A stretch of 64,000 bases of DNA from Leucobacter allii (GTDB lineage Bacteria; Actinomycetota; Actinomycetes; Actinomycetales; Microbacteriaceae): assembly GCF_022919155.1 (NCBI RefSeq), contig NZ_CP095045.1:434001-498000 (forward strand), read 5' to 3'. This document shows, piece after piece, positions 1 through 64,000 of the stretch. Under the pieces are notes generated by a model. It had not been told where the DNA came from, made no database searches, and was given only the letters and a program-made list of their open reading frames with translations. The translations under genes were made by a program, and so were the position numbers. The stretch's first letter is position 1; each line of letters starts with the position of its first letter.

Positions 1-1
1 G

Positions 2-1147
2 ATCCAGGAGCAGGCCGGCCGGCTCGCCACCATCCAGCCCGCGATGGCCAACGACGTGCGCGGCGAGCTCGCCAAGCGCATCGTCGAGCACTCCTTCGAC
101 GGCGCGCGCTCCGTGTTCTTCACGAACGGCGGCGCCGACGCCAACGAGTACGCCGTGCGCATGGCGCGCCACCACACCGGCCGCCAGAAGGTCCTCGCCC
201 GCTACCGCTCCTACCACGGCTCGACGTCGACCGCGATCACGCTGACGGGGGAGCCGCGCCGCTGGGCGAACGGCACGCTCGACTCGGGCATCGTGCACTT
301 CTTCGGCCCTTACCCGTACCGCTCGGCGTTCTACGCTGAGACCCCCGAGCAGGAGACGGAGCGCGCGCTCGCGCACCTCAGGCAGACCATCGAGCTCGAG
401 GGGCCGAGCACCATCGCCGCGATCATCCTCGAGAGCGTCACCGGCACCAACGGCATCCTGATCCCGACTCCCGGCTACCTCGAGGGCGTACGCGCGCTCT
501 GCGACGAGCACGGGATCCTGCTCATCGCCGACGAAGTCATGGCCGGCTTCGGCCGCACGGGCGAGTGGTTCGCGTTCCAGGCCTTCGACGTGCAGCCCGA
601 CCTCGTGACCTTCGCGAAGGGCGTCAACTCGGGCTACGTGCCGCTCGGCGGCGTCGTCATCTCCGAGGCGATCCACGAGACCTTCGCCGACAAGCCGTTC
701 CCCGGCGGGCTCACCTACAGCGGGCACCCGCTGGGCGCCGCGGCCGGCGTCGCGACCTTCGACATCTTCGCCGAGGAGGGCATCCTCGAGCGGGTGAAGG
801 ATCTCGGCGAGCGGGTCGTGGGACCGCGCCTGCGCGAGATGGCCGAGAAGCACCCCTCGGTCGGCGAGGTGCGCGGCACCGGCCTGTTCTGGGCGATCGA
901 GCTCGTGATCGACCGCGAGACGCGCGAGCCGCTCGTGCCGTTCAACGCCGCCGGCGCGGCGGGCGCGCCGTTTGCGAAGGTCGTCGCGGCGTGCAAGGCC
1001 GCGGGCCTCTGGCCGTTCGCCGCGGGCAACCGCCTGCAGGTCGCGCCGCCGCTCATTATCTCCGAGGAGGATTTGCGCGCGGGCCTCGACATCATCGACG
1101 CGGCGCTCGACGTCGCCGATGCGGAGGCCGCCGCGCTGCGCGCGTAG
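2..1147 (+). CDS. Class III pyridoxal-phosphate aminotransferase, 5' end missing
   Basis: The reading frame is open from the left window edge (already coding at base 2), so the true start lies outside. Visible family features are the cofactor-binding stretch FFTNGGADANE, the YRSYHGST segment, the aspartate that holds the pyridine ring in LIADEVMAGFGRTG, and the Schiff-base lysine in TFAKGVNSGYVPLGG. It is clearly related to the complete aminotransferase at 29245-30591 and shares the same motifs in the same order. The family moves an amino group from an omega-amine or beta-amino acid to pyruvate or 2-oxoglutarate; the substrate cannot be read from sequence. The gene ends just before a strong hairpin shared with the convergent gene. 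Confident on family, not on substrate. Confidence 0.9.
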   Translation: MQEQAGRLATIQPAMANDVRGELAKRIVEHSFDGARSVFFTNGGADANEYAVRMARHHTGRQKVLARYRSYHGSTSTAITLTGEPRRWANGTLDSGIVHFFGPYPYRSAFYAETPEQETERALAHLRQTIELEGPSTIAAIILESVTGTNGILIPTPGYLEGVRALCDEHGILLIADEVMAGFGRTGEWFAFQAFDVQPDLVTFAKGVNSGYVPLGGVVISEAIHETFADKPFPGGLTYSGHPLGAAAGVATFDIFAEEGILERVKDLGERVVGPRLREMAEKHPSVGEVRGTGLFWAIELVIDRETREPLVPFNAAGAAGAPFAKVVAACKAAGLWPFAAGNRLQVAPPLIISEEDLRAGLDIIDAALDVADAEAAALRA

Positions 1148-1160
1148 GCGTCTCCGATCA

Positions 1161-1199
1161 GCGGCGCCCGTCGATCCCCAGCGGATCGACGGGCGCCGC
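1161..1199. terminator. Bidirectional hairpin terminator between convergent genes
   Basis: A perfect 17-bp stem (1161-1177 with 1183-1199) closes a 5-nt loop. The right arm includes GGATCGACGGGCGCCG. It begins 13 nt after the aminotransferase stop, and the convergent reductase gene ends 60 nt beyond it. There is no T-tract, as is usual in high-GC actinobacteria. Confidence 0.75.
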
Positions 1200-1258
1200 G
1201 GCGCGTCCGGGGCCGGCGGGATCCCGGCGCCCCCGGCCGCCTGGCCGTGCCCGCGAGC

Positions 1259-1906
1259 CTAGGCCGGGTCCTGCGGCTCCGGCATGACCCCCGTCCCGGG
1301 GGCGCCGGGCAGCGGGGCGTACCGCAGCTGCACCGCCCCCGCGTCGCCGCTCCTCGGGGGCTCGATGAGGCGGAGGTTCGTGGGCGCCGCTCCCGCGGGG
1401 AAGACGGTGCGCCCCTCGCCGAGCACGATCGGGTACACCCAGAGGCAGAGTTCGTCGAACAGTCGCTCGGCGACCAGGGTCTGCACCAGGTCGATGCTCC
1501 CGACCACGTGGATCTCGCGGTGGCGCTCCCGCAGCGCGTCGAGCTCGGCGGCCAGGTCGTCGCCGACCCGCGTGGTGCCGGCCCAGGGCGCGGGCACCGC
1601 GGGATCGCGGGACGCGAGGTACTTGGGCACGGCGTTGAAGGTGCGCCCGACCGGGTTGTCCGCGTGCAGGGGCCAGTAGCCGGCGAAGATCTCGTAGGTG
1701 CGCCGGCCGAGCAGCAGCGCGTCCATCCGCCCGACGTAGTCGAGCACCGCGCCTCCGACCATGTCGTCGTCGATCGGGGCCTGCCAGCCGCCGAAGCGGA
1801 ACCCGCCGCGCGGATCCTCCTCGGGACCGCCCGGGGCCTGAGCGACGCCGTCGAGCGTGGTGAACAGATCGATGACGATGCGCCCGGTGCGCGCCGATGC
1901 TCCCAT
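1259..1906 (-). CDS. Dihydrofolate reductase family protein (RibD C-terminal-like)
   Basis: A 215-residue protein of the stand-alone RibD_C/DHFR-like fold, often annotated as a YyaP/YwjB-type reductase. The N-terminal strand RIVIDLFTTLDGVAQ, the DALLLGRRTYEIFAGYW segment and the later HVVGSIDLVQTLVAERLFDEL segment follow the order of the NADPH-binding reductase fold. The start at 1906 has an excellent Shine-Dalgarno sequence (GGAGGAG, 7 nt upstream). These proteins are presumed NAD(P)H-dependent reductases, but substrates are mostly unknown. It is divergent from the MarR gene, with 179 bp between the starts, so MarR may control both. Confidence 0.85.
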   Translation of the reverse strand: MGASARTGRIVIDLFTTLDGVAQAPGGPEEDPRGGFRFGGWQAPIDDDMVGGAVLDYVGRMDALLLGRRTYEIFAGYWPLHADNPVGRTFNAVPKYLASRDPAVPAPWAGTTRVGDDLAAELDALRERHREIHVVGSIDLVQTLVAERLFDELCLWVYPIVLGEGRTVFPAGAAPTNLRLIEPPRSGDAGAVQLRYAPLPGAPGTGVMPEPQDPA

Positions 1907-2071
1907 GGTCGTCTCCTCCGGCGGACGCGGCGCATGCGGCGCCGCGCGGTCTCACACGAGCGGTCGCCCGCTGTCTCGCATGATCCTCGTCACCTCGCGC
2001 CGTGTCAAGGCTCGGATCGCGGCGGCGAATCGATTTCGGTGATAAACATAGCTATACAATGTAAAAAGTGC

Positions 2072-2077
2072 TACGAT
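2072..2077 (+). promoter_or_regulatory. -10 box TACGAT of a leaderless MarR gene
   Basis: TACGAT lies 8 nt before ATG 2086, the spacing of leaderless actinobacterial promoters, and there is no Shine-Dalgarno sequence before that ATG. Further upstream at 2055-2060 is TACAAT, which would place transcription near a GTG at 2068 in the same frame and is the competing interpretation. The region 2041-2085 is markedly AT-rich compared with its surroundings. Confidence 0.45.
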
Positions 2078-2085
2078 CTTCGATT

Positions 2086-2547
2086 ATGAGAGACACGAGT
2101 GCAGAGAGTGATTCGGGTGCCGATGCGCTCGCGCTCGACCTCACACGCGTCACCGGACGCTTCTCGCGCATCGCCGGCCGGGTCGCCGGCGGGGGATACT
2201 CGCTGATCGCCTGGCGCGTGCTCGCCGAGCTCGAGCATGCGGGGGCCGCGCGCATCAGCACGCTCGCGCATCAGCAGCGGGTCGCCCAGCCCTCCATGAC
2301 GGGGCTCGTGCAGCGGCTCGAGGGGGAAGGGTGGGCGAGCCGTGCTCCGGACCCGGAGGACGGCCGGGCCACCCTCGTCTCGGTGACCGCCGAAGGGCGG
2401 GCCGCCCTCGACGCGTACCGCGCCGACGCGGCCGACCGTGTGCGCCCCCATCTCGAAGCGCTCTCCGCGTTCGACCGTGCCACGCTCGCCCGCGCGGCCG
2501 AGCTCATGGACGAGCTCGGCGACCGCATCGACGACCCCTCCGGGTAG
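2086..2547 (+). CDS. MarR-family transcriptional regulator
   Basis: A 153-residue winged-helix regulator. The region SLIAWRVLAELEHAGAARISTLAHQQRVAQPSMTGLVQRLE is the helix-turn-helix, and the following segment with D-P-E-D-G-R and TAEGRAALD is the wing, both typical of MarR. The start at ATG 2086 was chosen because a -10-like box lies 8 nt upstream; GTG 2068 would add six residues. It is followed by a major facilitator exporter on the same strand, a common pairing in which the MarR protein represses the exporter until a toxic ligand binds. The ligand is unknown. Confidence 0.88.
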   Translation: MRDTSAESDSGADALALDLTRVTGRFSRIAGRVAGGGYSLIAWRVLAELEHAGAARISTLAHQQRVAQPSMTGLVQRLEGEGWASRAPDPEDGRATLVSVTAEGRAALDAYRADAADRVRPHLEALSAFDRATLARAAELMDELGDRIDDPSG

Positions 2548-2597
2548 CGCGGCGGGGCACCGCGCGGGCCGCGCCGCGTCCTGCGCGGGGTGCCGGG

Positions 2598-2656
2598 CAC
2601 GGCCGATCCGAACGCCTCGTCACGGCCGATCCGAACGCCTCGTCACGGCCGATCCG
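2598..2656. repeat. 23-bp direct repeat, 2.6 copies
   Basis: Two perfect 23-bp units (2598-2620 and 2621-2643) and a 13-bp partial third unit (2644-2656) lie between the MarR gene and the exporter. Because 23 is not a multiple of three, the repeat does not look like coding sequence, which argues against the upstream GTG 2590 as the start of the exporter. Confidence 0.85.
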
Positions 2657-2748
2657 CTCAGGCCGTACCGCTCAGCCCGATCCGGCCGGCCCCATCCGAT
2701 TCCCGACGACCGCGCGACCCGTTCGCGCCCGACCCCCAGGAGCCTCCC

Positions 2749-4032
2749 ACGTCCACCACCGCTCGCCCCCGCACCGGCGCCCCCGCGCCGAAGCCGTCCA
2801 TCCTGCGCCAGCCCGTCACCGTCTGGGCCATCGCCTTCGCCTGCGCCGTGTCCTTCATGGGCATCGGACTCGTCGACCCGATCCTGCCCGCCATCAGCGC
2901 CGAACTCGACGCCTCGCCGAGCCAGACGATGCTGCTCTTCACGAGCTATCTCTTCGTCACGGGCGCCGCCATGTTCTTCACGAGCTGGGTATCGAGCCGC
3001 ATCGGCGTGAAGCGGACCCTCATCGCGGGCCTGGTGCTCGTGGTCGTCTTCGCCGCGCTCGCCGGGGCCTCGGGCTCCGTCGATGCGATCATCGGGTTCC
3101 GGGCGGGCTGGGGCCTCGGCAACGCCCTCTTCATCTCGACCGCGCTCGCCGCCATCGTCGGCGCGGCGTCCGGCGGCTCCCGGCAGGCGATCGTGCTCTA
3201 CGAGGCGGCGCTCGGGGTGGGGCTCGCCGCCGGCCCGCTCGTCGGCGGCGCGCTCGGCAGCATCTCCTGGCGCGGGCCGTTCTTCGGCACCGCCGCGCTC
3301 ATGGGCATCGCGCTCATCGCGATCCTGGCCCTGCTGCGGCAGCCCCGGAACGCGCCGGCGCCCGCGAAGGTGTCGATCCTCGCCGGATTCCGGGCGCTGC
3401 GCACCCCCGCCCTGCTCGCGCTCGCGCTCGTCGCGCTCTTCTACAACTTCGGATTCTTCGTGCTGCTCGCCTACAGCCCGTACCCGATGGAGGCGGCGGC
3501 CGCGCGTCACGGCCTCGAATTCGGGGCGCACGAGCTCGGCCTCGTCTTCTTCGGCTGGGGACTCGCCCTCGCGATCACCTCGGTGCTCGTCGCGCCGGTG
3601 CTCACCCGTCGCCTCGGCCTGCGCCCCGTGCTCTTCTCGATGCTCGGCGGGCTCACCGTCTGCCTCGTCCTCCTCGGCGTCTTCGTCGAGAACCTCACCG
3701 GACTCGTCGTGGTCGTCATCGTGAGCGGCCTGCTGCTCGGCGTGATGAACACCGCGCTCACTGAGGCCGTCATGGAGGCCACGGACCTTCCGCGCAACGT
3801 CGCCTCGTCGACGTACTCGGGCGTGCGCTTCATGGGCGGGGCCGTCGCCCCGGCCGTCGCCGGACCCATCGCCGAGGCGCTCGGAGCGGGCGCGCCCTAC
3901 TGGGTCGGCGCCGTCTCCGTGCTGGTGTCGATGCTCGTGCTCGGCGTCGCCGGGCGGACGCTCGCGCATATCGGGCGCTCGCACGAGAGCGCCGCGGGGG
4001 AGGCGGAGGCGATCGCCGCGGGAGACGCCTGA
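2749..4032 (+). CDS. Major facilitator superfamily exporter, apparent ACG start
   Basis: About 427 residues with roughly twelve hydrophobic segments beginning at QPVTVWAIAFACAVSFMGIG. The LDASPSQTMLLFTSYLFVTGAAMFF stretch and a GxxxG-rich second half resemble drug:proton antiporters of the Bcr/AraJ type. No ATG, GTG or TTG lies near the membrane domain. The best start is ACG at 2749, six nt after AGGAG at 2738-2742, giving M-S-T-T-A-R-P as a typical N-terminus. The alternative GTG 2590 would add a low-complexity leader that runs through an untranslatable-looking repeat. Role inferred from family and from the MarR neighbour: efflux of an unidentified small molecule across the membrane. Confidence 0.82.
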   Translation, partial: TSTTARPRTGAPAPKPSILRQPVTVWAIAFACAVSFMGIGLVDPILPAISAELDASPSQTMLLFTSYLFVTGAAMFFTSWVSSRIGVKRTLIAGLVLVVVFAALAGASGSVDAIIGFRAGWGLGNALFISTALAAIVGAASGGSRQAIVLYEAALGVGLAAGPLVGGALGSISWRGPFFGTAALMGIALIAILALLRQPRNAPAPAKVSILAGFRALRTPALLALALVALFYNFGFFVLLAYSPYPMEAAAARHGLEFGAHELGLVFFGWGLALAITSVLVAPVLTRRLGLRPVLFSMLGGLTVCLVLLGVFVENLTGLVVVVIVSGLLLGVMNTALTEAVMEATDLPRNVASSTYSGVRFMGGAVAPAVAGPIAEALGAGAPYWVGAVSVLVSMLVLGVAGRTLAHIGRSHESAAGEAEAIAAGDA

Positions 4033-4152
4033 CCGTCCGGGGGCGGGCGCGGCGTCGATGCGATGACGGGCGTCCGGCGCGGCGCGTGCCGGCGCGGCCC
4101 GTGCCGGTCCGGCTCACGGTCTAGGGTAGGTTCGGGAGAACGGAGGCCGGTC

Positions 4153-5427
4153 ATGACGCTTCAGGATCGCGATGCGCCGGGCGCGGGGCGCGCCGGGCGC
4201 ATCCCGGCGCAGCCGAGAGCCGCCGGACGGCGCCTCGGATCGCACGGCCCGGGCGCGCAGATCCTGGCCAGGCGCATCCGCGGCGGCGTTCCCGGGGAAC
4301 TGTCGGTGGTGCCGGATTTCGCCGCGGCGTTCGCGGTCGCCGGCGGCGGCCCGGCTGCGGGTGCGCCGGCAGCGGGTGTGCCGGCCGCCGGATCGCCGGC
4401 GGCGGGGTCAGCGGTGTCGGGATCCGCGGTGGCCGACGTTCCGGCTGCGGGGATCCGCACGGGGTCGGCGCACCCTGCTGCCGGACCCCGGACGGCCCCT
4501 GTCGACATGGCGTGGCTGGCGCTCGTGCATCCCGATCCCGAGACGATCGCGGAGCTCGCGTCCGCCTGGGAGCTGCATCCGCTGCTCGTCGAGGACCTGC
4601 TGCACGCCGGGCAGCGCCCGAAGGTCGAGCGCTACGGCGACGTCCTCTTCCTCGTGCTGAAGTCGGCGCACTACGACGATGCGCGCGAGGACGTCGAGTT
4701 CAGCGAGTTCCACGTGCTCGTCCGTCCGGACGCGATCGCGATCGTCTGCCAGGACGGGCGGTTCATCGACGGCACCCCGATCCCGGACCGGATCGACGGC
4801 TCCGCCGAGCGCGCCATCACCGGGCGCGCCCCGCAGCTCACCGATCGTGCACTGCTGGAGCTCGGCCCGGAGGCGGCCGCCTACCGTCTGCTCGACGCCG
4901 TCGTGGACCGCTGCTTCCCCGCCCTCGACGGGCTGCAGATCGACCGCGAGCAGATCGAGCGCCAGGTGTTCAGCGGGGACGCTGCGGCGGCGGCGCGCAT
5001 CTACCACCTCAGCCAGGAGGTGATCGACATGCTGCACACGAGCGCCGCGCTCACGCGCGTGGCGAACCGCCTGGGACGCGGGGCGGACAAGTACGCGATC
5101 CCCGAGGAGCTGCAGACCTATCTGCAGGACGTCGCGGACCACCTCGCGCGCGTGAGCTCGGAGACCGTCGAGCTGCGCGACGCGCTGTCGCAGATCCTCA
5201 CCGTGAACGCGACGCTCGTCGCGCAGCGGCAGAACGAGGACATGAAGAAGATCTCGGGCTGGGCGGCGATCCTCTTCGCGCCCACGCTCATCGCCGCCGT
5301 CTACGGCATGAACTTCGACATCATGCCCGAGCTGCACTGGGCCGCGGGCTACCCGATCGCCGTCGGGGCGATGATCGGCTTCGCCGGCCTGCTGTACGGG
5401 CTCTTCCGCTGGAAGAAGTGGATGTAG
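4153..5427 (+). CDS. CorA-family divalent metal ion transporter
   Basis: A 424-residue protein with the CorA layout: a large cytoplasmic alpha/beta domain, a long helix, and two C-terminal membrane helices. The signature Y-G-M-N is at residues 384-387 at the end of the first membrane helix, followed by the second helix and a basic tail ending KKWM. CorA proteins form pentameric Mg2+ (or Co2+/Zn2+) channels. The start ATG 4153 has GGAGG at 4142-4146; upstream in-frame codons lack this. An unusual insert of Ala/Gly/Pro repeats (P-A-A-G type, residues about 65-110) sits near the N-terminus and is probably a disordered linker. A TAGGGT box near 4123 may be its promoter. Confidence 0.92.
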   Translation: MTLQDRDAPGAGRAGRIPAQPRAAGRRLGSHGPGAQILARRIRGGVPGELSVVPDFAAAFAVAGGGPAAGAPAAGVPAAGSPAAGSAVSGSAVADVPAAGIRTGSAHPAAGPRTAPVDMAWLALVHPDPETIAELASAWELHPLLVEDLLHAGQRPKVERYGDVLFLVLKSAHYDDAREDVEFSEFHVLVRPDAIAIVCQDGRFIDGTPIPDRIDGSAERAITGRAPQLTDRALLELGPEAAAYRLLDAVVDRCFPALDGLQIDREQIERQVFSGDAAAAARIYHLSQEVIDMLHTSAALTRVANRLGRGADKYAIPEELQTYLQDVADHLARVSSETVELRDALSQILTVNATLVAQRQNEDMKKISGWAAILFAPTLIAAVYGMNFDIMPELHWAAGYPIAVGAMIGFAGLLYGLFRWKKWM

Positions 5428-5436
5428 CCGGGTCGC

Positions 5437-6291
5437 TCAGGCGGTGAGTCGCGGGTCGTAGTGCCGCGGCGCGCGGTCCGCGAAGAGGTGGTTGCGGGTG
5501 CTGATGCTGCGGCGCTCGGCGGGGAGCGGGATCGTCGCGTCGGCGCGGGCCGGGCCGCCGCCGGATCCGGCCTCGGCCGCGATCCAGCCGTCCGTGCCGA
5601 CGATGCACGTGCCCTCGGTCCACGCGATGCCGCGCTCCTCGCCGGCCCGATCGCAGCAGGCGATCGCGACGCCGGAGGCGCGGGCCGCGGCCATGGCCTG
5701 GACGACCTCGGGCGCGTGCTCGCCCGCGGGGTGGGCGAGGAGCGGCCAGTTGGTGGGGACGGCGATGACGTCGGCGCCGCGGAGCGCGAGGGAGCGCGGC
5801 ATCTCGGGGAACTCGAGGTCGTAGCAGATGCAGACGCCGAGGCCGCCGAAGGGCGTCTCGACGACCGGGGCGGGGGCGCTGCCCGGGGTGAAGACGAGCT
5901 TCTCGGTGTCCCACAGGTGCAGCTTGCGGTACGCGACGGGGGCGGTGCCCGGGGTGAGGATCAGGGCGCTGTTGTAGACCGTCGCGACCTCCTCGCCCGG
6001 CTCCTCGCCGGCCTCGCAGAATCCGAGGACCACCGTGAGGCGCTCGCCGAGCATGCCGGCCCAGCGCGAGAACATCGCGTCGTCCGGTCGCCGAGCGGCG
6101 GCCCGCGCCTCCTCGGTGCTGAGCGCGTAGCCGCTCGTCGCGAGCTCGGGGAGCACGAGCAGCTCGACGCCCTCGGCGACGGCGCGGGCGATCTCCCGCT
6201 CGATGCGCTCCGCGTTGCCCGCGAGGTCGCCGATCACGGGCGCCAGCTGCGCGCAGCGCATCCGTACTGAGCTCTCGTCGCCGCCGGTCAT
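5437..6291 (-). CDS. Carbon-nitrogen hydrolase (nitrilase superfamily)
   Basis: A 284-residue amidase of the nitrilase fold. The Glu-Lys-Cys triad is visible: Glu49 in LVLPELATSGY, Lys123 in YRKLHLWDTEK, and Cys156 in CICYDLEFPE. Members hydrolyse amides or N-carbamoyl amino acids in the cytoplasm. It is closely similar to the enzyme at 41606-42466, which has the same catalytic residue numbers and the same YRK-HLW-TE segment, so both may act on related ureido or amide compounds. It lies 69 bp downstream of the HisD-like gene on the same strand, and the two probably form one unit. The start could instead be Met11. Confidence 0.9.
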   Translation of the reverse strand: MTGGDESSVRMRCAQLAPVIGDLAGNAERIEREIARAVAEGVELLVLPELATSGYALSTEEARAAARRPDDAMFSRWAGMLGERLTVVLGFCEAGEEPGEEVATVYNSALILTPGTAPVAYRKLHLWDTEKLVFTPGSAPAPVVETPFGGLGVCICYDLEFPEMPRSLALRGADVIAVPTNWPLLAHPAGEHAPEVVQAMAAARASGVAIACCDRAGEERGIAWTEGTCIVGTDGWIAAEAGSGGGPARADATIPLPAERRSISTRNHLFADRAPRHYDPRLTA

Positions 6292-6360
6292 CCCGTCACC
6301 GTCCTTCTCGTCGTCCTCGGAGCCGCGGGCGGGCCGATCCCGGCGCGCCCGCGGCTCATG

Positions 6361-7674
6361 CTACAGGCGCTCGCGGCGCAGGCGGGCCGTGGCCGCGTGG
6401 GCCGCCATCGCCTCCGAGTTCGAGATCGTCTCGACGGCCGGGGCGAGCAGCGGGGTCGCCTCGCGCGCGATGCGCTGGTAGGTGAGGGGCTTCAGGAAGC
6501 GGGAGACCGAGAGGCCGGCCGAGTGCTTCGCGCCGCCCGCCGTCGGCAGCACGTGGTTCGTGCCCGCCATGCCCTTGTCGGAGTAGGCGACGGTGCTCCA
6601 CGGGCCGAGGAAGATCGAGCCGTAGTTGCGGAGGCGGTCGTGGAAGTAGTCGTCGTCCGCGGTGAGCACCTCGAGGTGCTCGGGGGCGAGATCGTCCATG
6701 AGGGCGATGGCCGTGTCGGCGTCCTCGGCGATCGTGATCGACCCGTAGTCGCGCCACGCGGGGCCGGCGATCTCGGCGGTCGAGAGGTCGGCGAGCTGCC
6801 GCTCGACCTCCTCGGCGACGGCGGCGCCGAGCTCTGCCGAGGTGGTCACGAGGGCGGCGGGGGAGTTCGGGCCGTGCTCGGCCTGGCCGAGCAGATCGGC
6901 CGCGACGAGCACCGGATCGGCGGTGCCGTCGGCGAGCACCGCGACCTCGGAGGGGCCGGCGAGGAGGTCGATGGCGACGGTGCCGAAGAGCTGGCGCTTC
7001 GCCTCGGCGACGAAGGCGTTGCCCGCGCCGACGATCATGTCGACGGGCAGCTCGTCGAGCAGGCCGTAGGCCATCGCCGCGAGCGCCTGCACGCCGCCGA
7101 GCACGTAGATGCGGTCGGCGCCGGAGAGGTGCGCGGCGTAGACGACGGCGTCGTTGGCGCCGCCGCTCGGCTGCGGCGGCGTGCACGCGACGACCGTCGG
7201 CACGCCCGCGGCCTTCGCGACGCCTACGGTCATGAACGCGCTCGCGGTGAGGGGGAAGCGCCCGGCGGGGAGATAGGCGCCGACGCGGGATACCGGGACG
7301 TAGCGCACGCCCGTGCGGAGGCCGGGGGCGAGCTCGACCTCGAAATCGCCGAGGTGCGCCCGCTGCTCCCGAGCGAAGGCCTGCGTGCGCTCGGAGCCGA
7401 GCTCGATGGCCTCGCGCAGCGCGGGGTCCAGTCGGTCGCCGCTCGTGCGGATGGTCTCCGCGGTGAGCTCGAAGCCGCCGCCCTCCCAGCGATCGAGCTC
7501 CCGAGCGTACCGGGCGACCGCGTCGAGGCCGTTCCGCTGGATGTCGAGCAGGATCTCGGAGACGCGCGACACCACGGCGGGATCGCGCTGCGCCGCGGGG
7601 GCGTCGACGCCCGGGGTCTTGAGACGGGTGAAACGGCCCGAGAGGGACGCGAGGACTTCAGGTGAGGAGAGCAT
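6361..7674 (-). CDS. Histidinol dehydrogenase family protein
   Basis: A 437-residue protein with all the main HisD landmarks: VGAGNAFVAEAKRQLFG, DLLAGPSEVAVLADGTADP, QAEHGPNSPAALVTTS (zinc ligands Gln and His), the catalytic Glu-His pair in LAPEHLEVL, and TNHVLPTAGGAKHSAGLS. Such enzymes oxidise an alcohol to an acid in two NAD-dependent steps. No other histidine gene is nearby. Its setting beside an amidohydrolase, a LysR regulator and nucleobase transport suggests a catabolic HisD paralogue acting on another amino alcohol or diol. A TAGCAT box (7686-7681) lies 6 nt before the start and there is no Shine-Dalgarno sequence, so translation is probably leaderless. Confidence 0.88.
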   Translation of the reverse strand: MLSSPEVLASLSGRFTRLKTPGVDAPAAQRDPAVVSRVSEILLDIQRNGLDAVARYARELDRWEGGGFELTAETIRTSGDRLDPALREAIELGSERTQAFAREQRAHLGDFEVELAPGLRTGVRYVPVSRVGAYLPAGRFPLTASAFMTVGVAKAAGVPTVVACTPPQPSGGANDAVVYAAHLSGADRIYVLGGVQALAAMAYGLLDELPVDMIVGAGNAFVAEAKRQLFGTVAIDLLAGPSEVAVLADGTADPVLVAADLLGQAEHGPNSPAALVTTSAELGAAVAEEVERQLADLSTAEIAGPAWRDYGSITIAEDADTAIALMDDLAPEHLEVLTADDDYFHDRLRNYGSIFLGPWSTVAYSDKGMAGTNHVLPTAGGAKHSAGLSVSRFLKPLTYQRIAREATPLLAPAVETISNSEAMAAHAATARLRRERL

Positions 7675-7746
7675 GCTGCGATGCTACGGAGCCGGGAAAC
7701 CATCGCACAAGAGGATGATCATCTATGCTTCGTATAGTCTTGAACG
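7675..7746. promoter_or_regulatory. Divergent promoter region with palindromes (hisD-like / lysR)
   Basis: The 72-bp gap holds a perfect 10-bp palindrome GATGATCATC (7714-7723) and next to it the dyad CTAT-N7-ATAG (7723-7737), which resembles a T-N11-A LysR box. On the right, TATAGT (7733-7738) stands 8 nt before the LysR ATG; on the left, TAGCAT stands 6 nt before the HisD-like ATG. Both genes thus look leaderless. A LysR protein bound at the dyad would overlap its own -10 box, the usual arrangement for autorepression with divergent activation. Confidence 0.55.
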
Positions 7747-8652
7747 ATGACACTGACGCAACTGCGCGCCTTCCTCGTCTCGGCGATGAGCGGATCCTTC
7801 ACGGCGGCCGCCGAGGAGCTGGGGACGACCCAGCCGACCGTCTCCGAGCTCGTGCGCAAGCTCGAGGTCGAGACCGGGCTCGCCCTCTTCGTCCGCGGCG
7901 GCCGTCGCCTGAAGCTCACCCCCGCGGGCGAGGAGCTCCTCCCGTGGGCGCAGCGCACGGTCGACGCCGCCGACGGCGGCACCTCGGCCCTGCAGGCGCT
8001 GCGCGGGATCACCGGCGGCACGGTCTCGATCGGCGTGCTCCGCAACGCCGCGTACTACTTCCTCCCCGAGCTCATCGACCGCTTCCGCCGGGAGCACCCC
8101 GGCGTGCGGCTGCGGGCGGTCGGGCAGAACTCGGCCGAGGTCGCGGCGGGCGTCCGCTCCGGCGATCTCGAGGCGGGCCTCGTCGTGCTCCCGATCGACG
8201 ACGAGGGGCTCGAGGTGTCGCCGCTCATGCGCGACGAGGTGCTCTGGGTGGGGCGGGCCGAGGCCGCGCGCGGGCGCCCGATGACGATCGAGGAGGTCGC
8301 CGCGACGGAGATGATCGTCTACGACGCGCACTACGGCTGGACCGACCCGACGCGCCGCCAGCTCGCCGAGCGCGCGCAGCGGGCCGGCGTGCGGCTCGAA
8401 CCCGTGATCGAGGTCGAGGCCGTCGGGCCGGCGCTCGAGCTCGTCCGGCGCGGCGCCGGGGAGACCCTGGTCTCGAGCGCCGTGGCGGCGAGCCCGACCT
8501 TCCCTGAGGGGCTGGGCACCGTCCCGTTCGATCCGCCCCTCTTCGACACGATCGCGGTGATCTCGCGCGCCGGATCCACGCTCGCGCCGGCGACCGCCGA
8601 GCTCATCCGAGTGGCCGCGGAGATGGTGCGGCGACTCGGGGGCGAGCTCTGA
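7747..8652 (+). CDS. LysR-family transcriptional regulator
   Basis: 301 residues: an N-terminal winged helix-turn-helix (MTLTQLRAFLVSAMSGSFTAAAEELGTTQPTVSELVRKLE) followed by a periplasmic-binding-protein-like effector domain beginning near GGTVSIGVLRNAAYYFLPELI. It is divergent from the HisD-like/nitrilase unit and upstream of a nucleobase permease, so it probably controls one or both in response to a small catabolite. The effector is unknown. The start follows a -10-like TATAGT by 8 nt. Confidence 0.92.
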   Translation: MTLTQLRAFLVSAMSGSFTAAAEELGTTQPTVSELVRKLEVETGLALFVRGGRRLKLTPAGEELLPWAQRTVDAADGGTSALQALRGITGGTVSIGVLRNAAYYFLPELIDRFRREHPGVRLRAVGQNSAEVAAGVRSGDLEAGLVVLPIDDEGLEVSPLMRDEVLWVGRAEAARGRPMTIEEVAATEMIVYDAHYGWTDPTRRQLAERAQRAGVRLEPVIEVEAVGPALELVRRGAGETLVSSAVAASPTFPEGLGTVPFDPPLFDTIAVISRAGSTLAPATAELIRVAAEMVRRLGGEL

Positions 8653-8794
8653 GGACGATGCGCCATAGCTTGAGACGATGGCAGGCACAGGGAAATATCG
8701 TCTGGTGTGATATCGCGGCTCGGCCTATGGTGCTGAGAGCACAGGCGTCGGCGCACCGCAGCGACCGCACGCGCATCACAACGGAAGGTGATCC
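8653..8794. promoter_or_regulatory. Regulatory gap before the NCS1 permease, two dyads
   Basis: The 142-bp gap contains GCCAT-N11-ATGGC (8662-8682) and ATATC-N9-GATAT (8695-8713). Either could bind the neighbouring LysR protein or another dimeric regulator. A Shine-Dalgarno-like GGAAGG precedes the permease ATG by about 8 nt. Confidence 0.4.
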
Positions 8795-10258
8795 ATGGCG
8801 AACCCCACGCCCGATGCGGCCGCGCAGGACCGCGGCCGGCTGATCGAGTCCCGCTCCATCGAGTGGGTGCCGCTCGACGAACGCGGCGGCAGTCCGAAGA
8901 GCCTCTTCTCCCTGTGGTTCATGTCCAACGCGAACATCACCACGCTCGCGACGGGCATGCTCGGTGCGGCGCTCGGCGGATCCTTCGCGATGTCCGCGGT
9001 GGCGATCCTGCTCGGAGCCGCCGTCGGCACCGTCTTCACCGCGTTCCACTCGGCCCAGGGCCCGCAGCTCGGCCTGCCGCAGATGATCCAGTCCCGCGCG
9101 CAGTTCGGGTACCGCGGCGTCGCGGTGATCTGCCTCATCGTGGTCTTCAGCCTCGTCGGCTTCAACATGTTCAACCAGATGCTCGGGGGCGAGATCCTCG
9201 TCGCCGTCACCCACGCCGACGTGAACGTCCTCTGGTACTTCCTCATCAGCGCGCTCGCGCTCGTGCTCGCCATCTTCGGCTACCACTGGATCCATCGCAC
9301 GCAGAAGTGGCTCACCTGGCTCTTCCTCCTCACCTTCGGCATCCTCACCGTCGCGGCGGTCGTCGTGGTGCCGCTGCCGGCCGAGCAGTTCGGCTTCTCC
9401 GGCTTCACCTGGGCCGCGTTCCTCGCCCAGTTCGGCGCCGCGGCTTCGTACGCCCTCGGCTGGGCGCCCTACGTCTCCGACTACTCGCGCTACCTGCGGC
9501 CCGAGACGAAACCGGGCCGCGCGCTCTTCTACACCTACAGCGGCATCTTCGTCGGCGCGTCGTGGCTCATGCTGCTCGGCGCGTTCGTGGCGGCGGTCTT
9601 CGCCGGCGGCGATCCGATCGGCGCGGTGCGCGCCCTCGCCGATCAGGTGCTCCCGGGTTCGGGCACCGTGCTGCTCCTCTCCGCGCTGCCCGGTCTCGTG
9701 GCGGTCATCACGGTGAACATCTACGCCGCCGCGATGGAGCTCATCACCGTCGCCGACTCCATCCGTCCCGTCCGCCCCACCCGTGCGGTGCGCCTCGTCG
9801 CCACGAGCGTCGTCGCACTCATCGCCTTCGTCGGATCCTCCGTGAGCACCGGAGAGTTCCTCGACAACTTCAGCAGCTTCCTCGTGATCCTCCTCTACGT
9901 GCTCGTGCCCTGGACTTCCGTCAATCTCGTCGACTACTTCTTCGTGCGACGCGGCCACTACGTGATCTCGGAGATCTTCCGGCCGAACGGGCTGTACGGC
10001 AACTGGGGCTGGCGGGGCATGACGGCCTACGCCGTCGGGCTTGTCGCCATGATCCCGTTCGCCGTCACGGCCTGGTACGTCGGGCCCGTCGCCGAGGCCC
10101 TCGGCGGGGCGGACATCGCCCTCTTCGTCGGCCTCCTCGTCTCCGGCGTCGTCTATCTCCTCCTCGGGCGCACGATCGACCGCGAGGCGGAGCGGGAGGC
10201 GGCGCGCGCCGACCTCGCGGCCACCGGGGCGCAGGCCGTCGCCTTCGGCCGACGGTGA
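8795..10258 (+). CDS. NCS1-family nucleobase/ureide permease
   Basis: A 487-residue membrane protein with about twelve hydrophobic segments. The N-terminal block SRSIEWVPLDERGGSPKSLFSLWFMSNANITTLATG and the QMIQSRAQFGYRG motif are hallmarks of the NCS1 family, which imports cytosine, purines, allantoin or hydantoins with a proton or sodium ion. The choice among these is not readable. It is followed 108 bp later by a nucleoside hydrolase and then an ECF transporter, supporting a role in nucleobase or nucleoside acquisition. Confidence 0.88.
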   Translation: MANPTPDAAAQDRGRLIESRSIEWVPLDERGGSPKSLFSLWFMSNANITTLATGMLGAALGGSFAMSAVAILLGAAVGTVFTAFHSAQGPQLGLPQMIQSRAQFGYRGVAVICLIVVFSLVGFNMFNQMLGGEILVAVTHADVNVLWYFLISALALVLAIFGYHWIHRTQKWLTWLFLLTFGILTVAAVVVVPLPAEQFGFSGFTWAAFLAQFGAAASYALGWAPYVSDYSRYLRPETKPGRALFYTYSGIFVGASWLMLLGAFVAAVFAGGDPIGAVRALADQVLPGSGTVLLLSALPGLVAVITVNIYAAAMELITVADSIRPVRPTRAVRLVATSVVALIAFVGSSVSTGEFLDNFSSFLVILLYVLVPWTSVNLVDYFFVRRGHYVISEIFRPNGLYGNWGWRGMTAYAVGLVAMIPFAVTAWYVGPVAEALGGADIALFVGLLVSGVVYLLLGRTIDREAEREAARADLAATGAQAVAFGRR

Positions 10259-10366
10259 GGCGGGCGCCCCGTTCGCGATGCGTCCGATCCGCACCGCGTC
10301 GGGGCGCGGCGCCGCCCGCCGCACCGCCGGGTCCTGGGCTCGGCCGCCGTCCGTCACAATAGAGGG

Positions 10367-11425
10367 ATGGCCGCGCACACCATCCCCCTCTTCCTCGACT
10401 GCGATCCCGGCATCGACGACGCCATCGCCATCGCCTACCTGCTCTGCCAGGGCGACGTCGAGATCACGGGGATCGCGGCGAGCGGGGGCAACGTGTCGAC
10501 CGCCCAGGTCGTGCGCAACACCCTCGGCTGGCTCGCGCTCGCCGGCCGGCCCGATCTGCCCGTGCACCGCGGGGCGACGGCCCCGCTCGCGCACGCGGCC
10601 GATGACGCCGCATACGCCGAAGTGACCCACGGCGACACCGGCTCCGGCTACGCCGCGCTGCCCGAGTCCGCCGCGGTCCCGGCCGCCGCGACGGCGGCCC
10701 AGGCCTGGGTCGAGGCCGCGCGGGCGCACCCGGGCGAGCTCATCGGCGTCGTCATCGGTCCGTCGACGAACCTCGCGCTCGCCCTCGAGCTCGAGCCGGA
10801 TCTGCCGCGCCTCCTGCGCAGGCTCTTCGTCATGGGCGGAGCGTTCAACTACCGGGGCAACACGCTCCCCACGACGGAGTGGAACGTCAGCTACGATCCC
10901 GAGGCCGCGGCGCGGGTCTTCGGGGCCTTCGGCACCGCCTCGGTCGCGGGCAGCGCGCCGCACCCCCTCGTCGTGGGGCCGATCGAGGCGACCGAGATGG
11001 TCGAGATGACGCCCGATCGGTGGCGAAGGATCGCCGAGGGGGCCGAGGGCGGGGCCGCGTGGTCCGGCGTGCTGCACGAGCTCGGCGAGGCGCTGCGCTT
11101 CTACTTCGAGTTCCATGAGCAGGACGGGCACGGCTACCTCGCGCACATCCACGATCCCTTCGTCCTCGCGGCGGCGCTCGAATGGGCGCGCCGCGACCGG
11201 GCAGCGAACGGGGATGGCAGAATTCCCTGGGCGGAGACCGCGCTCGCCCCGATCGATGTCGAGCTCACCGGGACCCTGACCCGCGGCGAGACCGTCGCCG
11301 ACTGGCTGGGCCGCTGGGAGAGGCCGGCCGGCGCGGAGCTCATCCGCCGCGTCGAGGCGGGGCGCTTCCTCGAACACCTCACCGACACCCTGATGAAAGG
11401 ACCGCAGCATGACCGCACCCGATAA
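10367..11425 (+). CDS. Inosine-uridine-preferring nucleoside hydrolase family protein
   Basis: 352 residues. The calcium-binding signature DCDPGIDDAIAIAYLL is at residues 10-25, near the N-terminus as in all family members, and the later LFVMGGAFNYRGNTLPTTEWN motif with conserved Asn/Glu/Trp is also present. These enzymes split the N-glycosidic bond of nucleosides, giving base and ribose. Base preference cannot be assigned. The final codons overlap the start of the ECF S gene by 17 nt, so the two are co-translated. ATG 10367 directly abuts AGAGGG, too close for a normal ribosome site; CACAAT 6 nt upstream suggests a leaderless start. Confidence 0.9.
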   Translation: MAAHTIPLFLDCDPGIDDAIAIAYLLCQGDVEITGIAASGGNVSTAQVVRNTLGWLALAGRPDLPVHRGATAPLAHAADDAAYAEVTHGDTGSGYAALPESAAVPAAATAAQAWVEAARAHPGELIGVVIGPSTNLALALELEPDLPRLLRRLFVMGGAFNYRGNTLPTTEWNVSYDPEAAARVFGAFGTASVAGSAPHPLVVGPIEATEMVEMTPDRWRRIAEGAEGGAAWSGVLHELGEALRFYFEFHEQDGHGYLAHIHDPFVLAAALEWARRDRAANGDGRIPWAETALAPIDVELTGTLTRGETVADWLGRWERPAGAELIRRVEAGRFLEHLTDTLMKGPQHDRTR

Positions 11426-12257
11426 CGGGTCTGGGCAGGGGCTCGTCGCACCGACGAGTCCCGGAGAATCCCGCACCGCCGCCCCGAAGTGGGCCTACCT
11501 CCTCACCGCCGCCGGCTCCCTCGTGATCATCGCGACGTACGTCGCGGTGCTCCTCGCCCAGCCCGCCACGCTCGGGCAGGATCTCGGCGATGCCACCCTT
11601 TGGGTGATGCTCGGCTATCTCGCCGGCGCCGCGCTCATCGCCGCGGGCACGCTGCCGATGATCCCGCGCAGCATCTTCGCGCTCATGCCGATCGCGATCG
11701 CACTGAACATCACCGTCGGGCAGATCGTCGGCACGTTGACCCCGCTGCCACTCTACCTCGACTCCATCGGATCCGTGATCGTCGGGGTGCTCGCCGGTCC
11801 CGCGGCCGGCGCGCTGACCGGTGTGCTCGGCAACGTCATCTGGGGCGTCACCGTCAACCCGACCGTCATCGCGTTCACGGCGGGCGCCGCCTTCGTCGGG
11901 GCCGCCGCGGGCTGGGCGGCCAGGATCGGCGCGTTCCGCGCGGTCTGGTGGGCCGTGCTCGCCGGCGCGATCGTCGGCCTGCCGAGCGGCGCCCTCGGGG
12001 CGCCCGTCGCGGCCTTCGTCTTCGGCGGCGGGCTCGGCGTCGGCACCGGCGGCATCGTCGCGACCCTGCAGGCGGCGGGCCTCGAGATGCTGCACGCCAC
12101 GACGCTGCAGAGCCTCACCTCAGACACCGCCGACAAGGCCGTCGTGTTCCTTCTCGCGTTCCTCGCGCTGCGCACCCTGCCGCGGCGGATCGTGGGGCGC
12201 TACCCGATGGCGATGCGCTCGCTCGCGCCCCCGCGGCCGGCGGCGAGCAGGCGCTGA
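11409..12257 (+). CDS. ECF transporter substrate-binding (S) subunit
   Basis: A 282-residue integral membrane protein with about six hydrophobic segments beginning at WAYLLTAAGSLVIIATYVAV. The segments NITVGQIVGTLTPLPLYLDSIGSVIVGVLAGPAAGALTG match the substrate-specific subunit of energy-coupling factor importers. It overlaps the nucleoside hydrolase by 17 nt and precedes the T and A subunits, so it is the specificity component of a dedicated (group I) ECF transporter. The substrate is probably a nucleoside, base or derived vitamin, from context only. Confidence 0.85.
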   Translation: MTAPDNGSGQGLVAPTSPGESRTAAPKWAYLLTAAGSLVIIATYVAVLLAQPATLGQDLGDATLWVMLGYLAGAALIAAGTLPMIPRSIFALMPIAIALNITVGQIVGTLTPLPLYLDSIGSVIVGVLAGPAAGALTGVLGNVIWGVTVNPTVIAFTAGAAFVGAAAGWAARIGAFRAVWWAVLAGAIVGLPSGALGAPVAAFVFGGGLGVGTGGIVATLQAAGLEMLHATTLQSLTSDTADKAVVFLLAFLALRTLPRRIVGRYPMAMRSLAPPRPAASRR

Positions 12258-12265
12258 GCGCTCCC

Positions 12266-13213
12266 GTGCGCGCTCGTCCGACGGACCCCGGCGTCCCGAT
12301 CCCCGCGCCGGGCGATCGGGACGCCGGCGTCGGCGTCCTTCGCTCTGGCGCCGGCATCCCCCGCTCCGGCGCCGGCGTCCCCCGCTCCGGCGCCGGCGTC
12401 CCCCGCTCCGGCGCCGGCGTCCCCCGCGTCGGCGGTCTGCACCCCGCGACCGAGCTCGTGCTGCTCGGCTGCGCCCTCGTGCTCGTCTACGGGCTCCCCT
12501 CGCCGCTCGTCCCGGCGCTCCTGCTCGTCGGCGCGGGAGCCGGGGCCGCGCGCTCGCCGCGGGTGCGATTCGGCCGCTGGCTCGCGACCCTCGCGGTGCT
12601 CGCGGGGCCGATGCTGCTCGTCGTCGGCGTCGTGCAGGGGCTCTTCTACCCGGGCGCCGACGCGACGGTGCTCTGGGAGCGCGGTCCCGTCGCGATCACC
12701 GTGGAAGGACTCGCCGTCGCCGCGCAGCTCTGGCTCCGCGTCGCCGCCATGATCGGCGTCTGCGCGCTGTTCGCGTTCGGAGCGGACTCGGCCCGCACCT
12801 TCGACGGCATGATCCGGCTGCGCGCCCCCCTCGGCATTGCGTACGTCTGCGCGACGGCCATGAGCCTCGTCCCGCTCCTGCGCGACCGCATCTCCCACGC
12901 GCTCGACGCCCGCGCGGCACGCGGCTGGGACACCTCCCGGGCGGTCACGCGACTGCGCCTGCTCCCCGGGATCCTGGCGGGGCTCCTGAGCGCCTCGCTC
13001 GTCGAGCTGGATCAGCGGCACGATGCGCTCGAGCAGCGCGGCTTCGGGCGGGCGGTGCGGCCGGCGCCGCTGCAGGAGCACCCCGACGGGCGGATCCAGA
13101 CCGTCCTGCGTTGGGGCGCACCGCTCGTCGCTGCGGCGCTGCTCGTCGCCTCGGCGATCGGCGTGCTGCCGCTGCCGACCGCCTCCGAGCTCATCGGGGT
13201 GCTCCGTGGCTGA
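12266..13213 (+). CDS. ECF transporter transmembrane (T) subunit
   Basis: A 315-residue membrane protein starting at GTG 12266, the only usable in-frame start before the first helix (TELVLLGCALVLVYGL). The membrane part with DSARTFDGMIRLRAPLGIAY and the coupling helix region LDARAARGWDTSRAVTR match EcfT (the A-R-G type motif contacts the ATPases). Residues 26-53 are four copies of R-S-G-A-G-V-P, an unusual proline/glycine extension coded by a 21-bp tandem repeat. Its last 8 nt overlap the start of the ATPase gene. Confidence 0.85.
   Translation: MRARPTDPGVPIPAPGDRDAGVGVLRSGAGIPRSGAGVPRSGAGVPRSGAGVPRVGGLHPATELVLLGCALVLVYGLPSPLVPALLLVGAGAGAARSPRVRFGRWLATLAVLAGPMLLVVGVVQGLFYPGADATVLWERGPVAITVEGLAVAAQLWLRVAAMIGVCALFAFGADSARTFDGMIRLRAPLGIAYVCATAMSLVPLLRDRISHALDARAARGWDTSRAVTRLRLLPGILAGLLSASLVELDQRHDALEQRGFGRAVRPAPLQEHPDGRIQTVLRWGAPLVAAALLVASAIGVLPLPTASELIGVLRG
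12341..12424. repeat. 21-bp tandem repeat, four units, inside the ECF T gene
   Basis: Units at 12341-12361, 12362-12382, 12383-12403 and 12404-12424. The last three are identical and the first differs at two bases. In frame, each encodes seven residues (R-S-G-A-G-I/V-P). Such in-frame repeats can change copy number by slippage without shifting the frame. Confidence 0.9.
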
Positions 13214-14837
13214 GGGCGGCGGGGCCGTGCTCGTGCTCTCCGGGGCCGGGTTCCGCTACCACGACGCCGAGACGCCGGCGCTCGCCGGCATCGATCTCGC
13301 CATCGGCCGAGGGGAGATGATCGCGGTGCTCGGCCCCCAGGGCTCCGGCACCTCGACCCTGTGCCGCCTGGCCGCGGGACTCCTCGCCGAGCGCGGCATC
13401 GCGTCGGGCGAGCTGCGGCGCGCGCCGTCGCCGGGCGCCGCCGTCGCCATGCTCGGCGACGATCCCGAGGCGCAGATCACCGGGATGACGAGCTTCGTCG
13501 ACGACGAGCTGCGCCTGCCGACGCGGCTCGCGGGGGATCGCCGCGCCGTCGACGTCGCCGGTGCGCTCGCAGCACTCGGAGCGGCTCGGCTGCGGGGGCG
13601 CCGCCTCGACGCGCTCTCCGGCGGGGAGCGGCAGCTCGTCGCCCTCGCTGGGCTGACGACGCTCGACCCCGGGCTGCTCGTACTGGATCAGCCGGGCCTG
13701 TCCCTCGATCCCGGGTCGCGAGTGCGGCTGGGCGGCGCGCTCGCGCGGTTCCGCGCGCGGGGCGGGGCGGTGCTCCTCGCCGGGCACCAGCACGACGAAC
13801 TGAGCGCCGCGGCGGATCGCGTCCTCTTCCTGGAGGAGGGACGCCCCGTGCGCGAGGTCGCCCCGCCCGCGCTCGCCCCCGCCGCCGGCGACGCCCTGCT
13901 CGCCGCGCACGGGGTGTGGAGCACGCTCGAGGTTCCCGTGCCGGCATCTGCGCCGGTGCCGGCGCCGGAACGGAGCGCCGATCGGGATGCGGTGCCCGCC
14001 GTCGGCCGGGACGCGGCGCCGGTGGTCGATCCGGATGCGGTTCCCGTGGCCGATCCGGATGCGGTTCCCGCAGGGGAGCCTCCCGGGCGGGATCGATCCG
14101 ACGGCGAGCCCGAGATGCGCCCGGAGGGGGATCGCAGGGCGTCGGCGCCGCCGGATCCCGTGGCGCTCCTCGAGCTGCGCGGGCTGTCGATCGCTCGGGG
14201 CGGGGCGACGATCGTCCCACCCCTGGCGCTCCGGCTCGGGGCGGGCGAGATCCTCGCCGTCATCGGCGCGAACGGCGCCGGGAAGTCGACCCTGCTGCGC
14301 GGGATCGCCGGACTCCTCGGGCGGGATGCCGCGGTCGCGGGAGAGGTGCTCGTCGGAGCCGGTGATGCCGCGATCCCGCTGCAGGGACTGCCGGCGTACC
14401 GCCGCGCGGGGCGCGTCGCCTGGGTCGGGCAGGATCCGAGCGCGCAGCTCTCGGCGGCGACCGTGCGGGGCGAGCTCGAACGGGCCGCACCACTGCCGCG
14501 GCATCGCCGCGCGGATCGCGCGCGTCTGCGCGCCGAGCGCGCTGCAGAGGTCGACGCGCTGCTCGACCGCACGGGGCTCGCGGCGCTCGCCGACGCGCAC
14601 CCCTCCGACCTGCAGCCCGCGCAGCGCAAGGAGCTCGTCATCGCCTCGGCGCTGCTCCTCGCGCCGCGCGTGCTGCTGCTCGACGAGCCGACGCTCGGCC
14701 GCGATCTCCCCGCCATGCGGCGGCTCGAGCGCATCCTCCGGGCGTTCGTCGAGGCGGGCGGGGCCGTGATCCTGACGACCCACGATCTGCGGTGGGCGGA
14801 CGCCATCGCCGACCGGACCCTGCGCCTCGGCGCGTGA
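13206..14837 (+). CDS. ECF transporter double ATPase (two fused ABC domains)
   Basis: 543 residues from GTG 13206, holding two ABC ATPase domains joined by an acidic/proline-rich linker (about residues 245-315). Domain 1: Walker A is G43-P-Q-G-S-G-T49-S-T, with the usual lysine replaced by Thr49; signature LSGGE at 137-141 is intact; Walker B ends Asp161-Gln162, with Gln in place of the catalytic Glu. Domain 2: Walker A G354-A-N-G-A-G-K360-S-T and Walker B Asp493-Glu494 are intact, but the signature is LQPAQ (469-473). Since each ATP site pairs one domain's Walker motifs with the other's signature, one site is fully canonical and the other fully degenerate. It energises the S and T subunits just upstream. 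Confidence 0.9.
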   Translation: MAEGGGAVLVLSGAGFRYHDAETPALAGIDLAIGRGEMIAVLGPQGSGTSTLCRLAAGLLAERGIASGELRRAPSPGAAVAMLGDDPEAQITGMTSFVDDELRLPTRLAGDRRAVDVAGALAALGAARLRGRRLDALSGGERQLVALAGLTTLDPGLLVLDQPGLSLDPGSRVRLGGALARFRARGGAVLLAGHQHDELSAAADRVLFLEEGRPVREVAPPALAPAAGDALLAAHGVWSTLEVPVPASAPVPAPERSADRDAVPAVGRDAAPVVDPDAVPVADPDAVPAGEPPGRDRSDGEPEMRPEGDRRASAPPDPVALLELRGLSIARGGATIVPPLALRLGAGEILAVIGANGAGKSTLLRGIAGLLGRDAAVAGEVLVGAGDAAIPLQGLPAYRRAGRVAWVGQDPSAQLSAATVRGELERAAPLPRHRRADRARLRAERAAEVDALLDRTGLAALADAHPSDLQPAQRKELVIASALLLAPRVLLLDEPTLGRDLPAMRRLERILRAFVEAGGAVILTTHDLRWADAIADRTLRLGA

Positions 14838-14927
14838 GGCCGGGTTCGCCCGCGCTGTCCGCGATGCCGCCACCGCGCAGCGTAGTCCGCCCGCCCTGCT
14901 CGCGCCGCGTCGTCCGCCCGCGCCGTT

Positions 14928-15191
14928 TCGGTCGGCGATGCGGCGTCGGTGAGCTCGAATCTCCCGAAACCCGCTCACCGAGGCCGCATCTCTCACCGAA
15001 GCACCAGCCGAACGGTGTCGCGGGTGCGGTCATCGGGTTCCCGCCCGCGCCGCCGCCCGCGCCGCCCCGTCCGCCCGCGCCGCCCGCGCTGTCCGGCCGG
15101 TCCGTCCGTCCGCGCCGTTTCGGTCGGCGATGCGGCTTCGGTGAGCCCGAATCTCCCGGATCGGGCCCACCGAAGCTGCATCGCCGACCGA
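14928..15191. repeat. Two imperfect palindromic elements in a 444-bp gene-free gap
   Basis: The stretch 14838-15281 has no convincing gene. It holds two related palindromes in direct orientation 192 bp apart. The right copy has 31-nt arms (15120-15150 and 15161-15191) around a 10-nt loop with only two mismatches. The left copy (14928-14958, right arm about 14969-14999) keeps the left arm nearly unchanged but its right arm has decayed. Both start just after CGCCGTTT and share the loop ATCTCCCG. They may be non-autonomous mobile repeats or strong RNA hairpins; they also stand between convergent genes and could stop transcription. Confidence 0.75.
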
Positions 15192-15281
15192 CGCAGCACT
15201 CGGACGGACGCGCACCGTCGCGACCGAAGCCGGATCCTCGACGGATGCCCCCGACGCCGCGGTCGGACCGCCGCGCCGCGC

Positions 15282-15989
15282 CTACCGCCCGCCGGTCGCG
15301 AGCCGCATGAGGTCGCTGTCGAGGTCGATGCCGAGCTCCGTGCCGCCCGCGCTGCCGTAGGAGTGCTGGTACGCGCCCCACGAGCCGGAGCGCACCGAGC
15401 CGCGGAAGTCGGCGGCGATGAGCGCCACGAGCTCGCCGGCCGCGCGCTCGATGCGGCTGCCGAACTCCCGGCTGTTCCAGTCGTCGGGCGCCGCGAAGAG
15501 CCCGGTCGGCACCGTGACGGTGCGCAGATAGGCGAAGAGCCCGCGCACCTGGTCGTCCACGACGAGGGCGTGCCGCGCGCTGCCGGCGGTCGCGCCGAGC
15601 ACGACGGGGGTGCCGATGAGCAGGTCGTTGTCGAGCACCTGGAAGAACGCGGTGAACAGGCCGCTCGCACCCGCCTTGTACACCGGGGTCGCCGCGACGA
15701 TCGCGTCGGCGTCGCGCAGGATGTCGCTCACCTCCTGCAGGGCGGGGGAGACGTGCTGCGCGACGAGCGCGGTCGTGATGTCGGCCGCGAGGGCGCGCAG
15801 ATCGACGAAGCGGATCCGCAGTTCGACGCCCTGCGCGGCGGCGAGGGCGGCCGCGCGATCGGCGACGCGATTGGCGAGCATCGTCGTGGTCGACGGATCG
15901 CTCGTGCCCGCGCTGACGACGGCGAGGGTGCGGATGGTCGGGCCGTGCGCGGGTTCCGCGGGCGGGCGACCGTCGAAGGGGGCGTTCAT
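15282..15989 (-). CDS. NADPH-dependent FMN reductase, partner of a luciferase-like monooxygenase (CE1759-type)
   Basis: 235 residues with the flavodoxin-like reductase fold: the N-terminal TLAVVSAGTSDPSTTTMLANRVA loop binds FMN phosphate and the ATPVYKAGASGLFTAFFQVLD segment is the NADPH/flavin region. It supplies reduced flavin to the monooxygenase at 16512-17696, a pairing conserved in actinobacteria. The start ATG 15989 has a good AGGAG 6 nt upstream; the longer open frame to 16436 runs back through the MarR gene in another frame and is not coding. Confidence 0.88.
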   Translation of the reverse strand: MNAPFDGRPPAEPAHGPTIRTLAVVSAGTSDPSTTTMLANRVADRAAALAAAQGVELRIRFVDLRALAADITTALVAQHVSPALQEVSDILRDADAIVAATPVYKAGASGLFTAFFQVLDNDLLIGTPVVLGATAGSARHALVVDDQVRGLFAYLRTVTVPTGLFAAPDDWNSREFGSRIERAAGELVALIAADFRGSVRSGSWGAYQHSYGSAGGTELGIDLDSDLMRLATGGR

Positions 15990-16036
15990 GGGGGCTCCTG
16001 AAAGGTTCGGAATGGTGGGTGGATCCGGCCGCGCGC

Positions 16037-16483
16037 TCAGCGCGCCGCGAGTCGGCTGGCGAGATGCCGCAGCTGGCGCATCTCCTCGGGGGTGAGCGCG
16101 GCGTCCAGCTGCCGCGCGACGCTCTTCGCGTGCGCGCGGCCGACCTCGCGCTGGATCCGGGCGCCCTCCTCGGTGAGGGAGAGGCGCACCGCGCGGCCGT
16201 CGACGGGATCGGGCTCGCGGGCGACGAGGCCGCGCTGGGCGAGGCGGTCGATCATCCGCGAGAGGGCGGGCTGGCTGAGCAGCACGCCGCTCTGCACCTC
16301 GCTCATGCGCACCGGGGCGCCGTGCTTCGCGAGGGTGTACAGCACGTCGTACTCGCGCATGCTGATCTCCTCCCACATCTGCTCGGCCGCGAAGACCTGC
16401 ATGAGGCTCGCGTGAGCCGACATGAGCGACTCCCACGCCTCGTTCGCGAGGCGCACATCGATCCGTCGTCGCTGCTCGTCCAT
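16037..16483 (-). CDS. MarR-family transcriptional regulator
   Basis: 148 residues with a central winged helix (REYDVLYTLAKHGAPVRMSEVQSGVLLSQPALSRMIDRL) and wing (EPDPVDGRAVRLSLTEEG). It sits between the monooxygenase and its FMN reductase on the same strand, with gaps of 28 and 47 bp, so all three are one operon. It probably represses that operon through the 26-bp palindrome at 17749-17774; the inducer would be the substrate of the monooxygenase. Confidence 0.9.
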   Translation of the reverse strand: MDEQRRRIDVRLANEAWESLMSAHASLMQVFAAEQMWEEISMREYDVLYTLAKHGAPVRMSEVQSGVLLSQPALSRMIDRLAQRGLVAREPDPVDGRAVRLSLTEEGARIQREVGRAHAKSVARQLDAALTPEEMRQLRHLASRLAAR

Positions 16484-16511
16484 GCCGTCGTCCTCCCGTC
16501 AGCCTGCTCGC

Positions 16512-17696
16512 TCAGAGCCCGAAGGATGCGCCGCGCTTGGCGGGCGAGTCCTGGTAGGGCGAGCCGCCGGTCACGTTATCGCCCCGGTTCGCGTTCGGTC
16601 GGGGCTGGCGCGGCGCCTCGTCGCCGTACTTCGCCCGCACGAGACTCGCGTGGCTGGGCGCCTCGGGGGTCTCGGGATCGCGTCGCGCGGCGAGTTCGCG
16701 TCGCAGCACGGGGATCACCTCCTCGCCGAGGAGGTCGAGCTGCTCGAGCACGGTCTTCGTGGGGAGCCCCGCGTGATCGATGAGGAACATCTGGCGCTGG
16801 TAGTCGCCGAAGATCTCCCGGAAGCCGAGGGTCTTGTCGATGACCTCCTGCGGGCTGCCGACGGTGAGCGGCGTCTGGCTCGTGAAGTCCTCGAGGCTGG
16901 GCCCGTGGCCGTAGACGGGCGCCTCGTCGAAGTAGGGGCGGAATTGGCGTGCGGCGTCCTGCGAGTGCTTCGCGATGAAGGTCTGCCCGCCGAGCCCGAC
17001 GATGGCCTGCTGCCTCGTGCCGTGCCCGTAGTGCTCGAAGCGGTCGCGGTAGAAGTTGATGAGGCGCAGCGAGTGCTCCGAGGGCGCGAAGATGTGGTTC
17101 GAGAAGAATCCGTCGCCGTAGTAGGCTGCCTGCTCCGCGATCTCGGGGGTGCGGATCGACCCGTGCCAGACGAACGGGGGCACGTCGTCGAGGGGGCGCG
17201 GCGTGCTCGTGAAGCCCTGCAGCGGAGTGCGGAAGTTGCCGTCGTAGTCCACGACGTCCTCGCGCCACAGGCGGTGCAGCAGGTTGTAGTTGTCGAGTGC
17301 GAGCGGCAACGCGGTGCGGATGTCCTTGCCGAACCACGGGTACACGGGGGCCGTGTTGCCGCGTCCGAGCATCAGGTCCATGCGGCCCTCGGCGAGGTGC
17401 TGCAGCATCGCGTACTCCTCGGCGATGCGCACCGGGTCGTTGGTGGTGATGAGCGTCGTGCTGGTGCTGAGCTTCAGCCGCCGCGTCTGGGCGGCGATGT
17501 AGGCGAGGAAGGTGGTGGGGCTCGAGGAGAAGAACGGGGGGTTGTGATGCTCGCCGATCGCGAAGACGTCGAGTCCGACCTCCTCCGCGTGCACGGCGAT
17601 GCGTGCGAGCCCGCGGATGCGCTCGGCCTCGCTGGGCGTCTCCCCGCTGACCGGATCGCGGGTGACGTCGCTGACGGAGAAGATCCCGAATTCCAT
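16512..17696 (-). CDS. Luciferase-like (LLM class) flavin-dependent monooxygenase, CE1758-type
   Basis: 394 residues of the bacterial luciferase-like TIM barrel: AEEVGLDVFAIGEHHNPPFFSSSPTTFLAYIAAQT at the N-terminus, RLKLSTSTTLITTNDPVRIAEEYAMLQHLAEGRMDLMLGRGN with the flavin-phosphate region, and a C-terminal LTVGSPQEVIDKTLGF. It uses reduced FMN and O2 to oxidise an unknown substrate; the FMN reductase two genes downstream supplies the flavin. First gene of the operon; its promoter overlaps a perfect palindrome. Confidence 0.9.
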   Translation of the reverse strand: MEFGIFSVSDVTRDPVSGETPSEAERIRGLARIAVHAEEVGLDVFAIGEHHNPPFFSSSPTTFLAYIAAQTRRLKLSTSTTLITTNDPVRIAEEYAMLQHLAEGRMDLMLGRGNTAPVYPWFGKDIRTALPLALDNYNLLHRLWREDVVDYDGNFRTPLQGFTSTPRPLDDVPPFVWHGSIRTPEIAEQAAYYGDGFFSNHIFAPSEHSLRLINFYRDRFEHYGHGTRQQAIVGLGGQTFIAKHSQDAARQFRPYFDEAPVYGHGPSLEDFTSQTPLTVGSPQEVIDKTLGFREIFGDYQRQMFLIDHAGLPTKTVLEQLDLLGEEVIPVLRRELAARRDPETPEAPSHASLVRAKYGDEAPRQPRPNANRGDNVTGGSPYQDSPAKRGASFGL

Positions 17697-17748
17697 GATG
17701 CTGGCTCCCGTGGTGGTGGGCGATCGCGACGGCGGCCGGTGCCGCCGT

Positions 17749-17774
17749 CATTTATATGCGCTTGCATATAAATG
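17749..17774. promoter_or_regulatory. Perfect 26-bp palindromic operator of the monooxygenase operon
   Basis: CATTTATATGC (17749-17759) and GCATATAAATG (17764-17774) flank a 4-nt spacer with no mismatch. It is an AT-rich island in GC-rich DNA, 52 bp before the monooxygenase start, and contains the only -10-like sequence (TATAAA, leftward) there. The size and dyad fit a MarR dimer site, so binding would block RNA polymerase. Confidence 0.8.
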
Positions 17775-17819
17775 TAACACGCGCCGCCCGCATCTATTCC
17801 CGCCGCTGCGAACCGCGCG

Positions 17820-19400
17820 TCAGTGCGCGTGCTCCGGGGCGTCGAGGCCCGCTTCCGCTCGTGCCCCGCTGCCCGATTCCACGACGACGAACTGCCCCAT
17901 CATCCCCTCGTCCTCGTGCAGCAGCATGTGGCAGTGGAACATGTACGGGTGGTCCGGATCGGCGTAGTCGTCGAAACGCATGAGCAGCAGGTATCGCCGC
18001 TGCGGCTCGAGGAGCACGGTGTCCTTCCGTCCGGCGAGTTCGGGGGGCGGCGGCGCGCCGTCCACGGACAGGATCCGGAACTGCACGTCGTGCACATGGA
18101 AGCTGTGCGGGATCGCCTGGGTGCTGCGGACGGCCCACAGCTCGGTCGCTCCGAGCTCCACGGCGGCGTCGACGCGCCCCAGGTCCATCCGCTCGCCGTT
18201 GATCTCCCGCCCGTTCAGCTCGAACTCCCGCGTCTCGACCGCGTCCGTCTCGTGGAGCGCATCGGCCTCCGCGTGCGCCGACGGCTCCCAGGTCGGCTCG
18301 GGCGACGGCTCGAGCGTCTCGGCGGCCCGCAGCTCGAGCACGTCGAAGGCGTCACCGCCTCCGGAAGCTCCGGGCAGCAGCACCCCGCCGAGCTCGACGG
18401 CCTCGGAGCGGAGCCTGAGCGTCTCGCCGGCGCGCATCTCGACGATCACCTCCGCCCGTTCCCCCGGGGAGAGCTGGATCGCGTCCAGCGGCAGCGGGGC
18501 GTCCAGCAGGCCGCCGTCCCCGGCGATCATCGTGAGCGGCCGATCCGGAAGCGCGAAGCGGTAGCTGCGCGCCGTCGAGGCGTTGAGCAGGCGCAGCCGG
18601 GTGCGTTCGCGCCGCACCTCATGGACCGGGCCCACCGTGCCGTTGACGAGCACGGTGTCCCCGAGGAGTCCCGGCTCGGCGCCGTCGCCGGAGAGCACGA
18701 AGCCGCCATCGTCGGCGAAGCGGCGATCCTGCACGATCACGGGGACGTCGTCGACCCCATACTCCGACGGCAGCGCCGCCGTCGCCGTGCGATCGTCGTC
18801 GAGGATGAACATGCCGGCGAGGCCGCGGAGGACGTGGGTCTCGGTCGCCCCGTGCGGGTGAGGGTGGTACCAGAGCGTCGCCGCCGGCTGGTCGATCGTC
18901 CACGCCGGGCGCCAGCTGCCTCCCGCCGGAATCTCCTGGTGCGGTCCGCCGTCCATGGCGGCCGGCAGATGCATCCCGTGCCAGTGGACGCTCGTGGCCT
19001 CGGGCAGTCCGTTCTCGACCTCGACGGCGACGTCCTCGCCGCGGACCGCTCGCAACGTCGGACCGAGGAAGTCGCCGTCGAAGCCCCAGGTCGGGGTGGA
19101 CGCGCCCGGTGCGGTCGCGGGGGCGAATGAACGCTCGCCGCTCCGCGCCTCGAGCGCGAACACCCGCACGCCGTCCTCGAGCCTGGAGGGCGCGAGCGGC
19201 GGGATCGCGAGCGGCTGCGCGAACTCATGGGTGACGACGGGATGCAGCGGCGCGCCGGAACCCGGCAGCGCACCGCAGCCGACGAGCGCGGCGCCGAGTG
19301 CGAGGGCGACCGCGCCGGCCAGCGCGCGCGGCGCCGCGGCCGGTCGCGGCGGCCGGTCGCGCCCGCCGTGCCGCGCGGTCGTGCGGGCCGTCGCGCTCAT
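17820..19400 (-). CDS. Multicopper oxidase, probably exported and lipid-anchored
   Basis: 526 residues with three cupredoxin domains. Copper ligands are clear: HWHGMH (139-144), HPHPHG (179-184), HSFHVHDVQF near the C-terminus and HCHMLLHEDEGMM with the type 1 Cys and Met. The N-terminus has a hydrophobic segment ending L-V-G-C (Cys42), a lipobox. Members oxidise Cu(I), Mn(II) or phenols outside the cell; CueO/PcoA-type copper detoxification is the common role. Start ATG 19400 overlaps the preceding gene by 4 nt (ATGA). The open frame runs further upstream but only through that other gene. It is divergent from a two-component system that may control it. Confidence 0.93.
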   Translation of the reverse strand: MSATARTTARHGGRDRPPRPAAAPRALAGAVALALGAALVGCGALPGSGAPLHPVVTHEFAQPLAIPPLAPSRLEDGVRVFALEARSGERSFAPATAPGASTPTWGFDGDFLGPTLRAVRGEDVAVEVENGLPEATSVHWHGMHLPAAMDGGPHQEIPAGGSWRPAWTIDQPAATLWYHPHPHGATETHVLRGLAGMFILDDDRTATAALPSEYGVDDVPVIVQDRRFADDGGFVLSGDGAEPGLLGDTVLVNGTVGPVHEVRRERTRLRLLNASTARSYRFALPDRPLTMIAGDGGLLDAPLPLDAIQLSPGERAEVIVEMRAGETLRLRSEAVELGGVLLPGASGGGDAFDVLELRAAETLEPSPEPTWEPSAHAEADALHETDAVETREFELNGREINGERMDLGRVDAAVELGATELWAVRSTQAIPHSFHVHDVQFRILSVDGAPPPPELAGRKDTVLLEPQRRYLLLMRFDDYADPDHPYMFHCHMLLHEDEGMMGQFVVVESGSGARAEAGLDAPEHAH

Positions 19401-19822
19401 CGCCGCCGCCCGAGCCCGAGCTGCACGGCCCACGCGAGGAGGCCCGCGACGGCGCCCCACCCGGCCTGCAGCGCCAGCGAGAACGGCAGCGCCCAGAGCG
19501 CGGGTCCCGTTCCGCCGCCCCCGAAAACGGCGGCGAGTGCGTGGGCGAGCACGCCCGCGCCGAGCCCCGTGAGCGCGAGCGTGAGCACGGGGCGCGGGAA
19601 TCGGCCGAGGCCGACCACGCCGATCCAGCACACGGCCGTGATGCCGAGGATCGTCGCGGCCCGCGGAGCCCCCGCGGGCATCCCGGTGAGCTCGGCGAGC
19701 GGCCAGAGCAGCGCGAGCGCCGAGAGGCCGCAGATGAGGAGCCAGTTCGGGCGGCGCGCGGTGCGCACCGAACGCCCGGGCGTGGCGGGGGACTGGGACT
19801 GCGAGGGATCGTGATGGAACAT
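19397..19822 (-). CDS. Small membrane protein of unknown function
   Basis: 141 residues with about four membrane helices (NWLLICGLSALALLWPLAELTG, ATILGITAVCWIGVVGLG, VLTLALTGLGAGVLAHALAAVFG and a C-terminal helix). I do not recognise a family. It is translationally coupled to the multicopper oxidase (ATGA overlap), so it may help the oxidase's export, copper delivery or electron supply. Start ATG 19822 was chosen because the upstream extension is proline/arginine-rich shadow sequence. Confidence 0.8.
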   Translation of the reverse strand: MFHHDPSQSQSPATPGRSVRTARRPNWLLICGLSALALLWPLAELTGMPAGAPRAATILGITAVCWIGVVGLGRFPRPVLTLALTGLGAGVLAHALAAVFGGGGTGPALWALPFSLALQAGWGAVAGLLAWAVQLGLGRRR

Positions 19823-19977
19823 GCTCCCAGCCTTCCCGGACGGCCGCGCCGCCGCATCGGCCCGGAGGCGTCCGTCGTGTCGCTCGGGGGCGACACCGCG
19901 AGTCGCCCTCGGGCGACGATCGGGCGATGACGCCCGGATCCGCCGGCCCGGCCGCTGCGGATCGCGCGTCTCCTGCC

Positions 19978-19983
19978 TAGGCT
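19978..19983 (+). promoter_or_regulatory. -10 box TAGGCT before the histidine kinase
   Basis: TAGGCT stands 6 nt before ATG 19990, the leaderless spacing seen repeatedly in this window. The intervening GGGGGC could also act as a weak Shine-Dalgarno sequence, so leaderless translation is probable but not certain. Confidence 0.4.
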
Positions 19984-19989
19984 GGGGGC

Positions 19990-21408
19990 ATGACGCGACA
20001 GGAGCTCCGCGCCGGCCGCGCGCGGACGCCGGATCTCGGCGCACGCCTGGTGGAGGCGGTGCTCGCGTGCGCCGTGGTGCTCGTGCTCTGCGTCGTCGTC
20101 CTGGCCGCGGGGGAGCGGCAGGCCTCGCCCGGGGCGTTCCTCGCCGTCGTCGGCTTCGGCGCGCTCGCCCTGCTCGGCGCGTTCGCCCCGCGGACGGCGC
20201 TCGCCGTGACCGTGCCCGGCATCTTCGCCTACTACGCCGCGGGCTTCCCGCCGCTCGGCATGGTGCTGCCCGCGGCGGCCGCGCTGTACCTCGCGGCGTC
20301 GCGGGGGCGGATCCCGTGGGCGATCGGCGGCGCCGCCGTGCTCCTCGTCGTGTCGACGCACTTCCGCCTCGTCGACGCCGATCCCGCGGCGCGGTTCACG
20401 GGATACGAGTACGTCACCGAGATCGCGCTCGCCGCGGCGGCGATCGCGCTCGGCGCCGCCGTCCGGCTGGCGCGCGTGCGCCGCGAGCAGGCGGCCCGCA
20501 TCGCGGCGCTCGTCGCGGCGGAGCAGGCGCACCTCGCCCGGGGGCGGGCCCATGACGCGCGGAATCGGATCGCGCGGGAGCTGCACGACACGGTGGGCCA
20601 CCAGCTCACCGTGGTCGCCCTCCACGCGGCGGTCGCGGAGGAGGCCGTCGGCCGCGACGACGGAGCGCTGCGCGCCGCGCTGCGGCGCGTGCGCGAGGCG
20701 AACGGACGGACGCTCACGGAACTGCGCGCCGCGGTCCGCCTGCTCCGCGCGGACGACGACGGTCCGACCGATGCCGGGCTCGACGCCGGCCCGACCGACG
20801 CCGGCCCGACCGACGCCGGCTCGCACGATGACGGACCGGACGACGCAGAACGTCGCGACGCCGCGGCGCGCGTCGATGCGCTGCGCCATCCGGTGCCGAG
20901 CCGTCCCGCGTCGCGCCGCCGCGCGCCGCAGGACGACGCCCCCGGGGCCGCGGGCAGCGCATCCGCGGTGCCCGCGGCTGCGCTCGAGCAGGCGCTCGGC
21001 CTGAACGCCCTCCTCGGCACCGCCCGGGAGGCCGGCATCGCCGCCGACGCGGCGATCGACGTGGCGCCCGGGCTCGGGCCGATCCCTTCGGAGACCGTCG
21101 CCGCCGCGCAGCGGATCCTCACGGAGGCGACGACGAACGCGCTGCGCCACGCCCGCGCGACGCGCCTCAGAATCGCCGTGCGCCTGCGGCCCGGGCGCTT
21201 CGAGGCGGAGCTCGTCGACGACGGCGTCGGCTGCACCACCGCCGAGCTCGGCTCGGGGCACGGCGTGGCGGGCATGCGCGAGCGCGCGCGGCAGCTCGGC
21301 GGTTCCGTGCGCGTCGAAGCGACGCCCGGCCTCGGCTGCGCCGTCCGGCTCGCACTGCCGCTGGGCGCGGAGCGGCCCGGCGCTCGCGCCGCGGGGGCGG
21401 ACGCATGA
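19990..21408 (+). CDS. Membrane sensor histidine kinase, NarL-partner (HisKA_3) type
   Basis: 472 residues: N-terminal membrane region of about four to five helices (residues 20-160), then the dimerisation block RNRIARELHDTVGHQLTVVALH with phosphorylated His199, and a C-terminal GHKL ATPase domain (N-box EATTNALRHARATRL, G-box GHGVAGMRERARQLGGSV). There is almost no extracytoplasmic loop, so it probably senses through the membrane. A Gly/Pro/Thr/Asp/Ala repeat insert (about residues 258-280) separates dimerisation and ATPase parts. Overlaps the response regulator by 4 nt. Confidence 0.92.
   Translation: MTRQELRAGRARTPDLGARLVEAVLACAVVLVLCVVVLAAGERQASPGAFLAVVGFGALALLGAFAPRTALAVTVPGIFAYYAAGFPPLGMVLPAAAALYLAASRGRIPWAIGGAAVLLVVSTHFRLVDADPAARFTGYEYVTEIALAAAAIALGAAVRLARVRREQAARIAALVAAEQAHLARGRAHDARNRIARELHDTVGHQLTVVALHAAVAEEAVGRDDGALRAALRRVREANGRTLTELRAAVRLLRADDDGPTDAGLDAGPTDAGPTDAGSHDDGPDDAERRDAAARVDALRHPVPSRPASRRRAPQDDAPGAAGSASAVPAAALEQALGLNALLGTAREAGIAADAAIDVAPGLGPIPSETVAAAQRILTEATTNALRHARATRLRIAVRLRPGRFEAELVDDGVGCTTAELGSGHGVAGMRERARQLGGSVRVEATPGLGCAVRLALPLGAERPGARAAGADA
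20761..20823. repeat. In-frame short repeats in the histidine kinase linker
   Basis: Imperfect 12- to 15-bp units encode G-P-T-D-A, G-L-D-A, G-P-T-D-A, G-P-T-D-A and a decayed fifth unit. They form a flexible acidic insert between the phosphoacceptor helix and the ATPase domain, an uncommon place for such an insert. Confidence 0.7.
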
Positions 21409-22076
21409 TCGAGCTCGTCATCGTCGACGATCAGGAGCTCGTCCGGGCGGGCCTCCGGCTGCTCGTGGAGCGCGACGGCGACATCGCCGTCGTGGGCGAG
21501 GCCGAGAACGGCGCGGACGGCGTCGAGCTCGTGCGGCGGGTGCGCCCCGCGGTCGCGCTCATGGACCTCAGCATGCCCGTGCAGGGCGGAGTGGCGGCGA
21601 CGGCCGCGATCGTCTCCGATCCCTCGCTCGCGAGCACCCGGGTCCTGGTGCTGACGACGTTCGACACCGACGCCGAGGTGTTCGCGGCGATCTCGGCGGG
21701 CGCCGCCGGCTACCTGCTGAAGGACGTCTCCCCCGAAGGCCTCCGTGCGGCGGTGCGCGCCGTGGCCCGTGGCGACGGCTGCCTGGACCCGGCGGTGACG
21801 GCGCGGGTGATGCGCGCCGCCGGTTCCCCGGCGGTGCGCGCACTGCCCGCGGAGCTCACCGAGCGCGAGAGCGACGTGCTCGCGCTCGTCGGCCGGGGCC
21901 TGAGCAACGAGGAGATCGCGCGCGAGCTGTTCCTCAGCCCGGCGACGGCGCGCACGTACGTGAGTCGCCTGCTCGGCAAGCTCGGTGCACGCGACCGTGC
22001 GGCGCTCGTCATCCTGGCCTACGAGTCCGGGACGGTGCGGCCAGGCGGGGGAGCAGAGGGGGGACGGCGCGCGTGA
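21405..22076 (+). CDS. NarL/LuxR-family response regulator
   Basis: 223 residues. Receiver domain with acidic pair Asp8-Asp9, phospho-acceptor Asp54 (ALMDLSMP), switch Thr in VLVLTTFD and Lys in YLLKDVSPE. C-terminal LuxR helix-turn-helix LTERESDVLALVGRGLSNEEIARELFLSPATARTYVSRLLGKLG. It is phosphorylated by the adjacent kinase (ATGA overlap) and likely controls the divergent multicopper oxidase unit, although that target is inferred from position only. Confidence 0.93.
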   Translation: MIELVIVDDQELVRAGLRLLVERDGDIAVVGEAENGADGVELVRRVRPAVALMDLSMPVQGGVAATAAIVSDPSLASTRVLVLTTFDTDAEVFAAISAGAAGYLLKDVSPEGLRAAVRAVARGDGCLDPAVTARVMRAAGSPAVRALPAELTERESDVLALVGRGLSNEEIARELFLSPATARTYVSRLLGKLGARDRAALVILAYESGTVRPGGGAEGGRRA

Positions 22077-22138
22077 GGCGGGGACGCCGACGGCCCGGGT
22101 GATCAGGGGACGCCGGCGATCCCACGAGATGCGGGAAC

Positions 22139-22179
22139 GTCGACGGCCCGCGAGATCGAAGGATCCCCGGGCCGTCGAC
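22139..22179. terminator. Hairpin terminator between convergent genes
   Basis: Perfect 11-bp stem GTCGACGGCCC (22139-22149) with GGGCCGTCGAC (22169-22179) around a 19-nt loop, located between the response regulator stop and the convergent aminotransferase stop at 22190. It can serve both strands. Confidence 0.6.
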
Positions 22180-22189
22180 GCCGCGACGT

Positions 22190-23389
22190 CTACTCGCCGA
22201 GGAGCGCCTGGATGCGGCGCACGCCCTCGAGGAGGGCCTCGTCGCCGAGCGCGTAGCTGAATCGCAGGTAGCCGCTCGGGCCGAAGGCCTCGCCGGGCAC
22301 GGCGGCCACCTCGGCCTCGGAGAGGATGAGATCGGCGAGCTCGAGCGAGGTCGTCGGGGTGACGCCCCGGTAGCTCTTGCCCAGCGCCCCGGTGACGTCG
22401 ACGTAGGCGTAGAAGGCGCCCTCGGGCGTCGGGCAGACGAAGCCGGGCACCTTGCCGAGCTCTTCGACGATCACCTGGCGGCGGCGATCGAAGGCGAGTC
22501 GCATCTCCTCGATCGGCTCGGTCGGGCCGGTCAGTGCCGCGATGGCCGCGCGCTGCGCGATGTTGTTGATGTTCGAGGTGAGGTGCGACTGCAGATTCGC
22601 CGCGCCCTTGATGATGTCCGCGGGGCCGACCATCCAGCCGAGGCGCCAGCCGGTCATCGCGTAGCTCTTGGCGACGCCGTTGACGAGGATCGCGCGATCC
22701 TGCAGGGCGGGCACCGCCTCGACGATCGACGTCGCGCGCAACCCGTAGGTGAGGTTCTGGTAGATCTCATCGGCGACGACCCAGAGTCCGTTCGACTCGG
22801 CCCACTCGCCGATCGCCCGCGTCTCCTCCGGCGAGTACACGGCGCCGGTCGGGTTCGACGGGGACACGAACAGCAGCACCTTGGTGCGGTCGGTGCGCGC
22901 GGCCTCGAGCTGGTCGACGGTCACCTTGTAGCCCTGATCGGCCCCGGCGAACACCTCGACGGGCACGCCGTCGGCGAGCTGGATCGCCTCGGGGTAGGTC
23001 GTCCAGAACGGCGAGGGCACGATGACCTCGTCGCCCGGATCGAGCAGTGCCTGGAACGACTGGTACACGGCCTGCTTGCCGCCGTTCGTGACGATCACCT
23101 GCGAAGCCGACGCCTCCCAGCCGGAGTCGCGCGCGGTCTTCGCGGCGACGGCCTCGCGCAGCTCGGGAAGCCCGGCGGCCGCGGTGTAGCGGAAGTTCTT
23201 CGGATCGTCGAGCGCGGCGCGCGCCGCGTCGACGATGTGCTCGGGCGTTGCGAAATTGGGCTCGCCGGCCGCGAAGCTGATGACCGGGCGGCCCTCGGCT
23301 TGCAGGGCCTTCGCCTTAGCATCGACTTTGAGGGTCGCGGATTCCGCGATTGCACTGATCTTCTTCGAAAGGCGGGAGAGATTGCTCAC
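22190..23389 (-). CDS. aspC: Class I pyridoxal-phosphate aminotransferase (aspartate aminotransferase type)
   Basis: 399 residues. Substrate and cofactor landmarks: [48 protein letters not shown] and the Schiff-base lysine K241 in [14 protein letters not shown]. It converts aspartate plus 2-oxoglutarate to oxaloacetate plus glutamate, or acts on close analogues. An aspC-type gene divergent from secE is the known order in Streptomyces and other actinobacteria; here a 19-kb block separates them. Start GTG 23389 follows a TAGGCT box by 8 nt without a Shine-Dalgarno sequence. The symbol follows the actinobacterial convention; substrate range is not proven. Confidence 0.9.
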
Positions 23390-23397
23390 GACACCTA

Positions 23398-23458
23398 AGC
23401 CTAGGGGACGAGCGCCCGAAGCGCATCGCCTTTCCGAAGAAAAGTGAACCAATGGATC
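23398..23458 (-). promoter_or_regulatory. aspC promoter area and IclR-type operator copy
   Basis: Leftward TAGGCT (23403-23398) precedes the aspC GTG by 8 nt, giving a leaderless start. At 23446-23458 lies GAACC-AAT-GGATC, a one-mismatch copy of the GAACC-N3-GGTTC palindrome found through the neighbouring block. It sits between the end of the IclR gene and the aspC promoter, close to where the block begins. Confidence 0.45.
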
Positions 23459-23476
23459 AAAAATTGCGCGAACGGT

Positions 23477-24316
23477 TCAGATCGTGCCGTTGATCCCGCT
23501 CTCAAGCAGCGGTTCTGCGAAGCCCTGCGCCTCGCGCGAGGCCGTCAGCAGGCGCGCCGTCTTCTCCGCGGCCTCGATGGCGAGCTGCCCGAGCTGTCGT
23601 GCGTTGTCCGGTGTGATGCGGTAGGTCGGGCCGCCGATCCAGAGGGCGTACTTCGGGAGGCCGTCGATCATCACCGGCGCCGCCACCGAGGCCGCGTCGC
23701 GTTCGAGCGCGCCGTAGAGCCAGGCGTAGCCGTGCACCCTCGCCGGTTCGAGCGACTCGATGAAGAGATCGAGCTGATGCAGGTTCTCCTGGGGGTAGCG
23801 GGGTGCGAGCAGCTCGCGCACCTCGTCCGGATCCCGGTGGGCGAGCAGCGCCTTGCCCGTCGAGGTGAGCCACGGGGGCTGCGTGCGCGGGGTCTGCTTG
23901 AGGGTCTGGCCGATGAGGGAGGGGCCCACGTTCTGCATGAGCACGACGATGTCCTCGCCCTGGAGCACATCGAAACCGGTGGTCTCGCCCGACGCGGTCG
24001 AGAGGTCGGCGAGGATGTCGCGCACCGCGCGCAGCATGCCGCTCTGCGTCAGGAGGCCGCCCACGATCGAGAGCGCGCCGACCGAGATGCGGGTCCGCTT
24101 GGTGTCCTCGTCGGTGAACAGGATCCCCTCGGCCTCGAGCACGGTGATGATGCGGAAGCAGGATGCCTTGGGAACGTCGGCGAGCCGGGCGAGCTCGCTC
24201 AGCCCGACCCCGTGCGGGAAGGTCGAGACCACCCGAAGTACCTTGACGGCTCGGTTGAGGAGCCCGTCCGACTTCTTCTCCGGAGCATCGTCGCTCTTCC
24301 AGGTGATCTTTGCCAT
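23477..24316 (-). CDS. IclR-family transcriptional regulator
   Basis: 279 residues: N-terminal winged helix (LLNRAVKVLRVVSTFPHGVGLSELARLADVPKASCFRIITVLEAEG) and a C-terminal GAF-like effector domain (VLQGEDIVVLMQNVGPSLIGQTL, LTSTGKALLAH). IclR proteins usually control catabolic operons in response to a pathway intermediate. Its promoter carries the repeated palindrome between the -35 area and the TATAGT -10 box, so it probably represses itself. It is the only regulator in the F420/hydantoinase block and is the natural candidate to bind all six palindromes. Confidence 0.92.
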   Translation of the reverse strand: MAKITWKSDDAPEKKSDGLLNRAVKVLRVVSTFPHGVGLSELARLADVPKASCFRIITVLEAEGILFTDEDTKRTRISVGALSIVGGLLTQSGMLRAVRDILADLSTASGETTGFDVLQGEDIVVLMQNVGPSLIGQTLKQTPRTQPPWLTSTGKALLAHRDPDEVRELLAPRYPQENLHQLDLFIESLEPARVHGYAWLYGALERDAASVAAPVMIDGLPKYALWIGGPTYRITPDNARQLGQLAIEAAEKTARLLTASREAQGFAEPLLESGINGTI

Positions 24317-24343
24317 TTTCGAACTATATCAAGCCAACGGTTC
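24317..24343 (-). promoter_or_regulatory. IclR autoregulatory promoter and operator
   Basis: Leftward -10 box TATAGT lies 6 nt before the IclR ATG (leaderless). Just upstream is GAACC-GTT-GGCTT (24343-24331), a copy of the block-wide palindrome with one weaker half. Its position next to the -10 box predicts repression. Confidence 0.55.
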
Positions 24344-24404
24344 ATTTTTCGACGGTCGGGCGACGCGCCTGCGGGTCGGCTCGTGCCGCGGCCGTGCGCC
24401 GACC

Positions 24405-25415
24405 TCAGCGCGGCACGGCCTCGACGAGCTCCCACAGAGCCTCGACGATGCGGGTGTCGCGCTCGTCGCCGCCGAAGCGCAGCTCGGATGCGGTCGTCGG
24501 CATCGGATGCGGCCCGGGTGTCGCGTCGATCGGGTCGAGCAGCCAGCCGTCGAGCAGCCCGCCGGACTCGCGGGCGCCGTAGAAGTCGCGCACCCCGGTG
24601 GCCGAGCACTCGACGCCGGCGACTGCGAGACAGCGATCGGCCCAGCCCCGAACCGGGCGTCCGCCGATGATCGGCGAGAGGCCGACCACGGGGGCCGAGG
24701 TCGCACGCACGGCCTCGCGCACACCCGGGATGTCGAGCACCGGGGTCACGGAGACGATGGGGTTCGAGGGGGCGATGACCACGACGTCAGCATCGCGGAT
24801 CGCATCGAGTACTCCGGGTGCCGGCCGGGCCTCGGCGGCCGCCGGAGAACGGAAGCGGCACGGCATCGGCTCGGCTTGGCCGCGCACCCACCACTCCTGG
24901 AAGCCGAGCGAACGCTCCGCCGTTCCGGACGCCTCATCCGGCCAGAGGGTCTCGGCCGGCACCTCGGCCGGCACATCGACGACGGTCGGCGACGGGTCGT
25001 CGGTGACGGGGCGCACGCTCGCCTCGATCCCGAAGTCCTCGGCGAACTTCGCGGTGACCTCGCTCAGCGTCAGGCCCTGCGCCAGCAATCGTGTGCGGAT
25101 CAGACTGTGGCCGAGGTCGAGATCGCCGAGGTGGAACCAGGCGGCCTCGGGCAGATGCCGTCGAAGCTGCTCGGCGATCGTCGCCGAGTCGCCGGCGCGC
25201 CCCCATCCTCGAGCCGTGTCGCCGAGGTCGCCGAGATGGTACAGCACCGAGTCGATGTCGGGGGAGATCCGCAGGCCGAGATGGGTGAAATCGTCGCCGA
25301 CGTTGACGATCGCGGTGAGGTCGAGCCTGGAACGCGTCTCGCGTCGCCAGATGTCGAGCGCGAGCGCGCATCGCGCGCCTCCGACGCCGCCGGACAGCAG
25401 TGCGACCCGCATCAT
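24405..25415 (-). CDS. cofD: 2-phospho-L-lactate (or phosphoenolpyruvate) transferase for coenzyme F420
   Basis: 336 residues matching CofD/FbiA: N-terminal MRVALLSGGVGGAR, the substrate region GLRISPDIDSVLYHLGDLGDTARGWG, VIAPSNPIVSVTPVLDIPGVREA, and GLSPIIGGRPVRGWA. It joins the activated phospholactate/PEP unit made by CofC to the deazaflavin FO, giving F420-0 or its dehydro form. It is the last gene of a leftward operon behind three ABC transporter genes (ATGA overlap). Its partner enzymes CofE and CofC lie 11 kb away in the rightward operon. No FO synthase gene is in the window. Confidence 0.93.
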   Translation of the reverse strand: MMRVALLSGGVGGARCALALDIWRRETRSRLDLTAIVNVGDDFTHLGLRISPDIDSVLYHLGDLGDTARGWGRAGDSATIAEQLRRHLPEAAWFHLGDLDLGHSLIRTRLLAQGLTLSEVTAKFAEDFGIEASVRPVTDDPSPTVVDVPAEVPAETLWPDEASGTAERSLGFQEWWVRGQAEPMPCRFRSPAAAEARPAPGVLDAIRDADVVVIAPSNPIVSVTPVLDIPGVREAVRATSAPVVGLSPIIGGRPVRGWADRCLAVAGVECSATGVRDFYGARESGGLLDGWLLDPIDATPGPHPMPTTASELRFGGDERDTRIVEALWELVEAVPR

Positions 25416-26338
25416 CGGCTCCCGTCGTCGAGCAGCCCGACGCCGGCCTCGTCCACCGAGACGGGCGCGTCGCCGAACGGGGCGAAGGGGATGCCGTCGT
25501 GCAGGGCGCCCGCGAACAGGCCCGCACCGGCCGGGCGGGGCGCCCCCGCCGGGCTCCGGTCTCCGCGGGGCGCGTAGCGCAGGGAGAATGTCGGGCGCTG
25601 ACCCTCGTGCGGGGTGACCTCGACCTCGACGCCGAGGTGCTGCAGGACGGCGGCCGAGGTGAGCGTCTCGGCGGTCGGGCCGATCGCCTCGACGCTCCCG
25701 GCCGACATGAAAGCGACCTGCGTGGTGACCTGGCTCGCGACGTTCAGATCGTGCAGGCTCGTGACGAACGCGGTGCCGTCGCCGGCCAGCTCGCGCAGGA
25801 GGAGCGCGATGTCGCGGATGGCGGCGAGATCGAGGTGGTTCGTCGGCTCGTCGAGAAGGAGGAGGCGCGACCCCTGCGCCAGGGCGCGGGCGATCCGAGC
25901 GCGCTGCCGCTGGCCGCCCGAGAGCTCCCCGAGCGGCGCGTCCCGCAGCTGAGCGATGCCGCAGCGCGCGATCGCGGCATCTGCCGCTTCGAGATCTCCC
26001 GCGGTGAACGACTGCAGCAGTCCCCGGAACGGCACCCGGCCCAGGCGTACGTACTCGGCCACGGTGAGCGGGGGGACGGCCTCCGTCTCCTGCGGTACGA
26101 CCGCCACCTGGGTCGCCCACTCGGCGCGCGGGGTGCGCCCGATCGTGCGGCCGTTCCAGCGGATCTCGCCGCGATCCGGCGCGAGGAAGCCGGAGAGCAG
26201 CTGCAGCAGGCTGCTCTTGCCCGAGCCGTTCGGGCCGATCAGTCCGAGCACCTCGCCCGGGCGCACCTCGAGCGCGGGCGTCGAGAGGGTGAACCCCCGG
26301 CCGCGGGAGCGGGTGAGCGGCGTCGTGGTGAGGGTCAT
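25412..26338 (-). CDS. ABC transporter ATPase, FecCD/BtuCD-type
   Basis: 308 residues: Walker A GLIGPNGSGKSSLLQLL, Q-loop VVPQE, signature LSGGQRQRARIARAL, Walker B LLLLDEPTNHLD, H-loop SLHDLN. This is the FepC/BtuD class that energises import of iron chelates, heme or cobalamin. A C-terminal extension of about 60 residues rich in Pro/Gly/Ala is atypical. It overlaps cofD by 4 nt and the permease by 4 nt. Confidence 0.93.
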   Translation of the reverse strand: MTLTTTPLTRSRGRGFTLSTPALEVRPGEVLGLIGPNGSGKSSLLQLLSGFLAPDRGEIRWNGRTIGRTPRAEWATQVAVVPQETEAVPPLTVAEYVRLGRVPFRGLLQSFTAGDLEAADAAIARCGIAQLRDAPLGELSGGQRQRARIARALAQGSRLLLLDEPTNHLDLAAIRDIALLLRELAGDGTAFVTSLHDLNVASQVTTQVAFMSAGSVEAIGPTAETLTSAAVLQHLGVEVEVTPHEGQRPTFSLRYAPRGDRSPAGAPRPAGAGLFAGALHDGIPFAPFGDAPVSVDEAGVGLLDDGSR

Positions 26339-27411
26339 GCGACCTCCCGATTCCTCTGCAGCATGATGCCGGCGAATACGATGGCACCGAGCACCGCGGT
26401 CATGATCCCGACGGGGAGTTCCTGCGGGGCGACGACGAAGCGGGACGCGGCGTCGGCGAGCACGAGCAGTACGGCGCCGGCGATCGCGGAGGCGACGAGG
26501 AGCCCGCGCTGGGAGAACCGCGCGGTGCGACGCACGATGTGCGGCACGATCAGTCCGACGAAGCCGATGGATCCTGAGACGGACACCATGCCTGCCGCGA
26601 GCAGCGAGGCGGGGATGAGCACCCCGGCGCGGGCTCGTTTCGCGTCGAGACCGAGGGAGTGGATCTCTTCGTCGCCGAGCAGCAGCACGTCGAGCAGGCG
26701 ATGGATCACGATGAGCGCGCCGCCGAACAGCACGAGCGACACCGCCGCGATCGCCGCGCTCGACCAGGTGACGCTGCTGAGCGAGCCGAGCAGCCAGTGG
26801 AGCACTTGCCGGTAGCTGTCGTTGTCGCGCGAGCGGAAGATGGTGAGCGAGGTGAATGCGCTGAACAACGCGGTCACGGCGACACCCGCGAGAATCACGC
26901 GGGTCGCCTGCGCGCTCCCGCGCATTCGCCCGAGGAGCAGTGTCGCCGCGAGGGCCGCGAGTCCGCCGATGAACGCGGCGAGCGGCAGCGCGAGCGAGAC
27001 GCCGAGGAGGATGACGGAAACGGCGCCGAACGAGGCGCCGGAGGAGATGCCGAGCAGGTACGGCTCGGCCAGGGGATTGCGGAGGGCCGTCTGCATCGCG
27101 ACGCCCGCCATCGCGAGGCCGGCGCCGACGACCGCCGCGGTGACGACTCGGGGGATGCGCACCTGCATGAGGATCGCCTCGTTCGGTCCCCACTCCGACG
27201 GCGGACTCGTCGCCGCGGTGACGAGCGAGCTCATCGGCACCGGGACGGACCCGAGCACCGTCGCGAGCACGAGGGACACGACGAGGAGCGCGCCGAGCGC
27301 CGCGATCACCGCGCCCGACCGCATGCGCCAGGCGAATCGCGGCGCCCGAGCGGCCGGAGACCGCGCCGCAGCGGCGGCGAGCGCCATGCGATCCGTCGTC
27401 GTGCCCGGCAT
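26335..27411 (-). CDS. FecCD-family ABC transporter permease
   Basis: 358 residues with about ten membrane helices; signature stretches RIPRVVTAAVVGAGLAMAGVAMQTALRNPLAEPYLLGISSGAS and GFVGLIVPHIVRR are diagnostic of the family. One permease gene implies a homodimer. It works with the adjacent binding protein and ATPase. The family usually carries metal chelates or corrinoids. Linkage to F420 genes is unusual and leaves the substrate open. Confidence 0.93.
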   Translation of the reverse strand: MPGTTTDRMALAAAAARSPAARAPRFAWRMRSGAVIAALGALLVVSLVLATVLGSVPVPMSSLVTAATSPPSEWGPNEAILMQVRIPRVVTAAVVGAGLAMAGVAMQTALRNPLAEPYLLGISSGASFGAVSVILLGVSLALPLAAFIGGLAALAATLLLGRMRGSAQATRVILAGVAVTALFSAFTSLTIFRSRDNDSYRQVLHWLLGSLSSVTWSSAAIAAVSLVLFGGALIVIHRLLDVLLLGDEEIHSLGLDAKRARAGVLIPASLLAAGMVSVSGSIGFVGLIVPHIVRRTARFSQRGLLVASAIAGAVLLVLADAASRFVVAPQELPVGIMTAVLGAIVFAGIMLQRNREVA

Positions 27412-27413
27412 CG

Positions 27414-28415
27414 TCAGTCCGCGTCCGCAGCGAACTCGGCGGCGGCGGAAGCGACGATCTCGACGCCGTCGACGTTGCGCACTCCGGCCTCGGTGGTGTC
27501 GAACGGCACGGTGATGTAGCGCTGCTGCACCACGGCCCGCATCGTCTGTGCCGCGGGCTGGGTCTCGATGCGCTCCCGCTTGTCCTCGGCCGTGCTCCAC
27601 GGCGTGTCGACGAGCACGATGACGTCGGGGTCCGCCGCCACGAACGATTCCCACGAGAGGCTGAGCCAGCTCTCCTCGCTCTCGGCCTCGACGTTGCGGA
27701 GCCCGGCGGCCTCCATGATCATGTTGGGGGCGCCGGTCCCCCCGCCGACGAAGGGTGCGTCGTCGCCCGAGCTGTACCAGAGCGCGGTGAGCTCCCGGTC
27801 GGGGCGCTCGATCGCCTCCAGACGCCGCTGCTGCTCGGCGACGAGCTCCTCGGCTCGCTCCTCGGCGCCGAAGATCGTGCCGACCTCCCGGAACATGGCG
27901 AAATCGTCCTCGAAGGTCAGCGCCTCGGGTGCTGCTTCGCCGAAGTCGCACGCTGCAGGCGAGACGTAGCTGCGGATCCCGAGCTGCTCGAGCGCGTCGC
28001 GAGTGCCGGGGCCGTCCGCGGAGAGGTTGGACGCCCATCCGGCGAACACGAGATCCGGGGTCTGACTGACGAGGAGCTCGCGCCCGGGAACGTCGTCGGA
28101 GATCACATTCGGCTCCCACCCCGATGGCAGGAGCTCGTCGGGCAGCGGGCCGTCGAGGAACGCTGAGGCGACGACGCGATCCTCCAGGCCGAGCGCGAGC
28201 ATCAGCTCGAGCGGTGTCGACTTGATCGTGACGACGCGTTCCGGGGTCGGCGAGATCGCAAGATCGGTGTCGCAGTTCCGGATCGTCTGCGACGGTTCGG
28301 TTCCTTCGACCCCGTCCGATTCGGCGACACCCGTCGCGCTGCACCCGGTCACTGCGACGAGCCCGAGCGTGAGAACGACGATTCCCGAGCTTATGAACCG
28401 ATGGTTTGATTTCAT
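27414..28415 (-). CDS. ABC transporter substrate-binding lipoprotein, FecB/BtuF-type
   Basis: 333 residues from ATG 28415 (an alternative ATG at 28436 adds seven). Signal peptide with lipobox V-T-G-C about 25 residues in, then a periplasmic-binding fold: PERVVTIKSTPLELMLALGLEDRVVASAF and, in the second lobe, DPDVIVLVDTPWS. The long helix connecting two lobes fits the metal-chelate/vitamin B12 class. First gene of the leftward operon (binding protein, permease, ATPase, cofD). A copy of the block palindrome (28395-28407) lies in its first codons. Confidence 0.9.
   Translation of the reverse strand: MKSNHRFISSGIVVLTLGLVAVTGCSATGVAESDGVEGTEPSQTIRNCDTDLAISPTPERVVTIKSTPLELMLALGLEDRVVASAFLDGPLPDELLPSGWEPNVISDDVPGRELLVSQTPDLVFAGWASNLSADGPGTRDALEQLGIRSYVSPAACDFGEAAPEALTFEDDFAMFREVGTIFGAEERAEELVAEQQRRLEAIERPDRELTALWYSSGDDAPFVGGGTGAPNMIMEAAGLRNVEAESEESWLSLSWESFVAADPDVIVLVDTPWSTAEDKRERIETQPAAQTMRAVVQQRYITVPFDTTEAGVRNVDGVEIVASAAAEFAADAD
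28395..28407. promoter_or_regulatory. IclR-type operator copy at the binding-protein start
   Basis: GAACC-GAT-GGTTT, one mismatch from the palindromic consensus. It overlaps codons 3-7 of the binding-protein gene if ATG 28415 is the start, a position compatible with a roadblock to transcription. Confidence 0.4.
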
Positions 28416-28586
28416 TCTGCTCGTGATTCCTTCCATGGGGTGAACTCGCTCCTGATTGTCGCACGATGTCGCATCCGTGTCGATATCTCTTGATTCATAA
28501 GGTTTTGATGAGGTTTCTCTTGGCAGTGGGGCTCTGGCTCGAAGCGCTCGGGTGAGCGAATCTCGAATCATGCTTGATTTTGTTTC

Positions 28587-28599
28587 GAACCAGTGGTTC
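28587..28599. promoter_or_regulatory. Perfect IclR-type operator in the divergent promoter region
   Basis: GAACC-AGT-GGTTC is a perfect palindrome 39 nt before the AA_synth start. The region 28437-28637 separates the leftward transporter/cofD operon from the rightward catabolic operon and is clearly AT-richer than the genes around it, so it should hold both promoters. Exact -35/-10 boxes are not certain. Confidence 0.6.
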
Positions 28600-28637
28600 A
28601 CTTACTCGTGGAAGTCGAAGTTATCGAAGGAGATGCG

Positions 28638-29210
28638 ATGGAGCCGCAGGTTCGCAAGATTGTCCGGCACGTGGAGGAACTGCGCGAGGAGAACGGGCGG
28701 GTGCTCGAGCGCCCGCACCGGATCGCGCTCGTCGCGGCGATCCTGAAGAACCCGTTCGGTATCGACGGCTACGTGCAGGATCTCGTGACGCTCGCTGACG
28801 AGCTCGGCGAGGCGGTGGGCGAGTTGGTCGGACCCGAGTGCGTCGCGCTGCTCGATGACGAGGTCGAGGTGTTCGGCAAGGTCGCGTTGGTCGGTGTCGG
28901 CGGTGAGACCGAGCACGGCTCGGCCATCATCCACAATCTGAGGTTCGGAAACGTGTTCCGCAAGGCTGCTGCGGGGACGGAGCTGCTCCCCGCGGCCGAG
29001 AAGGTCGGGCTGATGGGGGCGGCGATCGATGTGCCGTTGAAGCACAAGCTCGACGCGAAGACCCGTTCGCATCACCAGACGTTCACGTTCCGGATCGAGG
29101 ACGCTCCGCGGCCCGACGAGATCGTGATCGGCTGCGTGGCGGGGAACCAGGGCAGGCCGCTCGCGCGGCTGGCGACGTTCGGCTCCGAGGCGCCGGTGTC
29201 GGTGGCCTGA
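28638..29210 (+). CDS. Amino acid synthesis (AA_synth, PF06684-type) family protein
   Basis: 190 residues resembling the AA_synth family: VRKIVRHVEELREENGR, VAAILKNPFGI, LVGPECVALLDD, GKVALVGVGGETEHGSAIIHNLRFGN and the LMGAAIDVPLKHK segment. The biochemical role of the family is not established; members travel with hydantoinases, aminotransferases and luciferase-like reductases. Start ATG 28638 has AAGGAG 6 nt upstream; GTG 28593 would run through the operator and is unlikely. First gene of the long rightward operon. Confidence 0.8.
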   Translation: MEPQVRKIVRHVEELREENGRVLERPHRIALVAAILKNPFGIDGYVQDLVTLADELGEAVGELVGPECVALLDDEVEVFGKVALVGVGGETEHGSAIIHNLRFGNVFRKAAAGTELLPAAEKVGLMGAAIDVPLKHKLDAKTRSHHQTFTFRIEDAPRPDEIVIGCVAGNQGRPLARLATFGSEAPVSVA

Positions 29211-29244
29211 GCGGACGCGTGGACAGCGACGAGTGGAGATGCGC

Positions 29245-30591
29245 ATGAGCACGGCAGCATGGACGAAGGAACAGGTCGCGGAAGCGGATCGCGAGTATGT
29301 GATCCACTCCTGGTCGAAGCAGGGCGGGCTGAACGCGCGGCCGATCGCGGGGGCTTCGGGGTCGTGGTTCTGGGATTATGACGGGAATCGGATCCTCGAC
29401 TTCCAGTCGCAGCTGGTGAACAGCAACCTGGGGCACCAGCATCCCCGGCTCGTGAACGCGATCAAGGAGCAGGCCGACAAGCTCTGCTACATCGGCCCGG
29501 GGTTCGCGGAGGAGTCGCGGGCGAAGCTCGCGCAGCGTCTCGCGGAGATCACTCCGGGGGATCTGCGGATGAGTTTCTTCACCACGGGTGGGGCTGCGGC
29601 GAACGAGAACGCGATCCGGCTCGCGCGTCACGTCACCGGTCGCAGCAAGATCGTGGCCCGATACCGCTCGTACCACGGTGCGACCGCCGGGGCGATCTCG
29701 TTGACGGGTGATCCGCGCCGATGGCAGGCGGAGCCGGGGGTGTCGGGGGTGGTGCGCATGCTCGATCCGTACACGTACCGCTGCCCGGCGGGGCATCCGG
29801 ATCCCTGCCCGGTGTGTTCGGGCGGTCCGCACCTCGAGGAGATCCTGCAGTACGAGAATCCCGAGACGGTCGCGGCCGTGATCCTGGAACCGGTGACGGG
29901 CACCAACGGCCTGATCTACCCCGGCGAGAACTACCTCCGCTCGATCCGTGAGGTCTGCGACACCTACGGGATCCTGCTCATCTTCGACGAGGTCATGGCC
30001 GGCTTCGGGCGCACGGGCGAGCTGTTCGCCTGCAACCACTGGGGTGTGGTGCCCGACATCCTGATCACGGCGAAAGGGCTGAACTCGGGGTACGTGCCGT
30101 TGGGGGCGATGACGGTGTCCGCGGAGATCTCCGAGTGGTTGCACGGTCATAAGTTCTGGGGCGGGCTCACCTATGCCGGGCACCCGCTCGCCTGCGCGTC
30201 CGCGGTCGCGTCGCTGGACATCATGGACGACGAGGATGTCGTGGCAAACGCGAAGCGGCAGGGCGAGCGTCTCGGTGCGGGGCTTGCGGAGTTGGCCGAG
30301 CGCCACGAGTCGATCGGTGAGATCCGCGGTCGCGGACTCTTCTACGGCCTCGAGCTCGTGCGGAGCCGTGAGACGCGGGAACCGCTGGTGCCGTTCAACG
30401 CGGTCGGAGAGGCCGCCGTGCCGATGCAGCGCATCGTGAAGGCGGGGATGGCGAAGGGCCTGTATCTCTCGGCGAACTTCAACGTCATGCGGCTCACCCC
30501 GCCGCTCGTGATCACGGGCGACGAGATCGACTTCGCGCTCGAGATCCTCGACGACGTCCTCACCCTCGCCGACGAGGCGGTGACGGTATGA
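29245..30591 (+). CDS. Class III pyridoxal-phosphate aminotransferase (omega-amino acid type)
   Basis: 448 residues. FFTTGGAAANENAIRLAR (cofactor cup), YRSYHGATAGAISLTGDPRRW, LIFDEVMAGFGRTGELFA (Asp), TAKGLNSGYVPLGAM (Schiff-base Lys), and a C-terminal LSANFNVMRLTPPLVIT. A cysteine-rich insert with three Cys (R-C-P-A-G-H-P-D-P-C-P-V-C) near residue 175 is uncommon. In the proposed pathway it would convert beta-alanine or 3-aminoisobutyrate to the semialdehyde. Overlaps the hydantoinase start by 4 nt. Start ATG 29245 was chosen for GGAG 6 nt upstream. Confidence 0.9.
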   Translation: MSTAAWTKEQVAEADREYVIHSWSKQGGLNARPIAGASGSWFWDYDGNRILDFQSQLVNSNLGHQHPRLVNAIKEQADKLCYIGPGFAEESRAKLAQRLAEITPGDLRMSFFTTGGAAANENAIRLARHVTGRSKIVARYRSYHGATAGAISLTGDPRRWQAEPGVSGVVRMLDPYTYRCPAGHPDPCPVCSGGPHLEEILQYENPETVAAVILEPVTGTNGLIYPGENYLRSIREVCDTYGILLIFDEVMAGFGRTGELFACNHWGVVPDILITAKGLNSGYVPLGAMTVSAEISEWLHGHKFWGGLTYAGHPLACASAVASLDIMDDEDVVANAKRQGERLGAGLAELAERHESIGEIRGRGLFYGLELVRSRETREPLVPFNAVGEAAVPMQRIVKAGMAKGLYLSANFNVMRLTPPLVITGDEIDFALEILDDVLTLADEAVTV

Positions 30592-32030
30592 ACGGGGACG
30601 CCGAGGGCCGACGGATCGCGGTCCGCGGCGGCACGGTCGTGAACGCGGAGGGACGCGTCCGGGCCGATGTCCTGATCCACGGCGAGACGATCGTCGGGAT
30701 CGGGATCGACCAGGGCTGGGAGGCCGACGAAGTCATCGACGCGACGGGCACCTACGTGCTCCCCGGCGGCATCGACGTGCACACCCACCTCGAGTACCCC
30801 ATCGACGGCTTCACGACACGCACGGCCGACGACTTCGCCACGGGATCGATCGCGGCCGTGTTCGGCGGCACGACCTCATTCATCGACTTCGTGAAGAAGC
30901 ATCCGGAACGGACGCTGCACGAGACCTTCGTCGAGCGGCGCGGCGTCGCCGAGGAGAAGAGCATTGTGGACTTCGGGCTCCACGCGATCGTGCCCCCGCT
31001 CGCGCAGCAGCCCGATGCGCACGAGGATCTCCGCCGCCTGCACGCCGAGCAGGGGGTCTCCAGCTGGAAGTTCTTCATGGCCTATCCCGGAACCCAGATG
31101 GTGGAGGACGACGAACTGCTCGCCGGGATGGATCTCGCGCACGAGCTCGGCGCGCTGCCGATGGTGCACGCCGAGAACGGCCACATGATCAATCGCGCGG
31201 TGAAGCAGCTGCTCGACGACGGCAACACCGCAGAAACCTTCCACGCCGAGGCTCATGGCCACGCGCAGGAGGCCGAGGCCGTGCATCGTGCCATCGTGCT
31301 CGCGCAGGAGGTCGGCACGCCGCTCTACGTCGTCCACGTCTCCAGCCGGCACGCCGCCCAGGAGATCGCGGAGGCCCGAGCCGAGGGCGTCCCGGTCTGG
31401 GGCGAGACCTGCCCGCAGTACCTCCTCGCCTCGCGCGAGGACTACGAGGGGCTGGGCGACGCCGCCGCGGGATACATCTGCTCGCCGCCGATCAGGGAGC
31501 GCGCCAATCAGGAGTCCCTCTGGACGTACCTCGGCGCGGACGGCCTGTCGACCCTCGCGACCGATCACGCCGCCTTCTGTATGCATCAGCCCGAGGATCT
31601 GCCCCCGCAGAAGATGCGCTCGCCCGGCTACTTCCCGAAGGTGCCCAACGGGGTGCCCGGCCTCGAGGACCGCATGATGGTGGCGTGGGAGGCCGGTGTC
31701 GTGGCCGGCCGCATCGACCCGTGCCGCTTCGTGGAGGTGACTTCGGCGCGGCCGGCGAAGCTCTTCGGCCTCTACCCGCGTAAGGGCAGCGTCTCGGTCG
31801 GCGCCGACGCTGACATCGTGCTGTGGGATCCGGAGGCCGACCACACGATCACGGCCGAGGGCTCGCACTCGCGCACCGACTACAACCTCTACGAGGGGAT
31901 GCGGGTCAGCGGGCTCCCCGTCACCGTGCTCAGCCGCGGCCGTATCCTCCTGCGCGATCGCAAGCTCCAGGACGCGGCACGGGAGACCCGCGGCCGCTAC
32001 CTGGAGCGCGGGCCGGCGCAGCTGTACTGA
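30588..32030 (+). CDS. Dihydropyrimidinase / D-hydantoinase family amidohydrolase
   Basis: 480 residues of the cyclic amidohydrolase family. The two-zinc centre is complete: His65 and His67 in GIDVHTHLEYP, carboxylated-lysine position Lys161 in SSWKFFMAYPG, His194 in MVHAENG, His250 in YVVHVSS, and Asp326 in LATDHAAF. It opens the ring of dihydrouracil or hydantoins to N-carbamoyl amino acids. Directly followed by reductase, amidase and dehydrogenase genes that would act before and after it. Which cyclic ureide it prefers is not readable. Confidence 0.93.
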   Translation: MNGDAEGRRIAVRGGTVVNAEGRVRADVLIHGETIVGIGIDQGWEADEVIDATGTYVLPGGIDVHTHLEYPIDGFTTRTADDFATGSIAAVFGGTTSFIDFVKKHPERTLHETFVERRGVAEEKSIVDFGLHAIVPPLAQQPDAHEDLRRLHAEQGVSSWKFFMAYPGTQMVEDDELLAGMDLAHELGALPMVHAENGHMINRAVKQLLDDGNTAETFHAEAHGHAQEAEAVHRAIVLAQEVGTPLYVVHVSSRHAAQEIAEARAEGVPVWGETCPQYLLASREDYEGLGDAAAGYICSPPIRERANQESLWTYLGADGLSTLATDHAAFCMHQPEDLPPQKMRSPGYFPKVPNGVPGLEDRMMVAWEAGVVAGRIDPCRFVEVTSARPAKLFGLYPRKGSVSVGADADIVLWDPEADHTITAEGSHSRTDYNLYEGMRVSGLPVTVLSRGRILLRDRKLQDAARETRGRYLERGPAQLY

Positions 32031-32106
32031 CCGCGGGACGCCGCGGCCGCGGCGCCCGCTCACGCAATGACCTTCGAGCCGCGGCTCATGAAAGAAAGGC
32101 AGCACT

Positions 32107-33111
32107 ATGAAAATTCCTCTCGGGATCCATGTCGGTGATCGGATGACGCTTCCGGAGACGTGGGAGGTCGCGGAGTACACCGATCAGCAGGGGTTCGATT
32201 CGTTCTGGGTGGCTGAGGGGCGCATGGCCCGCGACGGCATCGTGCCGGCGGCGATCGTCGCGTCTCGCACGAAGCAGATCCGTATCGGTACCGGGGTCGT
32301 CAACAACAAGAGCCGCAATGTCGCGCTGATGGGGGTGACCTTCAAGACGCTCGACGAGGTGGCGCCGGGGCGTGCGATTCTCGGGATCGGTGCGTGGTGG
32401 GAGCCGCTGGCGACGAAGCTGGGCTCCCCGATCCGCAAGCCGGTCGCGTCGATGCGGGAGTACATCACGATCCTGAAGGAGCTGTTCGACAACAAGACGG
32501 TCACCTTCGATGGCGAGTTCTACCACGTCGACGGGATTCGCTTCGACAGCATGTACCGGGAGAACACCGAGGTGCCGGTGCCGATCTACGTGGGCGCCGT
32601 CGGTCCCAGGATGCTCGAGCTGTCGGGTGAGATCGCCGATGGCGTGCACATGGACTTCCTGTTGCCGCCGTCCTATCTGGTGGGTGCGAAGGAGGCGATC
32701 GATGCGGGGATCGCGAAGCGTACCGATGGGAAGACGGAGATCGACCTCACCCAGATCATCGCGTGCAGCGTGAACGATACGGATCCGCAGGAAGCGATCG
32801 ATGCCTGCAAGGCGTTCTTGACGCTGTATCTCATGCAGCAGCCGCATATCGCGGCGCACTCGGGGGTCGAGCCCGAGCTGGTGGAGCGGATCCAGGAGAT
32901 CGCGGGCTGGCCCGCGACCAAGGAGGACATCAAGCGTGCGATGCAGCTCGTCCCGAACGAGCTCGTGCAGAACGTGACGGCGTGCGGGTCCACCGGCACC
33001 GTGGTGGAGAAGCTGCTCGAGTATCGCGAGGCGGGCGTGCGCGTGCCGGTGATCTCGACGCACGGCGACCATCATCAGACGCTCGTGAACATCACCGAAG
33101 CGCTGCAGTAG
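32107..33111 (+). CDS. Luciferase-like oxidoreductase, probable F420-dependent reductase
   Basis: 334 residues of the LLM/Mer-like TIM barrel: AEYTDQQGFDSFWVAEGRMARDGIVPAAIVASRTKQIRIGTGVVN, FKTLDEVAPGRAILGIGAWW, VPVPIYVGAVGPRMLELSGEIADGVHMDFL. Its size and closeness to methylenetetrahydromethanopterin reductase favour coenzyme F420 over FMN, and the next gene makes F420H2. It lies between a hydantoinase and an F420 reductase, so I propose it reduces the ring substrate (pyrimidine-like) before hydrolysis. AAAGG precedes the ATG. Cofactor assignment is inference. Confidence 0.87.
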   Translation: MKIPLGIHVGDRMTLPETWEVAEYTDQQGFDSFWVAEGRMARDGIVPAAIVASRTKQIRIGTGVVNNKSRNVALMGVTFKTLDEVAPGRAILGIGAWWEPLATKLGSPIRKPVASMREYITILKELFDNKTVTFDGEFYHVDGIRFDSMYRENTEVPVPIYVGAVGPRMLELSGEIADGVHMDFLLPPSYLVGAKEAIDAGIAKRTDGKTEIDLTQIIACSVNDTDPQEAIDACKAFLTLYLMQQPHIAAHSGVEPELVERIQEIAGWPATKEDIKRAMQLVPNELVQNVTACGSTGTVVEKLLEYREAGVRVPVISTHGDHHQTLVNITEALQ

Positions 33112-33125
33112 AGAAGGGGAAGCCG

Positions 33126-33794
33126 ATGACGATCGCAATCGTTGGAGGATCCGGGCCGCAGGGCAGCGGGATCGGGGTGCGGCTCGCCGCCGCGGGGGAG
33201 CGGGTCGTGCTCGGCTCCCGTGACGCCGCTCGGGCGGTCGCCGAAGCCGAGCGCCTCAGCGAGGCTCACGGGCTCCGCGGATCCCTCACGGGGGCTGCGA
33301 ACCGGGACGCCGTCGAAGCGGCGGATACCGTGATCCTCGCCGTCCCCTACACGGGCCACACCGAACTGGTCGAGAGCCTCGCGGTGCCGCTCAGCGGCAA
33401 GCTCGTGATCAGCTGTGTGAACCCGCTCGCGTTCGACAAGCACGGTCCCGTCGGGGCTGAGATCCCGGATCGCAGCGCCGCCGAGGAGGCCGCGCGCCTG
33501 CTCCCGGAGAGCGTCGTCGCGGGCGCATTCCATCACCTCTCGGCGGTGACGCTGCACCGGCTCGAGCACGATCTCAGTCACGAGGACGTCCTCGTGTGCG
33601 GTGACGATCAGGCGGGCAAGGAGCGCGTGATGCGTCTCGCCGAGCAGGTGACGGGGGGCCGCGCCATCGACGTCGGCGCGCTGCGCCTCGCGCGCCATCT
33701 CGAACCCTTCACCGCGGTGCTGATCTCGGTGAACAAGCGGTACAAGACCAACGCCAGCGTCTCGCTGACCGGTATCGGAAAGGGGGAGAAATGA
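33126..33794 (+). CDS. npdG: NADPH:coenzyme F420 oxidoreductase
   Basis: 222 residues with the Fno N-terminus AIVGGSGPQGSGIGVRLAAAGERVVLGSRD (Rossmann nucleotide loop and NADPH-phosphate-binding S-R), DTVILAVPYTGHTELV, KLVISCVNPLAFD and VVAGAFHHLSAVTLHRLE. It transfers hydride between NADPH and F420; here it would supply F420H2 to the preceding reductase. Start ATG 33126 has GGGGAA upstream. Four-base overlap with the amidase gene. Confidence 0.92.
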   Translation: MTIAIVGGSGPQGSGIGVRLAAAGERVVLGSRDAARAVAEAERLSEAHGLRGSLTGAANRDAVEAADTVILAVPYTGHTELVESLAVPLSGKLVISCVNPLAFDKHGPVGAEIPDRSAAEEAARLLPESVVAGAFHHLSAVTLHRLEHDLSHEDVLVCGDDQAGKERVMRLAEQVTGGRAIDVGALRLARHLEPFTAVLISVNKRYKTNASVSLTGIGKGEK

Positions 33795-34624
33795 AACTGG
33801 CAGCTCTGCAGGTGAGCGCGAGCGAGGATCGCGACGACACGATCCGGCGTACCGGTGAACTGATCGATGAGGCCGCGAGGCAGGGCGCGGGGGTGCTGCT
33901 GCTGCCCGAGTTCTTCGCGATCCCGTTCGTGCAGCCCGACCCCGACCCGGGGTATGTGACGTGGGCGGAGCGGATGGACGGCCCGTCGAATACGCTCGCG
34001 CAGCAGAAGTCGGCCGAGCACGGGATGACGGTCGTGTCCTCGTTCTTCGAGGGCACCGACGTGCCCGGCGTGTTCCACAACACCTCGGTCACGTTCGTTC
34101 GCGGTGAGGCGCGGCAGGTGTATCGCAAGTCGCATCTCCCGTTCTCCAACGGGTTCCCGGAGAAGTTCTACTTCCGACCCGGGCAGGAATCTCCATCCGT
34201 GGTCGATGCGGGGGATGTGAAGCTGGGGACCATCATCTGCTACGAGCGGCACTTCCCCGAGCTCTCTCGCACGGTCGCGCTGGCCGGGGGCGAGGTGCTG
34301 TGCGTGCCGGTCGCGTCCGCGTCCGCGCCGATGAAGGAGGTGTTCCAGCTCGAGTTGCGCGCGCACGCCGTGTTCAACCAGTTCTTCGTGATCTGCTCGA
34401 ACCGGGTCGGGCTCGAGGGCACGAAAGACTACTTCGGGCTCAGCGCGGTCTACGGTCCCGATGGCACGATCCTCGCCCAAGTGCCGGATGGCGAGGAGGG
34501 CGTGGCGGTCGCTCAGGTCGACCTCGAAGAGATGCGTGCCGCGCGCATGCGCCGCCCGTTCTTCCGCGACCGCCGCCCGGAGCTCTATGGTTCATTAGGA
34601 GAGGAGCCGGCCGGCTCCCGCTGA
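33791..34624 (+). CDS. Carbon-nitrogen hydrolase, probable N-carbamoyl amino acid amidase
   Basis: 277 residues of the nitrilase fold with Glu40 (LLLPEFFAIPF), Lys113 (YRKSHLPFSNG) and Cys150 (IICYERHFPE). The arrangement is like beta-ureidopropionase and N-carbamoylputrescine amidase. Placed after the hydantoinase, it would remove CO2 and NH3 from the N-carbamoyl product, yielding beta-alanine or a related amino acid. Sequence around the cysteine differs from the two other nitrilase-family proteins here (5437-6291 and 41606-42466), so it is not a simple duplicate. Confidence 0.92.
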   Translation: MKLAALQVSASEDRDDTIRRTGELIDEAARQGAGVLLLPEFFAIPFVQPDPDPGYVTWAERMDGPSNTLAQQKSAEHGMTVVSSFFEGTDVPGVFHNTSVTFVRGEARQVYRKSHLPFSNGFPEKFYFRPGQESPSVVDAGDVKLGTIICYERHFPELSRTVALAGGEVLCVPVASASAPMKEVFQLELRAHAVFNQFFVICSNRVGLEGTKDYFGLSAVYGPDGTILAQVPDGEEGVAVAQVDLEEMRAARMRRPFFRDRRPELYGSLGEEPAGSR

Positions 34625-34636
34625 GCCAGGAGACGC

Positions 34637-36097
34637 ATGGAGCCGACAGTGCATCGCGACGAGCTCTTCATCGGGGGCCGTTGGATCGGCGCCGCCGCGA
34701 GGCGGCGCCGATCGGTGACCGATTCGAACACCGGTGAGATCCTGGGATCGTATCCGCTCGCCGAAGTCCCGGATCTCGACGCCGCGGTCGCAGCCGCCGA
34801 GGCTTCGCTGCGCGACCGCAGCGGGTGGGGCGGCTATCCCGGGATGCAGCGCGCCGCGGTGATGCGGCGGTTCGCCGACGCGATCGAACGCCGCCGCGCG
34901 CCGCTCGGAGAGCTGATCAGCCGTGAAGTGGGGACGCCGATCGCCCGGTCGATCTACAGCAACGTCGACACCGCGGTCGAGCTTCTGCGCTTCTACGCGA
35001 GCGTCATCGAACGCACCCCGATCGAAGATCTCCGCGGCGCCGAGCGTGGGTTCTCGATCGTCCGCCGTGAGGCGGTCGGCGTCGTCGGCATGATCGGCCC
35101 GTGGAACTTCCCGCTGAGCACCCTCTTCTTCAAACTCGCCCCCGCGCTCGCCGCCGGGTGCACCGCGATCGTGAAGCCGGCGTCCGACACGGCGCTCGAC
35201 TCGTACTTGATCGCCGAGGCCGCCATCGAAGCCGATCTGCCGCCCGGCGTGCTGAACATCCTGCCGTGCGCGCACGAGACGGCCTCACGTCTGGTGGCGC
35301 ATCCCGGGGTGAAGATGATCGCCTTCACGGGATCCACACCGGTGGGCCGGGAGCTCTCGACCGTCTGCGGCGGGCTCCTCAAGCCGGTGACCCTGGGGCT
35401 CGGCGACAAGTCGGCGGCGCTGCTGCTCGAGGACGCCCCGCTCGAGCGCTTCCTCGCGGAGCTGCACGACCTGAGCTTCTCGAACAACGGCCAGGCCTGC
35501 TCGAACAACTCCCGGATCATCGTGCCGGCCTCGCGCTACGACGAGATCGTCGACGGCATCGTGGAGGAGGTGTCGTCGTGGCGGATCGGCTCCTCGCTCG
35601 ACCCCGAGAGCCGGATCGGGCCGCTCGTCACCGAGGAGCATCGCGCGTTCGTCGAGCGGCACACCGATCGGGCGGTGCGCGAGGGCGCGCGGATCCTCAC
35701 CCGGGGCGCGCGGCCGGATCGTCCGGGCTACTTCGTCGCGCCCACCGTGCTCGGTGAGGTGACGCCCGAGATGACGGTCTTCCGCGAGGAGGTCTTCGGG
35801 CCGACCGTCTCCGTCACCCGGTACAGCGGTGATCCGGAGGAGGGGGTGCGCCTCGTGAACGATTCCGCCTACGGCCGTGCGGGAGCGGTGTTCACCGAGG
35901 ATGAGTCGGTCGGCATCGACATCGCGCGCCGCATCGACACCGGCGCGGTCGGATTCAACATGTACAACTTCGATATCCATGCCCCCTTCGCGGTGCGCAA
36001 GGACTCCGGGATCGGATTCGAACTCGGAGCCGAGGCCATCGACGTCTACCTGAACTACAAGACGATCTTCACGCCGGCCGTGCCCGCCGGATTCTGA
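34637..36097 (+). CDS. Aldehyde dehydrogenase family protein lacking the usual catalytic glutamate
   Basis: 486 residues with ALDH landmarks: [38 protein letters not shown], catalytic Cys288 in [11 protein letters not shown], and [11 protein letters not shown]. The E-L-G-G-K motif reads G254-L-G-D-K, so the general-base Glu is Gly and the adjacent Gly is Asp. The 34-residue distance between this position and Cys288 equals the normal spacing, so the alignment is firm. It may act as a CoA-acylating or otherwise altered semialdehyde dehydrogenase. Good AGGAG before the ATG. Confidence 0.9.
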
Positions 36098-36111
36098 ACG
36101 GAGCTCAGACC

Positions 36112-36864
36112 ATGCAGATCCTCCCCGTCGACGGCCTTCCGGAGTTCGCCCCCGGCGTCTCGATCGCGCGGGAGATCGCGGCGGTCGGCGAGGTGCAGCC
36201 CGGCGACATCCTCGTGGTGACGAGCAAGATCGTCTCGAAGGCCGAGGGGCGCTTCCTCCCGGCGTCCGAGAAGGCACGGGCGCTCGCGGCGGAGACGGTG
36301 CGCGTGGTGGCCGCGATCCCGGGCGGCGGAGCCTCGGCCATCGTGGAGAACCGCCTGGGGTTGGTGATGGCCGCGGCCGGTATCGACGAGAGCAACGTCG
36401 AGGGGGAGCGGCTGCTGCTCCTGCCGCAGGATCCGGACGCCTCGGCCCGTGCGATCGCGGAAGAGGTCGAGCGGCTCACCGGATGCCTCGTCGGGGTGCT
36501 GATCAGCGACACCGCGGGCCGACCGTGGCGCGTCGGCCAGACCGACATGGCGATCGGGGCGGCTCGCGTGCAGGTCATCGACGACGTGCGCGGCACGACC
36601 GACGCGAACGGCAAGCCGCTCGCGGTCACCCAGCGCTGCATCGGCGACGAGCTCGCTGCGGCCGCGGATCTCGTGAAGGGCAAGGCCACGGGGGTGCCGG
36701 TGGCGATCGTCCGGGGGCTCGCGCACTACGTCGGCGTCGGGTTCACGGCGGGTGCGCGCTCCATCGTCAGAGATCCCGAACAGGATCTCTTCCGCCTGGG
36801 GACGGCCGAGGCGATCGCCGAGGGACGCCGGCGGAGGGAACGCGCGCCGGGGGACGACGCGTAG
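36112..36864 (+). CDS. cofE: Coenzyme F420-0:L-glutamate ligase, single-domain form
   Basis: 250 residues matching CofE and the N-terminal half of Fbi[85 protein letters not shown]. It adds the gamma-linked glutamate tail to F420-0. Mycobacterial FbiB carries an extra C-terminal FMN-binding domain; it is absent here, as the gene ends right after the ligase domain and the next gene starts in its stop codon. Confidence 0.93.
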
Positions 36865-37550
36865 TGGACGCCGCGCTCTGGCACGCCGTCGTCCCGATCC
36901 GGAGCTTCGGATCGGGGAAGCAGCGCCTGCGCGCAGTCGCGAGCGGGCCCGCGGTCGACGCCGTCGCAGAACGCCTCGCGCTGCGCACGCTCGACGCGCT
37001 CGAGGGCGCCTCGCGAGTCGCGGCGAGCTGGGTGGTGACCGACGAGGAATCGGATCGCTTCGCGGGGCTCAGACGCGTGGAAGTGCTGCGCGAGGCGCGC
37101 GCGGACGGGTTGAACTCCGCGGTGCGACGGGGTCTCGAGGCGGTGCGGGAGCGCGCGCACGGGCGGGAGGAGCCGCGAATCCTCGTGCTCCACGCCGACC
37201 TCCCCTTCATCACTCCGGAGGCGATCGACGCCGTGCTGCGGCGCTGGGAGCTCTCCGCTGCCGACGCCTACGTGCCGGATCGCCGGGGAGACGGGACCAC
37301 CGCGCTCGGGTACCACCCCGGGAGCGCGCGGCCTCCGATGTTCGGGCCGGGATCCGCCCGCCGGCACTCGGAGGCCGGATTCGCCCGCACCCGGCTCCCC
37401 GAGGCGCATCCGCTCCGTTCGGATCTCGATACGCGGGATCAGCTGGTGCAGTACCTGCGCTCGGGCGCGGCGGATGCGCTCGACGGGGTGATCCGCGGGC
37501 TCGATCTCGGGCTGCACGAGTGCGGTCCGGCGCGTTCGACGGCGGCGTAG
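36864..37550 (+). CDS. cofC: 2-phospho-L-lactate/phosphoenolpyruvate guanylyltransferase
   Basis: 228 residues from GTG 36864, which overlaps the cofE stop by one base. CofC/FbiD features: WHAVVPIRSFGSGKQRL at the N-terminus (nucleotide-binding loop), DGLNSAVRRGLEAV, VLHADLPFITPEAI (metal-binding Asp), and a later DGTTALGYHPG. It activates phospholactate or PEP with GTP for CofD. With cofD (24405-25415) and cofE this completes the F420 tail pathway apart from FO synthesis. Confidence 0.92.
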   Translation: MDAALWHAVVPIRSFGSGKQRLRAVASGPAVDAVAERLALRTLDALEGASRVAASWVVTDEESDRFAGLRRVEVLREARADGLNSAVRRGLEAVRERAHGREEPRILVLHADLPFITPEAIDAVLRRWELSAADAYVPDRRGDGTTALGYHPGSARPPMFGPGSARRHSEAGFARTRLPEAHPLRSDLDTRDQLVQYLRSGAADALDGVIRGLDLGLHECGPARSTAA

Positions 37551-37776
37551 GCGGGCGCTCGGCCTCGCGCACGACCGCCGCACGCCCGGCGCACGGCATC
37601 AGGAAGGGCCAGGCGGACAGCCGCGCATTCTCGGTATTCCAATTTGTGAACCGTTAGTTCTTTTCTGCGCTGGATCGATTCTGTTGCCGGTGCATTACAT
37701 AAATAAAAAGTAGTATCGCTCCCACTCAAAAGGCTGTATCTTAAACAGAACCAACGGTTCATATACGGGAGTTGCA
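37551..37776 (+). promoter_or_regulatory. Promoter region of the second ABC importer with two operators
   Basis: A 226-bp gap, AT-rich from about 37630. It holds GAACC-GTT-AGTTC (37648-37660) and the perfect GAACC-AAC-GGTTC (37748-37760), about 100 bp apart. A possible -10 box TATCTT (37737-37742) would start transcription at or inside the second palindrome, so IclR-type repression is expected. GGGAG precedes the permease ATG by 6 nt. Confidence 0.6.
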
Positions 37777-38715
37777 ATGACGCAGACCACAATCAGAGAA
37801 CGCCCGCCGTCCCAGTTGCAGCGGGCGTCGGAGCACCGAGCACCGGGGCGCCCGAACGTGTTCGCGCCGATCCTCCGCATCCTCGCCATCGCGATCGGGG
37901 TGCTGGTCGCCGTCGTCGTCCTCTGGGAGGGGTACAAGGCGCTCGGGCAGGCGACGGGCGACAAGATCCCGTTCACCGCGATCCCGCTGCCGGTCTCCAC
38001 GTCCGACTACGCGATGCCGCACATCCTCACGATCCTGTCGGTGCTCGCCGAACCCACGAGCGGGGCCTCGGGCCAGTCGCTCTTCGTCTACCTCATGCAG
38101 CAGCTCTCGGTGACGCTGCGCGAGGCCGGGCTCGGCCTGCTCATCGGCGCGGTCATCGGGTGCGGGCTCGCGGTGCTGCTGCGCGAGATCATCGTGCTGA
38201 GCCGCGGGCTCCTGCCCTGGCTCGTGATGTCGCAGACCATCCCGCTGGTGGCGCTCGCGCCGATCATCGTGGTGTGGGCGGGGGCCGCCGGGCTGCCGAG
38301 CTGGGTCGCGGTGACCGTGATCTCCGCGTACCTGTCCTTCTTCCCCGTGGTCATCAACATGCTCACCGGCCTCAACAGCCCGAAGCCCGTGCAGCTCGAA
38401 CTCATGCAGTCGGTCTCGGCCTCGCGGTGGCAGATCCTGTGGTGGCTGCGCTTCCCCTCGGCGGTGCCGAACCTGTTCACCGGCCTCCGCCTCGCCGCGA
38501 CGGCCTCGGTGATCGGCGCCATCGTGGGCGAACTCTCTGCCGGCACCGGCCTCGGTATCGGCCGCGCGATCCTGACCGCCGCCTACTACTACAGCAATTC
38601 GCCGGAGACCCTGTTCGCGGCCGTGCTCATCGCGTCGCTCGGCGGTGTCGTGTTCGTTCAGATCATCACCCTCATCGAGGTGCTCGTTCTCAGGAAGAGG
38701 AATATCAATGGTTAG
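37777..38715 (+). CDS. ABC transporter permease (nitrate/sulfonate/thiamine-precursor class)
   Basis: 312 residues with six to seven membrane helices and the BPD-type EAA loop (LELMQSVSASRWQILWWLRFPSAVPNLFTGLRLA). A long N-terminal cytoplasmic tail precedes helix 1. It is one of two different permeases in this importer, so the channel is a heterodimer. The class imports taurine, sulfonates, thiamine pyrimidine or riboflavin. Overlaps the ATPase gene by 8 nt. Confidence 0.92.
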   Translation: MTQTTIRERPPSQLQRASEHRAPGRPNVFAPILRILAIAIGVLVAVVVLWEGYKALGQATGDKIPFTAIPLPVSTSDYAMPHILTILSVLAEPTSGASGQSLFVYLMQQLSVTLREAGLGLLIGAVIGCGLAVLLREIIVLSRGLLPWLVMSQTIPLVALAPIIVVWAGAAGLPSWVAVTVISAYLSFFPVVINMLTGLNSPKPVQLELMQSVSASRWQILWWLRFPSAVPNLFTGLRLAATASVIGAIVGELSAGTGLGIGRAILTAAYYYSNSPETLFAAVLIASLGGVVFVQIITLIEVLVLRKRNING

Positions 38716-39496
38716 CGCAATCTCAATTCAGAACGCGAGCAAGACGTTTCACGTCTCCGGCAAGTCGATCCCGGCGCTCGACGACATCACGCTGGACATC
38801 CCCGAGGGGGCGTTCGTCTCGCTGCTCGGACCGTCGGGGTGCGGCAAGAGCACCCTGCTGCGCGTGATCGGCGATCTCATCGATCCCGACGGGGGCACGG
38901 TCTCGATCCTCGGCAAGAACGCCCGCGCGGCGCGGCAGGATCGCGACTACGGCATGGTCTTCCAACAGCCGGGGCTCATGGACTGGCGCACGATCCAGAA
39001 GAACGTCGAGCTCCCCCTGCAGGTGGCCGGAGTCAAGGCGGCCGAGCGAGCGGCGCGTGCGCAGGAACTGCTCAAGCTCGTGCGGCTCGAGGGCTTCGAG
39101 AACCACCGCCCGGGTCAGTTGTCGGGGGGCATGCAGCAGCGCGCCGCGATCGCGCGCGCCCTGTCCTTCGAACCCAAGATCCTCCTGATGGACGAGCCGC
39201 TCGGCGCGCTCGACGAGATGAACCGAGAGTACCTGCAGCGCGAGCTGCTGCGCATCTGGCAGTCCACCGGCACCACGATCGTGTTCGTCACGCACAGCGT
39301 CTCCGAGGCGACCTTCCTCTCGACCGAGGTCGTCGTGATGTCCCCCCGGCCGGGCAGGGTCGCCGAGCGGATCCCGATCGATCTGCCGTACCCCCGAGTC
39401 GACGAGACCCGCACCTCCGAGGAGTTCTACCACGCGGAGACTCGCGTGCGCGAGGCGCTCCACTCGGTGCTCGAGCCCACGACGGCCGGCGTCTGA
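38708..39496 (+). CDS. ABC transporter ATPase (SsuB/ThiZ class)
   Basis: 262 residues from ATG 38708: Walker A GPSGCGKSTLLRV, Q-loop MVFQQPGLMDW, signature LSGGMQQRAAIARAL, Walker B ILLMDEPLGALD, H-loop FVTHSVSEA. Matches the nitrate/taurine/thiamine-precursor importers. Flanked by two permease genes with 8-nt and 1-nt overlaps. Confidence 0.94.
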   Translation: MVSAISIQNASKTFHVSGKSIPALDDITLDIPEGAFVSLLGPSGCGKSTLLRVIGDLIDPDGGTVSILGKNARAARQDRDYGMVFQQPGLMDWRTIQKNVELPLQVAGVKAAERAARAQELLKLVRLEGFENHRPGQLSGGMQQRAAIARALSFEPKILLMDEPLGALDEMNREYLQRELLRIWQSTGTTIVFVTHSVSEATFLSTEVVVMSPRPGRVAERIPIDLPYPRVDETRTSEEFYHAETRVREALHSVLEPTTAGV

Positions 39497-40311
39497 TGAC
39501 GGCGACGCAGGCAGTCTCGCTTCCGGCGAGCGGAAAGAACTCCAGAGCGGCGGAGCGGCTCAGGTCGTTCCTCCCTGCGATCGTGGTCGGGCTGGTCGTC
39601 CTGATCCTCTGGGAGGGCATCGTGCGGCTCGCCCAGGTGCCGTCGTTCATCCTCCCGGCGCCGTCGGACGTCATCGCGACGTTCTTCTCGCGGTTCGGCG
39701 AGCTCATGTCGGCAGCGCGGGTCACGACGGTCGGCGTCTTCGGCGGCATCCTGATGGGCGGCGCCCTCGCCGTCATCGCCTCGCTCATCGTGAGCCTGTT
39801 CGAGCGGTTCGCGAAGACGGCGCTCGTGCTCGTCGCCATCATCAGCTGCGCCCCGGTCGTGGCCCTCGCCCCCATCTTCAACGCCTGGTTCGGTGCGACC
39901 AACATCTTCTCGAAGATCTCGGTGGCGGCGATCATGGTCTTCTTCCCCGTGATGGTGAACACCACGCGGGGGCTGCTCGCCGTGACGCCCCTGCACCGGG
40001 AGCTGCTCGACTCGCTCGGCGCCTCGCGGGGCCAACTGCTGCGTTTCGTGCGGATCCCCGGTGCGCTGCCGTCGCTCATCGACGGGCTGAAAGTCGGATC
40101 GACCCTCGCGGTCATCGGCATCATCGTCGCGGAGTACTTCGGCGGAACGGCGAACGCGCTCGGCGTGATGATCGCGAACTCCGCGGCGCTCTCGCAGTTC
40201 AGCCTCACCTGGGCCGCGGTCTTCGCCGCGAGCATTCTGGGCCTCACCGCCTACGGATTGGTGCTCCTGCTCGGCCGTACCGTCGTCCCCTGGAAGCAGA
40301 CGGCGCTGTGA
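39496..40311 (+). CDS. ABC transporter permease, second subunit
   Basis: 271 residues, six membrane helices, with the coupling loop RELLDSLGASRGQLLRFVRIPGALPSLIDGLKVGSTLA. Forms the channel with the permease at 37777-38715. Start ATG 39496 shares one base with the ATPase stop. The longer open frame upstream is another frame of the ATPase gene. Confidence 0.92.
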   Translation: MTATQAVSLPASGKNSRAAERLRSFLPAIVVGLVVLILWEGIVRLAQVPSFILPAPSDVIATFFSRFGELMSAARVTTVGVFGGILMGGALAVIASLIVSLFERFAKTALVLVAIISCAPVVALAPIFNAWFGATNIFSKISVAAIMVFFPVMVNTTRGLLAVTPLHRELLDSLGASRGQLLRFVRIPGALPSLIDGLKVGSTLAVIGIIVAEYFGGTANALGVMIANSAALSQFSLTWAAVFAASILGLTAYGLVLLLGRTVVPWKQTAL

Positions 40312-40363
40312 CCGGCCTCACCCCATGCAATACCCCATCACCCGTTCGGAAGTAAGGAAAACA

Positions 40364-41521
40364 ATGATGTTTCAGAGCAGAGGAGTCCGTTCGGCTCTCT
40401 CGATCGGCGCGGCCGGTCTCCTGGTCGCCAGCCTCGCCGGCTGCGGCAGCATGTCCGAATCCACCGACACCTCAGTCGCGGCGTCGAACGCGGATTGCGA
40501 GCAGATCGACAAGGTCACCGTGGTGCTCCAGTGGGTCGCGCAGGCGCAGTTCGCCGGCTACTTCGCGGCGGCCGACGAGGGCTACTACGCCGACCAGTGC
40601 CTCGACGTCACCATCCAGGAGGGCGGCACGAACGTCGTCCCCCAGCAGGTGCTCGCCTCGGGCAACGCGCAGTTCGCCGTCAGCCACGTGGTGAAGAGCA
40701 TGGCCTCCCGTGAGGAGGGCGCCGACATCGTGAACATCTCGCAGGTCTTCCAGCGCGGTGCGTACCTCGAGGTGGCCTGGGCCGATTCGGGCATCGAGAC
40801 GCTGCAGGACTTCACGGGCAAGAAGGTCGGCTCCTGGGGCGCTGGCAACGACCTCACCCTGCGCGCCGCGCTCGAGGGCGAGGGCGTCGATTTCGACAAG
40901 GACTTCGAGATCGTTCAGCAGCCCTTCGACATGTCGCTGCTGCTCAACCGCGAGGCCGATGTCGTGCAGGCGAAGACCTACAACGAGTTCGCGCAGCTGC
41001 TCGAGACGGTGAACCCCGACACCGGCGAGCTGTACCAGCCGGAGGACTTCAGCGTGATCAATCTGCAGGAGCTCGGATACCAGACGCTCGAGGACGGCGT
41101 CTACTCGAGCAGCAAGTGGCTCGAGGAGGGCGACAACGCCGATGTCGCCGCGCGCTTCCTCGCCGCGACATACGAGGGCTGGGCGTTCTGCCGCGACGAT
41201 GCCGAGAGCTGCGTGCAGTCGGTGCTCGATCGGGGCAGCGCGCTGGGAGCGACCCACCAGACCTGGATGATGAACGAGGTGAACAAGCTCATCTGGCCGA
41301 ACCCGAACGGCGAGGCGATCGGGACGCTCGATCCCGATGCGTGGGATCAGACGATCGAGGTCGCGATGGGCGGCGGCGTGCTCAGCGAGGCACCGGACGA
41401 CGGCGCGTCCCGCTCGGACATCCACGAGGCGGCGCTGAAGCTGCTCGAGGACACGGACGTCGACGTGGTCGGCGACGACTTCGAGCCGATCGAGGTGGAG
41501 CTCACCGAGGGCGGCAAGTAG
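40364..41521 (+). CDS. ABC transporter substrate-binding lipoprotein, NMT1/THI5-like
   Basis: 385 residues, signal peptide with lipobox L-A-G-C, then VTVVLQWVAQAQFAGYFAAADEGYYADQCLDVTIQEGGTNVVPQQVLASGNAQFAVSH, typical of the NMT1/THI5-like class that binds thiamine pyrimidine (HMP derivatives), riboflavin or other ring compounds. In this setting it is the likely receptor for the pyrimidine- or hydantoin-like substrate, or for a flavin-like F420 precursor. Start ATG 40364 with AAGGA 5 nt upstream. Confidence 0.92.
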   Translation: MMFQSRGVRSALSIGAAGLLVASLAGCGSMSESTDTSVAASNADCEQIDKVTVVLQWVAQAQFAGYFAAADEGYYADQCLDVTIQEGGTNVVPQQVLASGNAQFAVSHVVKSMASREEGADIVNISQVFQRGAYLEVAWADSGIETLQDFTGKKVGSWGAGNDLTLRAALEGEGVDFDKDFEIVQQPFDMSLLLNREADVVQAKTYNEFAQLLETVNPDTGELYQPEDFSVINLQELGYQTLEDGVYSSSKWLEEGDNADVAARFLAATYEGWAFCRDDAESCVQSVLDRGSALGATHQTWMMNEVNKLIWPNPNGEAIGTLDPDAWDQTIEVAMGGGVLSEAPDDGASRSDIHEAALKLLEDTDVDVVGDDFEPIEVELTEGGK

Positions 41522-41536
41522 GTTTCAGGTATCTCA

Positions 41537-41573
41537 GGGGATCCGGCGGCGCGGGACGCGGCGCCGGATCCCC
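41537..41573 (+). terminator. Terminator after the ABC importer operon
   Basis: Perfect 12-bp stem GGGGATCCGGCG (41537-41548) with CGCCGGATCCCC (41562-41573) and a 13-nt loop, 15 nt after the binding-protein stop. The next gene begins 32 nt later, so some readthrough may occur. Confidence 0.7.
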
Positions 41574-41605
41574 GCTTCTGCGAGCGCGAGAGGCGGCTCA
41601 GACGA

Positions 41606-42466
41606 ATGAATCAGCAGAACGGCACGGGCGACGGGATCACGATCGCGTGCGCGCAGATCGATCCTCAGATCGGTGACATCGAGGGAAACATCGACCGCTG
41701 CGAGGTCGCGATCCGCGGCGCGGCGGAACGCGGCGCCGACGTCGTCGTGCTCCCGGAGTGCGCGAGCGGCGGATGGGCCTTCGCCGATCGCGGGGAGTCG
41801 GAGCGCGCGGCGCAGCGGCTCGAGGGCGGGCCGACGATCGCCGCCTGGCAGCGCCTGGCATCGGAGCTCGGCATCTGGGTGTGCGGGGGCTTCGGCGAGC
41901 TGACCGCGGATGGCGGGCTCTTCAATAGTTCGGCGCTCATCGCGCCGGACGGCGTGAAGGGCCTCTACCGCAAGGTGCATCTGTGGAACACGGAGAACCT
42001 GGCGTTCGATCCGGGCGATCTGGGGTACCCGGTGGTCTCCACCCCCTTCGGCCGCGTGGGGATGCTGATCTGCTACGACGCCTGGATCCCCGAGAGCTTC
42101 CGCAGCCTGGCCGTGAAGGGCGCCGATCTGGTGCTCGCGCCGAGCGACTGGGTGCCGAACCCGCGGCAGCCGGCCGATGTGCCGCCGCTCGCGCACATCA
42201 TGGTCATGGCGGGCGCGCACAGCAACCAGCTGTACGTCGCCGCAGCGAGCCGGTGGGGGAACGAGCGCGGGCAGCAGTTCATCGGGCGCAGCGTCATCGC
42301 CGATCACTCCGGCTGGCTCCTCGCCGACGCCGGATCGGGCGAAGAGGTCATCACCGCGGTGATCGATCCCGTCGGGAGCCGGTCTGATCGCAGGAACGAT
42401 CCGTTCAACCGTCCGCTCGGCGATCGGAGGGTCTCGCAATACGATCTCGGCGAGGTCGTCTCATGA
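41606..42466 (+). CDS. Carbon-nitrogen hydrolase (nitrilase superfamily)
   Basis: 286 residues with Glu51 (VVLPECASGGW), Lys123 (YRKVHLWNTEN) and Cys156 (LICYDAWIPE). Very similar in layout to the enzyme at 5437-6291. It is the last gene of the block before trnW and stands behind a terminator-like hairpin, so it may be separately expressed. Function is amide or ureide hydrolysis; the substrate is not assignable. Shine-Dalgarno sequence is weak. Confidence 0.9.
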   Translation: MNQQNGTGDGITIACAQIDPQIGDIEGNIDRCEVAIRGAAERGADVVVLPECASGGWAFADRGESERAAQRLEGGPTIAAWQRLASELGIWVCGGFGELTADGGLFNSSALIAPDGVKGLYRKVHLWNTENLAFDPGDLGYPVVSTPFGRVGMLICYDAWIPESFRSLAVKGADLVLAPSDWVPNPRQPADVPPLAHIMVMAGAHSNQLYVAAASRWGNERGQQFIGRSVIADHSGWLLADAGSGEEVITAVIDPVGSRSDRRNDPFNRPLGDRRVSQYDLGEVVS

Positions 42467-42597
42467 GGCGACGTTCCCGGGGATGCGCCCGGTTCGACAC
42501 GGGCCGCCGCATCGCGTAGAGTGTTCCTCGGTAGTTGACTTCTGCCAGAATTTCCTATGCCCGAAGGCGCAGGGAGCGCGAGGGGTCGATGCACCAT

Positions 42598-42670
42598 AGG
42601 GCGGTGGCGCAATTGGTAGCGCAGCGGTCTCCAAAACCGCAGGTTGCAGGTTCGAGTCCTGTCCGCCCTG
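42598..42670 (+). tRNA. trnW: tRNA-Trp (anticodon CCA)
   Basis: 73 nt folding into a full cloverleaf. The acceptor stem AGGGCGG (42598-42604) pairs with CCGCCCT (42663-42669), discriminator G at 42670. Anticodon stem GCGGT/ACCGC encloses the loop CTCCAAA with CCA at 42631-42633. The T-loop contains GGTTCGAGTCC. The 3' CCA tail is not encoded. It lies directly upstream of secE, a conserved actinobacterial order. A TTGACT at 42535-42540 may be its -35 box. Confidence 0.97.
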
Positions 42671-42722
42671 CCGATCCGGCCCGGTGCCCAGCACCGGGCC
42701 GGGCAGAGGAAAGGACGGGCGA

Positions 42723-42998
42723 TTGAGCAGCAGTGAAGTCGAGGAGAGCGGCGGCGGCCTGGTCGAGCGCGCCAAGGCGGATCGTGCGGCCAAGCGCAAT
42801 TGGTTCAGCCGGATCGTGCTCTTCATCCAGCAGGTCATCGCCGAGCTGAAGAAGGTCGTCACCCCGACCCGCAAGGAGCTCATCAACTACACCCTGGTCG
42901 TGATCGCCTTCGTGCTGATCATGATGGCGCTCGTGTGGGTGCTCGATCAGGCCTTCGGCTGGGTGACCGTGTTCGTCTTCGGCACGCCGGCCGCATAG
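42723..42998 (+). CDS. secE: Preprotein translocase subunit SecE
   Basis: 91 residues. The conserved core LFIQQVIAELKKVVTPTRKELINYTLVVIAFVLIMMALVWVLDQAFG has the amphipathic helix and the single membrane helix of short actinobacterial SecE. Start TTG 42723 is preceded by AAAGGA at suitable distance; the GTG at 42684 lies too near the tRNA and adds an unusual leader. It clamps SecY in the plasma membrane translocon. Confidence 0.95.
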   Translation: MSSSEVEESGGGLVERAKADRAAKRNWFSRIVLFIQQVIAELKKVVTPTRKELINYTLVVIAFVLIMMALVWVLDQAFGWVTVFVFGTPAA

Positions 42999-43038
42999 CG
43001 CCCCGGCGCCCCACATCACGCAAGGAAACGAAGAAGAG

Positions 43039-43842
43039 ATGACGAGCGAGAACAGCAACACCCCCGAGGCCGACCTCGACGCGGCGCTCGACGCGCTGGT
43101 GCAGTCGGTCGACCCGGTCGCCGACGCCGCCGTCGAAGACGCGCTCGAGATCGACAACGCGGAGGAGGCGGAGGCCGCCGCCAACGCGATCGTCGACGAG
43201 GAGTCCGAGGACGAGACGGAGTCCGCCGAGGATCCCTACAAGGCCTTCAAGAAGGATCTGCGCCGCCGCCCGGGCAAGTGGTTCGTGATCCACACCTACG
43301 CCGGCTACGAGCGCAAGGTGAAGTCGAACCTCTGGAACCGTCGCGAGACGATGGGCGCGGTCGACGACATCTTCGAGATCCAGGTCCCCATGGAAGAGGT
43401 CATGGAGGTCAAGAACGGCCAGCGCAAGATGGTCACCCGCGTCCGGATTCCCGGCTACGTGCTCGTTCGCATGCACCTCAACGAGACCACCTGGTCCGTC
43501 GTGCGCCACACGCCTGGCGTGACCGGCTTCGTGGGCAACGCCCACAACCCCGTCCCGCTGCGCCTCAACGAGGCGTTCGAGATGCTCAAGAGCACGGTCG
43601 AGCTCGAGCCCGCCGCCACGGCGAAGGGCAAGGCGGCCGCGACCGCCGCCGCGCAGGGCAATGTCGAGATCGATTTCGAGATCGGCGAGACCATCACCAT
43701 CAAGTCCGGCTCCTTCGAGGGGCTGCCCGGCACGATCAGCGAGATCAACCCCGCGAGCGGCAAGCTCACGGTGCTCGTCTCGCTCTTCGAGCGCGAGACC
43801 CCGGTCGAGCTCGGTTTCGACCAGGTCACCAAGATGGTCTGA
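43039..43842 (+). CDS. nusG: Transcription termination/antitermination factor NusG
   Basis: 267 residues. An acidic N-terminal extension (about residues 1-65, Asp/Glu/Ala-rich) typical of actinobacteria is followed by the NGN domain ([51 protein letters not shown]) and a C-terminal KOW domain ([43 protein letters not shown]). It binds RNA polymerase and links it to Rho or the ribosome. Ends before a very strong hairpin. Confidence 0.97.
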
Positions 43843-43864
43843 GTCGCCCGTCGACCCGCACGTC

Positions 43865-43899
43865 ACGCAGGGCCCCGCGCATCGCGCGGGGCCCTGCGT
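43865..43899 (+). terminator. Strong hairpin terminator between nusG and rplK
   Basis: Perfect 16-bp GC stem (43865-43880 with 43884-43899; right arm starts GCGCGGGGCCC) around a 3-nt loop, followed by CGTTTCG. It separates secE-nusG from the ribosomal genes, which then have their own promoter (TAGACT at 43986-43991 is the best -10 candidate). Confidence 0.85.
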
Positions 43900-44069
43900 C
43901 GTTTCGCGCGGGGCTGCGGTCCTCCGCCTCGGCAGCGGGCGGTGGCGCGTCCGCCCGCGGACTCGCGCGAAACCGAACGATCGGCTAGACTTACCTGGTT
44001 TGCGTCTCGCGCGCCTCGGCGTGCGCGATGGAGACGGTACCGCGATCCGGATCGGCCGGATGCGCGGGA

Positions 44070-44088
44070 GAACGGGGATCCCCCGTTC
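44070..44088 (+). promoter_or_regulatory. rplK leader hairpin
   Basis: GAACGGGG (44070-44077) and CCCCGTTC (44081-44088) form a perfect 8-bp stem with a 3-nt loop, ending 3 nt before the Shine-Dalgarno sequence of rplK (GAGAGGAG). Together with the GGATCGGCC-rich sequence upstream it may be part of the L1 feedback site known for rplK-rplA mRNAs. That identity is inferred, not shown. Confidence 0.4.
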
Positions 44089-44105
44089 GTCGAGAGGAGA
44101 CAATC

Positions 44106-44534
44106 ATGGCAAAGGCCAAGAAGGTCACCGGTCTGATCAAGCTTCAGATCGCGGCCGGCGCCGCCAACCCCGCACCCCCCGTGGGTCCTGCGCTGGGTCA
44201 GCACGGCGTCAACATCATGGAGTTCTGCAAGGCGTACAACGCCGCGACGGAGTCACAGCGCGGCAACATCGTCCCGGTGGAGATCACGGTCTACGAGGAT
44301 CGCTCGTTCGACTTCGTGCTCAAGACCCCGCCGGCAGCCGAGCTGCTGAAGAAGGCCGCCGGCGTCCAGAAGGGCTCCGGCACCCCGCACACCGTCAAGG
44401 TGGCGAAGGTCACCGCCGAGCAGGTCCGCCAGATCGCCGAGCAGAAGCAGGCCGATCTGAACGCGAACGACCTCGACGCGGCGTCGAAGATCATCGCGGG
44501 CACCGCTCGCTCCATGGGCATCACGGTCGAGTAA
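44106..44534 (+). CDS. rplK: 50S ribosomal protein L11
   Basis: 142 residues. [45 protein letters not shown] is the classic L11 N-terminal domain and the C-terminal part ends ARSMGITVE. It binds the GTPase centre of 23S rRNA. Start ATG 44106 has GAGGAG 7-8 nt upstream. Confidence 0.98.
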
Positions 44535-44545
44535 GGGCAACGGAC

Positions 44546-45235
44546 ATGGCACAGAAGTCGAAGGCGTACCGCGCCGCTGCCGCCAAGATCGAGGCAGACA
44601 AGTTCTACACTCCCGCCGAGGCCGTCGCCCTGGCGAAGGAGACCGGCTCCACGAAGACCGACGCGACCGTCGAGGTCGCCGTCAAGCTCGGCGTGGACCC
44701 CCGCAAGGCGGACCAGATGGTCCGCGGCACCGTCAACCTGCCCCACGGCACCGGCAAGACCGCGCGCGTCATCGTGTTCGCGGTGGGCCCGGCCGCCGAG
44801 GCCGCGCTCGCGGCGGGTGCCGACGAGGTCGGCGGCGACGAGCTGATCGAGAAGGTGGCCGCCGGCTACACCGATTTCGATTCGGCCGTCTCCACCCCCG
44901 AGCTCATGGGCAAGGTCGGTCGTCTGGGCAAGGTGCTCGGCCCCCGCGGCCTGATGCCGAACCCGAAGACCGGCACCGTGACCCCGGACCCGGCCAAGGC
45001 CGTGACCGAGATCAAGGGCGGCAAGATCGAGTTCCGCGTCGACAAGCACGCCAACGTGCACTTCATCGTCGGCAAGGCCTCCTTCTCGGCCGAGCAGCTC
45101 ACCGACAACATCACCTCGGTGCTCGAGGAGATCTCGCGTCTGAAGCCGTCCTCGGCCAAGGGCAAGTACGTGCAGAAGGGCGCCGTTTCGACGACCTTCG
45201 GCCCGGGCATCCCGCTCGACGTCGCCGGCCTCTGA
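44546..45235 (+). CDS. rplA: 50S ribosomal protein L1
   Basis: 229 residues, full length: [46 protein letters not shown], the signature [22 protein letters not shown], and [20 protein letters not shown]. Binds the 23S rRNA L1 stalk and represses its own rplK-rplA mRNA. Separated from rplK by 11 nt. Confidence 0.98.
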
Positions 45236-45284
45236 GCCGACGACGTCGTCTCGCGGATCCCGAACGACCCGCGGCATCCCGCAT

Positions 45285-45315
45285 GACCCCCTCCCGCCCC
45301 GCGCAGGAGGGGGTC
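45285..45315 (+). terminator. Terminator after rplA
   Basis: Perfect 10-bp stem GACCCCCTCC (45285-45294) with GGAGGGGGTC (45306-45315) and an 11-nt loop, 50 nt after the rplA stop. It closes the ribosomal operon before the kinase promoter. Confidence 0.85.
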
Positions 45316-45344
45316 TTGCGCGTCCGGGCCCTCCGCGACGCGGC

Positions 45345-45350
45345 TACACT
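45345..45350 (+). promoter_or_regulatory. -10 box TACACT of the kinase operon
   Basis: TACACT follows the rplA terminator and stands 7 nt before ATG 45358, the leaderless spacing. It is the only good -10 candidate between the terminator and the kinase gene. Confidence 0.5.
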
Positions 45351-45357
45351 GGTGTGC

Positions 45358-45402
45358 ATGTCCGCAGCGCTCGCACGTCCGCAGCGGCGGGTCCGTGGCT
45401 AG
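45358..45402 (+). CDS. Possible 14-residue leader peptide (upstream ORF) of the kinase operon
   Basis: ATG 45358 opens a short frame coding for [14 protein letters not shown], with its stop TAG at 45400-45402 overlapping the kinase start GTG (45395) by 8 nt in a different frame. The ATG is 7 nt after a -10-like box, so a leaderless transcript would begin on or near it. Translation of this peptide could be coupled to the kinase. It is too short to prove from composition alone. Confidence 0.4.
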
Positions 45403-46561
45403 GTCGGCAGCGGCGAGCCCGCCGCTGATCGCCGGTCTCAGCTACGTGCGCCCGCTCGGCTCGGGCGGCTTCGCGCAGGTCTTCCTCTACGAGCAGGACA
45501 TGCCCCGCCGCGTCGTCGCCGTGAAGGTGCTCGATCGCGTGCAGGAGGTGCACGGCGCCGCGCCGGGCGCCGACGCCTCCGATCCGGCCTCGGATCCGCG
45601 GATCGCCTTCGAGAGCGAGGCGGACGTGATGGCGCGGTTGAGCAGCCACCCGTCCATCCTCTCGATCTACCAGGCCAGCATCTCCCTCGACGGTCGACCG
45701 TATCTCGCGATGGAGTTCTGCCCGGAGTCCATGGGCGCCCGCACGAAGGGGAGCCCCGCCGAACTCGCCGTCGTGCTCGACGCCGGGGTGCGCATCGCCG
45801 GAGCGCTCGAGACGGCGCATCGCGCCGGCGTGCTGCATCGCGACATCAAGCCGTCGAACGTGCTCATCACGACGCTGGGCAAACCCGTGCTCGCGGACTT
45901 CGGGATCGCGCGCGCCGGGCACGCGCCGCAGAGCGAGGCGCAGAATCTCGCGATGTCGATTCCGTGGTCGGCGCCCGAGGTGGTGCAGCTCGACAGCTCC
46001 GGATCGGTGGCGAGCGAGGTGTGGTCGCTCGGCGCGACCCTCTACTCCTTCGCCGCCGGCCACTCCCCGTTCGAACAGCACGACCGGGCGCAGAACTCGC
46101 GGGCGAAGCTGACCGAACGGATCGCGCGGGCCGTCTATCGGCCGATCCCCGGGGCGCGGGGCTACGAGCCCTTCGACGCCGTGCTCGGTCGCGCCCTGAG
46201 CAAGGATCCCGCCGCGCGCTTCGCATCGATGGCGGAGTTCGGGGAGGTGCTGCAGGGGCTCCAGCGGCTCTACGGCTACGACGTGACGCCGCTCGAGGTC
46301 GTCGCGGAGTCCTGGCTGCCGCGCAGCGCCGAGGTCGCCGCGGGATCCCGCGGCCCGGTGATGAGCACCGTCCGCCGGTCCTCGCGCTCCGAGGCGCGCG
46401 CCGAGCTCCTCGCGCAGCGCCGCGGCACCGATGAGGACGGGCTGCTCCTCGACCGACCGGCCTCGCCCCTGCGCTCCGGCCTCATCGGCGCCGGCGCTGC
46501 CGTCGCGGTGCTCGCCGGCATCGCGGCGGTCGTCTGGGCGTTCACCGGCGGTGCCGGATGA
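45395..46561 (+). CDS. Membrane-bound Ser/Thr protein kinase (PknB-like)
   Basis: 388 residues. Kinase motifs: glycine loop [10 protein letters not shown], Lys44 in VAVKVL, catalytic HRD 148-150 in [14 protein letters not shown] 168-170, SAPE, and [18 protein letters not shown] single C-terminal membrane helix ([23 protein letters not shown]) ends the protein, so the kinase is cytoplasmic with almost no external sensor domain. That role may fall to the giant protein encoded next, whose start overlaps by 4 nt. A PP2C phosphatase and an FHA protein in the same operon complete a phosphorylation circuit. Confidence 0.94.
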
Positions 46562-49500
46562 GCGCGGCACGGCGGAACGCGGCGCGCGCGCCGGGCGGAC
46601 GCGGGCTGCGGCTCTGGATCGCCGGAGCCGTCTCCTGCGCGCTCATCGCGACGATCGCGGTCGTCGCGGCGGGCTACGACGCCCGCGAGACGCCCCGTGA
46701 GGAGCCGGGGGTCTGGGTGGCGCGCGAGTCGGGGCAGTACGCCAGGGTGAACACCGACACGGGCGAGCTCGACGTGGTCCGACGGGCGACCGAACCGAGC
46801 GGCGTGCTGCAGAGCGGGGAGAACGGCGTCGTGCTCTCGGGCGGCAACGGCAAGGCCTGGGCGATCGACCCCGCGGATCCCGTGGACCTCGGCGAGGACG
46901 AGGAGGACGAGGACGCCGCGGCGGAGGACACGGGCGAGGTCGCGACGGTCTCCGCGACGGAACCCGGGAGCGGCGGCGCGGGGACCGCGGCCATCCGCAT
47001 GCCGGAGGGCGCCCGCGAGGTGCTGAGCGCGGGGCGCTTCGTCGCGGTGCGCACCGAGGCCGGCGCGGTCTACCTCGGCGAGCTGGAGGGCGACGAGCGC
47101 GCGTCAGGTGCCCTCGCGAGCGCCGACGATGTCGCCGCCCGGCTCTCCTCGCTGCTCCGGATCGAGCCGGCCGTCGACCGCCCGGAGGCATCCGACGATG
47201 TCGCCGCCGAGACACCCGCACCGGAGGCCGCGGAGTACGCGGCGACGGCCATCGCGCTCGCGGAGGACGGCCGGCTCGCGATGTACTCCTCCGAGGAGGA
47301 CGCGGTGCGCAGCTACGACGCGATCCGCGGCGAGTTCGTCGGCGACGCCTCCCCGGTGCCGGGCCGCGCGATCGAGGAGCCGCAGCTCGCGCTCATCGGC
47401 GACGCGTGGGTCCTGCTCGACGCGGAGTCGGGATCGCTGCGGCGGCAGGGCGCCGACGCCGTCGCTCTGGAGATCGAGGGCGCGCCGCTGCTGCAGGCGA
47501 GCAGCGCGGGCGATGCGGACGCCCCGGCGCTCGTCGCCGACTCCGCCGGCCTGCTGAGCATCGCGGCGGACGGCGAGGTCTCGCGGCTCGTCTCGGCGAA
47601 CGGGGCGCCCGCGCGGCCCGCGAGCGTCGGCGGCACGAGCTACGCGGCCTGGGTCGGCGCAGGATCGGGCACCCTGTGGAGCTCCGACGGCGGTGAGCGC
47701 CCGCTCGCCGTCGACGACGCCGCCGAGGACTCGGGGGATCCGCAACCGGTGTTCCGGTCGAACGGCGCCCGCGCCGTGCTCGTCGAGACCCGCACCGGCA
47801 TGATCTGGACGCTGCCGGACGGCGAGGCGATCCCGCTCTCGCAGTGGTCGATCTCCGATCCGCCGAAGGAGGCGCAGGGCACGGTCGTCGTCGACGAGGT
47901 CACCGAGCAGGTCGCCCCCACCGCGGTCGACGACGCCTTCGGCGTGCGGCCGGGCGAGACCGTGTCCCTGCCCGTGCTGCTCAACGACTTCGATGCGAAC
48001 AAGCGCGACGTGCTCACGATCGCGCCGGACTCGCTGTCCGAGAGCCCGCTCCCCGAGGGCTTCGGCCGGCTCGGTCTGCTCTCCGACGCCCAGTCCCTCA
48101 CGGTACGGGTCGATCCCGACGCGAGCGGCACGGCCACCTTCCGCTACCGCGTCACCGACGGCGCGCTGGAGTCCGCCTCGGCCACGGTGACGCTGACGGT
48201 CGCCGACGACGCGACGAACACGGCGCCGGCCTGGTGCCCCGTCGAGGGGTGCCAGCGCGAGTGGCGCGTGCCCGCGATGGCGCCGGGCGGCACGCTCGTC
48301 GTCCCCGTGCTCGACGGCTGGGTCGACCCCGAGGGCGATGTGCTCACCCTCGCCGACGCGGCCGCCGTGCGCGCCGACGATCCGGTGCGCGCACTCGTGA
48401 CCGCCGACGGCAAGCTCGCGATCCGCCACACGGACCCGAACGCCGGCGCCTCTGAGGCCGCCGTGATGGTCACGGTGCGCGACTCGCGCGGCGAGGAGAC
48501 CGCGCGCGAGCTGCAGATCTCGGTCGAACCGGACGCGCAGCCCGAGTACACGGCGAGCGCGACGACCATCGGGGTGGGGGAGACGGCGAAACTCGCGCCG
48601 CTCGAGCGGGTCGCCGGCGGCTCGGGCTCCTACGCGCTCGTCGACGCGACGGTGCAGAGCGGACCCGTCACCGCCGCGGCGCGGACCGCGACCGGCGCGA
48701 TCCAGGTGAGCGCCGATGCGGCGGGCACCTCCACCCTCTCCGTCGTCATCCGCGACACGGTGACGGGCGGCGAGGTGACCGGGCAGCTGCGCGTCACGGC
48801 CGCGCCGTCGGGCGCGCCGCTCGAGCTGCCGCCGCTGCGGGCCTTCGTGCGACCGCTCGCGGATGCCACCGTCGAGGTGCTCTCCGCAGTGCCGAGCGCC
48901 GCCACCCGGGCGCTCGCGGTCTCCGAGGCGGAGGTCGCGGACGGCGCGCTGAGCGCCGAGGTCATCGACCACGCGCAGCTGCGCGTGTCGGGTGCGACCG
49001 CCGACGGCGGGCCGGGCAGGATCGGCGCCGTCGACGTCACCGTCTCCGAGGGCGACGCGACGACGACCGGGCGGCTCACGGTCTTCCAGGTGCCCGACAC
49101 GAACGCGGACGGCGCCATCGCGGTGCCCGACGCGGCCACGGTGCGCACGGGCTCCGTCGTGGACGTGCGGGTGCTCGACAACGACGTCGCGGGACCGGGC
49201 GAGCGGCTCGTGCTCCACCCCGACGTCGTCGGCTCGGGGGCCGCCGGTGAGCTCGCCTTCGCCTCGGGCAACGTGCTCCGCTACGTCGCGCCGGATGAGC
49301 CCGGCACGTACCGGCTGAGCTACACCGCCTACGGCGCGAGCGATCCCACGAAGAGCGACGTCGGCTCCGTCGTCGTCGAGGTGCTCGCCGGCGGGGCCAA
49401 TCGCGAGCCGCAGCCGACGACCCTCACGGCGCGCGTCAGCGCCGGATCCACGGCCGAGCTCGGTGTCCCGCTCTCGGGCGTCGACCCCGACGGGGACCGC

Positions 49501-52500
49501 GTGCGCCTCGTCTCGGTCACGGCGAGCGAGCAGGCGGGCCTCACCGCGGCCATCGGGGCCTCGGGGACGGGGATCACGGTGACGGCGGCCGACACGATGG
49601 AGCCGGGCGTGACGCGACTCGGGTACACGGTCCGCGATCCCTACGGCGGCTCCGGAACCGGTTCCCTGAACGTCATCGTGCTGCCCGGCGACGCCGCGAC
49701 CGGCGCCCCCGTGGTCTCGACCGACTACGTGCGCGTCACCCCCGACGGGGATCCCGCGGTCGTCCGCCCGCTCGAGAACGACGTCGACCCCGCGGCGGGC
49801 GCGCTGTCGGTTATGTCGGTCGTGCCGAACGTGGTCGGCGGCTCCGACAGTGCGGAGTACCGCGCGCTCGCGGAGCGGCTCGATCTCGAGGACATGGAGC
49901 GGGGCGTCGTGCGGATCACCCCGGGCCCGGACATCGGCACCGTCTCCTACACCTACACCGTGCGCTCGGCAGCGACCTCGAGCACCGCGGACGGTCTCAT
50001 CGTGGTGCAGACCTCCGAGCGGGTCGGCGTGCAGGCCCCGAGCGCGTCGGACACCGTCCTCAACGTGCGCGACCGCGCCGCGCTCGAGGCGGGCGGCGTC
50101 GACGTCGTCACCGACAAGGTGCGCTGGACCACGGGCGACGCCTCGCAACTCGAGCTGTCGCTGTGGGAGTCGGGAGCTTCGGGGTACGAAGTGTCGGGAT
50201 CGCGCATCTCGGGCGACTACCGGCCCGAGGGCGACACCGTGATCTTCCGGCTGCAGGGGGAGGACTCCGCGGGTACCGAGGTGTCGACCTTCGGCCTGCT
50301 CGTGATCCCGCCGCTCGACGAGCTCAGGCTCTCGCTGAAGCCGCGCATCGACCCGCTGCAGGTCGACGAGGACGCCGCCGTCGAGGCGCGCGTGCGCGAT
50401 CTCGTGGAGCTCGGCCCGGGCGACGAGATCGAGGTGCGCAGCGGCAGCTACCAGACCGGGCGCGCGCAGGCGAGCTGCACCTCGACCTCCGCCGGCTCCT
50501 TCCGCTACACGGCGGGCACGGAGGCGCCCTGGTCCGACGTCTGCGTCGTCGAGGCGCGGCTCGTCGGCCAGAAGCAGTGGACCGCGCTGCCGGTCCCCGT
50601 GGCCATCCGGCCCGATTCCCCGACGGTCGAGGCGAAGACGCTCACCCGCACCGTCGCCCCCGGCGCCACGGAGCAGATCGACCTCGCGGACATGGTGTCC
50701 TGGGAGGGGGATCGCGAGGGCAGCATGAGCGAGCTGCGGTACGCCGTGAGCGGCGGCGGCTCGCTGTTCGAGGTGAGCCAGCGCGGCGGCGCCTCGGTGT
50801 CCGTCACGGCCCGCGCCGACGGGGCACCCGGCAGCGAGGAGCAGCTCACGGTGGAGGTGAGCGGCGCCGGCACCGCGAAGGCCGCGCTCACGCTCCGCGT
50901 CGGCCAGGCGGCGCAGGATCTGCCCCGCGGCGGCACCGCGGCCCTGCGATGCACGGTGGGCGACCCCTGCCAGACCCGGGTGATCGGGCTCGCCGGCGAG
51001 CACGACCCCTACGCCGGGAAGGCGGGAGGCGGGCTCGAGGTGACCGCGGTCGACGGTTCGGGCTGCGCCGTGGCCTCCTTCTCGGTCTCGGGGAACTCCG
51101 AGGTGGCGGCGCGCTGGGCCGATGCGGCGAGCGTCGGAGGCACGTGCACGGTCGGCTTCACCGTGCGCGACGCTCAGGGCCGCACCGGCACGGGGTCGAT
51201 CGAGTTCGACGCGCTCGGCCTGCCGTCCGCACCGAGCATCGCGCAGACCGGCTACACGGACACGAGCGCGAGCTTCACGGTGACGCTCGGCGGCGGTTCG
51301 CATCCGGCGGTCTCCGGGGTGGACCTCAGCGGCGGCGGCTCGACGAGCTGCTCGGCCGCCGGGCCGACGACCTTCAGCTGCGTCGCCACGGGGCTCCGCA
51401 ACGGCGAGAAGCACGAGTTCACCGCGCGCTCCCGCAACGCCGTCGGCGACTCGCAGCCCTCGAACCCCGTGACGGCCTGGGCGTACCGGGCCCCGGCTGC
51501 CCCGACAGTGACGGTGACTCCAGTCGAGTGGAAGAACAACGACAATCCCGACATCGGCCGGGTTCGCGTTGAAATCACTGGTGGTGATGATGTGAGTCAG
51601 TTCCAGCTGACTACAGACCAGGGACGAAGCGAGACACTTAACGGTTCCAGCGCAGAGAGCACTTTCGAAGCCAAATCCGGGCAAGTGTCTGTCACAGTCA
51701 CTCCGGTGACACGCTTCGAAGTGCCAAATATCGGCACTGGTGCTGCCACGGGCGGCGCAGCGACCGTGATCGGCACGGTGTATGGCGCGCCGCGTCTGAC
51801 GACAGCAACACTCACGAGCCTGGGGAACAATTCAGCGGAAGTGAGCTACGAAGGGGACCGCGGGGGCGTCGTCACTGCGAGCTATGCCCTGAGTAAACCG
51901 TTCGGGGCTCCTCCGAGCAACTGCTCAGCTGGAAGCGGAGTGTTCGACGGCCTCAAGACGTTCCGGAGCTACACAGGGAAAGTCTGTCTGACGAGTGCAT
52001 ACGGAAAGAGCAGCAAGGAGACCAACATCGTGATCGTCGGTGGGCCCCTTTCTGCGCCGAGAGTTACCTACACCATCTCGCCCACCCCGACCACCGACGC
52101 TACGAGCGCGCACTACACGCTCGCCGGCGAACCGATCGTCGAGAATAAGCCGGACAGCACAAAGCTGACCTATAGCAACACGGGGAACCAGAACTTCTCC
52201 ATCGATGCGGCCACGCCGACTCCCATCACCGTGAAGCAATGCACAACGGGAGGTGATCAAGTCTGCTCAGATGATGCAGCAGTGAACTGGGTCAACGCCC
52301 CGAATCCCGTCGACGTCTCGCTCGCCAATCACGCGTGTTACACGGATGAGAATGCCTCCATGACGCAGGCAGAGCTCCTTGGGTTCTTCCAGATCTCGAG
52401 CGCGGCGCAAGGAAGTGCGACGGTCACCGTCGGCACCCCCGACAGCGCGACGCAGCAGGTCCCGATGACGATCAGCTGGACGGGGCACTTCTCGGGTCTT

Positions 52501-52563
52501 CAAGCTGTGACCTTGAATTTCTGTTACACGCCGCCGGAGCCGGAACCGCCCACGACCCCCTGA
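46558..52563 (+). CDS. Giant surface protein with Ig-like/cadherin-like repeats and fibronectin type III domain
   Basis: 2001 residues. A signal-anchor helix (about residues 18-40) is followed by a beta-rich region with propeller-like repeats (to about 440), then many Ig-like or cadherin-like repeats with V-L-x-N-D-x-D/DPDGD-type acidic turns (APTAVDDAFGVRPG, NREPQPTTLTARVSAG, and others), and a fibronectin type III domain near residues 1556-1650. The last 350 residues (from about base 51510) have lower GC and different codon use. Topology would be membrane-anchored and outside the cell. Between the kinase and MoxR genes, it is a candidate adhesin, wall-associated sensor or client of the downstream chaperone system. 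Domain boundaries are approximate. Confidence 0.88.
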   Translation: MSAARRNAARAPGGRGLRLWIAGAVSCALIATIAVVAAGYDARETPREEPGVWVARESGQYARVNTDTGELDVVRRATEPSGVLQSGENGVVLSGGNGKAWAIDPADPVDLGEDEEDEDAAAEDTGEVATVSATEPGSGGAGTAAIRMPEGAREVLSAGRFVAVRTEAGAVYLGELEGDERASGALASADDVAARLSSLLRIEPAVDRPEASDDVAAETPAPEAAEYAATAIALAEDGRLAMYSSEEDAVRSYDAIRGEFVGDASPVPGRAIEEPQLALIGDAWVLLDAESGSLRRQGADAVALEIEGAPLLQASSAGDADAPALVADSAGLLSIAADGEVSRLVSANGAPARPASVGGTSYAAWVGAGSGTLWSSDGGERPLAVDDAAEDSGDPQPVFRSNGARAVLVETRTGMIWTLPDGEAIPLSQWSISDPPKEAQGTVVVDEVTEQVAPTAVDDAFGVRPGETVSLPVLLNDFDANKRDVLTIAPDSLSESPLPEGFGRLGLLSDAQSLTVRVDPDASGTATFRYRVTDGALESASATVTLTVADDATNTAPAWCPVEGCQREWRVPAMAPGGTLVVPVLDGWVDPEGDVLTLADAAAVRADDPVRALVTADGKLAIRHTDPNAGASEAAVMVTVRDSRGEETARELQISVEPDAQPEYTASATTIGVGETAKLAPLERVAGGSGSYALVDATVQSGPVTAAARTATGAIQVSADAAGTSTLSVVIRDTVTGGEVTGQLRVTAAPSGAPLELPPLRAFVRPLADATVEVLSAVPSAATRALAVSEAEVADGALSAEVIDHAQLRVSGATADGGPGRIGAVDVTVSEGDATTTGRLTVFQVPDTNADGAIAVPDAATVRTGSVVDVRVLDNDVAGPGERLVLHPDVVGSGAAGELAFASGNVLRYVAPDEPGTYRLSYTAYGASDPTKSDVGSVVVEVLAGGANREPQPTTLTARVSAGSTAELGVPLSGVDPDGDRVRLVSVTASEQAGLTAAIGASGTGITVTAADTMEPGVTRLGYTVRDPYGGSGTGSLNVIVLPGDAATGAPVVSTDYVRVTPDGDPAVVRPLENDVDPAAGALSVMSVVPNVVGGSDSAEYRALAERLDLEDMERGVVRITPGPDIGTVSYTYTVRSAATSSTADGLIVVQTSERVGVQAPSASDTVLNVRDRAALEAGGVDVVTDKVRWTTGDASQLELSLWESGASGYEVSGSRISGDYRPEGDTVIFRLQGEDSAGTEVSTFGLLVIPPLDELRLSLKPRIDPLQVDEDAAVEARVRDLVELGPGDEIEVRSGSYQTGRAQASCTSTSAGSFRYTAGTEAPWSDVCVVEARLVGQKQWTALPVPVAIRPDSPTVEAKTLTRTVAPGATEQIDLADMVSWEGDREGSMSELRYAVSGGGSLFEVSQRGGASVSVTARADGAPGSEEQLTVEVSGAGTAKAALTLRVGQAAQDLPRGGTAALRCTVGDPCQTRVIGLAGEHDPYAGKAGGGLEVTAVDGSGCAVASFSVSGNSEVAARWADAASVGGTCTVGFTVRDAQGRTGTGSIEFDALGLPSAPSIAQTGYTDTSASFTVTLGGGSHPAVSGVDLSGGGSTSCSAAGPTTFSCVATGLRNGEKHEFTARSRNAVGDSQPSNPVTAWAYRAPAAPTVTVTPVEWKNNDNPDIGRVRVEITGGDDVSQFQLTTDQGRSETLNGSSAESTFEAKSGQVSVTVTPVTRFEVPNIGTGAATGGAATVIGTVYGAPRLTTATLTSLGNNSAEVSYEGDRGGVVTASYALSKPFGAPPSNCSAGSGVFDGLKTFRSYTGKVCLTSAYGKSSKETNIVIVGGPLSAPRVTYTISPTPTTDATSAHYTLAGEPIVENKPDSTKLTYSNTGNQNFSIDAATPTPITVKQCTTGGDQVCSDDAAVNWVNAPNPVDVSLANHACYTDENASMTQAELLGFFQISSAAQGSATVTVGTPDSATQQVPMTISWTGHFSGLQAVTLNFCYTPPEPEPPTTP
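51510..52560. other. Low-GC, atypical 3' segment of the giant surface protein gene
   Basis: Composition changes abruptly near 51510 and returns right after the stop codon. Counting sample lines by eye, 51601-51660 is 34/60 GC (57%) and 50401-50460 is 44/60 (73%). Codons such as ACA, AGC, TTC/TTG mixes and GAA become frequent. The reading frame is continuous, so this is a replaced or newly acquired C-terminal module, not a frameshift. Confidence 0.75.
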
Positions 52564-52609
52564 CCGCTCGCCCCGCACCGATCCCGCACGACCCCCGACG
52601 AAGGAAACC

Positions 52610-53602
52610 ATGACCGAACAGCTGCAGGCCGCGCCCACCGTCATCACGCCGGAGCAGGCGCAGTGGGTGTCCCAGGTCTTCTCGACGACGGCGGACGCCG
52701 TGGAGCAGGTGATCCACGGCAAGCGCCGCGTGGTCGAGCTCGTCATCGCGTGCGTGCTCGCCGACGGCCACGTGCTGCTCGAGGACGTGCCGGGCACAGG
52801 CAAGACGGCCCTCGCGCGGGCGCTCGGCGAGGTGATCCAGGGCACGAGCTCCCGCGTGCAGTTCACCCCCGATCTGCTCCCCGGCGACATCACCGGAGTG
52901 ACCGTGTTCGACCAGAAGGCTGGCGCCTTCGAGTTCCATCCCGGCCCGATCTTCGCGAACGTCGTGCTCGCCGACGAGATCAACCGGGCGAGCCCGAAGA
53001 CCCAGTCCGCGCTGCTCGAGGTCATGGAGGAGGGGCGCGTCACGGTCGACGGCACCTCGCACGACGTCGGCAGCCCCTTCCTCGTCATCGCCACGCAGAA
53101 CCCCGTCGAGCAGGCGGGCACCTACCGTCTGCCCGAGGCGCAGCTCGACCGCTTCATGGCGAAGACCTCGATCGGCTACCCGGACGAGGCGGCCATGGTG
53201 CGGATCCTGCAGGGCGATCGCCGCACCCGCGCCCCGCTCGCCCCCGTTGTCACGACCGCCATGATCACGCAGGCGCAGGACCTGGTGACCCGGGTGCACG
53301 TCAGCCCGCTCGTCGCGGACTACGCGGTGCGCATCGTCGAGGCGACCCGTCGCGCGAGCGAGGTGCGCCTCGGCGCGAGCGTGCGCGGCGCGCTCGCGCT
53401 CGTGCGACTCGCCTCCGCATGGGCGACCGCCCACGGTCGCCACTACGTCACCCCCGACGACGTGCGCGACCTCGCGCTGCCCGTCCTCGCCCACCGCCTC
53501 GTCCTGGAGCCGGAGGCGGAGTTCGACGGCGTTACCGCCGGCCAGGTGCTCGGTCAGATCCTGCTCGACGTCGCCGCCCCCCGGGAGAACGGCACCGCGT
53601 GA
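52610..53602 (+). CDS. MoxR-family AAA+ ATPase
   Basis: 330 residues. Walker A VPGTGKTALARAL, Walker B VLADEINRASPKTQSALLEVMEE, sensor FLVIATQNPVEQAGTYRLPEAQLDRFM and the C-terminal lid. MoxR ATPases act as chaperones, often with von Willebrand or DUF58 partners, to mature or activate proteins. The next gene is DUF58 with GTGA overlap, the usual partner. Confidence 0.95.
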   Translation: MTEQLQAAPTVITPEQAQWVSQVFSTTADAVEQVIHGKRRVVELVIACVLADGHVLLEDVPGTGKTALARALGEVIQGTSSRVQFTPDLLPGDITGVTVFDQKAGAFEFHPGPIFANVVLADEINRASPKTQSALLEVMEEGRVTVDGTSHDVGSPFLVIATQNPVEQAGTYRLPEAQLDRFMAKTSIGYPDEAAMVRILQGDRRTRAPLAPVVTTAMITQAQDLVTRVHVSPLVADYAVRIVEATRRASEVRLGASVRGALALVRLASAWATAHGRHYVTPDDVRDLALPVLAHRLVLEPEAEFDGVTAGQVLGQILLDVAAPRENGTA

Positions 53603-54969
53603 GCATCGACACCTCCCGTGCGCCGGTGTCCCACACGGGCACCGGCAGCCGAGGCACGGGCTCGCGCCTCGGCGAGTCCACCCGCGGCACCGGGCGCGCC
53701 GGCGCGGTCGGCCGGCGGCGCCGCGTGCGCCGCTGGTGGCGCCGCAACCGGCGGCAGCTGCGCCGCTCGTGGCGGCGGGTGCGGGAGACGGTCACCCCGA
53801 CCGGCGCCTTCGTGATCGGGGTGGGCGCCCTCTCGGCCGTGCTCGGCGCCGCGTTCGGCTGGGTGGAGGCGTGGTTCGTGTGCATCGCCTTCGCCGTGCT
53901 CCTCCTCGTCGGCCTGCCGTTCCTGCTCGGCTCGCGCGCCTATCTCATCCGGCTCTCGGTCGACCGGCTGCGCGTGGTCGAGGGCGGCCGCGTGGCCCTC
54001 TCCGTCGACATCGAGAACGCCAGTGCTCGGCCGGCGCTGCCCGCGTCGGCCGAGCTCCCGGTCGGCGAAGCGCTCCGCGAGCTCCCCGTGCCCTTCATCG
54101 GCCCGCACGGCAGCGCCCGGATCCCGGTCGAGATCGCGGCGCCCGCGCGCGGCGTCATCGAGGTCGGCCCGCTCACCCTCGCCCGCCGCGACCCGCTCGG
54201 GCTCGTACGCCGCGAGATCACCTGGCGCGACCGGCACCTCGTCCACGTGCACCCCCGAACGGTGCTGCTGCCGCCCGGCTCCGCCGGGCTCGTGCGCGAC
54301 CTCGAGGGTTCCTCCAGCCGACGGCTGACGGACTCCGACCTGTCCTTCCACGCGGTGCGCGAGTACGTGCCGGGAGACGCGCTGCGGCACGTCCACTGGA
54401 AGTCGACGGCCAAGACCGGAACGCTCATGGTGCGGCAGTACGAGGAATCGCAGACGGCCCGTGCCGCGATCCTCTTCGATGCGGACCGGGCCGGCTACGC
54501 GAGCGACGCCGAGTTCGAGCTCGCCGTGAGCTGCGCGGCCTCGCTCGGCCTGCAGGCCGTCCGCGAGGGTCGCGAGCGGTTCATCGCCTCGCAGTGGGCC
54601 CCGGGCCGCATCCGGCCGGCGATCGATGGCCTCGAGGAGCTCCCCTCGCAGACGCCGACGCAGCTCCTCGACGCCTGGTCGGAACTGGAGGTCGCCGAGG
54701 AGGGCGCCCTGCCGATCGAACTGCTGGCCCGCGGTCTCGCCGAATCCCGGCGTCCGCTCTCCGTCGTCTTCCTCGTGACCGGCGCGATCCCCGATCCGGC
54801 GCGCCTGCGCCGGGCCGCGGTCAGCTTCCCGGAGGACGTGCGCGTGCTCGTGGTGCGCTGCGAGGAGCTCGCCGAGCCGAGCGTCCGGCTCGTGGACGCG
54901 TGCACCGTCTTCACGGTCGGGGCGCTCGGCGACCTGCCGCAGCTCATGATCCGGGCGGGCCTCGCATGA
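53599..54969 (+). CDS. DUF58 domain membrane protein
   Basis: 456 residues: a basic, arginine-rich cytoplasmic N-terminus, two membrane helices (TGAFVIGVGALSAVLGAAFG and WFVCIAFAVLLLVGLPFLLG), a beta domain, and the DUF58 signature VREYVPGDALRHVHWKSTAKTGTLMVRQYEES followed by a vWA-like region. Partner of MoxR in many bacteria; exact function unknown. Start GTG 53599 overlaps the MoxR stop by four bases; the longer open frame upstream is a shadow of moxR. Confidence 0.92.
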   Translation: MSIDTSRAPVSHTGTGSRGTGSRLGESTRGTGRAGAVGRRRRVRRWWRRNRRQLRRSWRRVRETVTPTGAFVIGVGALSAVLGAAFGWVEAWFVCIAFAVLLLVGLPFLLGSRAYLIRLSVDRLRVVEGGRVALSVDIENASARPALPASAELPVGEALRELPVPFIGPHGSARIPVEIAAPARGVIEVGPLTLARRDPLGLVRREITWRDRHLVHVHPRTVLLPPGSAGLVRDLEGSSSRRLTDSDLSFHAVREYVPGDALRHVHWKSTAKTGTLMVRQYEESQTARAAILFDADRAGYASDAEFELAVSCAASLGLQAVREGRERFIASQWAPGRIRPAIDGLEELPSQTPTQLLDAWSELEVAEEGALPIELLARGLAESRRPLSVVFLVTGAIPDPARLRRAAVSFPEDVRVLVVRCEELAEPSVRLVDACTVFTVGALGDLPQLMIRAGLA

Positions 54970-57548
54970 GCCGCTCGCTCGATTCCCGAGGCGACTCCCG
55001 CAGCGACGCGCGCGGACGACGCGCGCGCGCGGAGGGGCCGGCTCCCGCGCTCAGCGCCGGTGCGGCGCTGCTCGGCGCCGTGGCGGCGTCGGCCGGTGCG
55101 CTGTCCGCGTGGCCGATCTACGAGATCCCCCGCGTCTGGCTCATCGCGGGCCTCGCCTGGGCCGCGGGGATCGGGATCGTCTGGCTCGGAGCGCGCCTGC
55201 GCTGGGGGGCGCTCACCCTCGTCGCGCTCCTCGCGGCCTTCGTGCTCGGGATCGTGCCGCTCGCCGTCCCCGGAGCGCTCGCCACGGGCGGGCCGCTCCC
55301 GCCGGCCCTCGCCCGCGGCCTCGGCGACGCCCTCGCCGCGGTCGCCCTCGGCTGGAAGCAGCTGCTCACCCTCACGCTCCCGGTCGCGAGCTACCAGGCG
55401 ACCCTCGTGCCCTACACGGTCGTCGTGTTCGCCGCGACGGCGATGCTCGCCTGGCTGGCTCTGCGCGGCGGACGGATCGCGCCGTTCGCGGCGGTGCCGG
55501 CGCTCGCCCCCGTCGCCTTCGGGGTCGTCTTCGGCGCCTCGCGGGTGAGCGAGCCGCTCGGCCTCGGCCCGTTCTCGATCCCGGCGCCGCGCGAGCTCGC
55601 CGCGTGGGTGGTCGTCTGCGTCGCCGGTGCCCTGTGGGTCGCCTGGTCCTCGGGCATCTCGCGCCGCGCTGCGCTCCGGCTCGGGCGCCGCAGCACGATC
55701 GACGGCGACGCCGCATCGGCCGGGGGCCGGCGGCGGCCCCGCGCGATCCGCGCGGCGAGCGCCCTGCTCACCGTGCTCGTCGCCGGCGGTGTGGGGCTCG
55801 CCGTCGTTCCGCTCGTGGACGACGAGCGCGCTGTGCCCCGCGATCGCGTCGATCCTGAGCTCGTGGTGGCGAACCAGACGAGCCCCTTCGCCGGGTACCG
55901 GGGATGGAAGCGCGACGCGGCGTTCGACGCTCCCGTGTTCTCCGTCTCCGCGCCCTCCGGCGGCGAGCTGCCCGGCAGGCTCCGCATGGCCGTGCTCGAC
56001 GCCTACGACGGCGTCGACTTCTTCGTGAGCCCGGGGGCCGCCGGCCTCTTCACCCGCTTCCCCAGCGGCGATCCGGGGGATCGGCAGACGACCGTGCACC
56101 TCGCATTCGCCGACGCCTACGACGGCATCTGGCTGCCGATCTCGCCGCCGCTCGCCGAGCCCCCGCGCTTCTCTGGCCCCCGCGCCGACGCCCTCGCCGA
56201 CGCGTTCTACGTGAACCGCACGACCGGCGCGGCGATCGCGGTGCCGGAGGGGGCCGGCGTGGCCGCGGGCGATGCGTTCACCGCCTCGATGGGCCTCGGC
56301 GCCGAGGAGGAGCTCACCGCCGAGCCGGCGAGCGCGGACGCGCTCATCGATCTCGAGGCGATGCCCGAGCTCGGCCACTGGCTCGCCGCACAGCAGCTGC
56401 CGGATACCGCAGAGGGGCTCAGCGAGGCCGTCGAGCGGCTGCGCGAACGCGGCTACCTCAGCCACTCCCTCACCGACGGCGAGGGGGAGCGGGCCTGGTT
56501 CGACGCCCTCGAGGCCCAGTACGGCTCCACCTTCGTCACGAGCGCCGGCGGGCACTCCATCGCGCGCATCGAGCAGCTGTTCGAGCAGCTGAACGATCAG
56601 GAGCGCGCCGCGGGGGACACCCGGGACACGCGCGCCCTCGTCGCGGGGATCGGCGACGACGAGCAGTTCGCCGCGGCGGCGGCGCTTCTCGCGCGCGCGA
56701 TGGGGTACGACTCCCGCGTCGTGCTCGGCGTCCGCCTCGGCGACGCGGAGGAGGACGGGGTCCCCGGGGTACCGGCGTGCGCCGAGGAGTGCACGGGCGC
56801 CAATCTCGCGGCCTGGGTCGAGGTCAGCGGGGCCGACGGCGCCTGGATCCCGATCGACGCGAGCCCGCAGGTCGAGATCCCGCCGAGCGCGCTCGATCGC
56901 GGTGAGCAGCTGCCGGAGTTCCCCACGCTCCCGGAGGAGCACGACGCCGACGAGGCGGACCCGCCGGCGGGGGCCACGAGCGACACGAACGACCGCAGCG
57001 ACGATCCGGCCGAGGACGCGCTCTGGGCGCTGTGGCCGATCCTGCGGGTCGTGGGGCTCTCCCTGCTCGCGCTGCTGCTCCTCGCGCTGCCGATCTGCTT
57101 CCTGCCCGTCGCGAAACGGATCCGCCGGCGGCGGCGGCGTCGGGCGGCCGCCGATGAGGTCCGGGCGCTCGGCGCCTGGGACGAGCTCGTCGACGGCTAT
57201 GCCGATTCGGGGCGGCGACCGCGCGCGAACGCCGGGCGCCGCGACGCCGCCGATGAGCTCGGTGCGCCCGCTGGGAACCGGATTGCCGCTACGGTGGATC
57301 GTGCCGTGTACGCGCGCGAGGGCATCGACCCGGGCGACGTCGACGAGCTCTGGCGGCTCGTCGACGAGGCCCTGGCCGCCCGGAGGGCGGAGCTCGGATG
57401 GTGGGGGCGCCTGCGCTCCCGCTTCTCCCTGCACTCGCTCATTCCGGGGCATCGCGTCTGGCGCAGCAGGATGCGCGCCGGACGGCGCCGAACAGTCTCC
57501 GGGGGGAGCCGAATGGGAAGGGGAGCGGAACATGGTACGGCACACTGA
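54966..57548 (+). CDS. TgpA-like transglutaminase-fold membrane protein, apparently inactive
   Basis: 860 residues: about six to seven N-terminal membrane helices (residues 30-265), an extracytoplasmic domain with the transglutaminase-like fold, one more membrane helix (about 687-712), and a basic cytoplasmic tail. The Cys of the fold is Asp565 (GDDEQFAAAAALLARAMG), the His is Ala615 (ANLAAWVEV), and only the Asp (Asp631 in WIPIDASP) is kept. So it should not be a transglutaminase or peptidase; it probably binds a peptide or protein. Overlaps DUF58 by 4 nt and the phosphatase by 17 nt. Confidence 0.88.
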   Translation: MSRSLDSRGDSRSDARGRRARAEGPAPALSAGAALLGAVAASAGALSAWPIYEIPRVWLIAGLAWAAGIGIVWLGARLRWGALTLVALLAAFVLGIVPLAVPGALATGGPLPPALARGLGDALAAVALGWKQLLTLTLPVASYQATLVPYTVVVFAATAMLAWLALRGGRIAPFAAVPALAPVAFGVVFGASRVSEPLGLGPFSIPAPRELAAWVVVCVAGALWVAWSSGISRRAALRLGRRSTIDGDAASAGGRRRPRAIRAASALLTVLVAGGVGLAVVPLVDDERAVPRDRVDPELVVANQTSPFAGYRGWKRDAAFDAPVFSVSAPSGGELPGRLRMAVLDAYDGVDFFVSPGAAGLFTRFPSGDPGDRQTTVHLAFADAYDGIWLPISPPLAEPPRFSGPRADALADAFYVNRTTGAAIAVPEGAGVAAGDAFTASMGLGAEEELTAEPASADALIDLEAMPELGHWLAAQQLPDTAEGLSEAVERLRERGYLSHSLTDGEGERAWFDALEAQYGSTFVTSAGGHSIARIEQLFEQLNDQERAAGDTRDTRALVAGIGDDEQFAAAAALLARAMGYDSRVVLGVRLGDAEEDGVPGVPACAEECTGANLAAWVEVSGADGAWIPIDASPQVEIPPSALDRGEQLPEFPTLPEEHDADEADPPAGATSDTNDRSDDPAEDALWALWPILRVVGLSLLALLLLALPICFLPVAKRIRRRRRRRAAADEVRALGAWDELVDGYADSGRRPRANAGRRDAADELGAPAGNRIAATVDRAVYAREGIDPGDVDELWRLVDEALAARRAELGWWGRLRSRFSLHSLIPGHRVWRSRMRAGRRRTVSGGSRMGRGAEHGTAH

Positions 57549-58341
57549 GCCCGAGCTGAGCTTCGCCGTCCGCAGCGACGTCGGCCGACGGCGCGAGGTG
57601 AACGAGGATGCGGCGCTCGCCGCGTTCCCCTGCTTCCTCGTCGCCGACGGCATGGGCGGGCACGAGGCGGGAGACGAGGCGAGCGCCGCGGCAATCGCGG
57701 CCTTCACGGAGGCGGTGGAGCCGGGGCGGCCGGCCACCGTCAAGGAGGCGCTCGCGGCGATCGACGCCGCACGTCACGCCGTCGACCTCGTCGCCGCGTC
57801 CAAGGATCGCGGCGCCGGCTGCACGCTCACCGGCGCGGTGCTCGTGCAGCACCAGGACGAGCTGTGCTGGCTCGTGGTGAACGTCGGGGATTCCCGCGTC
57901 TACCTGCACCGCGGCGCCGAGCTCCACCAGATCACGGTCGACCACTCCCTCCGCGACGAGCTCATCGCCGGAGGGGAATGGGACGAGAGCCGACTGCCCG
58001 GCCGCAACGTCATCTCCCGCGCGCTCGGCTCCGTGGACAGCACGCCGGACACCTGGCTGCTCCCCGTCGAAGACGGCGCGCGGCTGCTCATCTGCTCGGA
58101 TGGGCTCACCACGGAGGTCGGGGACGATCAGCTCAGGGCCGCGCTCACGATGGGGGGTCGTGCGGAGGCCGTCGTGGACGAGCTCGTGCTGCGCGCGAAC
58201 GACGCGGGCGGCCGCGACAATGTCACCGTGCTCGTGGTCGATGTGCTCTCCGGCGGGCGCCCGTGGCACGTCGGATCGGGCACGGGATCGGCCACGCTCG
58301 ACGATTCGACGCTGACGGCGACCGTGCCGAGGCGGGCGTGA
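57532..58341 (+). CDS. PP2C-family Ser/Thr protein phosphatase
   Basis: 269 residues. Metal-binding motifs: RRREVNEDAAL, FLVADGMGGHEAGDEAS, VVNVGDSRVYLHRG, LLICSDGLTTEV, and GGRDNVTVLVVD. No membrane helix is seen, so it is cytoplasmic and expected to reverse the kinase of this operon. Start ATG 57532 has GGGAG upstream and overlaps the preceding gene by 17 nt; the longer open frame is a shadow. Confidence 0.94.
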   Translation: MVRHTEPELSFAVRSDVGRRREVNEDAALAAFPCFLVADGMGGHEAGDEASAAAIAAFTEAVEPGRPATVKEALAAIDAARHAVDLVAASKDRGAGCTLTGAVLVQHQDELCWLVVNVGDSRVYLHRGAELHQITVDHSLRDELIAGGEWDESRLPGRNVISRALGSVDSTPDTWLLPVEDGARLLICSDGLTTEVGDDQLRAALTMGGRAEAVVDELVLRANDAGGRDNVTVLVVDVLSGGRPWHVGSGTGSATLDDSTLTATVPRRA

Positions 58342-59411
58342 TGAGCGAGCGGCCCGACGACGGGACCCCCGGGGCGGCGGACGCCGACCCGGAGGCCACG
58401 GTCGTCGTGCCGCGACGGGTCGCGGCGCCGGTTGGCGTCCCCGATCCGGATCCCGTCCGGGACATCGTGCCGGATCCGGGCTCCGACCCGGACCCGGATC
58501 GCACCGCGGCGGTGCGGCGTCACGAGTCCGCCGCGCACCGGCATTCCGATCCGGATCCCGATCCGGATCGGACCGTCGCCGTGCGCCGCGACGGGGCCGC
58601 TGCGCAGCCGGATCCGGATCCGGACCGCACGGTGTCGGTGCGGCGGGCGGAGCGAGTCGCGGAACCCGCTGCGGATGCCGACTCCGATCCGGATCGCACG
58701 ATCGCCGTGCGTCGAACGGAATCCGGTGAGGCGGACCCGGACCGCACCGTCGCGGTGCGTCGCGCGGGACCGGGCGCGGATCCCGATTCGGAGGCCGATG
58801 CCGATCGTACGGTCGCGGTGCATCGCGCGGATCCCGCCGAGGCGGATCCGGATCGCACGGTCGCGGTGCATCGCGCGGATCCCGCCGATCCTGATCGCAC
58901 CGTCGCCGTGCGCCGTGACGGAGCGCCCACACCCGCGGGATCGGGCGCGACGGTCGACATCCCGAAGCTCCGCACCCCGCTGTCGACCCGCGACCGCCGG
59001 ACGGCGTCCTCGAGCCGGAACCCGGCGCCGCCCGTCGCCGATCCCGACCTCGACGGGCTCCCGCCGGAGCTCGTGGCGCGCATGTTCAAGTCCCCGCTCG
59101 ACAAGCGACGCCGGATCCCGAAGGCGCCGACGCCCGCTCCCGAGCACGCGCAGCCGCGCGGGGGCGTCGCGCAGGGACTCCCGATCGTCTCCGCGACGCG
59201 GTTCGGTGCGAGCCGACCGCTCCCGATCGCCGAGCCGATCGGCGAACCGCCGCTCGCTCGCGAGCAGCCGGAGACGGCCCCCCGCAGCGGTCTCCGCTCC
59301 ACGCAGCGCGCCAATCGCCGCTTCGGCGTGGCGGTGCTCGGGGGCTTCGCGGCGACGGTGCTCGTCTCGCTCGCGGGTCTCGGTCTGATCGCCCGCGCAC
59401 TGCTCGGCTGA
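58341..59411 (+). CDS. Membrane-anchored protein with nine phospho-motif-like repeats
   Basis: 356 residues, no known family. Residues 15-195 carry nine copies of a motif with consensus D-x-D-R-T-V-A-V-R-R, threonines at 20, 55, 78, 97, 120, 136, 157, 173 and 187 (the first copy is degenerate, A-T-V-V-V-P-R-R). Spacers are Asp/Pro/Ala-rich. A Pro/Arg-rich middle follows, and a single membrane helix (RFGVAVLGGFAATVLVSLAGLGLIARALLG) ends the protein. The same motif appears once in the FHA protein next door (D-S-D-R-T-V-V-V-Q-R-R, Thr575). With kinase and phosphatase in the operon, the threonines are probable phosphorylation and FHA-binding sites. Start shares one base with the phosphatase stop. 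Confidence 0.82.
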   Translation: MSERPDDGTPGAADADPEATVVVPRRVAAPVGVPDPDPVRDIVPDPGSDPDPDRTAAVRRHESAAHRHSDPDPDPDRTVAVRRDGAAAQPDPDPDRTVSVRRAERVAEPAADADSDPDRTIAVRRTESGEADPDRTVAVRRAGPGADPDSEADADRTVAVHRADPAEADPDRTVAVHRADPADPDRTVAVRRDGAPTPAGSGATVDIPKLRTPLSTRDRRTASSSRNPAPPVADPDLDGLPPELVARMFKSPLDKRRRIPKAPTPAPEHAQPRGGVAQGLPIVSATRFGASRPLPIAEPIGEPPLAREQPETAPRSGLRSTQRANRRFGVAVLGGFAATVLVSLAGLGLIARALLG

Positions 59412-59515
59412 GTGCTGGGCGCATCATAGGATTCCCCGCTCTTTGCCTTGCAGGCGGCGACGGTTTATCGTTGCAGAGTTGATATGAACCTCCCAGCGCC
59501 GTAAAGCAGGAACAC

Positions 59516-61576
59516 ATGACTGAGAACACACTGGGTCCGGCCCTCTTCGCGATGGTCGGCATCTGGTCGCTCGTCGGGCTCGCCTTCTACCTCTGGTACC
59601 TCTGGGCGCTCTCCCGGCTGTTCCCGCGGATCGGCCTGCCGTCCGGGTGGGGATGGATCCCCGTCTGGAACCAGTGGCAGCTGGTCCAGCGCGCCGGGCT
59701 GCCCGGCTGGGTGGTCGTGCTCGGCTTCGTGCCGCTGCTCGGGATCGTGGTCTTCGTCGTGTCCGTGATGGCGATCCACCGCCTGAACTCCGAGTACGGC
59801 AAGGGCGCGGGCTTCACCGTGCTCGGCGCGCTGCTGCCGCCCGTGTGGGCGATGCTGCTCTCCAATGCGATCGACGATCAGAATGCGGCGTACCACGGAC
59901 GCGAACCCAAGTTCGCGGGCACCGACGCCCCGGCCCCGGGGTACGCGCGATCGTCCGGGAACGCGCCGACCGGTCAGCAGCCGATCGTCGCAGGCGCCGC
60001 GGCGCCCGGATACCCGGCCGCCTATCCGCCGGCCGCCGCGCCGGGGCAGGCCGTTCCGCCGCAGGCCGCGCCGGCCGCCCCGACGCAGCCCGCGCGCCCC
60101 TCCTATGCGCCGCAGACCGGATGGGGTGCGCAGCAGGCCCAGGCCGGGATGGCCGGGGCCCCGGCGGCGCCCATCCCCGCCGCACCGCCTGCGGCACATC
60201 CGGCGACGCCGCAGGCCCCGGCTGGACCGCAGGCGCCGGCTGGGCCGGCCATGCCGCAGGCGCCGCAGTACGCGCAGCCCCAGCCTCCGGTGGCGCCCCA
60301 GGCTCCCGGCTTTCCGCCGCAGCAGGCTCCCGGAGCGCCGGTGTCGGCGCAGGCCCCGGCTCCGCTCGGGCAGCCCGCTGCGCAGCCCGCCGTGCAACCC
60401 GAGAACGATTGGGGCTTCAGCCGGACGACCGAGGGCGCCTACGCGCGCCTGGCGGCCGAGGGCGCACCCCAGCGCCAGGACGCGCCGCTCGGCGCCGTTC
60501 CGCCGCAGCAGCCCTTCTCCTGGCCCGAGCCGCAGCCGGCCCCTGCGGCCCCTGCGGCCCCGGCCGAGCCGCTCGTGCTCCCGAGCGCCGAGGCCGGCGC
60601 ACCGGCTCCGGCCCAGGCCGTCGCGCCCGACCACTCCGTCGCGCCCGAGCCGTCCGTCGCGGCTGAGCCCTTCGGTGCGCCTGAGTCGTCCGTTGCCGCC
60701 GGGCATTCGGGGGTGCCGGAGGCGTCCAGCATCGCCGAATCGGCCGTGGCCGCCGAGGCGATGCCCGACGCCTTCGCCCCCGATGCTGCACCGCAGGCTG
60801 TCCCCGGCGCGGCTCACGCGCCAGCCGCGCCTGCAGATCCGGCGCCGCGGGACGCCGCCGGATCGATGCCGGCCGAGCCGGCTCCCGGATCCGGCACGCC
60901 CGAACCCTCCGCTGCACCCGCCCCGCACGCCGAGCCCACCGCAGCACCCGCCGCCGATGCGGTGACCGGCGCCGCGGCACCCGCCGGTGCGGGAGCTTTC
61001 ACCGCGATGTCAGCCGGCGCGGTCGTTTCCGAAGCCTCGGCCCCGGCGATCCCGGAGCCGTCGATCTTCGACACCGGCGCCCAGCGCGCTGCCGCCCCCG
61101 CACCGAATGCGGCACCGCAGAGCGATCCCGACGCCGCCCCCGCCAGCCATCCGACGGGCGCGATGCAGTCCGCGGATGCGCAGGGGCACGCCGCGCGGCC
61201 CTCGGGCATCCCGGTCGGGGGAGACGATTCCGATCGCACCGTCGTCGTGCAGCGCCGCGTCCGCTGGGGCGTCGAGCTGCCCGACGGCGAGGTGCTCGAA
61301 CTGCGGGGCGACGATGTCATCGTCGGGCGGAAGCCCGCGACGGAGGAGGGCACGGTCGCGCTGCAGATCCCCGATCCGACGCGCACCGTGTCGAAGTCGC
61401 ACGCGCGGCTGCGTCGCACCGGTGAGGTCTGGACGATCGAGGATCTGCACTCCACGAACGGCGTCTCGACGATCGACGGCGGGGATCCCGAGCCGATCGA
61501 GCCGGGCCGCGAGGTGCCCGCGACCGAGCAGCTCGTGATCGGCACGCTCCGAGTGTCGCTCCGCCGTATCGACTGA
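59516..61576 (+). CDS. Membrane protein with long Pro/Ala linker and C-terminal FHA domain
   Basis: 686 residues. N-terminal region with three to four membrane helices and an aromatic WGWIPVWNQWQLVQRAG loop (DUF5684-like), then a roughly 430-residue Ala/Pro/Gln-rich linker, then D-S-D-R-T-V-V-V-Q-R-R (Thr575) followed at once by an FHA domain (VIVGRKP, VSKSHARLRR, WTIEDLHSTNGVSTIDGG). FHA domains bind phosphothreonine. The motif just before the domain is placed like the phospho-site of GarA/OdhI, whose phosphorylated tail folds back onto its FHA domain. A 104-bp gap precedes it; no firm promoter was assigned there. Confidence 0.9.
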   Translation: MTENTLGPALFAMVGIWSLVGLAFYLWYLWALSRLFPRIGLPSGWGWIPVWNQWQLVQRAGLPGWVVVLGFVPLLGIVVFVVSVMAIHRLNSEYGKGAGFTVLGALLPPVWAMLLSNAIDDQNAAYHGREPKFAGTDAPAPGYARSSGNAPTGQQPIVAGAAAPGYPAAYPPAAAPGQAVPPQAAPAAPTQPARPSYAPQTGWGAQQAQAGMAGAPAAPIPAAPPAAHPATPQAPAGPQAPAGPAMPQAPQYAQPQPPVAPQAPGFPPQQAPGAPVSAQAPAPLGQPAAQPAVQPENDWGFSRTTEGAYARLAAEGAPQRQDAPLGAVPPQQPFSWPEPQPAPAAPAAPAEPLVLPSAEAGAPAPAQAVAPDHSVAPEPSVAAEPFGAPESSVAAGHSGVPEASSIAESAVAAEAMPDAFAPDAAPQAVPGAAHAPAAPADPAPRDAAGSMPAEPAPGSGTPEPSAAPAPHAEPTAAPAADAVTGAAAPAGAGAFTAMSAGAVVSEASAPAIPEPSIFDTGAQRAAAPAPNAAPQSDPDAAPASHPTGAMQSADAQGHAARPSGIPVGGDDSDRTVVVQRRVRWGVELPDGEVLELRGDDVIVGRKPATEEGTVALQIPDPTRTVSKSHARLRRTGEVWTIEDLHSTNGVSTIDGGDPEPIEPGREVPATEQLVIGTLRVSLRRID

Positions 61577-61587
61577 CCAGCGTCGAA

Positions 61588-61646
61588 GATCCGGGTCACT
61601 GCGGCAGGGTCGTGCTCCAGTTGACCGTGCCGCAGTGACCCGGATC
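61588..61646. repeat. Palindromic repeat element, copy 1
   Basis: Perfect 19-bp arms GATCCGGGTCACTGCGGCA (61588-61606) and its complement (61628-61646) around a 21-nt loop. It begins 12 nt after the FHA gene stop and may also act as its terminator. Confidence 0.85.
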
Positions 61647-61770
61647 CCGCTCCCGTGGGGTCGGATCGGGGGTTGGACCGGGGTCGGGATGCCTATCCCG
61701 GACCGGGTCGAGTTCGGAGCTTGGAACTCCTGCCGGGGCATCGAACCTCCTGGTGACTGAATCCGGATGG

Positions 61771-61829
61771 GATCCGGGTCACTGCGGCAGGGTCGTCTTC
61801 TCGCTGACCGTGCCGCGGCGACCCGGATT
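61771..61829. repeat. Palindromic repeat element, copy 2
   Basis: Same left arm as copy 1 (61771-61789) and same loop length; the right arm (61811-61829) differs at three bases. The sequence following it resembles that following copy 3, so the unit is larger than the palindrome (about 130-170 bp). The 506-bp stretch 61577-62082 contains no gene, only these repeats and a smaller hairpin. Confidence 0.82.
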
Positions 61830-61882
61830 GGGGGAGCGGAGCCGGGTATCAGGAGAATGAGCCCCGGATCTGGGGAGCAGAT

Positions 61883-61907
61883 CGCGGATCGCGAGATGCG
61901 ATCCGCG
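61883..61907. repeat. 10-bp perfect hairpin between repeat copies
   Basis: CGCGGATCGC (61883-61892) and GCGATCCGCG (61898-61907) with a 5-nt loop. It lies inside the spacer between copies 2 and 3. Confidence 0.7.
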
Positions 61908-61940
61908 AGGAGCTCTCGCCCGTTTCACCCCGGCCTCAAG

Positions 61941-61999
61941 TATTCGGGTCATTGCGGCAGGGTCGTTCTCTCGCTGACCGTGCCGCAGCGACCCGGATC
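61941..61999. repeat. Palindromic repeat element, copy 3
   Basis: Left arm 61941-61959 and right arm 61981-61999, again with a 21-nt loop; the left arm has three changes relative to copy 1. The loop is nearly identical to that of copy 2. Confidence 0.82.
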
Positions 62000-62082
62000 G
62001 AGGGAGCCGAAAAGGGGACCAGGAGAGCGGGCCCCGGATCGGGGGAGCGGACAGTGACGGGCGGCCTGCGACCCCGAAGACC

Positions 62083-63018
62083 TCAGCGTTCGCCGGGCGC
62101 GGAGACGCCGGCGGCGACCGCGAGGTCCTGCCATGACATCCCCGTACCCTTGAACACGTTCGGACGGTCGTTCGCGCGCATCATCTCGCCTCGCACGAGC
62201 GGGGCGAGGCCGCGCAGATCCCGAGCGCGGACGGCGCCCTCGTCGACCGCGAGGATCACGTCCCCCGCCTCGCGCATGGCGGTCGCGGCGTCCTCGACGA
62301 CGACGAGCGATCGCGCGAGCAGCGCGGCCGGGAGCTCGCGGCGGTCGGGCTCGTGCGAACCGATCGCCGCGACGCAGCTGCCGTCGCGCACGAGCTCCTC
62401 GGCGAAGAGCGGTTCCGCCGCCGAGGTCGCGCAGATCACGATGTCCGCCTCGGCGACGTCGTCCGTCGCACCCGCTACGGCCGGCAGTCCCCGATCCGCC
62501 AGCGCTGCCAGGGCCGCGTCACGGCGCCGCGGATCCCGCCCCACGAGGCGCACGTCCCGGAGCTCGCGGATCCGGCCGATCGCCTCGGCGTGCGCGATCG
62601 CCTGCGGTCCGGTGCCGAACACGACGAGGCGCGCGGCGTCCGGCGCGGCGAGGCGGTCGCATGCGACGGCCGTCGTGGCCGGCGTGCGCAGCGCCGTGAG
62701 CGCCGATCCCTCGATGAGCAGCCTCGGGGTCAGCGTCTCGGCATCCATGAGCAAGTAGAGGGCCTGGATGCGCGGGAGGCCGCGCTCCGGGTTCGCGGGT
62801 GCCACGGAGGCCACTTTGACCCCGACGCGGTCGCCGAGCGTCGAGGGCATGAGGAGCAGGTGGCCCGCGCCGGCCACGGCGCTCGCACGCTCCGGATCGG
62901 TGGCGGGATCGAAGCCGTCCTGCAGGGCCTGCTCGATGAGGCGCCGCGCGCGCTCGGGATCGACCTGGCGGCGCAGTTCGGCGGCGTCGACGTAGGGGAG
63001 GGCGGCAGTCGCGCTCAT
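62083..63018 (-). CDS. Ornithine cyclodeaminase / mu-crystallin family protein
   Basis: 311 residues. Substrate and nucleotide regions: VGVKVASVAPANPERGLPRIQALYLLMDAETLTPRLLIEGSALTALRTPATTAVA and Rossmann loop VVFGTGPQAIAHAEAIG, later ICATSAAEPLF. Family members are NAD(P)-dependent dehydrogenases or cyclodeaminases of amino acids and imines (ornithine, alanine, ketimines). The exact reaction is not assignable. Start ATG 63018 was chosen because the upstream extension is His/Arg/Pro-rich and unlike the family. Confidence 0.9.
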   Translation of the reverse strand: MSATAALPYVDAAELRRQVDPERARRLIEQALQDGFDPATDPERASAVAGAGHLLLMPSTLGDRVGVKVASVAPANPERGLPRIQALYLLMDAETLTPRLLIEGSALTALRTPATTAVACDRLAAPDAARLVVFGTGPQAIAHAEAIGRIRELRDVRLVGRDPRRRDAALAALADRGLPAVAGATDDVAEADIVICATSAAEPLFAEELVRDGSCVAAIGSHEPDRRELPAALLARSLVVVEDAATAMREAGDVILAVDEGAVRARDLRGLAPLVRGEMMRANDRPNVFKGTGMSWQDLAVAAGVSAPGER

Positions 63019-63225
63019 CGGCGCCTCGCGGCCCGAGCGGCTGCGCACGCCGCGCTCCCGCGCGTGTGCGTGGGCGTGCGGGCGCAAGTGCATGCGTGCT
63101 GCGGGGTTTGGATCGGGTGCATCTCGTGGTTCCGATGGTGGGCGGGCGGCGGTCATTGCGGTCGAGCGCGGGACTCACGGGCGAGCCGGAGCGCGTCGGT
63201 CCGCTGCTCCGGACCGCTCTACCCA

Positions 63226-63269
63226 CTGTAGATGGCGAGCCATCGCCCTGTAGACGGCGAGCCATCGCC
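63226..63269. repeat. 22-bp direct repeat, two copies, in a 474-bp gene-free gap
   Basis: Units 63226-63247 and 63248-63269 differ at one base; each contains the dyad GGCGAGCCATCGCC. The gap 63019-63492 otherwise shows only GC-rich imperfect repeats (about 63270-63370) and a TAGGGT box (63432-63437) that may be the promoter of the next gene. Confidence 0.75.
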
Positions 63270-63492
63270 CGCGCCGCCGACGCCGCGCCGAGGCGGGCAC
63301 CCGGGCCGGTGGGCGCCCGGGCCGGCGCGCACCCGGACCGCGGGCACCCGGACCGTGCGCACCCGCCGGCACGGCGCATCGGTTCCGAGAACTCCCAGCC
63401 TCATCGCCGCGCGCGTCCAGCTCGTCCGGCATAGGGTGGATCCTGTCGGCCCCGGACAGGGGGCGCCCGAGAACCCCGAGGAGGGGCGCAGC

Positions 63493-64000
63493 ATGAAGGT
63501 CATCAGCTACAACCTGCGCAAGAATCGCGCGGTCGCCGAGCTCGGCGCGCTCGCCGAGATGCACGGGGCCGACGTGCTCTGCCTGCAGGAGGCCGAAGCG
63601 GTCGCGCTGCCCGCGCGGCTCGGGCACATGCATCTCGTGCACGCGACCGAGCGCAATCGTCTCGGACTCGCCATGTACGTGCGCGACGAGCGCTTCCACG
63701 CCCGCACGGCGCACACGTTCCAGCTGAAGAAGTCGCTCCACGACCGCCTCCTCGCGCCCGCGCACGAGCGACTGCTCGGGGTGCGCATGCACGACGTCGA
63801 GACGGGCCGCGACCTCGTCGTCGCCTCCTTCCACGCGGCCCCGCTGACGGCGCTGAACTCCCTCCGCCGGCACCAGATCCACGCCGCTCTCGGCGAGCTC
63901 CGCGCGCTCGGGCCGGGGCTGCCCGCGCTCATGGTGGGCGACTACAACTATCCGGTGTTCAAGAACCGGCTCGACACCGAGATGCGCGATCGCGGGTACG
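63493..64000 (+). CDS. Endonuclease/exonuclease/phosphatase family protein, 3' end missing
   Basis: 169 residues before the window edge. MKVISYNLRKNRAV gives the first metal-binding Asn, LCLQEAEAV the Glu, and LMVGDYNYPVFKNR the Asp-Asn pair. The terminal Asp-His motif expected at the end of the domain is outside the window. Such proteins cut phosphodiester bonds in DNA, RNA or lipids; the substrate is unknown. ATG 63493 follows a GAGG-type ribosome site. Confidence 0.87.
   Translation, partial: MKVISYNLRKNRAVAELGALAEMHGADVLCLQEAEAVALPARLGHMHLVHATERNRLGLAMYVRDERFHARTAHTFQLKKSLHDRLLAPAHERLLGVRMHDVETGRDLVVASFHAAPLTALNSLRRHQIHAALGELRALGPGLPALMVGDYNYPVFKNRLDTEMRDRGY

Follow-up and report, generated by a model that had tools for sequence, protein, structure and literature searches.

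We report a gene island of Leucobacter allii that probably encodes a reductive pathway of pyrimidine degradation whose first step would use F420H2, a reading drawn from sequence comparison to which we assign a probability of roughly 0.7. The island lies within a window of 64,000 nucleotides (contig NZ_CP095045.1, positions 434,001 to 498,000), to which all coordinates refer. No description of an F420-dependent pyrimidine degradation pathway was found in the literature searched. We consider the chances about even for a wider proposal: that a family of F420H2-dependent pyrimidine-dione reductases replaces PydA-type enzymes in the breakdown of pyrimidines (in Actinobacteria and haloarchaea) and of purines (in haloarchaea), and that the Leucobacter island, with its cofactor kit of Fo importer, CofC, CofD, CofE and NpdG and no FbiC, scavenges the deazaflavin of its neighbours. 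The proposed pathway would give F420 a defined job in how bacteria, as opposed to methanogens, use nitrogen and carbon sources, and would add a new enzyme solution for uracil ring reduction; it might also explain how pyrimidines are degraded in Actinobacteria lacking PydA or Rut.

Gene content and layout of the island

The boundaries of the island mark an insertion site (Table 1), and the island was apparently gained horizontally, from outside. A rightward gene row occupies positions 28638-42466; CofD and a putative importer of an F420 precursor are encoded on a divergent arm. The preliminary description had taken the rightward genes for one operon, which is likely: as calculated from the coordinates, the gaps are 0-84 bases, with the exception of 226 bases between CofC and the transporter genes. 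Every gene named in that description was recovered in place. Outside its list were AA_synth as the first gene of the row, the ABC transporter with an NMT1-type binding protein, the second nitrilase and the divergent arm (CofD and the F420-precursor transporter).

Table 1. Features of the island, with window coordinates and the matches on which the names are based
Feature	Position	Strand	Basis
Island	23453..42597	.	between aspC-like gene (22190-23452) and tRNA-Trp (42598-42672)-secE-nusG
IclR-family regulator (BhcR-like)	23477..24316	-	NF045644, 97 bits, under cut-off 350
CofD, F420 biosynthesis transferase	24405..25430 (start approximate)	-	TIGR01819, 244 bits, cut-off 257
Putative F420-precursor ABC transporter, ATPase	25412..26338 (start approximate; within ORF 25412-27193)	-	TIGR03873
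Putative F420-precursor ABC transporter, permease	26335..27417 (start approximate)	-	TIGR03869
Putative F420-precursor ABC transporter, binding protein	27414..28430 (start approximate)	-	TIGR03868
AA_synth (PF06684/DUF1185) protein	28638..29210	+	PF06684, 172 bits
Class III aminotransferase, proposed beta-alanine aminotransferase	29233..30591	+	PRK06062, 567 bits
D-hydantoinase/dihydropyrimidinase, metal site intact	30588..32030	+	TIGR02033, 513 bits, cut-off 393
LLM, Mer-like luciferase-family reductase, proposed F420H2-dependent uracil/thymine reductase	32107..33111	+	
NpdG, NADPH:F420 oxidoreductase, proposed electron supply	33126..33794	+	TIGR01915, 193 bits, cut-off 150
Nitrilase-family amidase, proposed N-carbamoyl-beta-alanine amidase	33791..34624	+	PF00795, 178 bits
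Aldehyde dehydrogenase, proposed malonate-semialdehyde dehydrogenase	34637..36097	+	PF00171, 434 bits
CofE, F420-0:glutamate ligase	36112..36864	+	TIGR01916, 224 bits, cut-off 181
CofC-like guanylyltransferase	36864..37550	+	TIGR03552, 99.7 bits, best match, under cut-off 105
ABC permease 1 (SsuC/TauC-like)	37777..38715	+	PF00528, 66 bits
ABC ATPase	38708..39496	+	Walker A motif and ABC signature identified by eye in translation
ABC permease 2	39496..40311	+	PF00528 in ORF ending there
NMT1/THI5-like ABC substrate-binding protein	40325..41521	+	PF09084, 122 bits
Second nitrilase-family amidase	41606..42466	+	PF00795, 170 bits

In the proposed pathway, the ABC transporter of the rightward row would bring the base into the cell and NpdG would reduce F420 with NADPH, after which LLM would use hydride from F420H2 to reduce uracil or thymine at the C5=C6 bond, with the 5,6-dihydropyrimidine as product. 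Ring opening by the hydantoinase would then yield N-carbamoyl-beta-alanine (or the methylated equivalent), from which the nitrilase-type amidase would release beta-alanine, CO2 and ammonia, and the aminotransferase would yield malonate semialdehyde, which the aldehyde dehydrogenase would oxidise, possibly with AA_synth as its helper. The divergent transporter would take up a deazaflavin precursor, probably Fo, for conversion to F420 by CofC, CofD and CofE.

The predicted ring reductase and its cofactor supply

LLM was matched by 23 NCBIfam models at E ≤ 1e-5, with Mer (F420-dependent methylene-tetrahydromethanopterin reductase) at the top and 18 of the models either F420-labelled or Mer. A sequence search of the PDB at E ≤ 1e-4 gave 19 matches, the best 11 of which are F420 enzymes by their titles, and the first 15 rows of a fold comparison are all F420 enzymes, Adf and FGD ranking after Mer. 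Both by sequence and by fold, the closest solved structures are thus F420 enzymes with Mer the nearest. LLM accordingly groups with the F420-dependent branch of the luciferase-like family, in that its nearest characterised relatives use F420; the gene context suggests that LLM itself would bind F420 rather than FMN.

LLM was also considered as a true Mer and rejected, since both curated Mer models remained far under their cut-offs (PRK02271, 161 bits, cut-off 276; TIGR03555, 156 bits, cut-off 349). In PMC11094777, Asp96 of the M. jannaschii Mer is described as binding the pterin, whereas LLM carries Trp98 at the aligned position (alignment, counted by hand) and motifs of its own family, [AG]E[GS]R, GAWW[ED]P and QQPHI. 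Glu37, Arg39, Trp97, Trp98, Gln244 and His247 of LLM are invariant throughout that family. Source annotations give such proteins no name beyond 'LLM class flavin-dependent oxidoreductase' and '5,10-methylenetetrahydromethanopterin reductase'; our reading makes the function of this group directly testable by a simple spectrophotometric assay.

The GTG start of CofC overlaps the cofE stop, CofD is the only PF01933 match in the genome, and no CofH was found in the complete Leucobacter genome. Each protein of the divergent transporter has a putative F420-0 transporter model as its best NCBIfam match, all under cut-off (TIGR03868, 354 vs 392 bits; TIGR03869, 310 vs 437; TIGR03873, 210 vs 372). Across 54 Leucobacter genomes, CofE was present in 5/5 with LLM and in 1/49 without it; Leucobacter luti and L. 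chironomi are among the species with cassette strains. With a putative Fo importer, CofC, CofD, CofE and NpdG on the island and no FbiC, a genus otherwise nearly devoid of F420 would obtain it by scavenging, for use in a single catabolic pathway. F420 may thus be a cofactor that bacteria can scavenge: this genome cannot produce the precursor that its island apparently takes up.

Downstream enzymes, conservation and alternative readings

The aminotransferase exceeds the cut-off (472 bits) of PRK06062, an NCBIfam subfamily without a function; its nearest solved relative is taurine:2-oxoglutarate aminotransferase (6jix, 389 bits; the next scores 267). In the dihydropyrimidinase, eight residues checked are kept in 31/31 relatives and a ninth, the substrate Asn, in 29/31. 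These residues, over and above the family score, bear out the complete metal site claimed earlier. The amidase has AguB as its best NCBIfam model (183 bits, far under the cut-off of 410) and N-carbamoylputrescine amidase (5h8i) as its nearest solved structure, and its E-K-C triad is intact and kept in 35/35 relatives; the roles of the metal-site and triad residues are the usual ones of these families. None of the 25 NCBIfam models listed for the aldehyde dehydrogenase reaches its cut-off. AA_synth, with an ATG start preceded by GAAGGA, is the only copy in the genome, and the nearest solved structures to the second nitrilase are PH0642 (1j31) and the 3ivz nitrilase.

Using LLM as the query, 36 actinobacterial loci were collected, in which relatives were counted over stated bit scores. 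The aminotransferase and the amidase each lie on the LLM strand in 35/36 loci and the dihydropyrimidinase in 31/36, and because of this recurrence the linkage exceeds chance. Relatives of AA_synth (at least 200 bits) occur in 29 loci, of the NMT1-type binding protein (at least 240 bits) in 23, of the second nitrilase (at least 140 bits) in 19 and of NpdG (at least 90 bits) in 17; those of the IclR regulator (at least 100 bits) occur in 31, on the LLM strand in 26.

A search of the complete Leucobacter genome for a PydA/PreTA-type dehydrogenase and for RutA of the Rut pathway, a check suggested in the preliminary description, found neither over cut-off: no PreA/PydA reached its threshold, the single DHO_dh protein reads as PyrD, and RutA had no match at E ≤ 1e-60 (2/14 controls matched). 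The earlier remark that no flavin/iron-sulfur dihydropyrimidine dehydrogenase is visible is upheld by this and by the cassette genomes, where PreA was over cut-off in 0/36. That an F420-type LLM takes its place is favoured by most comparative tests (absence of PreA, F420 structural relatives, tracking by CofE, haloarchaeal sets), with exceptions: RutA is present in 3/36 cassette genomes, one of the 36 has no CofE match (35 do), and four Nocardioides loci have no close dihydropyrimidinase.

Some of these exceptions would also fit an enzyme of the same chemistry acting on some other cyclic ureide or imide with an unsaturated ring, such as a substituted or fused pyrimidine-dione, in a cassette not meant for free uracil or thymine. 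Co-occurrence with RutA points that way, as do the Nocardioides variant, where a TPP enzyme is present and the sole hydantoinase is a distant one, the two unexplained genes (AA_synth and the second nitrilase) and the presence of related haloarchaeal LLMs in purine-like clusters. We nevertheless hold it unlikely: a taurine-kind aminotransferase, the archaeal methylmalonate-semialdehyde dehydrogenase and NCS1 permeases fit uracil or thymine best, and in the genome of the island itself neither PreA nor RutA, the other two uracil enzymes searched for, is over cut-off.

A far less probable reading is oxidative ring opening, with LLM as a flavin-dependent monooxygenase comparable to RutA or to TgnB of trigonelline breakdown. 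The RutA model is absent from its 23 NCBIfam matches at E ≤ 1e-5, the leading fold rows and the island's own NpdG, CofC, CofD and CofE, the last of which tracks LLM, all speak for F420, and the dihydropyrimidinase that so often accompanies it needs a reduced ring. Equally slim are the prospects of LLM being an F420-reducing dehydrogenase of a downstream intermediate (a semialdehyde or alcohol), with the ring reduced by another enzyme elsewhere. Many LLM-type F420 enzymes, Adf and FGD included, are indeed dehydrogenases, and several cassettes contain zinc ADH genes; against this, LLM is closest to a reductase, NpdG in aerobes usually makes F420H2 from NADPH, PreA is over cut-off in none of the 36 cassette genomes, and haloarchaeal LLMs occupy the expected place of the ring reductase in both pyrimidine-type and purine-like sets.

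Relation to known systems and haloarchaeal counterparts

The reductive Pyd pathway comprises PydA/PreTA, the dihydropyrimidinase PydB, the beta-ureidopropionase PydC, a beta-alanine aminotransferase and malonate-semialdehyde enzymes. The island resembles it in the order of functions after step one, with a dihydropyrimidinase over its family cut-off, a taurine/beta-alanine-type aminotransferase and an aldehyde dehydrogenase, but has a Mer-like F420-type LLM and NpdG in place of PydA/PreA, a nitrilase-type amidase, and genes for F420 completion and precursor import. With the Rut pathway it shares a luciferase-family enzyme as the putative first step on uracil; RutA works oxidatively with FMN and O2, and it has no match in this genome at E ≤ 1e-60.

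The Pyd enzymes are named in PMC12507026, whose authors propose, as putative, an F420-dependent yanthine reductase of the luciferase family in a reductive uric acid pathway of Chloroflexota. There too, such an enzyme would stand in for a flavin or iron-sulfur reductase and act on a uracil-like ring, but it belongs to a purine pathway, whereas the Leucobacter island holds a pyrimidine-type set in Actinobacteria. In the biosynthesis of mureidomycin and napsamycin, PMC10714638 describes SSGG-03002 and NpsU as putative oxidoreductases that depend on F420/FMN; uracil C5=C6 reduction by SSGG-03002 was supported by gene disruption and NMR, while the in vitro assay failed. The reaction resembles the one proposed for LLM, but these enzymes serve antibiotic biosynthesis.

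A distant LLM, about 40% identical to that of Leucobacter, lies within a separately assembled reductive pyrimidine set in three contexts from haloarchaea. Some haloarchaea combine LLM with a non-homologous carbamoylase and a methylmalonate-semialdehyde dehydrogenase; others combine it with a purine-like set, and the LLMs of these sets are also about 40% identical to the Leucobacter protein.

Gene content and candidate pathway

The preliminary description had inferred, from the gene content, a reductive breakdown of pyrimidines that starts with an F420-dependent step. This pathway remains the best explanation of the island, now with comparative support, and would represent a new variant of the known reductive pathway. 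The complete Leucobacter genome containing the window is 3.56 Mb. The rightward row of the island encodes, in order, AA_synth (PF06684), a class III aminotransferase, a dihydropyrimidinase/D-hydantoinase, a Mer-like luciferase-family reductase (LLM), NpdG, a nitrilase-type amidase, an aldehyde dehydrogenase, CofE, CofC, an ABC permease, an ABC ATPase (identified from translation alone), a further ABC permease, an NMT1-type binding protein and a second nitrilase. Intergenic gaps are 0-84 bases, except for 226 bases ahead of the transporter genes. Leftward out of the same intergenic region runs a divergent arm of a putative F420-precursor ABC transporter (3 genes), CofD and an IclR-type regulator.

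Features of the island and other regions discussed
Feature	Position	Strand	Remark
PF02133 permease	8795-10258		cytosine/purine/uracil/allantoin type; outside the island
CE1758 FMN family LLM	16512-17696		TIGR04036, over cut-off
Likely insertion hot spot	22190-42672		aspC-like gene to tRNA-Trp-secE
aspC-like gene	22190-23452		left border of the island
Cof set with TIGR03868-type transporter	24405-28601		CofC, CofD, CofE
Rightward gene row	28638-42466	+	14 genes
LLM	32107-33111	+	proposed first enzyme
tRNA-Trp	42598-42672		right border; followed by secE, nusG
Kinase, Big_9 and MoxR genes	45395-53602		consecutive
Second LLM and adjoining set	L023:9125-16600		another actinobacterial contig

A check proposed with the original inference, a genome search for a PydA/PreTA-type dehydrogenase and the Rut pathway, spoke in its favour, as neither PreA nor RutA was found over cut-off in the bacterium's own genome. 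The single DHO_dh protein of this genome lies away from the island and its translation reads, by eye, as PyrD. Among 36 genomes carrying the LLM-centred cassette (its own and 35 others, with locus L004 left out), none exceeded the PreA cut-off (NF006183); weaker matches occurred in all 36 (best 145 bits, cut-off 335), and 2 of 14 control genomes passed. RutA exceeded its cut-off in three of the 36, which leaves room for the cassette acting on another substrate. The proposed scheme assigns no step to the second nitrilase, and four Nocardioides loci (L019, L020, L021 and L035) are without a close dihydropyrimidinase. A TPP-enzyme-like frame recurs in all four. In L019 this frame, a member of the acetolactate synthase family, separates the aminotransferase gene from that of the LLM, the amidase is followed by a glutamate dehydrogenase, and a distant hydantoinase is encoded nearby on the opposite strand.

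The Asp96 of Mer is reported to contact the pterin (PMC11094777); an alignment, counted by hand, places Trp98 of the LLM at this position. Together with three motifs, [AG]E[GS]R, GAWW[ED]P and QQPHI, which hold across 15 aligned actinobacterial and haloarchaeal sequences, this suggests that the LLM shares the cofactor platform of Mer but acts on another substrate. AA_synth would fit as a malonate-semialdehyde helper by analogy with its relative TgnF, which is said to stimulate succinate-semialdehyde oxidation; in the same account (PMC7913881) this effect was not seen with HcdD, another family member. The presence of CofC, CofD, CofE and the TIGR03868-type transporter without CofH, a set seen again at locus L074 and in Ruicaihuangia, suggests import of Fo and not F420-0, in conflict with the name of the transporter models themselves.

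Conservation in Actinobacteria and haloarchaea

Two LLM peptide patterns, scanned against a contig collection described as covering 84,980 species, returned 59 stretches, of which 37 were relatives, distributed over 36 loci whose record titles are all actinobacterial. Because of the strictness of the patterns the count of 36 is a minimum, and every locus contains an LLM by construction. Counted by bit thresholds within the available DNA, several loci being short contigs, relatives of the aminotransferase (35/36), amidase (35/36), dihydropyrimidinase (31/36) and AA_synth (29/36) were located on the LLM strand, and those of the IclR-type regulator (31/36), binding protein (23/36), second nitrilase (19/36) and NpdG (17/36) on either strand. 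The catalytic residues were retained throughout: all 31 dihydropyrimidinases keep the metal ligands and the carbamylated lysine, all 35 amidases the E-K-C triad, and all 35 aminotransferases the PLP lysine. NCS1-like symporters (at least 810 bits against that of L003) occur in L003, L005, L029, L052 and L054, and the two scanned both exceeded the TIGR00800 cut-off. The L023 contig, which also has a cassette, carries a second, more distant LLM beside an M81 metallopeptidase of MlrC-like type; a hydantoinase, an amidase and a binding protein accompany it as a set on the reverse strand.

A tblastn search of plasmids gave 22 haloarchaeal records with LLMs 38-41% identical, and gene contexts were examined in eight. 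Three are of pyrimidine type (Haladaptatus pallidirubidus, H. caseinilyticus and Natronorubrum bangense): the LLM adjoins a Zn-dependent hydrolase, over the TIGR01879 (hydantoinase/carbamoylase) cut-off in the two scanned, and a CoA-acylating methylmalonate-semialdehyde dehydrogenase is annotated in each. Their class III aminotransferases scored 464 and 452 bits against the PRK06062 cut-off of 472 (two scanned), and their hydantoinase-type amidohydrolases, located ~4 kb from the LLM in N. bangense, 240-336 bits against the cut-off of 393 of the best model, TIGR02033. A cytosine permease is annotated in both Haladaptatus; the one scanned reached 181 bits, below the TIGR00800 cut-off of 353. Since the carbamoylase belongs to a different family from the amidase of the window, this is an independent case, in which the set came together separately around the same LLM.

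Three further contexts (Haloarcula marismortui, Haladaptatus halobius and Natrinema halophilum) contain SsnA-like and allantoinase/hydantoinase-like amidohydrolases, both below cut-offs, together with an annotated D-aminoacylase, a Zn-dependent hydrolase and a PALP enzyme, with npdG ~6 kb away in one. They resemble the reductive uric acid pathway described in PMC12507026, where a yanthine reductase of the F420 luciferase family is proposed for Chloroflexota. In the same paper, pyrimidine and purine pathways are split between PydA and UacX, its homologue, in parallel with the LLM contexts. Against this likeness, the Haloarcula PALP enzyme exceeds the threonine synthase cut-off (231 against 167). 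The haloarchaeal plasmids L040, L048 and L050, which carry genes for an LLM, an SsnA-like protein, a D-aminoacylase, a Zn hydrolase and a PALP enzyme, are candidates for an F420-dependent reductive purine pathway in archaea. The remaining two contexts match neither set.

Insertion site and origin of the island

The island site was compared in eight single-contig, cassette-free Leucobacter genomes. The aspC-like frames were taken from stop to stop, so the distances to tRNA-Trp are approximate: 159-424 bases in five genomes and 1.7-5.3 kb of other DNA in three, against 19.1 kb in the window. A spot empty in five genomes and otherwise occupied in three is likely to be an insertion hot spot. The G+C content of the island is 68.8%, against 73.7% and 73.1% in the flanks. 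In the LLM tree, the Leucobacter sequences group with Gordonia desulfuricans (99/99) and Arthrobacter (97/97), apart from four other Microbacteriaceae. Across that family, three of 398 sampled genomes carry the LLM (five best candidates scored per genome); within Leucobacter, 5 of 54 do. Another Leucobacter (G433, L052, L071) has the same block without aspC or secE-nusG alongside, within the DNA fetched, and its amidase and aldehyde dehydrogenase genes are separated by those of an NCS1 symporter and a zinc ADH. A search for an attachment repeat was negative. Taken together, the insertion site, G+C content, tree, rarity of the LLM and different setting in G433 point to horizontal acquisition.

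Relatives of the CE1758-family LLM, which is not close to that of the island, lie near the same site in four of the eight cassette-free genomes. Beside the ribosomal protein L1 gene, the window also encodes a protein kinase, a 2001-residue Big_9 Ig-like protein and a MoxR-type AAA protein.
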